DNA from: a virus
Length of the DNA: 29,916 bases
Direction: 5' to 3' (one strand)
Virus record (IMG/VR): IMGVR_UViG_3300022198_005632
Coordinates: 1-29,916 of that record
Position 1 is the stretch's first letter. The number at the start of each line of letters is the position of its first letter. Shown piece by piece: positions 1 through 29,916 of this stretch. The notes under the pieces were generated by a model that searched no databases, was not told the origin of the DNA, and was given only the letters and a program-made list of their open reading frames with translations. The translations under genes were made by a program, and so were the position numbers.

Positions 1-74
1 CACTTGTCAAGTTACCGAACGATGCTGATCTTTCTTTCGATTGTTGTTCGCTTTCACTTTCATCACATAACATA

Positions 75-212
75 ATGGAAATCGTACAGACTTTTGACAT
101 CAGGACTAAAGAACTGTATTGGACCTTTCAAGATACCAACAAACACATTTGGTATTTCAAGGCTCATGAAGTACAGAGCTTTATGGATGTTCGCCACAGG
201 ATTCTTCGATGA
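75..212 (+). CDS. Small hypothetical protein, 45 aa (possibly the 3' end of a longer gene)
   Basis: I do not recognise this product. It reads MEIVQTFDIR... with several aromatic residues (YWTFQ, IWYF) and ends in RHRILR. The ATG at 75 is the only ATG upstream in this frame, but the frame stays open to base 1, so it could also be the 3' end of a gene that begins before the window. No convincing Shine-Dalgarno precedes the ATG. The stop codon TGA overlaps the next start in an ATGA arrangement (209-212), which suggests translational coupling and supports both short frames being real. Confidence 0.5.
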   Translation: MEIVQTFDIRTKELYWTFQDTNKHIWYFKAHEVQSFMDVRHRILR

Positions 213-331
213 TTGAACTACTCACTGCTGCATTGATTATCGGTCAAGTTGAGATTGCTCCAGGTATTATCCGCACGGAGTATCTTAACGAATACCATCA
301 AGTTATCGTAGAGGAGGAAGATCGAGACTAG
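209..331 (+). CDS. Small hypothetical protein, 40 aa, coupled to the upstream gene
   Basis: An unrecognised short product beginning MIELLTAALI and ending with a run of acidic residues (VEEEDRD). The first ten or so residues are hydrophobic, but the stretch is too short and is broken by Q and E, so I do not call a membrane segment. The ATG at 209 overlaps the preceding stop by four bases. A strong terminator follows 26 bases after the stop (357-385), so this is the last gene of its transcript. Confidence 0.5.
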   Translation: MIELLTAALIIGQVEIAPGIIRTEYLNEYHQVIVEEEDRD

Positions 332-356
332 GTTTCACGGTGCAATAGGCTCACAC

Positions 357-385
357 AGGGAGAGAGAAATCTCTCCCTTTTTTAT
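357..385 (+). terminator. Intrinsic terminator with GAAA tetraloop
   Basis: A perfect 9-bp stem, AGGGAGAGA (357-365) and TCTCTCCCT (370-378), closes a GAAA loop and is followed by a T run. This is the clearest terminator in the window. It closes the 75-331 pair of small genes. Confidence 0.9.
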
Positions 386-504
386 GCTTTTTTTTCGTTT
401 TTTCGTATTCTTGTGCCAGCTGGTGAACCGGTACAGAATCTCATGAGAAGCCGCTAGAAGCCCCCACAAGGCGCTACAATTACGGAGTCAACGCAAGACA
501 CCCC
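386..504 (+). other. Intergenic leader of the 505 gene
   Basis: A T-rich stretch with TTTTCGTTTTTTCGTATT is followed by CTTGTGCCAGCTGGTGAACC and GGTACAG. TGTGCC and GGTACA here can pair as an imperfect hairpin. CTTGTGCCAG is the reverse complement of the CTGGCACAAG motif at 941 and 1370. The T-rich/CGTATT stretch recurs at 790-820 just before the first composite repeat. GGAG at 484-487 lies too far from the ATG at 505 to be a normal ribosome binding site. Confidence 0.4.
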
Positions 505-729
505 ATGGCTGCCATTATCCCTGATCCCAACCGCAAGTGGGTCAAAGGCACCGAATACATCACCGCAGGCGATGAGTACACTAGCGACGGAACCTGCGTA
601 GGTGTGGGTACCGTAGAGTACATCACTCACGCTCGTGCCTGTGGCTGCTGCTACGCTTCAACGATCAAACTACCGGAGCCTAAGGTTCCTGATCTCGGTG
701 ATCTTTTCCTGGAGATGTTCAGCCTCTGA
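505..729 (+). CDS. Hypothetical protein, 74 aa
   Basis: An unrecognised protein starting MAAIIPDPNRKWVKG. It has a Thr/Gly/Val-rich central part (GTCVGVGTVEYIT), a short cysteine cluster CGCC near residues 47-50 and an acidic hydrophobic tail (DLGDLFLEMFSL). Codon use is more GC-rich than in the structural genes downstream. The start is the first ATG of the frame, preceded by CACCCC rather than a Shine-Dalgarno. A perfect hairpin terminator begins seven bases after the stop codon, which supports a complete single-gene unit. No function is proposed. Confidence 0.6.
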   Translation: MAAIIPDPNRKWVKGTEYITAGDEYTSDGTCVGVGTVEYITHARACGCCYASTIKLPEPKVPDLGDLFLEMFSL

Positions 730-735
730 TGTATC

Positions 736-766
736 AGGAGCCTGTGTGAGAGTATCACAGGCTCCT
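736..766 (+). terminator. Intrinsic terminator, 11-bp perfect stem
   Basis: AGGAGCCTGTG (736-746) pairs perfectly with CACAGGCTCCT (756-766) around a 9-base loop. A T-rich, not uninterrupted, stretch follows (CTACATTCTTTATATTTTTG). It ends the 505-729 gene. Confidence 0.8.
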
Positions 767-822
767 CTACATTCTTTATATTTTTGTAAAATTTCGTTTT
801 TTTCTTTTCGTTTTTCGTATTA

Positions 823-1010
823 TTTTTTGGCAGGGTTAGCGTGGCTTACTTATCGTCAACAGCCTTCGTGGCCTCCTTTGCTTGTGAGATTAGTCTACCA
901 TGCCATGCGCCAAATGGTCGGTGGACAGCCAGATAACTGTCTGGCACAAGACCTCATAGACAGCACTGATCCTGGCTGCTACTGTATGGGAGTCGTTCGG
1001 AACTGATCCG
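823..1010 (+). repeat. Composite intergenic repeat, copy 1
   Basis: The element begins TTTTTTGGCAGGGTTAGCG, continues GTGGCTTACTTATCGTCA and a hairpin GCC-TTCGT-GGC (862-872), then reaches GCTTGT. After a variable stretch it has CTACCATGCCA (895-905) and CTGGCACAAG (941-950) before the ATG at 1011. Copy 2 (1239-1438) has the same order ahead of another small gene, and an inverted partial copy lies at 2301-2382. Inside this copy CTGTC and GACAG can pair in more than one way (924-941). It could be a transcribed leader or a small mobile intergenic element. Confidence 0.6.
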
Positions 1011-1190
1011 ATGTTCGCTGTTCTTCCCTTTGGTGATGAATTCGTCCGCGAAGATTCCCAATGGTATATTGATCTGGCAGATGCTCACAATGCTGCACTT
1101 GATTGGAGTGTAGAACTGAACGGTCGAGTTGTTTATATCTACGAACAATATAGGAAAGATTTCAAAATTATTACAAAAGTTTGGGCATAA
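1011..1190 (+). CDS. Small hypothetical phage protein, 59 aa
   Basis: The product starts MFAVLPFGDEFVREDSQW and ends YRKDFKIITKVWA. The pattern of an acidic/aromatic N-terminal half, a short helix (IDLADAHNAALDWSVEL) and a beta-like C-terminal half (RVVYIYEQ, FKIITKV) resembles small conserved cyanophage proteins of unknown function; I cannot name the family. It is flanked upstream by a composite repeat and downstream by a terminator that starts eight bases after the stop, so it is a monocistronic unit. No Shine-Dalgarno is visible; the ATG at 1011 was chosen because the frame is otherwise short. Confidence 0.65.
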   Translation: MFAVLPFGDEFVREDSQWYIDLADAHNAALDWSVELNGRVVYIYEQYRKDFKIITKVWA

Positions 1191-1198
1191 GAAATAAC

Positions 1199-1222
1199 AA
1201 GGATCATAAGATCCTTTTTTTA
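1199..1222 (+). terminator. Intrinsic terminator, AAGGATC/GATCCTT stem
   Basis: AAGGATC (1199-1205) and GATCCTT (1210-1216) form a 7-bp stem with an ATAA loop, followed by a T run. It ends the 1011-1190 gene. Confidence 0.85.
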
Positions 1223-1238
1223 TTCTTTATACTTAACT

Positions 1239-1438
1239 ATTTTTTCGCAGGGTTAGCGTGGCTCACTTGTCGTCATCGGCCTTCGGAGCCTCCCCTGCTT
1301 GTTGACATAATTCTAGCAGACCGGCAGCCGATCCGCGAGCCGATCCGGCAAATTAGGTCAGTTTAGCCACTGGCACAAGGTGGCTATGGCGGCTGTGGAT
1401 CTGGGCTGTAGGATGGCGGAGTAAACCGCAATCCGGTC
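1239..1438 (+). repeat. Composite intergenic repeat, copy 2
   Basis: TTTTTCGCAGGGTTAGCGTG starts the copy. The hairpin is GGC-C(TTCG)G-A-GCC at 1278-1290, followed by TCCCCTGCTTGT. The middle holds a direct repeat AGCCGATCCG (1326-1335 and 1338-1347) absent from copy 1. CTGGCACAAG occurs at 1370-1379. Just before the ATG at 1439, GGAT-G-GCGG (1411-1419) and CCGC-A-ATCC (1426-1434) can form an 8-bp stem with one mismatch. The order of blocks matches copy 1. Confidence 0.6.
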
Positions 1439-1627
1439 ATGACAAACCACACCTGGGCTGACAACGCGATGCGCTGCGCCGCTGCGCGGATCCGCGAGCT
1501 GCGTCCGGTTGAGCACTACAGCTGGGCTCACTACCGCCAGCAGCGCGAGCGTGAAACGCTCACCGCGCTTTATACCCTCTACTGGAGTGGCGTTCGCCGC
1601 GAATTCGAGTCAGCTTACGGCAGCTGA
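1439..1627 (+). CDS. Small Arg/Ala-rich hypothetical protein, 62 aa
   Basis: MTNHTWADNAMRCAAARIRE... is rich in Arg, Ala, Tyr and Trp and is predicted by eye to be mostly helical (RQQRERETLTALYTLYWSG). I do not recognise a family. Its codons are strongly GC-rich (CGC, GCG, CTG), unlike the AT-rich structural genes, so recent acquisition from a GC-rich host or phage is possible. A hairpin with one mismatch ends five bases before the ATG. It is followed after a few bases by the leader hairpin of the next gene at 1632. Confidence 0.6.
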   Translation: MTNHTWADNAMRCAAARIRELRPVEHYSWAHYRQQRERETLTALYTLYWSGVRREFESAYGS

Positions 1628-1631
1628 TTCT

Positions 1632-1693
1632 CCGACCTAGGGTATGTCGCTAAACTGCCCTAATTGTCAACAACCCCACCGCTATTCTTTCTC
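1632..1693 (+). promoter_or_regulatory. Structured 5' leader, family B, copy 1
   Basis: CCGACCTAGGGTATGTCG is followed by CTAAACTGCCCTA; TAGGG (1638-1642) pairs with CCCTA (1658-1662). About 17 bases downstream comes CGCTATTCTTTCTC, which ends at the ATG of the 1694 gene. The same 17-nt block CGCTATTCTTTCTCATG is identical at 2087-2103, and a same-length variant is at 3204-3220. There is no Shine-Dalgarno. Confidence 0.55.
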
Positions 1694-2041
1694 ATGCGTA
1701 AGATTGAAGCTTCCATGAATGATGCAATTCTGAAGTGTCAGAATTGGCAGAAAGACAATACAAAGGTGATCTATTCGCCAGAAAGAAAGGCGTCCTATGT
1801 GCACCTTTATGGCCACCACATCGCTACGGTTGGTGATAATTATGTCGAACTTTACAGCTGTGGCTATAAAACAACCACAACGAAAAGCCGCCTGAATGCT
1901 ATTCTGGCAGAGCATGGAATCGCTGGTGAGTGTGTCTTTCAGCGCAAAGGTGAGTGGTTTGTTCATAAATTTGTCGGTCAAGCTGGCACCGTTCCAGTGT
2001 TTGTAGAAAAAGAATTCGAGGAGGGAATGATTCTCTCTTGA
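1694..2041 (+). CDS. Conserved phage-type hypothetical protein, 115 aa
   Basis: The protein starts MRKIEASMNDAILKCQNWQK. Its core ILKCQNWQKDNTKVIY, HLYGHHIATV and CGYKTTTTKSRLNAIL resembles a small conserved family I associate with cyanophages and other marine phages; no function is known to me. A beta-rich half is followed by KSRLNAILAEHGI (helix) and a final beta segment. I chose the ATG at 1694 because it directly follows the conserved CGCTATTCTTTCTC block; an upstream TTG at 1664 lies inside that leader, and an internal ATG at 1718 would also be possible. The frame on the opposite strand across this gene is a shadow. Confidence 0.75.
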   Translation: MRKIEASMNDAILKCQNWQKDNTKVIYSPERKASYVHLYGHHIATVGDNYVELYSCGYKTTTTKSRLNAILAEHGIAGECVFQRKGEWFVHKFVGQAGTVPVFVEKEFEEGMILS

Positions 2042-2052
2042 CCATAAACTCT

Positions 2053-2100
2053 TGGGGGCAGAGTATAAAGCCCCCACCAACTCATTCGCTATTCTTTCTC
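2053..2100 (+). promoter_or_regulatory. Structured 5' leader, family B-like, copy 2
   Basis: TGGGGGC (2053-2059) and GCCCCCA (2070-2076) form a perfect 7-bp stem with loop AGAGTATAAA. It is followed by CGCTATTCTTTCTC (2087-2100) directly before the ATG at 2101. The hairpin could both end the 1694-2041 transcript and act as the leader of the next gene, but no T run follows it. Confidence 0.55.
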
Positions 2101-2262
2101 ATGACAATCCGCATCTCTTTCTTTGCACCTTACCCTCGCTTTAATGGCGAGAGAAAGCATCAAGAATTCAAGTCAATTTCAGAGGCTAAAAAAATGATCG
2201 AATTCTACAATTCTCTGGGATCTTATGATGCAAGAGTCGAAACTTTCGCAGAAAAAGAATAG
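2101..2262 (+). CDS. Small hypothetical protein, 53 aa
   Basis: The protein starts MTIRISFFAPYPRFNGERKH and ends YDARVETFAEKE. A beta strand (TIRISFFA) is followed by a helix (ISEAKKMIEFYNSLG) and another strand, a pattern common in small phage proteins of unknown role. An in-frame upstream extension to 2038 would run through the leader hairpin, so the ATG at 2101, right after the conserved TTTCTC block, is preferred. No function is proposed. Confidence 0.65.
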   Translation: MTIRISFFAPYPRFNGERKHQEFKSISEAKKMIEFYNSLGSYDARVETFAEKE

Positions 2263-2276
2263 TTAAAGTTTTATGT

Positions 2277-2302
2277 CAGGGGCGGCTGGCCTGGCCCCCC
2301 TG
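2277..2302 (+). other. GC-rich hairpin after the 2101 gene
   Basis: CAGGGG (2277-2282) pairs with CCCCTG (2297-2302). Inside, GGC (2284-2286) pairs with GCC (2294-2296), leaving one bulged C. There is no T run, so it is either a weak terminator for the + strand or the outer end of the inverted repeat element that starts at 2301. Confidence 0.5.
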
Positions 2303-2382
2303 GCATGGTAGGATAGGTGAAACCGGCAGAGGGTCCGAAGCCCAGTGACGATAAGTGAGCCACGCTAACCCTGCCATAAAAT
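2301..2382 (-). repeat. Composite intergenic repeat, inverted partial copy 3
   Basis: On the minus strand this reads TTTATGGCAGGGTTAGCGTG and then GCTCACTTATCGTCA, nearly identical to copies 1 and 2. Its hairpin is GGG-C(TTCG)G-A-CCC (2331-2343). It ends with CTACCATGCCA, also found at 895-905 in copy 1 at almost the same distance. The opposite orientation to the surrounding genes argues for a mobile or DNA-level element. The remainder up to 2472 holds a double ACGGTTTG (2392-2399, 2402-2409) and a weak hairpin GGCGAT/GTCGCC (2409-2432). Confidence 0.6.
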
Positions 2383-2472
2383 AAAAGTGTGACGGTTTGT
2401 TACGGTTTGGCGATCTGAGGCACGGTGTCGCCTTCCTAGGTTCTAGATTGGCGGAGCCAATGCAATCGAGCC

Positions 2473-3153
2473 ATGCAAACCGCCACCGCCACCGATCGCG
2501 CAGCTGCCATCGCTCGCGCCGCGCGTCACGCCGCTCTGGGCGACCCTCAGACCCTCACCGTGACCGCGCGTGGGGAGCTTGTGACTTTTGAGTCACGGCT
2601 GAGCGACGATGCCGCTCAAGATCTCCTGCAGTATTGCTCCGGACGCTTTGCCGCTTCCCTATGGCAGCAGTCCTACGATCGTGGCCTGTCGCCTGCACAG
2701 CTGGCGTGGGCTCACAAGCTCTCCACAGATCTGCTGCAGGCAGAATCTGCAGAGGATTCTAACAGCGAGCCGCAGTTTAATAGGCTCTTCAGTGTATTTC
2801 AGGCTGCAAAATCTCGCGGATTGAAGCGACTCACCCTGCGTTTAAGCGGTGTGAATGTTAAGCCAAACCGTGATCTTACAACCTTATGGGTTACTTCCCA
2901 GACTGAAACTGAGGAAGGTAATTATGGCCCACAGCCAAAATATCTCGGTAAAATTACACCTAACCGTTTAGATTCGCGTCTTGCCGATGATGTTAAGGCG
3001 GTGCTTTTAGAGGCCGCCAGTGATCCTCTCACCGCTGCAATTCGCTACGGTAAGGAAACCGGCAGCTGCTCATGTTGCGGTCGTGATCTCACAAACGCTC
3101 AGTCAATCGAGCTGGGAATCGGTCCTATCTGCCGTGAAAAGTTCGGCCTCTGA
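2473..3153 (+). CDS. DUF6011-type putative zinc-binding protein, 226 aa
   Basis: The C-terminal 30 residues, with GSCSCCGRDLTNAQS and GIGPICREKFGL, match the pattern of the DUF6011 family, a small putative zinc-binding module seen in phage and actinobacterial proteins. C199, C202 and C220 are the likely metal ligands; C201 adds an extra cysteine next to the usual pair. The N-terminal 60 residues are Ala/Arg/Thr-rich (ATDRAAAIARAARHAALG) and GC-rich in codon use, while the rest is more balanced. The central part (about 80-165) has no motif I recognise. A role in binding nucleic acid is possible but is inference. The ATG at 2473 is the first of the frame; GGAG at 2453 is too far upstream for a normal ribosome binding site. 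Confidence 0.75.
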   Translation: MQTATATDRAAAIARAARHAALGDPQTLTVTARGELVTFESRLSDDAAQDLLQYCSGRFAASLWQQSYDRGLSPAQLAWAHKLSTDLLQAESAEDSNSEPQFNRLFSVFQAAKSRGLKRLTLRLSGVNVKPNRDLTTLWVTSQTETEEGNYGPQPKYLGKITPNRLDSRLADDVKAVLLEAASDPLTAAIRYGKETGSCSCCGRDLTNAQSIELGIGPICREKFGL

Positions 3154-3163
3154 GTATAGTTAA

Positions 3164-3217
3164 CCGACCTGGGTATGTCGTTAAACTGCCCACGCAATCC
3201 CATCGCTTTAGATTCTC
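3164..3217 (+). promoter_or_regulatory. Structured 5' leader, family B, copy 3
   Basis: CCGACCTGGGTATGTCG is followed by TTAAACTGCCCA. TGGG (3170-3173) pairs with CCCA (3189-3192). Compared with the copy at 1632, one base is missing on each side of the stem, so the pairing is kept. CGCTTTAGATTCTC (3204-3217) leads into the ATG at 3218. Confidence 0.55.
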
Positions 3218-3544
3218 ATGATCAGCAATCGCGGCACCATTGTTTACACTCCCAACAGTGCAGATCTGGTGAAAATTTATATCGAAATGTGTGAGATTAT
3301 CGTATGCTTTGCAGTCGCAATCGTGAAAGAATTCTTTATGCTAACCGCACGAGCAGTTAGTTTCTGTGAGAAGTGGCAAGATTGGCGTGGTTTCTATCGC
3401 ATTGGACCTGTAGAAGTGGGCTTTGATCTACAACAACAGTGGGACGATTTGGAGGCAGTTTGGTATACCTGGGATCATAAAGAGGTCGGCTTCAGTATCT
3501 ACTACTGCCGTCAGAATGGCTGGCAGAAGGTAAGCTGGCACTAG
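3218..3544 (+). CDS. Hypothetical protein, 108 aa
   Basis: No family recognised. A hydrophobic stretch lies near residues 23-41 (MCEIIVCFAVAIVKEFF), which could be a weak membrane segment. The C-terminal two thirds are Trp/Tyr-rich beta-like sequence (WQDWRGFYRIGPVEVGFDL, AVWYTWDHKEVGFSIYYC). The C-terminal part alone would form a compact domain, and an in-frame ATG at residue 41 (base 3338) could start it. I keep 3218 because it follows the conserved leader directly. A strong hairpin follows eight bases after the stop. Confidence 0.6.
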   Translation: MISNRGTIVYTPNSADLVKIYIEMCEIIVCFAVAIVKEFFMLTARAVSFCEKWQDWRGFYRIGPVEVGFDLQQQWDDLEAVWYTWDHKEVGFSIYYCRQNGWQKVSWH

Positions 3545-3551
3545 GATCTTA

Positions 3552-3582
3552 TGGGGTGACAGTACAACTAACTGTTGCCCCA
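3552..3582 (+). terminator. Long hairpin, possible terminator
   Basis: TGGGGTGACAGT (3552-3563) pairs over 12 positions, two of them G-U, with ACTGTTGCCCCA (3571-3582) around a 7-base loop. Only a short T-rich stretch (CTGTTTAT) follows, so termination is likely but not certain. A second inverted repeat begins four bases later. Confidence 0.6.
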
Positions 3583-3585
3583 CTG

Positions 3586-3619
3586 TTTATACCTAACTGT
3601 GGCGTATAGTAGGTATAAA
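3586..3619 (+). repeat. Inverted repeat TTTATACCT/AGGTATAAA
   Basis: A perfect 9-bp inverted repeat (3586-3594 and 3611-3619) with a 16-base loop that contains AACTGTGGCG. ACAGT and ACTGT recur through 3558-3660. The stretch 3545-3804 holds no certain gene. It could be a regulatory or operator region, but I cannot assign a role. Confidence 0.45.
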
Positions 3620-3804
3620 AGACAGTCGAAAAAGTGTCACAGGGACAGTTGACGGATCGCCCATGCCGTGGTAAGGTTGGGCCATGCGTAAAAAAATGGG
3701 TCCCCATAAGCTATAAAGCTATCCACTCGCCTTATAAGTATCAAATACATAAAAAAACAAAAAATACCCCATCCCACAAAAAAATCGCCGCCCATAAGAA
3801 TCTT

Positions 3805-4017
3805 ATGAATAGTTCGAATCTAAAATTAAATCGAAAAACCATTAGACCTAAAAAAATCGCCGCCAGAAAAAATCGCCCCAAACCCCCCACGCCTTATTGG
3901 AATTTTTGGAAAGTTGTATTTGCTGGGTGGCTAATCAGATATCCCAAAACATTTGCAAAGCTTATTGGCATACCAGTTGGCATACTCTTAGTCATGATAT
4001 ATAATGCGGTCAAATAA
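3805..4017 (+). CDS. Small basic membrane protein, 70 aa
   Basis: A very basic N-terminal half (KLNRKTIRPKKIAARKNRPK) is followed by WNFWKVVFAGWLIRYPKTFAK and a hydrophobic helix IGIPVGILLVMIYNAV that fits one membrane span at about residues 50-67. The RYPKTFAK segment resembles small membrane proteins I have seen in cyanophages; function unknown. I chose the ATG at 3805, which follows TCTT like its neighbours at 4025 and 5036. The frame stays open upstream to a GTG at 3634, and a peptide repeat (KKIAAHKN before the ATG, KKIAARKN after it) hints that the longer form may be translated. Confidence 0.6.
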   Translation: MNSSNLKLNRKTIRPKKIAARKNRPKPPTPYWNFWKVVFAGWLIRYPKTFAKLIGIPVGILLVMIYNAVK

Positions 4018-4024
4018 AGTTCTT

Positions 4025-4210
4025 ATGACTAAATTATATCACATCTATGTCAAAAATGAGTGTATATACCACTCACTACCAAAAGAAGATTTCGATAAAT
4101 TATGGGATTTCGTGCAAAAGCTGACCTGGCTTACTGAGATCAACGAGAATGATATTCAATATGAAGAGGTCATATTAAACAGAGAATTGGCTCTGAATTC
4201 GTCACATTGA
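4025..4210 (+). CDS. Small conserved cyanophage-type protein, 61 aa
   Basis: The protein starts MTKLYHIYVKNECIYHSLPK. The arrangement of an N-terminal beta hairpin (YHIYVKNECIYHSL), a helix (EDFDKLWDFVQKL) and YEEVILNRE near the C terminus fits a small conserved cyanophage family of unknown function as I remember it. The ATG at 4025 follows GTTCTT; an in-frame upstream ATG at 4004 overlaps the previous gene and is less likely. The end of the gene overlaps the -35 element of the next promoter. Confidence 0.7.
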   Translation: MTKLYHIYVKNECIYHSLPKEDFDKLWDFVQKLTWLTEINENDIQYEEVILNRELALNSSH

Positions 4211-4235
4211 CAAATCCTAAATAGAACGCTAAAAT
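4207..4235 (+). promoter_or_regulatory. Sigma70-type promoter overlapping a late CTAAATA motif
   Basis: TTGACA (4207-4212), exactly 17 bases of spacer and TAAAAT (4230-4235) make a near-consensus sigma70-type promoter. Within the spacer lies CTAAATA (4217-4223), the variant of the T4 late-promoter motif reported for cyanomyoviruses. Both would drive the glycosyltransferase-like gene at 4259. GGAG at 4242-4245 is the likely, rather distant, ribosome binding site. Confidence 0.6.
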
Positions 4236-4258
4236 TGAATTGGAGTTTATTTTAATCC

Positions 4259-5029
4259 ATGGCAAAAGGTTTTACAGTAAAGGCAAAAGCTCCCATTGTA
4301 GAAAATAAAGAAGAATGGGACTACGAAAAAATTAAAGAAAGAATGAGAGGCAAGAGCATTGTGTTCTGTCTACCAGGGCGAGGATGTTCTTTTGCATTCC
4401 TCAAATCATTTGTACAGTTATGTTTTGATCTTGTGCAAAATGGCATGAGCATTCAAATCTCACAAGACTATTCGAGTATGGTAAACTTTGCTCGTTGTAA
4501 GTGTCTTGGGGCAAATGTTCTTCGTGGGCCAAAGCAAATTCCCTGGGACGGAAAACTAAATTATGATTATCAACTCTGGATTGATAGTGATATTGTTTTC
4601 AACAGTGAAAAGTTTTGGCAACTTTGTGATCTAGCTCTTTCAGAAGAAGGAGATGATAGAGAAATTGTTGCTGGTTGGTATGCAACCGAAGATGGGCGCA
4701 CCACATCAGTTGCTCATTGGCTCGAAGAAGAAGAATTCCGTCAGAATGGTGGAGTCATGAATCATGAGACAGTAGAGAGTATCAGCAAGCGTCGGAAACC
4801 ATTTACAGTAGACTATACTGGGTTTGGTTGGGTTATGATTAAGAATGGTGTATTTGAAAATCTAGAATATCCTTGGTTTGCACCCAAGATGCAAGTATTT
4901 GAATCTGGTGCAGTACAAGATATGTGTGGAGAAGATGTTTCATTCTGTCTCGATGCAAAAGAGCAAGGATTTGAGATTTGGTGTGATCCTCGCATTCGTG
5001 TTGGTCATGAAAAGATTCGTGTAATCTGA
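4259..5029 (+). CDS. GT-A fold glycosyltransferase-like protein, 256 aa
   Basis: Probable nucleotide-sugar glycosyltransferase. After an N-terminal strand (GKSIVFCLPGRGCS), the DxD motif sits in LWIDSDIVF (D109, D111), the usual metal/UDP-sugar site of GT-A enzymes. The later GEDVSFCLDAKEQGFEIW (E225, D226) is typical of the catalytic-base loop, followed by a terminal VGHEK (H250). The length suits a minimal GT-A domain, and there is no signal peptide or membrane helix. Related proteins are common in cyanomyoviruses. Acceptor and sugar are unknown; modification of DNA, virion protein or host surface are all possible. It starts a short cluster with the 5036 and 5176 genes, behind a promoter at 4207-4235. 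Confidence 0.8.
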   Translation: MAKGFTVKAKAPIVENKEEWDYEKIKERMRGKSIVFCLPGRGCSFAFLKSFVQLCFDLVQNGMSIQISQDYSSMVNFARCKCLGANVLRGPKQIPWDGKLNYDYQLWIDSDIVFNSEKFWQLCDLALSEEGDDREIVAGWYATEDGRTTSVAHWLEEEEFRQNGGVMNHETVESISKRRKPFTVDYTGFGWVMIKNGVFENLEYPWFAPKMQVFESGAVQDMCGEDVSFCLDAKEQGFEIWCDPRIRVGHEKIRVI

Positions 5030-5035
5030 TATCTT

Positions 5036-5176
5036 ATGTTCAACATCCTGTATAAAGGAAGAAAAATTTATACAAATCTAACTGAAGAAGAGTCTACGGA
5101 TATTCTTCTTCAGTTAGCAGAGCAGTCATATAATGGCGAAATTGATGCAAATGAAATTGAATTGGAGGAAATTTAA
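5036..5176 (+). CDS. Small conserved cyanophage-type protein, 46 aa
   Basis: The protein starts MFNILYKGRKIYTNLTEEES and ends EIDANEIELEEI. The pattern of a beta hairpin with YKGRK, a helix TEEESTDILLQLAEQ and an acidic C terminus (IELEEI) matches a small cyanophage family I recognise by its shape; function unknown. The ATG follows ATATCTT, without a Shine-Dalgarno. Its stop codon shares one base with the next start (5176), so translation is probably coupled. Confidence 0.75.
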   Translation: MFNILYKGRKIYTNLTEEESTDILLQLAEQSYNGEIDANEIELEEI

Positions 5177-5319
5177 TGGCTAAAATGAAAAGTTCGAATG
5201 GATCAGATAAAATTGAATCTAAACCCAAGTCTACCCGCCAGGGTGATGGGAAGCATACAAAATATTCTGCAACAAGCAGGAATAATGCACGGAAGCCTTA
5301 TCGAGGTCAAGGTAATTAA
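5176..5319 (+). CDS. Small basic disordered protein, 47 aa
   Basis: The protein starts MAKMKSSNGSDKIESKPKST and ends RKPYRGQGN. It is rich in Lys, Arg, Ser, Asn and Gly and is probably unstructured. Similar KMKS...GS.KIE.KPK.TRQG...YRGQGN proteins occur in cyanomyoviruses, with no known role; nucleic-acid binding would fit the charge but is inference. GGAGG (5164-5168) lies seven bases before the ATG, a proper ribosome binding site inside the end of the preceding gene. A terminator starts 15 bases after the stop. Confidence 0.8.
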   Translation: MAKMKSSNGSDKIESKPKSTRQGDGKHTKYSATSRNNARKPYRGQGN

Positions 5320-5334
5320 ATAAGTTAAGTACAT

Positions 5335-5358
5335 AAGAGCCTTATGGCTCTTTTTTTA
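5335..5358 (+). terminator. Intrinsic terminator AAGAGCC/GGCTCTT
   Basis: AAGAGCC (5335-5341) and GGCTCTT (5346-5352) form a 7-bp stem with a TTAT loop, followed by five or more T residues. It ends the 4259-5319 transcript. The T tract runs into the ATG of the broken gene at 5358. Confidence 0.85.
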
Positions 5359-5491
5359 TGTCTAAAAGAGATTATGTTTTAGAGTGGATAAAGAAAGTAT
5401 CTGAGATACGGCCCGAAATTGGTGGGTTTCTATGTGTCCTTATGCCAAAAAAGCCCTTTATGATATTATAGATACTTATGATTTAGTCTAA
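5358..5491 (+). pseudogene. Frameshifted remnant of a small conserved phage gene
   Basis: The first frame reads MSKRDYVLEWIKKVSEIRPE and IGGF, then CVLMPKKPFMIL and a stop at 5471. A second frame starting at 5432 reads MCPYAKKALYDIIDTYDLV and stops at 5491. Joined, they give GGF-x-MCPYAKKALYDIID, which matches a cyanophage protein family with a GGF..CP(F/Y)AKKA motif. One missing base near 5430 (TTTCT instead of TTTCCT) would explain the break. Even in the repaired frame the product would be only about 44 aa, shorter than I expect for the family, so decay has probably gone further. A sequencing error at one base is the main alternative. Confidence 0.5.
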
Positions 5492-5544
5492 TCGGGATAG
5501 AAACCCCGTTAAAAGTTCTGATTCTAAACGATCAGGAGTAAAAA
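5492..5544 (+). promoter_or_regulatory. Leader of the 5545 gene with ribosome binding site
   Basis: CGGG and CCCG (in CGGGATAGAAACCCCG) can pair, and CTGAT (5519-5523) can pair with ATCAG (5531-5535), partly covering the ribosome binding site. AGGAG at 5534-5538, six bases before the ATG, is one of the few good Shine-Dalgarno sequences in the window. Confidence 0.45.
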
Positions 5545-5787
5545 ATGACTAAAAAAATTGATAAAGATCAAAATTATATGAAAGAAATGTGGGGAACATC
5601 ATATCTTGCTAATGAATATGGGTGGGAAAACAAAGTACAGTCGCAAAAAATGCTTCGTGAAATTAATCATGACGATATAACACCAAAAAAGCACGATTTC
5701 CACACTCAAAATGAAATTCATTCCAATATTCGTAATGATGATGACTATGATGATTGGGATTATGGCACAGAACCTCTTTTTGGGTAA
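5545..5787 (+). CDS. Hypothetical protein, 80 aa, upstream of gp25
   Basis: The protein starts MTKKIDKDQNYMKEMWGTSY. It is highly charged, with a central helix-like part and a very acidic C-terminal region (NDDDYDDWDYGTEPLFG). I do not recognise a function. It starts the block that leads into the baseplate genes and has a strong ribosome binding site. Its stop codon overlaps the ATAAATA late-promoter motif of gp25. Confidence 0.75.
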   Translation: MTKKIDKDQNYMKEMWGTSYLANEYGWENKVQSQKMLREINHDDITPKKHDFHTQNEIHSNIRNDDDYDDWDYGTEPLFG

Positions 5788-5793
5788 TAAATA
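5787..5793 (+). promoter_or_regulatory. T4-type late promoter motif ATAAATA before gp25
   Basis: ATAAATA (5787-5793) agrees with the core of the T4 late promoter (TATAAATA). It lies 23 bases ahead of the gp25 start in an AT-rich leader. The same motif precedes the 20535 and 27737 genes. In AT-rich DNA it can occur by chance, so the position just before gene starts is the main support. Confidence 0.5.
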
Positions 5794-5816
5794 AAGATAA
5801 TATTTTAATATTTTTA

Positions 5817-6218
5817 ATGCCACTAGAAAGAGTTAGTAAAGGATTTAAAGATATTAGTATGACATTTAAGGTCAACCCAATCAATTATGATTTGATTGAC
5901 CTTAAAAATCAAACTGCAATCTCTCGCTCTATTCGAAATTTGGTACTCACATCAAATGGAGAACGATTTTTTAATGAAAATCTTGGTTCTAGGGTCAATA
6001 AATTATTGTTTGATGATATGAATTCAATAACTGCTTCAATAATTGAGGATGAAATTAGAACTACAATCGACAACTATGAACCAAGAGTGACTTTAATTTC
6101 AGTTGATGCCACTCCAAACTATGATGATAATGAATTTGAAGTACAAATTACATATCAAATCGTAGGTATTGATGTACCACCACAACAATTATCATTCGCA
6201 CTATTGCCAACAAGATAA
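5817..6218 (+). CDS. 25: Baseplate wedge subunit gp25
   Basis: Homologue of T4 gp25, the small wedge protein (GPW/gp25 family, lysozyme-like fold without activity) that joins the wedge to the inner baseplate and shares features with sheath initiators. The 133-aa length matches T4 gp25 (132 aa). The hallmark YEPR is at residues 87-90, with the preceding helix TASIIEDEIRTTIDN and the following VDATPNYDDNEFEVQITYQI as in the family. I chose the ATG at 5817: a longer frame to 5754 would overlap the previous gene and adds 21 residues not seen in the family. The stop is directly followed by the gp6 start. Confidence 0.95.
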   Translation: MPLERVSKGFKDISMTFKVNPINYDLIDLKNQTAISRSIRNLVLTSNGERFFNENLGSRVNKLLFDDMNSITASIIEDEIRTTIDNYEPRVTLISVDATPNYDDNEFEVQITYQIVGIDVPPQQLSFALLPTR

Positions 6219-8135
6219 ATGTCTCTAGTAAATTTTACTAATTTAGATTTCGATCAAATTAAAATATCAATTAAAGATTATTTGAGGTCAAATTCCAATT
6301 TTACCGATTATGATTTTGAAGGATCGAACTTATCCACAATAATTGACATTTTAGCATATAATACTTACATATCATCATATAATGCAAATATGGTGAGTAA
6401 CGAAGTATTCATCGATTCTGCAACATTAAGAGAAAATGTTGTGTCATTGGCAAAGAACATTGGATATATACCCAAATCTAGAACTTCAGCGAAATCTAAT
6501 ATAACCTTTTTCGTAAATGTATCAAATTCTTCAATAAATTCTAATTTTTTGACCTTAAAAAAAGGAATTGTCTGCACTTCGCCAAATACAATATCAGGTC
6601 AAGGATTTACATTCTGTGTATTGGATGATATCACAGTACCTGTTATTGATAACATCGCTATATTTGAAAATATAGACATTTATGAAGGAACTTACATTAC
6701 AACTAGCTTCACTGCAAATCCATTTGATCCAAATCAAAGATTTATTTTAAATAATGCCAATATAGACACATCTACTATTAAAGTTGATGTCAGAGATACA
6801 CAAGAAAGTTCAACAAAAAGACCTTTTGTTCACACTGATAACTTATCTGAGGCAAAATCTACTTCAAGAGTTTACTTTTTACAAGAAGTAGAAGATGAAA
6901 GATATGAGATCTTATTTGGTGATGGCGTTTTTGGGAGAAAATTGGAAGTTGGAAATTACATAGAGGTCTCTTACTTGATATCGAGTGGATCTGAAGCAAA
7001 TAGAATTGGGACATTTAACTTTGTTGGAAAAATTCTAGATGACTCGGATAGAATTTTACAAGGAGATTTTTCATTAGTTACCGTGAATTCAGTTTCCGAT
7101 TATGGACAAGAAAAAGAGTCAATAAGTTCAATAAAAAAATATGCCCCAAGAGTATATTCTGCGTATAACAGAGCAGTAACTAACTCAGATTATGAATCTA
7201 TTGTGACTAAAATATATCCGGAAGCAGAGTCAGTGACCGCATATGGTGGAGAAGAATTGGATCCACCACAATATGGTAAAGTTTTTATTGCAATTAAGCC
7301 AAGATATGGTGCAACATTTCTTTCAAGTACAATAAAAAGAAATATTTTAAATGATTTAAAAAAATATAGCGTGGCTGGGATCTTACCTGAAATTATAGAT
7401 TTGAAATATCTTTATGTTGAAACTGAATCTGATGTATATTATGATAAAAACCTAACCTCGAATGTTAATGATATTTCTACCTCCATATTACAAAATATAA
7501 AAGATTATTCAAGATCAAAAGATTTGAATCAATATGGAGCAAGATTTAAGTATAGCAAATATCAAAAATTAATTGATGAGACAAATGAAGCTATTACATC
7601 TAATATAACTAGAGTTTCTATCAGACGAGATCTTCTTGTTTCTTTAAACCAACCAGCAACATATGAGATTTGTTTTGGTAATGCATTTTTTGTCAGAGAC
7701 TGTGATGGATATAATATACAGACATCTGGATTTAAAATAAATGATTTTGTCGATACAGTATACATTTCAGATATACCAATCGAACCCAATAATACACAGG
7801 GAGAATTGGTTTTAATTAAATTGGTCTCGGGCGTTAGTCCACAAATAATACGAAGAAATATTGGAACTATCGATTATGATAAAGGTGAAATTAATATCAA
7901 TGCAATCAATATTACTTCAACCACAAAAACTTTTGGTGGAAATCCTATAGTGGAAATTTCTGCGACACCAAGGTCAAATGATGTGATAGGTTTACAGGAT
8001 TTATATTTGCAACTAGATAATAATGCGATCACCATAAACATGGTTTCAGACACAATATCTTCTGGTGAATCAATTTCTGGATCATCTTATACATCATCAT
8101 CAAGCTACAAAGAAAATAACATAGTAAGAAAGTAA
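6219..8135 (+). CDS. 6: Baseplate wedge subunit gp6
   Basis: Homologue of T4 gp6, which with gp7 forms the wedge core and builds the iris around the hub. The length, 638 aa, is close to T4 gp6 (660 aa). The N-terminal region (NFTNLDFDQIKISIKDYLRS, IIDILAYNTYISSYNANM) and the region at about residues 317-355 with NRAVTNSDYESIVTKIYPEA and DPPQYGKVFIAIKP are typical of gp6 and baseplate J-like proteins. The C terminus (about 600-638) is Ser-rich and probably flexible. It starts directly after gp25 without a gap, and its stop codon shares one base with the next start, so the three wedge genes are translationally linked. Confidence 0.95.
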   Translation: MSLVNFTNLDFDQIKISIKDYLRSNSNFTDYDFEGSNLSTIIDILAYNTYISSYNANMVSNEVFIDSATLRENVVSLAKNIGYIPKSRTSAKSNITFFVNVSNSSINSNFLTLKKGIVCTSPNTISGQGFTFCVLDDITVPVIDNIAIFENIDIYEGTYITTSFTANPFDPNQRFILNNANIDTSTIKVDVRDTQESSTKRPFVHTDNLSEAKSTSRVYFLQEVEDERYEILFGDGVFGRKLEVGNYIEVSYLISSGSEANRIGTFNFVGKILDDSDRILQGDFSLVTVNSVSDYGQEKESISSIKKYAPRVYSAYNRAVTNSDYESIVTKIYPEAESVTAYGGEELDPPQYGKVFIAIKPRYGATFLSSTIKRNILNDLKKYSVAGILPEIIDLKYLYVETESDVYYDKNLTSNVNDISTSILQNIKDYSRSKDLNQYGARFKYSKYQKLIDETNEAITSNITRVSIRRDLLVSLNQPATYEICFGNAFFVRDCDGYNIQTSGFKINDFVDTVYISDIPIEPNNTQGELVLIKLVSGVSPQIIRRNIGTIDYDKGEININAINITSTTKTFGGNPIVEISATPRSNDVIGLQDLYLQLDNNAITINMVSDTISSGESISGSSYTSSSSYKENNIVRK

Positions 8136-11100
8136 TGATTAAGAAAAGAGTTAAAATATCATCTATTGTTGAGAATCAACTTCCTTCATTTGTTAGAGAA
8201 GAATATCCTCTAATCTCAACATTTCTTAGTCAATATTATAAATCCTTGGATGGACAGGGTTCAACATATGACATACTTCAAAATATTGATCAATATGTCA
8301 AATTAGATAGTGTAACAAATTTAATTGAATCGACTGCCACTACTACGATAGTAGAGTTTGGATCAATAAACATTAGTGTATATTCTACTAATGGTTTCCC
8401 AGATAATAATGGAATAATTCAGATTGATGATGAAATCATTTTATATGAAAGTAAAAATGAGGAGCAATTTTTAAATTGCACTAGAGGTTTTAGTGGAATA
8501 ACAGATTATAAAAGTACGAATAAACCAGAAGAATTAACATTTTCTACTTCATCTATCCAATCACATGCAGTTGGATCGACGGTATTAAATCTTAGTGTTT
8601 TATTTTTAAAAGAATTTTTTGCCAAGATAAAGAAGCAAATATTACCTGGATTTGAAGATCAATCACTATATTCCGATTTAGACCAAAATATTAAGCTAAA
8701 TGAAGAAAATTTTATCATAAGATCAAAAGATTTTTATTCATCAAAAGGAACTGATAGTTCATTTGAAATTTTGTTTAAATCTTTATATGGGGATCCTGCT
8801 ACCGTAATAAAACCGAGAGATTTTTTAATTCGTCCATCAGATTCTGAGTATAAAATAACTAAGGATATTGTAGTAGAATCCATCACAGGAAATCCAGAAG
8901 ACTTGTATAATCGTACTTTGTTCCAGAATCAAGGACAAGGATTAACTGAAACTTTTGCTAGTGTGACTAATGTAGAAGAAATCATAAGAAATGGAAAAAC
9001 TTATTATGTTTTAAGTTTAGATTTTGATTATGATAAAGATATTAGTGTAAGAGGTTCTATATTTGGCGACTTTGCTATTCACCCAAAAACAAAAGCATTA
9101 GATTATGTCGAATCTGGGGCAACACAAATTATTGTTGATTCTACTATTGGTTTCCCAGATAGTGGTGATCTAACTATCAAAAGTATTTCTGGAAATGATT
9201 TAATAGTATCGTATACATCTAAGAATTTAAATCAATTTACTGGTTGTACTGGAATAATAGAAGATATAAGTTTATCAGAAGATGTGAATCTCAATGTTTA
9301 TGCATATTCTATTCTTAATGAGGAAGAAATTAAAGTCAGAATATTAGGTGCGATAAAAGACATAGAATTACCAAATAACAGTAAATATATTGAGCCAGGT
9401 GACATAATAAGTTTTGATACTTTGGGCAAAGTATATGATTCCCCAAAATATACGCAATGGTTAGTTAGTGTACCGAATACTTACAATGTATCTAGATTCG
9501 AATCAGTATCTGATGATCAAATTGAAATTTTCACATACGATAAAAATTTAATCAATATTTTTGATTTAATTTATATTGAATTTTTTGATTCTCAACTAGA
9601 AGAAGTAAGAGAAGAGCTCTTTGAAGTAATTTCAGTAGCTCAAAATGGCAATTCAATCTTTGTTAAAAATCAATATCAGATAGAAAAAATATATCATATA
9701 AGAACTGCTATTAAAAAATATGTCAACTCTGAAGATGATATTATTACTAGTAATGTACAAAATGTTTATGTAGATGAGTCTAATGATCAATATATTGCAT
9801 CTCAAAGTATTCCCGATTATATTGATCAAAATATAGAAAAAATAGATTTTTCTATCAATTTCTTTGGTATTTTTGAAGATATTGAGAATGCAAAAGAAGG
9901 AATATCATCAGAAGTAAACAATGAGCAATTTGAGTTAAATATCAATCAAATTCACGATTTTAAAACTGGTGACTCTGTATATTATGTGCAAAATGCCTCC
10001 CAATACACTTTGAATGATGGTACAACTATCAATTTAAATTTATACGATGGGCTAGTCGAAAGGCAACTATATTATGTCGAATCAACATCAGATACTAAAA
10101 TAAAATTATATAAAAGTAGATCAAATATCTATTTTAAAAGATATAATCCTATAAAATACAATAGATTGTATTCCAATATCAATCTAAATGAAGTAACTTA
10201 TACCAATTCTGAAAAAATAGATTTATTATCGAAAACATATTTTCTACAATCTAATGAATTTGTTTTATTGTTTGACTCAGACAATAATATTGAGGTTTGG
10301 TATTACAATTATACATCAAACACATGGGAAAAAATAGATTATTCTATTACAGCAAAATTGTATAAGAGCAATTATATAGAAGAAAATACCAAAAAGCCAT
10401 TAAAAGCAACAAATTTAATCAAAAAAATATCCCCACCTACTACTCCAATCTCGGACCTTGAGGATACTCCGAATGGAACAACAGGAATTTTAGTAAATGG
10501 AGTAGAAATATTAAATTATAAATCTGAAGATTTTGTGTATTATGGTGAGATAGAAAAAATAGATATAGTATCTGCTGGAAAAGAATATGATGTAATAAAT
10601 TTACCAACATTAGAAATTTCCGATTTATCTTCGACTAAATCTTGTACTGCACATTTAGAAATTACAGGAACTTTACAAAAAGTTGATGTAATAGACGGTG
10701 GATTTGACATATTAGAAGAGCCCAGCATAAAGATTTTGGGCGGCAACGGAAGAGATGCAGAACTCAAGGCAAATTTGATTAATTTTAGGCATACAGTTGA
10801 TTTAAATCCGACTGCAACTTTTGTAAATTTATCTGACAATACGATTGCATTTTCCACTTACCATAAATTTAGAGATACCGAAGAGGTAGTATATAAAACT
10901 AATGGTAATAGAGCTTTAGGTGGAATTTCGACTCTTTCGAGTTATTTTGTGACCGTTCAAGATGATGTAACTATAAAACTACATGAAACGAAACAAGATG
11001 CTTTAGATGGGATTGAAATTAATTTAACATCTTATGGCGATGGTGGCCAAGAATTAGAATCAAAGGAAGATAAGAGAAAAATATCATCTATAACAATATT

Positions 11101-14100
11101 AAATCCTGGTCAAGGATATAAAAATAACTATGTTTCAGTATCTCCTACTGGAATTAGCACATATACAAATGAAATTATTGCCAAAAATCACGGATATGAG
11201 GATGGAGATATAGTTACATACACTTGTACCGGGAGTTATCCAGAAGGATTGTCGCAGTCAAAATATTATGTTACTAAAGTAAATGAAGATAGATTCAAAT
11301 TATCAGAAATTGGTGTTGGATTGACATCAAAAGATTTTTATTTCAATACAAATCAATATGTCAATATAGCTAGTTCTGGCATTGGCACCCATATATTCCA
11401 ACACGAGCCAATATCACTAGAAGTATCGGCAAAAATTGGAATATCTTCATATTCTAAAGATTTATTTTACCCTGTCATTTCTCCGATTTTTAGGGGAGAA
11501 ATAACAAATGTGTATGTGGAAGATGGGGGAATTGGATATGGTAGCTCAGAAATTTTAAACTATGAGAGGCAACCAGTTTTTACAATAAAAAGCGGACAAA
11601 ATGCTCAATTAATTGCCAATGTATTAAATGGAGTAATAAAAGATGTATATGTTATAAATGGTGGAACAGATTACAATTCCATTCCAGAGTTTTCCATTAG
11701 AGGTACTGGAACTGGTGCGTTATTATCACCAGTAATAGAAAATGGAGTATTCAAAGATGTTATAGTTGTGAATGGGGGATCTGGATATGAACAAAAAAAT
11801 ACTGTAATTGAAATAATTAATTTTGGTCAGGGTGCTAGATTTAATGCAAAAATAAAATCATGGAACATAAATTTAACAAATAGAATATTGAATTCAAACA
11901 ATTTAATATCAAATGATGATGGAATCTTGTATTCGAATTTACCAAATTCTCTAAAATATTCCCATTTATACTGTCCGAATCAACTCAGAAAAAAAATATA
12001 TTCATCTTTTATTGATGAGTTTGGAAATAAGATAAGAAGAATTGACTATGATAATAGTATTTCTGCCGTAAAATATCACTCTCCCATAATAGGTTGGGCG
12101 TATGACGGAAATCCAATATATGGCCCATATGGATATTCATCTCCAAATTCTGTTAGTTCCATCAAAAAAATTAGATCTGGATATGTATTATCGCCATTAG
12201 AAAATAGACCCCCAGAAATTATTAATAATCTGGTAGTATTTCCATATGGAATTTTTATAGAAGATTATAAATTTACTGGAGATGGCGATCTAGACGAATG
12301 TAATGGAAGATTTTGCGTTACACCAGAGTATCCAAACGGTGTATATGCATATTTTTGCACTGTATCAAATGAAGATGATTTTGTACCGCAATTCCCATAC
12401 TTCATCGGAAATAAGTATAGATCGACTAAAATTTTAACTAATTTTGACCCAGAAGTGAATCAAAATACATTTAATTTTGGTCAAGGTAATATCATTAGAA
12501 ATACTTATTATTATGCACTAAAGCAAGAAAACTCAACATATGATTTCCTATTAAATCCATCAAAAGATACTACTCAAGATTCTAAAGTATCCTCTGTAGA
12601 ATATTCCAATTTAAGTAGTATTGGTATACTGACTTCTGGACAAAATTATAAAGTTGGCGATGTAATAAATTTCGATTCGGAAGGAACAAATGGATATGAT
12701 GTGAGTGCTGTTGTTGGTTCTGTAGGTGGTAAAATCGTACAAACTATAGAAAATGTTTCATATGTTACAAAAGATGTCGAATTATATAATTCAACATCAA
12801 ATATAGGCATATGTACTTCTCCACACCAACTTAATGATCTAGATTACATTAATCTCATTGAAAATTTTGGAGTAAATTCAAGCACATTCATACAAGTTGG
12901 AATCAGTTCTCAGACATTAATTCTCGTGGATGATGTAGCTGATACTACAACTACTGGAATTGTAACCGATTTTGAAGTAAATGGAAATTTAAGTTTTCCA
13001 TCTATCATGGAAAATGATTATTATAAATTGGAAGACGAAGTTATTAAAATACTACAAGTGCGACCGGAAGATTCTAAAATAAAAGTATTAAGATCAGTAT
13101 CTGGACCATCTCACCTAAAAACATCTACCTTAGTTGAACTGACTAGAAAATTTACATTTGAGGAAAATCTAACATACAATCCTGGTAATATTAACCGAGA
13201 ATATTATTTTGATCCAATAAAAAATGTTGGTTTTGGCACAACATCTGGGTCAATTGTAGAGGTAAATTATACTGGTATAGGTGATACTACTCTATACATC
13301 CCACCAGGAAATTTTTATCTACCAAAACACAATTTACAAACAAATACACCTTTAGTTTATTCCGAAAATGGCGGAAATCCAATAATAGTATCAAATGGAT
13401 CTAGTATTTTTGATTTAAATTCCATAGATTCACTATATGCAATAAAAACATCCAATGATTTTATTGGGATATCTAGTAATAAAGTTGCAATAGGTACAGA
13501 TGGAAATTATATTGGAATTGGAACTACTACATCATCTTTGTATATAACTGATTTTGGCGCAGGCGTATATCATAGTTTTAGAACTAACTATGAAAATGTA
13601 TTAAAATTCAATGCCATAAAAAATACTATAAATGTTTCCACGGCATCTACCCATGGTTTGTTGGTTGGAGATGATATATCAATTGCAGTTAAATCTGGAA
13701 TCACTACAAGTATAAAAATAAAGTACAATGATTACAACAGGAGAATTATATTTAATGAAAAATACTTCACTAATGTTGATATTATAGACAATATTTTTAC
13801 TTTAACCGATCATGGGTATAATAATGGCCAAGAATTGTTATATGTTTCCGATTCTTCTCCATCAGAATTGAAAGATAATCAAATTTATTATATACTCAAA
13901 ATAGATAATGATAGATTTAAATTAGCAGAAACATCATATGATTGCCTATACTTAAAAAAAGAGATAGATTTCACATATTCTTTTTCTGGATATTTCTATG
14001 AATTGAATTCAAATATTATTATCAGAAAAAACCAAAAAGTAATTTTTGATTTATCTGATTCATCTTTATCTTTTATTGATGAATTTATAACTAAATCGGC

Positions 14101-16018
14101 ATTCGATTTTAAATTATATTATGACAAAAATTTCAATAAAGAATATTATTTTGATTCGGATGGTGAAATAAATGTCACTAAATTTGGAAATATTGGAATT
14201 GATTTAAATTCTAGATTAGAATTGCAGGTGAGTGATGGTACTCCAAATGAATTGTATTACAATTTAATTCCCGTATCCAATATTAATTTGCCAATCGAAA
14301 AGGAAGAGATTTTAGTTGATACATCAATTTATAATTTCAATAAAATAACAATATCTGAAAGTCTTTATTCTGGGAACTATAATATCATTAAAGTCGAACC
14401 AAATTCTTTTTCATACCAAACAAAAAAAATAATAGAAAATTTAAATTATAATTCAAATAATTCTAATTTAAACTATAATACAATATCAAAAACAGCATTT
14501 GGCCCTATAACTTCAATAAATCTAATATCTGGGGGCAATTATTATTCTAAATTGCCTGGAATAACCTCTATAACCAGTTCTAGTGGATATGATGCGGTCT
14601 TATATCCAATAAGTAATCGTGTTGGAAAAATAAAATCAACTAAATTAGAAGATATTGGATATGGGTATTCAGTTGACCCAACAGTTAGACCAACAATAAA
14701 ATTACCGAATGTATTTCGAGTAGAGCCTTTTTCGACAATAGATGAGATAAAAACAACATTTAAAGGAAAATTTTATAATTATTCGCCGAATTTGATAGTA
14801 TTGGACCCAATAACCAAGGAGATACAGGATGTAATTCTCGATTATGATTATTCTACTGGAATTGTACAAATAATTAAAAATTCTAACGGATTTAATAATG
14901 TAGAGCCTCAGATTATACCAGTAAATAATTCAAATGGTATTGGAATAAGTTCAATAACATATGATCCAATACTCAAACAAGCTACAGCAAAATTAAATTA
15001 TAATTTCACAAATCCAGATACATTTCCAGTACAATTATTTGATGAGATTTATGTGGAGAATACTTCTATAATTGAAAATAGTCCAGATTTTAATTCTGAT
15101 GGTGGACTATATAAGGGATTCAACTCAAGTGAGTATGATTATTCTACATTCAATGTAGTTGGACTCAGTACAGCAATAGAAGATCAAAAAGCATACATAA
15201 TTTTTTATGTTGGCGATGTATTGGATCCAATTTTTGAAATTGGTACTTTTGATATAGAGCTTTCTAGGGGGAGTGTAGTTCCACTTAAAAATACTCCAAC
15301 ATTTGAAGTTAAAATTAAGAAAAATTCATATATTGTTGGAGAAATAGTAGAATCTAATGGTAGTATTGGACAAGTAAGTAGTTGGGACCCAAAAACCAAC
15401 TACATTAAAATAAAAACTACCCAGACCTTTGATGAAAAATCAAATCTTATCGGAAAAACAAGCGCATCTTTAGGACAAATAGTTGAAGTTATAGATTTGA
15501 GTGGGAGCTATAATATAGACTATTATTCAATAAGAAATAAGGGGTGGAAGACTCAAACTGGATTCTTAAATGTAAATAGCCAAAGAATAGCTGACAATGA
15601 TTATTATCAATACTTCTCATACTCTATAAAATCTAGGGTTCCAATTGATAAGTGGGAAAGTGCTGTCAGTGCATTAAACCATACATCTGGATTCAAGAAA
15701 TTTAGTGATTTTTCAGTCGAATCGGAGTCTCCAGATTCTTCTGCAATGAATCAAGATCAAAATGAAGGAAATTTCACTGGAGTATCAGATCTAAATAGCA
15801 TTATAGATTTGGAAACAACCTATGATTTTGATTTGGCTCTAGAAGAAAATGTATTTACATTAAATAGAGAATTAGTTTCAGACGAAATAACATTAAATTC
15901 AACAATATTACAAGACTATTCGCAATCAGTTGGGAATCGAGTTTTAGTAATAGATGATATAAGTGGCGAGTTTAATACAAATCGAAAATCAACTTTTGTA
16001 ACAGCAATAGATATTTAA
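8135..16018 (+). CDS. 7: Giant gp7-like baseplate wedge protein, 2627 aa, with repeat modules and YHYH domain
   Basis: Located where T4 has gene 7. Residues about 10-50 (FVREEYPLISTFLSQYYKSL) and R196-G205 (RSKDFYSSKG, then SFEILFKSLYGD) resemble the C-terminal third of T4 gp7 as I remember it; I2498-W2507 (IKSRVPIDKW) matches its late IKS-x-x-P segment. Between these lie about 2,200 residues of beta-rich sequence: two GFP-type modules (about 86 and 338), many HG-type modules (about 605, 908, 1017, 1730, 1838, 1892) and GxGY-type modules (about 811-853, 989, 1128-1215, 1499, 2130, 2172). A YHYH-type domain spans about 1313-1415: GWAYDGNPIYGPYGY, then LDECNGRFCVTPEYPNG and YAYF (1404-1407). 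T4 gp7 has 1032 aa, so this is about 2.5 times longer. The gp7 assignment is position plus partial similarity. Confidence 0.8.
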   Translation: MIKKRVKISSIVENQLPSFVREEYPLISTFLSQYYKSLDGQGSTYDILQNIDQYVKLDSVTNLIESTATTTIVEFGSINISVYSTNGFPDNNGIIQIDDEIILYESKNEEQFLNCTRGFSGITDYKSTNKPEELTFSTSSIQSHAVGSTVLNLSVLFLKEFFAKIKKQILPGFEDQSLYSDLDQNIKLNEENFIIRSKDFYSSKGTDSSFEILFKSLYGDPATVIKPRDFLIRPSDSEYKITKDIVVESITGNPEDLYNRTLFQNQGQGLTETFASVTNVEEIIRNGKTYYVLSLDFDYDKDISVRGSIFGDFAIHPKTKALDYVESGATQIIVDSTIGFPDSGDLTIKSISGNDLIVSYTSKNLNQFTGCTGIIEDISLSEDVNLNVYAYSILNEEEIKVRILGAIKDIELPNNSKYIEPGDIISFDTLGKVYDSPKYTQWLVSVPNTYNVSRFESVSDDQIEIFTYDKNLINIFDLIYIEFFDSQLEEVREELFEVISVAQNGNSIFVKNQYQIEKIYHIRTAIKKYVNSEDDIITSNVQNVYVDESNDQYIASQSIPDYIDQNIEKIDFSINFFGIFEDIENAKEGISSEVNNEQFELNINQIHDFKTGDSVYYVQNASQYTLNDGTTINLNLYDGLVERQLYYVESTSDTKIKLYKSRSNIYFKRYNPIKYNRLYSNINLNEVTYTNSEKIDLLSKTYFLQSNEFVLLFDSDNNIEVWYYNYTSNTWEKIDYSITAKLYKSNYIEENTKKPLKATNLIKKISPPTTPISDLEDTPNGTTGILVNGVEILNYKSEDFVYYGEIEKIDIVSAGKEYDVINLPTLEISDLSSTKSCTAHLEITGTLQKVDVIDGGFDILEEPSIKILGGNGRDAELKANLINFRHTVDLNPTATFVNLSDNTIAFSTYHKFRDTEEVVYKTNGNRALGGISTLSSYFVTVQDDVTIKLHETKQDALDGIEINLTSYGDGGQELESKEDKRKISSITILNPGQGYKNNYVSVSPTGISTYTNEIIAKNHGYEDGDIVTYTCTGSYPEGLSQSKYYVTKVNEDRFKLSEIGVGLTSKDFYFNTNQYVNIASSGIGTHIFQHEPISLEVSAKIGISSYSKDLFYPVISPIFRGEITNVYVEDGGIGYGSSEILNYERQPVFTIKSGQNAQLIANVLNGVIKDVYVINGGTDYNSIPEFSIRGTGTGALLSPVIENGVFKDVIVVNGGSGYEQKNTVIEIINFGQGARFNAKIKSWNINLTNRILNSNNLISNDDGILYSNLPNSLKYSHLYCPNQLRKKIYSSFIDEFGNKIRRIDYDNSISAVKYHSPIIGWAYDGNPIYGPYGYSSPNSVSSIKKIRSGYVLSPLENRPPEIINNLVVFPYGIFIEDYKFTGDGDLDECNGRFCVTPEYPNGVYAYFCTVSNEDDFVPQFPYFIGNKYRSTKILTNFDPEVNQNTFNFGQGNIIRNTYYYALKQENSTYDFLLNPSKDTTQDSKVSSVEYSNLSSIGILTSGQNYKVGDVINFDSEGTNGYDVSAVVGSVGGKIVQTIENVSYVTKDVELYNSTSNIGICTSPHQLNDLDYINLIENFGVNSSTFIQVGISSQTLILVDDVADTTTTGIVTDFEVNGNLSFPSIMENDYYKLEDEVIKILQVRPEDSKIKVLRSVSGPSHLKTSTLVELTRKFTFEENLTYNPGNINREYYFDPIKNVGFGTTSGSIVEVNYTGIGDTTLYIPPGNFYLPKHNLQTNTPLVYSENGGNPIIVSNGSSIFDLNSIDSLYAIKTSNDFIGISSNKVAIGTDGNYIGIGTTTSSLYITDFGAGVYHSFRTNYENVLKFNAIKNTINVSTASTHGLLVGDDISIAVKSGITTSIKIKYNDYNRRIIFNEKYFTNVDIIDNIFTLTDHGYNNGQELLYVSDSSPSELKDNQIYYILKIDNDRFKLAETSYDCLYLKKEIDFTYSFSGYFYELNSNIIIRKNQKVIFDLSDSSLSFIDEFITKSAFDFKLYYDKNFNKEYYFDSDGEINVTKFGNIGIDLNSRLELQVSDGTPNELYYNLIPVSNINLPIEKEEILVDTSIYNFNKITISESLYSGNYNIIKVEPNSFSYQTKKIIENLNYNSNNSNLNYNTISKTAFGPITSINLISGGNYYSKLPGITSITSSSGYDAVLYPISNRVGKIKSTKLEDIGYGYSVDPTVRPTIKLPNVFRVEPFSTIDEIKTTFKGKFYNYSPNLIVLDPITKEIQDVILDYDYSTGIVQIIKNSNGFNNVEPQIIPVNNSNGIGISSITYDPILKQATAKLNYNFTNPDTFPVQLFDEIYVENTSIIENSPDFNSDGGLYKGFNSSEYDYSTFNVVGLSTAIEDQKAYIIFYVGDVLDPIFEIGTFDIELSRGSVVPLKNTPTFEVKIKKNSYIVGEIVESNGSIGQVSSWDPKTNYIKIKTTQTFDEKSNLIGKTSASLGQIVEVIDLSGSYNIDYYSIRNKGWKTQTGFLNVNSQRIADNDYYQYFSYSIKSRVPIDKWESAVSALNHTSGFKKFSDFSVESESPDSSAMNQDQNEGNFTGVSDLNSIIDLETTYDFDLALEENVFTLNRELVSDEITLNSTILQDYSQSVGNRVLVIDDISGEFNTNRKSTFVTAIDI

Positions 16019-16022
16019 TAAA

Positions 16023-19000
16023 ATGGCAAAAACAAGAGCCCTAAAGTTATTTTTAACAGTACAGAATGAAATAGACACTCAGATAGTTCAATCTTCAATT
16101 TTAACTGTAATAAATGATGGCTCTATAACAATTGAAAATGACTATGCTAAATTATACGCTACAGAAGAAATTGGAAACTATCAAATAAATATAGTTTCTG
16201 ATCAGGCTGTTCTTGAATTTTTCCCAGTAGATGGAAAAATAAACGATTATTCATATGGTTATGTGTATTATGACACTAAAAAATTCATAAATGAAACTTC
16301 TTCTATTGACATTAGTGATAGTATCAGCATCATAACATTCAATAGCCAAATTTCTGCTGGAACTACGACAAATATAGTCACATTACCAGAAAAATTTAGT
16401 TCTTCGAAATTAATCGTAGAAATATCAGGAGAAGATGATACTTTTGAATTTGTTGAATTTGTTATAACTTCAGACAAAAATGGTAATGTGTATGGAGCAG
16501 AATATGGGAGATTGAATATAAATTTGGATTCTGCAGTTGGTATTGGATCTTATAATTTATATAAAGTTGGAGAAAATATAAAATTAGATTTTTTTGCATT
16601 TGATGAAACTGTAAACTATACTTCTAATGTAGTTTCTGTCGCTTTAGCTAAAACTGAGTTTTCTGGTTTTGGCAGAAGTCAGTTGAGATTTGGCGAATTG
16701 ACAAGTAATAAAACTACAATTCCCGCATCTGGGTCCCCAACATTAACTACTATAGTGGAGCACTCTCTAGATTATCAATCTGCATATTATTTGATTCAAG
16801 TTAATGATTTAACAAACAATAGAATTGATTTTTCTGAGTTATACACTCTGAATAATTTAACTGAATCTTTTGGTGTATTGTATGGTAAAGTTGTATCCGA
16901 GTTCAATTTAGGGGAATTTGATATTAATACTTCAGGTAAATTTGAAGTCTTTTTTACCCCAATTCCAGACATCGATGTAGAAGTATTGGTTTTCCAACAG
17001 ACTATAGGATTTACTCAATTTTCTGACTCTCCTTCTGTGATTGATCTATCTAACTCGCAAATAGTAAATGCAGTAAGTAAAGTTGGTGTAAATGATGAGA
17101 ATAATAATAGAACAAATTTCAATTTAACGCATAAAGATTTGCCTATATTTGAAAGAGCTTTCGATGCAACTGATCCATTTAATTTAAACCTAGATCTGGA
17201 TTACATTTATTTGCCAAATCACTTCTTTGTGACAGGAGAAAAAGTATTATACAGATCACAACAATTTGACAAAATATCAACTGAAAAATCTATAGGAATT
17301 GGAACTACATCTATTGCTGGGATTGGACTTACAGATAAACTTCCATCGGAAGTATATGTTTATAAATTTGATGCTGCTAGAATTGGATTGTGTTCTAGTC
17401 CTGGGGATGCGCTAGCTATTCCTCCAAAATTATTTGATTTTACTTCATTAGGAATAGATGAATTACATTATATCACATCTACCGATCAAAATTCTAAAGC
17501 GATAATTGCCATAGACAATACAATACAATCACCAATAATACCAACACCAATAACTACAACATTGATTTCTGATGTAGTATTATCGGATACTAGAATAGTT
17601 TTTTCTGGTATAACTTCATTTTTTAGTGGAGATCTTATAAAAATTAACAATGAAATTATGAAGATAGAGTCTGTGGGAGTTGGGAGTACTGGAAATGTTG
17701 ATGTTATAAGACCTAAGCTTGGAACTGGAATATCTTCCCATTATTCTGGAGATACAGTAACAAAGATAAATGGGAATTATAATATTGTAGATAATGTCAT
17801 TCACTTTTCCGAAGCTCCATATGGTCCATTCCCAGAAGAACCAGAATTTGAAGACTCAAATTCCACTTCATTATTGACTTTAGCAAAATCTAGGTTCCAA
17901 GGAAGAACATTTATAAGATCTGCAAACCCAGATTTTATTGAAGATACTTATAATAGAAACTATATTTTCGATGAACTATCTTATGAATTTGACTCAATTA
18001 AAGATACATTTGAACTAAAACGGTCTGGAGTCGCAATAACTGGAATTTCAAATAATATCCCTTTAATTTTTATCAATAATATTTTCCAAAATCCAAGTGA
18101 AGACTATACAATAAATGATCTTGGAGTAAATACAGAATTGCAATTTGTTGGCACAGAAACTACAATTACATACGACCCAAATATCTTTAATATACCTAGA
18201 GGTGGTGTAATAGTATCTGTTGGATCAAGTTCTGGTCTCGGATATCAACCATTAGTTTGTGCGGGTGGAACTTCTATAGTTTCTATAGCTGGAACTATAG
18301 AAGGAATAAGTATTGGGAATAGTGGATCTGGATACAGAGAAAATTATCAAATAGTCAAGGTTGGGGTCCAAACATATAATTCCAATTCTTCGGTGGATTA
18401 TATTGGAACTGCCAATATACAAAATGGAAATGTGGTAGGTATTGCAATAACAAATGTGGGTTTTGGATATACTGCATTTCAATCAGTATACACCACATTG
18501 ACTAGCAATGAAATATCAATAGGAACTACTGAGATATTTTTATACGATATCTCAAAGATACCAGAAACAAATGGTATTATAGAAATTGATTCAATATTAA
18601 ATAATGTTCCAATCGTTGGGATAGGGACATCTTCTATATTCATTTCTACTTCAGATTCTCCAACATCAACAATATTTGCTGATAGTCAAGTTACAATAAA
18701 AGAATATAATCCACCGGTTGTCGTTTTTGATGAACCTTTATCATATTCGGATATACCATTGACATATTTAAATGGATCTGGAATAGGAACAGAGGCTAAA
18801 GTTGACATTGTTGTTGGTCAGGGATCTAGTGTAATCGATTTCCAGATCAAAAACTTTGGTTATAATTATACAATTAATGACATATTGACCTTACCGATAA
18901 CTGGCAATATAGGGATTCCAACTACACCAGAATATACACCCTTTACAATAAATGTAACTCAAATCTTTAATGATTCATTCTCAGGTTGGACAGTTGGTAG

Positions 19001-20513
19001 CCTTAGACTATTAGATGATATATCATATCTAATTAGTAATAGAAGAAGAACATTTCCTTTGATGTATCAAGGAAACAGATTCTCGATTGTTGCAAAAAGA
19101 GGATCTAATATTGATGTGCAAGCAACTCTTTTAGTCTTTATAAATGATATATTACAGCAACCAGGCGAAGGTTATATATTTAATGGGGGAAGTACTATTA
19201 CATTTACTGAGCCTCTAAAGAGATATCCAAATGGAAATACTGATAAAGTAAAAATTATATTTTATAGAGGAACTGAGGGCATAGATGTTGTTGATGTTGA
19301 TATACTAGAAACTATAAAAATAGGTGATGTAGTTAAACTCAATGGCGATTTATATGAATACCAACAAGATCCAAGGATAGTTCAGGATATTCCAACAGTT
19401 GATATAGTTGAAACGAATTTATATAAAGGGAAAGGAATATATGATAATCCAGATTTATTGAGACCATTAGTTTGGACAAGACAAAAAGATGATATTTTTA
19501 TCGATGGGGCAGTAGTCACAAAAGATAGAACAATATATGAGCCCTCTATATTCCCCACAACAGGATTAATAAAAAGTGTTGGAATAGGATCCACACAAAT
19601 ATTTGTACAAAATGTAAAAACTTATTTTGATAATGAAAATGAAGATAATCTCACTGATCTGAGAAATACAGTTGAGATTATATCACAAGAAAATTTAGTT
19701 TCTGCCGCAGCAACTGCGATAATAGGAATTGATGGTGAAATTGCATCTATTGATATAATAAACCAAGGAGATGGATATTCGCAAGCTCCTAAAGTTTATG
19801 TACAAAGTCCTGTTGGTGTTGGATCTACTGCAATCATAACTTCAAATGTATTGGATAGTAAAATTTCATCATTTAATATAATTGGAGTTGGCTCTGGGTA
19901 TAGTACATTTAATCCTCCACTAATTTTTATAGAACCACCAACTCCAAAAGTTGAAGTAATAGAAAGTGTCAATTATAGTGGAGATTTTGGTATTATTAGT
20001 GGAATAGCGTTCACTTCAATTCCTGGTATTGCCCAGACCGGACTAGTTTTAGATTTATTGATTCCAATGGAATCCGAACTTAGAAATTTAAGTTCTCCAA
20101 TAATAACAAGTGGAATACAATCTGGATATTATTTTGAAATCAATAATAGTAACATAGGAAATAGCTTAGATTCACTTTCTTCCGATGGGAGTGTAATTGG
20201 AATTGGCACAACTTCAATTGATAATATCTATGAGGCAGCTTTTGTATCAATTGCGCAAACTAGTGTATATGGAATAGGAATTACAGATGTGGCTAAAGTT
20301 GTAATTAGTGTAGATAACTATAATGGAATTTCTGGACTTGGATTTAGTAATTACTACGGAAATTACAATTGGGGACTAATTCAATTTGAAGTGAAGGCAA
20401 GGAAAAATCCAAATGAATTTATTGTAAATAAAGAAAATGGAGTTGTTGGATTAAATAGTATGCCAATTGTTAGAAGAAAAGCTCCATTAAAATATTTTAA
20501 TTACTTAACATAA
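16023..20513 (+). CDS. Large repeat-rich virion protein, 1496 aa, between gp7 and gp8
   Basis: Not recognised as any T4 protein. It starts MAKTRALKLFLTVQNEIDTQ with a beta-rich N terminus (about 1-250). It carries GxGY-type modules at about 763, 810, 942, 1242 and 1285 (for example SIGNSGSGY, INQGDGY, IGVGSGY) and a GFP-type module near 521. Many IGIGTTS-like segments suggest repeated beta turns. The last residues (SMPIVRRKAPLKYFNYLT) form a distinct basic tail. Size, module content and position four bases after the gp7-like gene indicate a structural protein of the baseplate or short tail fibres. T4 has no gene between 7 and 8, so this is a cyanophage-type insertion. Confidence 0.75.
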   Translation: MAKTRALKLFLTVQNEIDTQIVQSSILTVINDGSITIENDYAKLYATEEIGNYQINIVSDQAVLEFFPVDGKINDYSYGYVYYDTKKFINETSSIDISDSISIITFNSQISAGTTTNIVTLPEKFSSSKLIVEISGEDDTFEFVEFVITSDKNGNVYGAEYGRLNINLDSAVGIGSYNLYKVGENIKLDFFAFDETVNYTSNVVSVALAKTEFSGFGRSQLRFGELTSNKTTIPASGSPTLTTIVEHSLDYQSAYYLIQVNDLTNNRIDFSELYTLNNLTESFGVLYGKVVSEFNLGEFDINTSGKFEVFFTPIPDIDVEVLVFQQTIGFTQFSDSPSVIDLSNSQIVNAVSKVGVNDENNNRTNFNLTHKDLPIFERAFDATDPFNLNLDLDYIYLPNHFFVTGEKVLYRSQQFDKISTEKSIGIGTTSIAGIGLTDKLPSEVYVYKFDAARIGLCSSPGDALAIPPKLFDFTSLGIDELHYITSTDQNSKAIIAIDNTIQSPIIPTPITTTLISDVVLSDTRIVFSGITSFFSGDLIKINNEIMKIESVGVGSTGNVDVIRPKLGTGISSHYSGDTVTKINGNYNIVDNVIHFSEAPYGPFPEEPEFEDSNSTSLLTLAKSRFQGRTFIRSANPDFIEDTYNRNYIFDELSYEFDSIKDTFELKRSGVAITGISNNIPLIFINNIFQNPSEDYTINDLGVNTELQFVGTETTITYDPNIFNIPRGGVIVSVGSSSGLGYQPLVCAGGTSIVSIAGTIEGISIGNSGSGYRENYQIVKVGVQTYNSNSSVDYIGTANIQNGNVVGIAITNVGFGYTAFQSVYTTLTSNEISIGTTEIFLYDISKIPETNGIIEIDSILNNVPIVGIGTSSIFISTSDSPTSTIFADSQVTIKEYNPPVVVFDEPLSYSDIPLTYLNGSGIGTEAKVDIVVGQGSSVIDFQIKNFGYNYTINDILTLPITGNIGIPTTPEYTPFTINVTQIFNDSFSGWTVGSLRLLDDISYLISNRRRTFPLMYQGNRFSIVAKRGSNIDVQATLLVFINDILQQPGEGYIFNGGSTITFTEPLKRYPNGNTDKVKIIFYRGTEGIDVVDVDILETIKIGDVVKLNGDLYEYQQDPRIVQDIPTVDIVETNLYKGKGIYDNPDLLRPLVWTRQKDDIFIDGAVVTKDRTIYEPSIFPTTGLIKSVGIGSTQIFVQNVKTYFDNENEDNLTDLRNTVEIISQENLVSAAATAIIGIDGEIASIDIINQGDGYSQAPKVYVQSPVGVGSTAIITSNVLDSKISSFNIIGVGSGYSTFNPPLIFIEPPTPKVEVIESVNYSGDFGIISGIAFTSIPGIAQTGLVLDLLIPMESELRNLSSPIITSGIQSGYYFEINNSNIGNSLDSLSSDGSVIGIGTTSIDNIYEAAFVSIAQTSVYGIGITDVAKVVISVDNYNGISGLGFSNYYGNYNWGLIQFEVKARKNPNEFIVNKENGVVGLNSMPIVRRKAPLKYFNYLT

Positions 20514-20516
20514 ATA
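20510..20516 (+). promoter_or_regulatory. T4-type late promoter motif ATAAATA before gp8
   Basis: CATAAATA includes the stop codon of the 16023 gene and lies 18 bases upstream of the gp8 start. It matches the core of the T4 late promoter and could start a separate late transcript for gp8. Confidence 0.5.
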
Positions 20517-20534
20517 ATATTAAAAACTAGGTAA

Positions 20535-22118
20535 ATGTCAGCAATTATAACTGATCAGATTAGAATTTTAAATTCAAAGAATTTTATAAATTCATTAAAA
20601 TCTGGAGAAGCAAATTTATATACATTCGTTGGTTTACCAAATGCAAGCGAATATGATAATAACTGGGATGTAAATTCCCCATCACCAAAAGATTCATTTG
20701 ATGATGAAAACGATTATTGGGATACGATAATCTCTTTGAAAAAAATAAATCCAGATAGAGATATAAAAAATGTAATCAATAAGGTTCTATGGGAATCTGG
20801 TACTACCTATGATATGTATAGGCATGACATAACCAGAAATAATCTATCAAAACCTTCACAAAAAACTAGTTTATATAAGTCAAATTACTATATTCTAACA
20901 AAAAATTATAAAGTTTACATTTGCTTAAACAATTCCGCATCTCCCGACAACAACTTTGAAGGAATTCCATCATTAATTGAGCCAGATTTTATAGATTTGG
21001 AACCAAAAACAACGGAAGATGGATATACATGGAAATATCTCTATACATTAAAAATTGAAGATATAATAAAATTTGATTCTATTAATTTTATTCCCGTTCC
21101 GTCTGATTGGGAAACCTCTACAGAATATGAATCAATTAGATTGAATGCTTCTACTAGTGGACAAATTAAAGTGGTATCCATTACAAATTTTGGTGAAAAT
21201 TTGGGATCCCCCAAAGTTTATTCTGATATACCAATTTTAGGCGATGGTCAAGGAGCTAAAGTAAGTATAGTTGTTGGTAACGATGAAAAAATAACATCTA
21301 TTTTTGTCACCCAAGGTGGTAGCGGATATACATATGGGACTGTAGATACATCAACAATTTCTTTTCCATCTAATGCAGTTTTACCAAAATTTGATGTAAT
21401 CATTCCCCCAAAAGGTGGACATGGTTATGATATATATCGAGAATTGGGAGCATATAATTTATTAATATATTCTAGATTTGAGAATGACCAGACCAATCCA
21501 GATTTTATAACTGGAAATCAAATTGCTAGAATTGGAATAGTAAATAATCCATTAGTGTTCGATTCTGATAGTATACTCACAAAAGAAAGAGCAAGTGCGG
21601 TTTCCGCACTAAAATTAGTAGGGAAAAATGAATTAGATGCTTATAAGAGTGCATCCATTGAACCAGATGCCATTATCACACAAACAATCGGAGTCGGTAT
21701 AACTGCTGTAGGTAGAGTGGTATCATATGACAGTAGAACTGGAGTGTTAAAATATTGGCAAGATAGATCTTTATACGGATTCAATCTAAATGGAGAATAT
21801 AATGAAAATAGAACCAGAAAAAATGAAAATGTTTCCACATATGGCAATGAAAAAATAGCATTTACTTCTGATATTTTGACAGGTGGCTCATTGGATATTA
21901 TTGGATTTTCTGATGCATTACAAATAGATTCATCTTATACCGGTATAACAACAGTAATAAATAATGTTACTTATAATTTAGGACAGCAGTTTACTTCTGG
22001 GACATCCAATCCTGAAGTAAAACCGAATTCTGGAGATATAATTTATGTTGATAATAGACCATCTATAACTAGGTCTCCAAATCAAAAAGAAGATGTTAAA
22101 GTAATCTTACAATTTTAA
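20535..22118 (+). CDS. 8: Baseplate wedge subunit gp8
   Basis: Homologue of T4 gp8, a dimeric wedge protein. The N-terminal ITDQIRILNSKNFINSL and YTFVGLPNASEY, the middle EDGYTWKYLYTLKIED (about 160-175) and the C-terminal GDIIYVDNRPSITRSPNQ with DVKVILQF correspond to T4 gp8 (there GEMIYMENRPPIIMA and EINILFTF). At 527 aa it is much longer than T4 gp8 (334 aa). A good part of the excess is beta sequence around residue 259 with VTQGGSGYTYG, a module also found in the neighbouring large proteins. The ATG at 20535 follows ACTAGGTAA, a weak ribosome binding site. Confidence 0.92.
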   Translation: MSAIITDQIRILNSKNFINSLKSGEANLYTFVGLPNASEYDNNWDVNSPSPKDSFDDENDYWDTIISLKKINPDRDIKNVINKVLWESGTTYDMYRHDITRNNLSKPSQKTSLYKSNYYILTKNYKVYICLNNSASPDNNFEGIPSLIEPDFIDLEPKTTEDGYTWKYLYTLKIEDIIKFDSINFIPVPSDWETSTEYESIRLNASTSGQIKVVSITNFGENLGSPKVYSDIPILGDGQGAKVSIVVGNDEKITSIFVTQGGSGYTYGTVDTSTISFPSNAVLPKFDVIIPPKGGHGYDIYRELGAYNLLIYSRFENDQTNPDFITGNQIARIGIVNNPLVFDSDSILTKERASAVSALKLVGKNELDAYKSASIEPDAIITQTIGVGITAVGRVVSYDSRTGVLKYWQDRSLYGFNLNGEYNENRTRKNENVSTYGNEKIAFTSDILTGGSLDIIGFSDALQIDSSYTGITTVINNVTYNLGQQFTSGTSNPEVKPNSGDIIYVDNRPSITRSPNQKEDVKVILQF

Positions 22119-22125
22119 ATCGTTG

Positions 22126-22133
22126 GGTTAACC
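22126..22133 (+). promoter_or_regulatory. Palindrome GGTTAACC adjoining the DUF4815 start
   Basis: A perfect 8-bp palindrome in the 15-base gap between gp8 and the DUF4815 gene, directly before its ATG. No Shine-Dalgarno is present in the gap. It may be chance; noted because it lies exactly at the start codon. Confidence 0.3.
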
Positions 22134-25100
22134 ATGCCACAGAAAACTAATTTAAATGTCTATCCATATTTTGATGATTTTAATCCAGATAATGTATACC
22201 AAAAGGTTTTATTTAAACCTGGATACCCAATACAGGCGAGAGAGCTAAATGTAATACAATCAATGCTTCAGAGTCAAATCGAAGCATTTGGGCAATGGGC
22301 ATTTCAAGATGGAAGTCCTGTAATACCTGGATCCATTAACTATAATTCAAGATATTTTGCGGTAGAATTAAAGAATAGTTTTAATGGAATAGATATCTTT
22401 AGCTATATTCCAAATATAATTGGGAAGACCATAAGAGGACAGCTAAGCGGTGTTAGAGCAAGAATACTATCAGCAATTAATAGTGAAGTATCAATAAGAG
22501 GTAATGTAACCTTATATGTGGAGTACTTGGACTCAGATTATGCTACATCAGAATATATATCATTTTCTGATGGAGAAAACATATTAATAGAAGAAAATGT
22601 AAGCATATATTTAACTGTAGATCCAGATTCAATTTTAAATCTACAGCAAAATGAACCTTTTGCATCTACTATAGATTCCAATTGCAATTCTGTTGGATCT
22701 AGTGTGGCAATAGACTCTGGCGTCTATTATATAAGGGGATATTTTGTAAAAAGCTCGCCACAATACATTATATTAGACCAGTATGAAAACAATCCAAGCT
22801 ATAGAGTTGGATATTCTATAATAGAAAATATAGTGACATCAGAAGATGATAATTCATTAAATGACAATGCAAATGGATTTTTAAATTATGCTGCTCCTGG
22901 TGCTGATAGATTTTCAATTACTCTAGCCTTAATTAAAGTAGGTCTAGACGAGGAAATACCAGAAAATTTTGTCCAGATCTTGGAGATTAGAGATGGTATA
23001 GTAAGAAGTATAACTCAAGACCCACGATTGAATGAGTTGGGCAAAGAATTAGCTAGAAGAACATATGATGAGTCTGGAGATTATTATGTCAAATCTCCCA
23101 CAATAACTGTCGCGGAAACTCTTGATGATTTATTGGGAAATGATGGAATATACAGTGGAAACCAACTCACTTTTAATGGGAATGTTCCAAAAGAAGATAT
23201 TGCAACATATCAAATTTCTCCATTAAAAGCATATGTAAAAGGATATGAAATAGAAACGGTATCTACCACATTTTTAGATTTTGAAAAGGCTAGGACAACA
23301 AAGAGATTAGAGAACCAAAATATAATTTACAATACTGGATCTACATTATCATTGAATAGAGTTTTTGGATCACCAAAAATAGGATTTTCAACAGTTACTG
23401 TTAGCCTAAGAGATCAAAGAACTCCAGAAATTTCTGGAACAAATACTGGAAAAGAAATTGGTTTAGCAAGAGTATATGATTTTGCATTGGAATCTGGGTC
23501 ATATGATTCTTTATTGTTGGATTCAAATCAATGGGACATATCTTTATATGATATACAAACATACTCTGAAATTACAGTAAATGAAAATATTACTCTATCT
23601 ACTCCAACTTACATAAAAGGAAAATCTAGTGGAGCCACAGCATACTTAAAGTATGACATCTCAAATTCTGGCATTTTAACTGCATATAATTCCACAGGAA
23701 ACTTCATAAATGGAGAAAGATTAATTTTTAATGATGTAGAAGATGAAAATACTAGAGTTTCTACATCAATTAAAAGTTATAGTGTAGATGATGTAAAGTC
23801 ATTGTATAGTTCCATAGGGGTTGGAAATACATTTTCTGCTGATTTAATTAAAACCCAAAAAATAAGTTTTGGAGTTGCAGATATTTCTGCCGTAGATTTA
23901 ATATCAGGAATTTCTACAATAAGTACAAACACCCCTATATTTTCTGGTGTAGTGAAGGTTGGGGATTTGGTATCATATACACAACCAGAAAAATTATATC
24001 CGACATATTCAAAAGTAAATTCTGTAACTGCAACCACTTTATCTGTAGTTGGAGTTACTACAGTGAATGGAGTTTGTGATGGTAGCCTCCCAATATCTTC
24101 AATATCAGTATCAGATTTAAAATTATTAGGAAATAAATCTATAATATCGATTGATAATACTCTATATACAAAGTTACCAAAAGATAATGTTAGTAGTGTT
24201 GATTTAACCAATTCAACTTTAACGATTAGAAAGCAATTTGATCTGACAATTACATTAAATTCAACTGGAAATGTCATATCAGATGTAGATGAGGTATTTT
24301 TACCTTTTGATGAAGAAAATTATGTTCTAATTTCTAATGATGGTATAACTGAAAAATTAACTTCAGATATGTTTGATGTTTCAGTATATAATTTGTCTGG
24401 TGGATCGACAATAAAGTTTAATGGACTACTTACTACAAGTGGGTCAGCAAAATTGATAGCTACATTAACTAAATCAAATGTAAAGGAAAAGAAAAAAAAT
24501 AAATCAATTGTAAAATCAATAGTAGTAGATAAATCTAGATTAGTTGGATCTGGAATTGGAGAAACTACTCTCAATAATGGTTTGGTTTATGGAAATTATC
24601 CATATGGAACTAGAGTAGAAGATGATGACATTTGTTTATTGCAATCTGATGTAAATTCAATATACGGAATATTTGAACAAAATGATAGTTCAAATTTGAA
24701 TATTGACCCTACTTGCCCTACGATTACACTGAGCAATATAAGTGGTCCTTCTGGGAGTACCAATGATATTTCACTTGGGGAAACTTTTGTTGGCCAATTG
24801 ACCAATGCTGTTGCAATATGCGTGGAAAAAGTAAATTCTAATACTATAGGATTTGTATATTTAAATTCTAATACTTTTGCAATTGGTGAGTCTTTGTTGT
24901 TTGAATCTTCTTTAGTTGATGGGATAGTCAATTCTATAACAAGCAAAGATAAAAACATAACATCAAACTATATTTTTGACAGTGGGCAAAGAGCTACAAT
25001 ATATGATTACTCTAAGATAATAAGGAAAAATCAATATAAAGAACCAATTAGAAAAATTAAAATATATTTTAATGCTTCGGAATATTCCGATTCAGACACT

Positions 25101-27716
25101 GGAGATATTACTACAGTAAACTCTTATGTAGATTTCGAGTACAATGAAATAACATCAACAAATGAAATAAGAAATAGTGACATAATTGACATTAGACCTA
25201 AGGTTTCTCCATATGTTGTTGAAGAAAACAAAAAATCTCCTTTTGAATTTGATTCAAGATCTTTTGATAGTGCATATAACAACTCATCAAAATATGTTTT
25301 AGCCTCAGATGAATCAATTTCTTGTTCATATTCTTTCTATTTGCCAAGAATGGACAAAATATTATTATCTAAAGATGGAATACTTCAGGTTAAAACTGGA
25401 GATCCAGCTGAAGTTCCTCAACCTCCATTGACAGGAGATGACTCAATAGAATTGGCAACAGCATTTATACCAGCATATACTTTTAATGTAAATTCTATTT
25501 CTATTGATAAAAAAGAATACAAACGCTATACTATGTCAGATATTAGTAAGCTTGAAAATAGAATTGAGAATTTAGAATACTATACTACTTTATCCTTACT
25601 TGAAAAAGAAACGGCCCAATTAAATGTACTTGATGATAGTGGAAATCCAAGATTTAAATCTGGATTTTTTGTGGACAATTTTACAACTACAATATATCAA
25701 CAAAAAGAAACTATTATAAAAAATTCTATAGATATACCTAATAATGTTCTTAGACCATCTCATTATACAACAAATTGCGATTTAGTGATCGGAGAGTCTT
25801 CTTTAATATTAAATAATAATAATTCTGTTGATATAAATTATTCAAATGATTTTATCGGAACAAATATCAAAAAATCTGGCAATGTAATAACTTTAGATTA
25901 TGTAGAAGTTGTTGAAAACACTCAAGAATTCTCAACTAGAGTTATTGATGTTACTTCATATTCATCATCTGAAAATTCTGGTAGCATAATTTTAAGTCCA
26001 TCTTCTGATGCATGGGTAAGTCAAACTAAAGTAAAAGTAAATAATATTGAACTGGATGAAGATTTGAATGAGAATGGAGTTCAATTAGAGATATCTAAAG
26101 ACTCTGAGGACCTTGGATTTTCACCTGCAGTTTGGCAGAGTGTCACATGCTGGAAGCCCCAACCAAAACCTGGTTTAAAGGGCAGAAATGTTAAAGGAGG
26201 TCCAAATCGCCCCAAACAAAAACCAGACTATGCACCTACTGGTCGCAGATTGAATACCGCTATTTTAACTAATACTACAGTTTCAGCCAATGATGCAACT
26301 TCATCCAATTATAATGGAATATCACTAGGTACATCAGTTGTGTCCACTGATGTAATACCATATATGAGGGCAAGAAATATTGAATTTAAAGCTGAGAGGA
26401 TGAAGCCATTTACTAGACTATACGCATTTTTTGATAATGTTGATGTCAATGAGTATATAATTCCCAAATTAATTGAAATTGAAATGGTAAAGGGCACATT
26501 TGAAGTTGGAGAAACTTTAGTTGGGAGAGTGCCTCAGTTTAACTTTAGTTGGATTCAAAATGGAATAAAGAAAGGAAATTTATTGAGGGACAATCTCAAT
26601 TCTTTAGGAGTTTCAATAGATTCCATTTCTGATATAAGAACTATTGGTATATCTACATCAACAGATCCACGAAATAGAAATCTATCAAGAAGATCATTAG
26701 ATTTATTTAATTCTAATAATTTTAAACCTATAGTCAAATTTAGAGTTTGTGCCCCAAACCATAAAGTTGGTCCATATAATTCACCGGAAAAAACTTATAA
26801 CTTAAATCCATATAATAGATCTGAAGTTGTGCCAAGTTCATATTCCGCAAACTCAAGTATATTGAATATAGATACATATAGCCTTTCCTATATGGGAAAT
26901 ACTAATTTTTATGGACAGATTAAAATTGGTATGCAATTAATTGGCAGTTCTAGTGGTGCTGTAGCTACAGTAAAAGACATCAGATTGATTTCAGATGAGA
27001 ATGGATCTTTGATTGGATCATTTAGAATACCAAGAGATAATAAAAGAAAATTCACAACCGGAGAAAAAGTATTTAAAATCACAAATAGTTCTACCAATTC
27101 ACTTGTTCCTGGTATCGTATATACTTCTGCGGAAGAGAAATTTTATGCTCAGGGATACTTGAATAAGCAAGAAGAAACTATATTATCGATAACAAAACCA
27201 AGAATTGCTCCGGAAATTCCCAATGAAACTCCGCCATCACAACCACAAACACCAACATATAATCCACCACGATCAACTCCAACTTCTTCTACACCAAAAC
27301 CAATAGTAATACCAACTCAACTTTCACCATCGGTTCCACCGCAACCAAATATTATAGATGTGAATAGAGGAGGTCCTTTATATGCAAATGCTGCCCAAAA
27401 TAGGCTAATAGATGCATATGAACAATTAACAGGAAATACTGCTAAGAATATAAATAATCTAGCTAAAAAACTAGGTGTCGATATAGATCCAAAGCCAGGT
27501 GGGAACTTAACCAAAAAAGATGGAAATGCCATCCTAAAAGCCCTTACAAATGCTGGCGTAAATCAAGTTCCAGGTGGGTCAGTTTATGTACCTGGTCCAG
27601 GGTCAGCTAGATCTCCAGCTCCACCAAAACCAGCTCCACCAAAACCAGCTCCACCAAAACCAGCTCCACCAAAACCAAAGAATACATCATCTAAACCTAA
27701 AAACAAGAAGAAATAA
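22134..27716 (+). CDS. DUF4815-domain tail/baseplate protein, 1860 aa, with Pro-rich and PAPPK tail
   Basis: The N terminus (NVYPYFDDFNPDNVYQKVLF, then GYPIQARELNVIQSMLQSQI and FQDGSPVIPGSINY) is typical of DUF4815 proteins, large virion proteins of several myovirus groups thought to be tail-fibre or baseplate components. Beta-rich sequence runs to about residue 1680, ending with FYAQGYLNKQEETILSITKP. Then come three added parts: a Pro-rich linker (about 1690-1740), a small helical module (about 1741-1810, with NRLIDAYEQLTGN and NINNLAKKLGVDID) and four PAPPK units (1828-1847) with a Lys-rich end (KNTSSKPKNKKK). In homologues I recall, the sequence after ETILS continues into a PLAQSF domain; here that domain begins the next gene. 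No catalytic motif seen. Confidence 0.85.
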   Translation: MPQKTNLNVYPYFDDFNPDNVYQKVLFKPGYPIQARELNVIQSMLQSQIEAFGQWAFQDGSPVIPGSINYNSRYFAVELKNSFNGIDIFSYIPNIIGKTIRGQLSGVRARILSAINSEVSIRGNVTLYVEYLDSDYATSEYISFSDGENILIEENVSIYLTVDPDSILNLQQNEPFASTIDSNCNSVGSSVAIDSGVYYIRGYFVKSSPQYIILDQYENNPSYRVGYSIIENIVTSEDDNSLNDNANGFLNYAAPGADRFSITLALIKVGLDEEIPENFVQILEIRDGIVRSITQDPRLNELGKELARRTYDESGDYYVKSPTITVAETLDDLLGNDGIYSGNQLTFNGNVPKEDIATYQISPLKAYVKGYEIETVSTTFLDFEKARTTKRLENQNIIYNTGSTLSLNRVFGSPKIGFSTVTVSLRDQRTPEISGTNTGKEIGLARVYDFALESGSYDSLLLDSNQWDISLYDIQTYSEITVNENITLSTPTYIKGKSSGATAYLKYDISNSGILTAYNSTGNFINGERLIFNDVEDENTRVSTSIKSYSVDDVKSLYSSIGVGNTFSADLIKTQKISFGVADISAVDLISGISTISTNTPIFSGVVKVGDLVSYTQPEKLYPTYSKVNSVTATTLSVVGVTTVNGVCDGSLPISSISVSDLKLLGNKSIISIDNTLYTKLPKDNVSSVDLTNSTLTIRKQFDLTITLNSTGNVISDVDEVFLPFDEENYVLISNDGITEKLTSDMFDVSVYNLSGGSTIKFNGLLTTSGSAKLIATLTKSNVKEKKKNKSIVKSIVVDKSRLVGSGIGETTLNNGLVYGNYPYGTRVEDDDICLLQSDVNSIYGIFEQNDSSNLNIDPTCPTITLSNISGPSGSTNDISLGETFVGQLTNAVAICVEKVNSNTIGFVYLNSNTFAIGESLLFESSLVDGIVNSITSKDKNITSNYIFDSGQRATIYDYSKIIRKNQYKEPIRKIKIYFNASEYSDSDTGDITTVNSYVDFEYNEITSTNEIRNSDIIDIRPKVSPYVVEENKKSPFEFDSRSFDSAYNNSSKYVLASDESISCSYSFYLPRMDKILLSKDGILQVKTGDPAEVPQPPLTGDDSIELATAFIPAYTFNVNSISIDKKEYKRYTMSDISKLENRIENLEYYTTLSLLEKETAQLNVLDDSGNPRFKSGFFVDNFTTTIYQQKETIIKNSIDIPNNVLRPSHYTTNCDLVIGESSLILNNNNSVDINYSNDFIGTNIKKSGNVITLDYVEVVENTQEFSTRVIDVTSYSSSENSGSIILSPSSDAWVSQTKVKVNNIELDEDLNENGVQLEISKDSEDLGFSPAVWQSVTCWKPQPKPGLKGRNVKGGPNRPKQKPDYAPTGRRLNTAILTNTTVSANDATSSNYNGISLGTSVVSTDVIPYMRARNIEFKAERMKPFTRLYAFFDNVDVNEYIIPKLIEIEMVKGTFEVGETLVGRVPQFNFSWIQNGIKKGNLLRDNLNSLGVSIDSISDIRTIGISTSTDPRNRNLSRRSLDLFNSNNFKPIVKFRVCAPNHKVGPYNSPEKTYNLNPYNRSEVVPSSYSANSSILNIDTYSLSYMGNTNFYGQIKIGMQLIGSSSGAVATVKDIRLISDENGSLIGSFRIPRDNKRKFTTGEKVFKITNSSTNSLVPGIVYTSAEEKFYAQGYLNKQEETILSITKPRIAPEIPNETPPSQPQTPTYNPPRSTPTSSTPKPIVIPTQLSPSVPPQPNIIDVNRGGPLYANAAQNRLIDAYEQLTGNTAKNINNLAKKLGVDIDPKPGGNLTKKDGNAILKALTNAGVNQVPGGSVYVPGPGSARSPAPPKPAPPKPAPPKPAPPKPKNTSSKPKNKKK
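27615..27674 (+). repeat. Tandem repeat, 4 perfect copies of a 15-bp unit
   Basis: CCAGCTCCACCAAAA occurs four times without a mismatch, encoding P-A-P-P-K in frame near the C terminus of the DUF4815 protein. Perfect identity points to recent expansion and possible copy-number variation. Confidence 0.95.
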
Positions 27717-27719
27717 ATA
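27713..27719 (+). promoter_or_regulatory. T4-type late promoter motif ATAAATA before the last gene
   Basis: AATAAATA overlaps the stop codon of the DUF4815 gene and lies 17 bases before the ATG at 27737. AAGG at 27725-27728 is a possible ribosome binding site with an 8-base spacing. Confidence 0.5.
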
Positions 27720-27736
27720 AAAAAAAGGTCATATAA

Positions 27737-29916
27737 ATGGAAGTTAAAAATCCTCTTGCTCAATCATTTTATATATTCCCACAAACTGGAATATTTGCTA
27801 CTTCCATTGATCTATATTTTTATTCTAAAGATCTCTATGAATCAGTGACGGTCCAATTGAGACCCATGAAGATGGGCACACCAGATACAATTGTGTACCC
27901 ATACAGTGAGGTGACATTATATCCAAATGATGTAAATGTCTCATCTGACTCAAGTTTACCAACGACTTTCAAATTTTCTTCTCCGGTATATCTTTCCGGT
28001 GAAACTTATCATTCTGTTGTAGTGATATCAAATTCATCAGAATATAAGGTTTGGATATCTAGACTGGGAGAACTTGATGCATTAAGTTATAACTCAGCCA
28101 ATACTAGAGAAGTTTTTGTAACTAAGCAGAAGGAAACTGGTTCATTGTTTTTGTCCCAAAGTGGTTACACTTGGACAGCTAGTCAATATGATGACTTAAA
28201 GTATACCTTAAGAAGAGCAGATTTTAATATAGAAAATCAGGGAGTGATTAATTTTTATAATTCTAATTTAGATTCCGATGAAAATATATCCAAATTACTT
28301 CCAGATGCAATAGAATTTAATTCAAAAAAAATTAGAGTTGGTCTCTCTAAAACAGTATCAGATGCTGGATTAGTTTTTGGCAATACTATAGTACAAGCTA
28401 CTACAAATGCAACTGGAAATTTTGTTGGATATGGTGGATCAGCATTTGGAGATCTAAGTATAATAGATAATGGCATTTCATATGAAGATGGATATTATTC
28501 TAACATTCCACTTTTAAGCTTAACTGGCACTGGTAGAAACGCAACTGCAAATATTACTATAGTTGGTGGGGAGTTAGTCTCATTGGGAGCAACAGTTTCA
28601 AATGGTGGATATGGATACAAAGTTGGCGATGTTCTTACATTTGATCCCCCTGGAATAAATCAGATTGGCAGAAATGTGAGAATATCAGTTTCAAATATTG
28701 CTGGATATAATGAATTGGTGTTAGATCAAGTTCAAGGAAATTTTGAAACTGGAGTGGGCAAAACTATAGGATACATAGACAATACTGGAAATACAGTTGA
28801 TTTGAATGGATTTGGATCAGATGTTCTTTTAGATTCTGCTCCAATTGAAATAAATGATGGTAGACATATTAAAATAAATCACTTCAACCATGGTATGCAC
28901 TCTAGCGCAGATGTAGTTGAAATATCTGGAGTAATTTCAGATATAAACCCAACTACATTAGTGAATGAAGAATACACTCCAGACGCTACAACTAATATAA
29001 CATTAGAAGATTCTACTAATTTTTCTACTTTTGAAGGATTGCCAGTTGGACCTAGCAATGTTGGGTATATTTTAATTGGAGAAGAAATAATATCATACGA
29101 ATCAGTCACTGGAAACGCATTAGGTGGAATTACGAGAGGGATAGATCAAACCAACCCTGGAAATTATGAAGTTGGAGTTCCAATATACAAATATGAATTA
29201 AACCAAATATCATTGAGAAGAATAAACAAAGTACATCAATTATCTGATGCGACGACATCTGAACCAATAGGAATGGATTATTATGATTTAAAATTATTAA
29301 TGAATTCTAATGGGACTGATAGAATTACTTTAAATCCATTGTATATAAAAGAATCTAAAACCGCTGGGGGACAGGAAATAACAGCAACTAGAAATATACA
29401 ATACAGTATTATAACTCCAAGTTTTGAAACCATATCTCCACCTAGAACAACATTAAGATCTGCCATTAGGACGGTAAGTGGAAAAAGTATAGATGGAATA
29501 GAATTGCCTTTTGTCGATCAAGGATTTGAAGAGGTTGAGTTGAATGGGGTCAATTACCTAAGTTCAAATAGAATAATTTGCTCTAATGTAAATGAATCCG
29601 CAAAATTAAGTAATTTACCGGGAAATAAATCTTTAAATTTAAATATTTCATTGGAATCTGAAGATACAAGATTGTCACCGATGATATCAGCAATAGAAAG
29701 AGCTTCTGTAATTTTAACTTCAAACAGAATTAATAGCGTGATATCGAATTTTGCAGAAGATGATAGAGTTTCGACATTAGCCGGAGATCCATCTTCATTT
29801 GTATATGCAACCAAACCTATAACCCTTGAGAGTTCCGCTCAAACAATAAAAGTCATATTGTCTGCGTATTTAAACATATATACTGATGTAAGATTATTCT
29901 ACGCAATATCAAATTC
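27737..29916 (+). CDS. PLAQSF-domain virion protein, partial (at least 726 aa, runs off the window)
   Basis: An open frame from the ATG at 27737 to the end of the window without a stop. MEVKNPLAQSFYIFPQTGIF, then TSIDLYFYSKDLYESVTVQL and VWISRLGELD match the domain that usually follows the N-terminal part in DUF4815-type tail proteins (DPLAQ-S/T-F, I-D-L-Y-F, VQIR). Then come a GxGY module (about 288, VSNGGYGYKVGD) and a GFP/E-I-I-x-Y module (about 443, ILIGEEIISYES followed by GITRG). The later part (about 480 on) is beta-rich. It is probably a tail-fibre or baseplate component acting next to the DUF4815 protein; the exact role is inferred. Confidence 0.85.
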   Translation, partial: MEVKNPLAQSFYIFPQTGIFATSIDLYFYSKDLYESVTVQLRPMKMGTPDTIVYPYSEVTLYPNDVNVSSDSSLPTTFKFSSPVYLSGETYHSVVVISNSSEYKVWISRLGELDALSYNSANTREVFVTKQKETGSLFLSQSGYTWTASQYDDLKYTLRRADFNIENQGVINFYNSNLDSDENISKLLPDAIEFNSKKIRVGLSKTVSDAGLVFGNTIVQATTNATGNFVGYGGSAFGDLSIIDNGISYEDGYYSNIPLLSLTGTGRNATANITIVGGELVSLGATVSNGGYGYKVGDVLTFDPPGINQIGRNVRISVSNIAGYNELVLDQVQGNFETGVGKTIGYIDNTGNTVDLNGFGSDVLLDSAPIEINDGRHIKINHFNHGMHSSADVVEISGVISDINPTTLVNEEYTPDATTNITLEDSTNFSTFEGLPVGPSNVGYILIGEEIISYESVTGNALGGITRGIDQTNPGNYEVGVPIYKYELNQISLRRINKVHQLSDATTSEPIGMDYYDLKLLMNSNGTDRITLNPLYIKESKTAGGQEITATRNIQYSIITPSFETISPPRTTLRSAIRTVSGKSIDGIELPFVDQGFEEVELNGVNYLSSNRIICSNVNESAKLSNLPGNKSLNLNISLESEDTRLSPMISAIERASVILTSNRINSVISNFAEDDRVSTLAGDPSSFVYATKPITLESSAQTIKVILSAYLNIYTDVRLFYAISN

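Follow-up and report, generated by a model that had tools for sequence, protein, structure and literature searches.

A gp7 wedge core divided by about 2,220 residues of beta-rich modules in a T4-like baseplate operon of cyanophage type

In bacteriophage T4, the peripheral material of the baseplate wedge protein gp7 sits at its N-terminus, and the core comprises residues ~640 onward (Pfam domains). Domains of T4 gp7 contact gp9 and gp10 (PMC3004832). In structures from T4, XM1 and T6SS, the protein known as gp7 (gp17 in phage XM1, TssG) is the single-copy partner of two copies of gp6 (XM1 gp16, TssF), with which it forms a helical bundle and a trifurcation (PMC10457771, PMC6300606). In Vibrio phage XM1, the 242-aa gp17 has the gp7 role in the (gp16)2-gp17 wedge, and its loop 80-106 and its C-terminus 201-242 each hold one set of six tail spikes, so that both an internal loop and the C-terminus carry peripheral structures (PMC10457771). 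According to a 2020 survey, pelagi- and cyanomyophages lack T4 gp7 and have VrlC in its stead (PMC7029224), and gp7 has been listed in the non-cyanophage core only (PMC3037559). A protein of this class is present in virions: S-CREM2 ORF122, assigned to the class by its position between gp6-like and gp8-like wedge genes, was found in virions with 91 unique peptides (PMC10665884), and the annotation of the S-SCSM1 gp7 gene carries a 'virion protein' note. No Kyanoviridae baseplate structure surfaced in the literature searched.

The window analyzed here is the whole of a 29.9-kb IMG/VR fragment (29,916 nucleotides). A T4-like baseplate operon begins ~5.7 kb into it, on the + strand, with the gene order gp25-gp6-gp7-gp8 that is expected around a (gp6)2-gp7 wedge subunit; the longer order gp25-gp6-gp7-gp8-VrlC is kept in the window and its relatives. 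The 2,627-aa ORF between gp6 and the next ORF is very probably the gp7 of a cyanophage-type T4-like phage, with a split core, an insert at one loop and added parts that would form peripheral arms. The features are as follows.

5754..6218, + strand: gp25-like baseplate wedge subunit, gene order anchor (Pfam GPW_gp25 1.7e-14, PHROG 261)
6219..8135, + strand: gp6, which joins gp7 to make up the (gp6)2-gp7 wedge module (Pfam Gp6-like_1st 5.8e-16, PHROG 219 6.9e-193)
8135..16018, + strand: first part of gp7, 2,627 aa, with core piece 1, insert and core piece 2 (single open ORF)
8135..8326, + strand: gp7 core piece 1a, residues 1-64, N-terminal helical hairpin, equivalent to T4 gp7 ~647-690 (alignment via the minimal gp7 L128; Pfam Baseplate_wedge 1.2e-5)
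8327..8614, + strand: small beta domain within core piece 1, residues ~65-160, ~95 residues (gap relative to L128)
8615..8842, + strand: gp7 core piece 1b, residues ~161-236, helices with the FYSSKGTDSSFEILFKSLY motif, equivalent to T4 gp7 ~700-763 (hhalign, core HMMs)
8843..15502, + strand: gp7 insert, residues ~237-2456, ~2,220 residues of beta-rich modules (boundaries from core HMMs and L128 alignment)
8843..9094, + strand: domain that opens the insert, residues ~237-320, related to T4 gp7 ~766-814, the Pfam Gp7_5th region (hhalign columns)
12062..12367, + strand: YHYH domain in the insert, residues 1310-1411 (Pfam PF14240 1.5e-25)
15503..15757, + strand: gp7 core piece 2, residues ~2457-2541, QRIADNDYYQYFSYSIKS...HTSGFKKF, equivalent to T4 gp7 ~846-900 (hhalign, core HMMs)
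15758..16018, + strand: linker 3' of the core, ending ...RVLVIDDISGEFN...FVTAIDI-stop (junction alignment)
16023..20513, + strand: second ORF of 1,496 aa, which in relatives forms the C-terminal end of gp7 (homology to the relatives' single gene)
20535..22118, + strand: gp8 baseplate wedge subunit, gene order anchor (Pfam Phage-Gp8 1.3e-8, PHROG 438)
22134-27716 and 27737-29914 (running to the window end): VrlC-like gene (DUF4815, PHROG 358) as two ORFs (profile match)

The flanks of the operon have features of their own. Positions 1-4000 of the window have a GC content of 47-48%, against ~30% downstream, and hold few long ORFs. At ~1690-2005, a short match to a cyanophage hypothetical gene (T4-GC 637) agrees with what has been reported for cyanophages, namely a variable gene region upstream of gp25. 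Directly upstream of gp25, positions 4259-5029 encode a 256-aa ORF (PHROG 1574, weakly like phage glycosyltransferases), and in P-SSM2 and S-SM2 an uncharacterized gene of ~250 aa (T4-GC 102) lies close to the equivalent place. At the other end, the VrlC-like gene is a single gene of ~2,520 aa in Bellamy and two ORFs in the window, cut at matching profile positions 1405/1421. A (CCAGCTCCACCAAAA)4 repeat coding for a proline-rich stretch lies at 27615-27677, directly before this split; a scan for relatives sharing the split found none.

The 2,627-aa protein is matched by 470 phage records, 92 over at least 80% of its length, all at less than 60% identity, and the closest annotated ones belong to the Kyanoviridae. 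The giant gp7 of this family (PHROG 2885; 4,067 aa in Bellamy, 4,156 aa in S-SM2, 5,195 aa in P-SSM2) is colinear with it over the full length and has an insert of the same size, with identity of 29-37%; for Bellamy, S-SM2, S-SCSM1 and P-TIM68, coverage is 91-100% at 33-38% identity. It is one gene in the Kyanoviridae, whereas the window has two consecutive genes. T4 gp7 (PDB 5IV5/5HX2; PHROG 964) has both core segments in the same order and the same operon place between gp6 and gp8. It differs in having ~80 residues at the insertion site (Pfam Gp7_5th), compared with ~2,220 in the window, and ~640 peripheral N-terminal residues that are absent from the window protein, while the window adds ~1,500 residues after the core. 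Compact gp7 proteins (Stenotrophomonas phage Yut3, 503 aa; Xanthomonas phage X1, 498 aa; L128, 291 aa; Pfam Baseplate_wedge PF23786) share the core pieces and gene order of the window but have inserts of 33-270 residues and lack the giant C-terminal part.

Several lines of comparison place the T4 gp7 wedge core in two pieces of the 2,627-aa ORF, at residues ~1-236 and ~2457-2541, with ~2,200 residues between them. The core HMMs, trained on T4-like, compact and cyanophage gp7 with the window, T4 and other cyanophages among the training rows, matched residues 181-231 at 4e-23 and residues 2474-2532 at 2e-28. Because the window and T4 are among those rows, the independent tests by hhalign and by intermediates weigh more. 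An alignment of ten cyanophage N-termini was homologous to seven Straboviridae gp7 proteins (hhalign Prob 96, E 1.3e-9; 4e-8 in an earlier run), best over window residues ~193-296 and T4 gp7 ~727-814, and when searched against the whole PDB it returned gp7 chains at the top (1.5e-5 and 2e-4). The FYxSKGxxxSxxxLFKxLY helix region is thereby homologous to T4 gp7 ~725-760 (hhalign E 1.3e-9; PDB 1.5e-5). Residues 9-56 match Pfam Baseplate_wedge at 1.2e-5, just under the curated cut-off; with this match and the minimal gp7, which aligns from T4 residue 646, the N-terminal hairpin of the core bundle (T4 ~647-690) is also present. The C-terminal piece aligns to T4 gp7 directly in a weak but colinear manner (hhalign Prob 29, E 5.8e-4) and to Yut3 gp7 at 1.2e-7 (blastp, small sequence set). 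The segment equivalent to T4 ~846-900 is recognized chiefly through the minimal gp7 (E 1.2e-13).

This minimal protein, encoded on contig L128 within the order gp6-gp7-gp8-VrlC, has 291 aa and aligns to T4 gp7 646-906 (E 5e-8). It also aligns to window residues 9-242 (E 4e-9) and ~2465-2541 (Prob 98, E 1.2e-13) with nothing left between, and ~2,220 window residues fall between its residues 128/129. Since L128 matches both pieces end to end, the insertion point is placed to within a few residues. Both segments are likewise present in the compact gp7 (466-503 aa) of Yut3 and IMG/VR contigs L103 and L104. A profile of 13 compact and intermediate proteins found T4 gp7 first in the PDB (2.8e-10), colinear at T4 647-759 and 862-911. 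Less sensitive searches gave little: a phmmer search of the PDB with the complete 2,627-aa sequence returned chance matches only and profiles of the ends were needed, tblastn of T4 gp7 against cyanophages reached only E ~9, a Pfam scan of the whole protein found only YHYH, and the profile of the C-terminal core retrieved no gp7 from the PDB.

A preliminary description of this sequence had proposed gp7-like segments at residues ~10-240 and ~2490-2530 separated by ~2,200 residues; both the segments (by core HMMs, hhalign and L128) and the separation were borne out to within ~30 residues. The profile-profile comparison it had suggested for the ends came out in its favor, at E 1.3e-9 for the N-terminal end and at 5.8e-4 directly, and strongly via L128, for the C-terminal end. 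It was also correct that the T4-specific N-terminal two thirds are missing: T4 gp7 residues 1-640, with the T4-type peripheral domains, have no counterpart in the 2,627-aa protein (hhalign P 0.35). The same domains are missing from the compact gp7 proteins found, and they are therefore a trait of T4-like gp7 and not of the wedge core. The ~95-residue beta insertion in the N-terminal piece and the downstream ORF, which belongs to the same protein in relatives, had not been described.

Structure models were compared with these alignments. A model of the compact L104 gp7 from a 43-row alignment had a mean pLDDT of 76 and a pTM of 0.55, with a poor N-terminal hairpin (low pLDDT), as might be expected without the gp6 partners. 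When this model was searched with Foldseek against 350,542 PDB chains, the first three matches were T4-type gp7 (E 0.02-0.05, prob 0.54-0.85, low TM-scores), and the model's matches in BFVD included baseplate wedge subunits, wedge initiators from T4-like phages among them. As predicted structure, the model is supportive of the gp7 identity and not decisive. The two ends of the window protein would fold together as one core. Window residues 320-1500 were modelled as almost all beta (pLDDT 77, pTM 0.68), which supports the earlier view of the middle region as an insert of beta-rich modules; a Foldseek search of the PDB with this model gave no convincing match.

The spacing between the two core pieces, measured with the core HMMs, forms a graded series. 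It is 33 residues in L128-L131, 79-81 in T4-like phages, 262-270 in the Yut3/L104 type, 442 in Rhizobium LG08, 535-628 in L116-L127, 1,334 in L113/L114, 1,867-2,433 in Kyanoviridae (2,243 in the window) and 2,807 in S-CAM22. Values of ~530 in the 1,016-aa protein of HTVC008M, ~1,090 in the 1,454 aa of S-CRM01, ~2,350 in the 4,446 aa of P-HM1 and ~2,720 in the 6,378 aa of S-RIM2 were also obtained. Within the Kyanoviridae the length of the insert is nearly constant, mostly ~2,140-2,350 residues. By BLAST, the inserts of different phage groups have few modules in common, and growth at this site may therefore have occurred more than once. A second, smaller insertion site lies in the N-terminal piece, with ~95 residues in the window and ~570 in S-CAM22, where the N-terminal core motif is found at position 691; this insertion is absent from T4 and compact gp7. 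No profile homology was detected between any part of the 2,627-aa protein and gp9, gp10, gp11, gp12, gp53, gp6 or gp8, and a hhalign self-comparison for internal repeats gave nothing usable. In the compact gp7 of L104 (L104:2454-3854), the insert module at residues ~263-335 is similar, in sequence profile and in fold, to gp18 domain I of the T4 sheath, a building block common to sheath and baseplate.

The window gp7 is very probably the subunit present once in the (gp6)2-gp7 wedge module, and by homology its core would dock with gp25 and a pair of gp6 molecules in all six wedges. The conserved core consists of the N-terminal helical hairpin with the FYxSKGT helix, together with the DxxYYQxFSYxIKS...HxxGF segment. 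The ~2,220 residues of beta domains are inserted into this core at a loop that the smallest gp7 spans with just a few residues, and a further modular part of ~1,500 residues, a separate gene in the window, follows it. The two sites of enlargement in cyanophages, one in the internal loop that follows the FYxSKGT helix and one beyond the core, look like the same two places as the spike-holding loop and C-terminus of XM1 gp17, and for this reason peripheral arms or an outer ring are proposed. The comparison is with the published description of XM1; the XM1 spikes are bound non-covalently, whereas the modules of the window protein are built in. The core most likely works as in an ordinary wedge, and what has been added to it would form peripheral arms or an outer ring. 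By analogy with XM1 gp17, the insert and the C-terminal part may be arms at the baseplate periphery that contact fibres or the host.

A different role for the insert has a real though lesser chance of being correct, namely structural padding that widens the baseplate, its modules packing on gp6, gp8, the VrlC-like protein and the sheath as an extra ring. The conserved insert length within the Kyanoviridae, the giant VrlC-like gene next door and the gp18-like module of a compact gp7 are all consistent with padding. In T4, domain I of gp18 lies on the outer face of the sheath. A module of that kind also fits an exposed position.

A host-binding insert, by which gp7 itself would be a covalent multi-domain adhesin doing the work of gp9-gp12 with two arms per wedge, is unlikely. 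In its favor, both the insert and the C-terminal part vary and are built from beta-rich modules, the two XM1 gp17 sites that hold spikes are an internal loop and the C-terminus, and the YHYH domain in the insert is listed among domains linked to host recognition (PMC7029224). It is also in its favor that no cyanophage homologue of gp11 surfaced; from sequence comparison the Kyanoviridae seem to be without a recognizable gp11, and their rim differs from T4's. A marginal cyanophage match was obtained with gp9. Against an adhesin, neither gp9-gp12 nor any receptor-binding protein is similar to the added parts, and the near-constant insert length of the Kyanoviridae suits a structural role better than a fast-changing adhesin. 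Moreover, cyanophages have a gene with the N-terminal segment of gp10, ~60 residues and the only part that Kyanoviridae share, which is annotated as a tail-fibre connector. The preliminary description had suggested that the giant structure replaces gp9-gp11 or the short tail fibres. This found no support, as neither ORF has profile similarity to T4 gp9, gp10, gp11 or gp12, and replacement of rim proteins is accordingly a conjecture. A wider proposal, also doubtful, is that the internal loop of gp7 is a general grafting point, used independently for 33 to ~2,800 residues, that the cyanophage arms took over the rim functions of gp9-gp12, and that the second arm was freed as a gene of its own in the window lineage.

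In Bellamy, S-SM2, S-SCSM1 and P-TIM68, the sequence of the 1,496-aa ORF continues gp7 within one gene. As the next ORF is the C-terminal third of the same protein and is fused to it in most relatives, the window has a genuine gene split. Of the IMG/VR contigs, 76 were informative on this junction: 70 have an uninterrupted reading frame there and six have a stop where the window has one. The six split contigs have an ATG 3-8 nt after the stop that opens an ORF of ~1,425-1,500 aa, their intergenic DNA differs, and they share a derived end with the window (FVTAIDI-stop in the window, FVTSFNI or FITSFEI in the others). The single polypeptide with ~1,500 C-terminal residues that is typical of PHROG 2885 is thus not made by the window or these contigs. 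Two-gene forms are also found in the freshwater phage DSL-LC02 (complete genome; 2,514 + 1,432 aa), split just after the core as in the window, and in Synechococcus phage B23 (2,845 + 1,081 aa), where the split site does not match and lies ~310 residues further on. On the core-region tree the split requires two changes of state, and DSL-LC02 may for that reason have split separately from the window lineage; the strongly supported branches are compatible with one origin. A sequencing or assembly error in a single 4,100-aa gene, as the one ORF of most relatives and of 70 of the 76 contigs might suggest, is hardly credible given six independent contigs with a stop and new ATG at the same place, differing spacer DNA and a common derived C-terminus, and a complete DSL-LC02 genome that is split there too. 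Chance and frameshift origins of the downstream ORF were rejected on the six-contig evidence.

The core HMMs are specific to gp7: among 490 ORFs, which included gp6, gp8 and VrlC-like proteins, either HMM matched gp7 genes only. The tested gp6 and VrlC proteins gave no match even at E 10, and the full gp7 profile did not match T4 gp6. A fusion of two unrelated genes whose ends are gp7-like by chance or by paralogy with gp6, for which the helix-turn-helix hairpin shared by known gp6 and gp7 structures (PMC10457771) and the weak T4 match of the C-terminal piece might be cited, is extremely improbable in view of this specificity and of a minimal 291-aa protein that has both pieces contiguous in an unchanged gene order. 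PHROG gives these proteins the labels 'head and packaging' or 'head closure Hc2', which were rejected as identities; such labels appear to stem from modules held in common or from the N-terminus of gp7. VrlC (DUF4815, PHROG 358) was rejected as a substitute for gp7 or carrier of its core, there being no gp7 core in VrlC at E 10. In HTVC008M and cyanophages, the core pieces are found in the gene between gp6 and gp8 and not in VrlC, which contradicts the statement that gp7 is absent from these phages (PMC7029224).

Among relatives, many of these genes are annotated gp7 or 'baseplate wedge initiator' (gp7 in P-SSM2 and S-SM2) and others 'structural' or 'hypothetical' protein. The gene is already called gp7 in many cyanophages, so the identity itself is not new. 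No description of the split-core layout or of the insertion-site series was found in the open-licence literature; what is added, within a known gene family, is the exact layout of the protein, the series of insert sizes and a gene split specific to the lineage. The 1,016-aa gp7 of Pelagibacter phage HTVC008M (L134:8001-11051), which has both core pieces, bears the label 'head closure Hc2', an apparent misannotation via PHROG 3465, and that of S-RIM2 (L136:17162-36298), with both core pieces present, is a 6,378-aa 'hypothetical protein'.

Few viruses are as abundant as cyanophages and pelagiphages. With the gp7 core placed exactly and its insertion point given at residue level, the annotations of the HTVC008M 'head closure Hc2' and the S-RIM2 'hypothetical protein' can be corrected to gp7. 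For cryo-EM of a Kyanoviridae baseplate, the prediction is a core at the wedge from which arms depart at two points, one loop and the C-terminus. The graded sizes of the insert make gp7 a good case for the growth of large virion proteins at one site.
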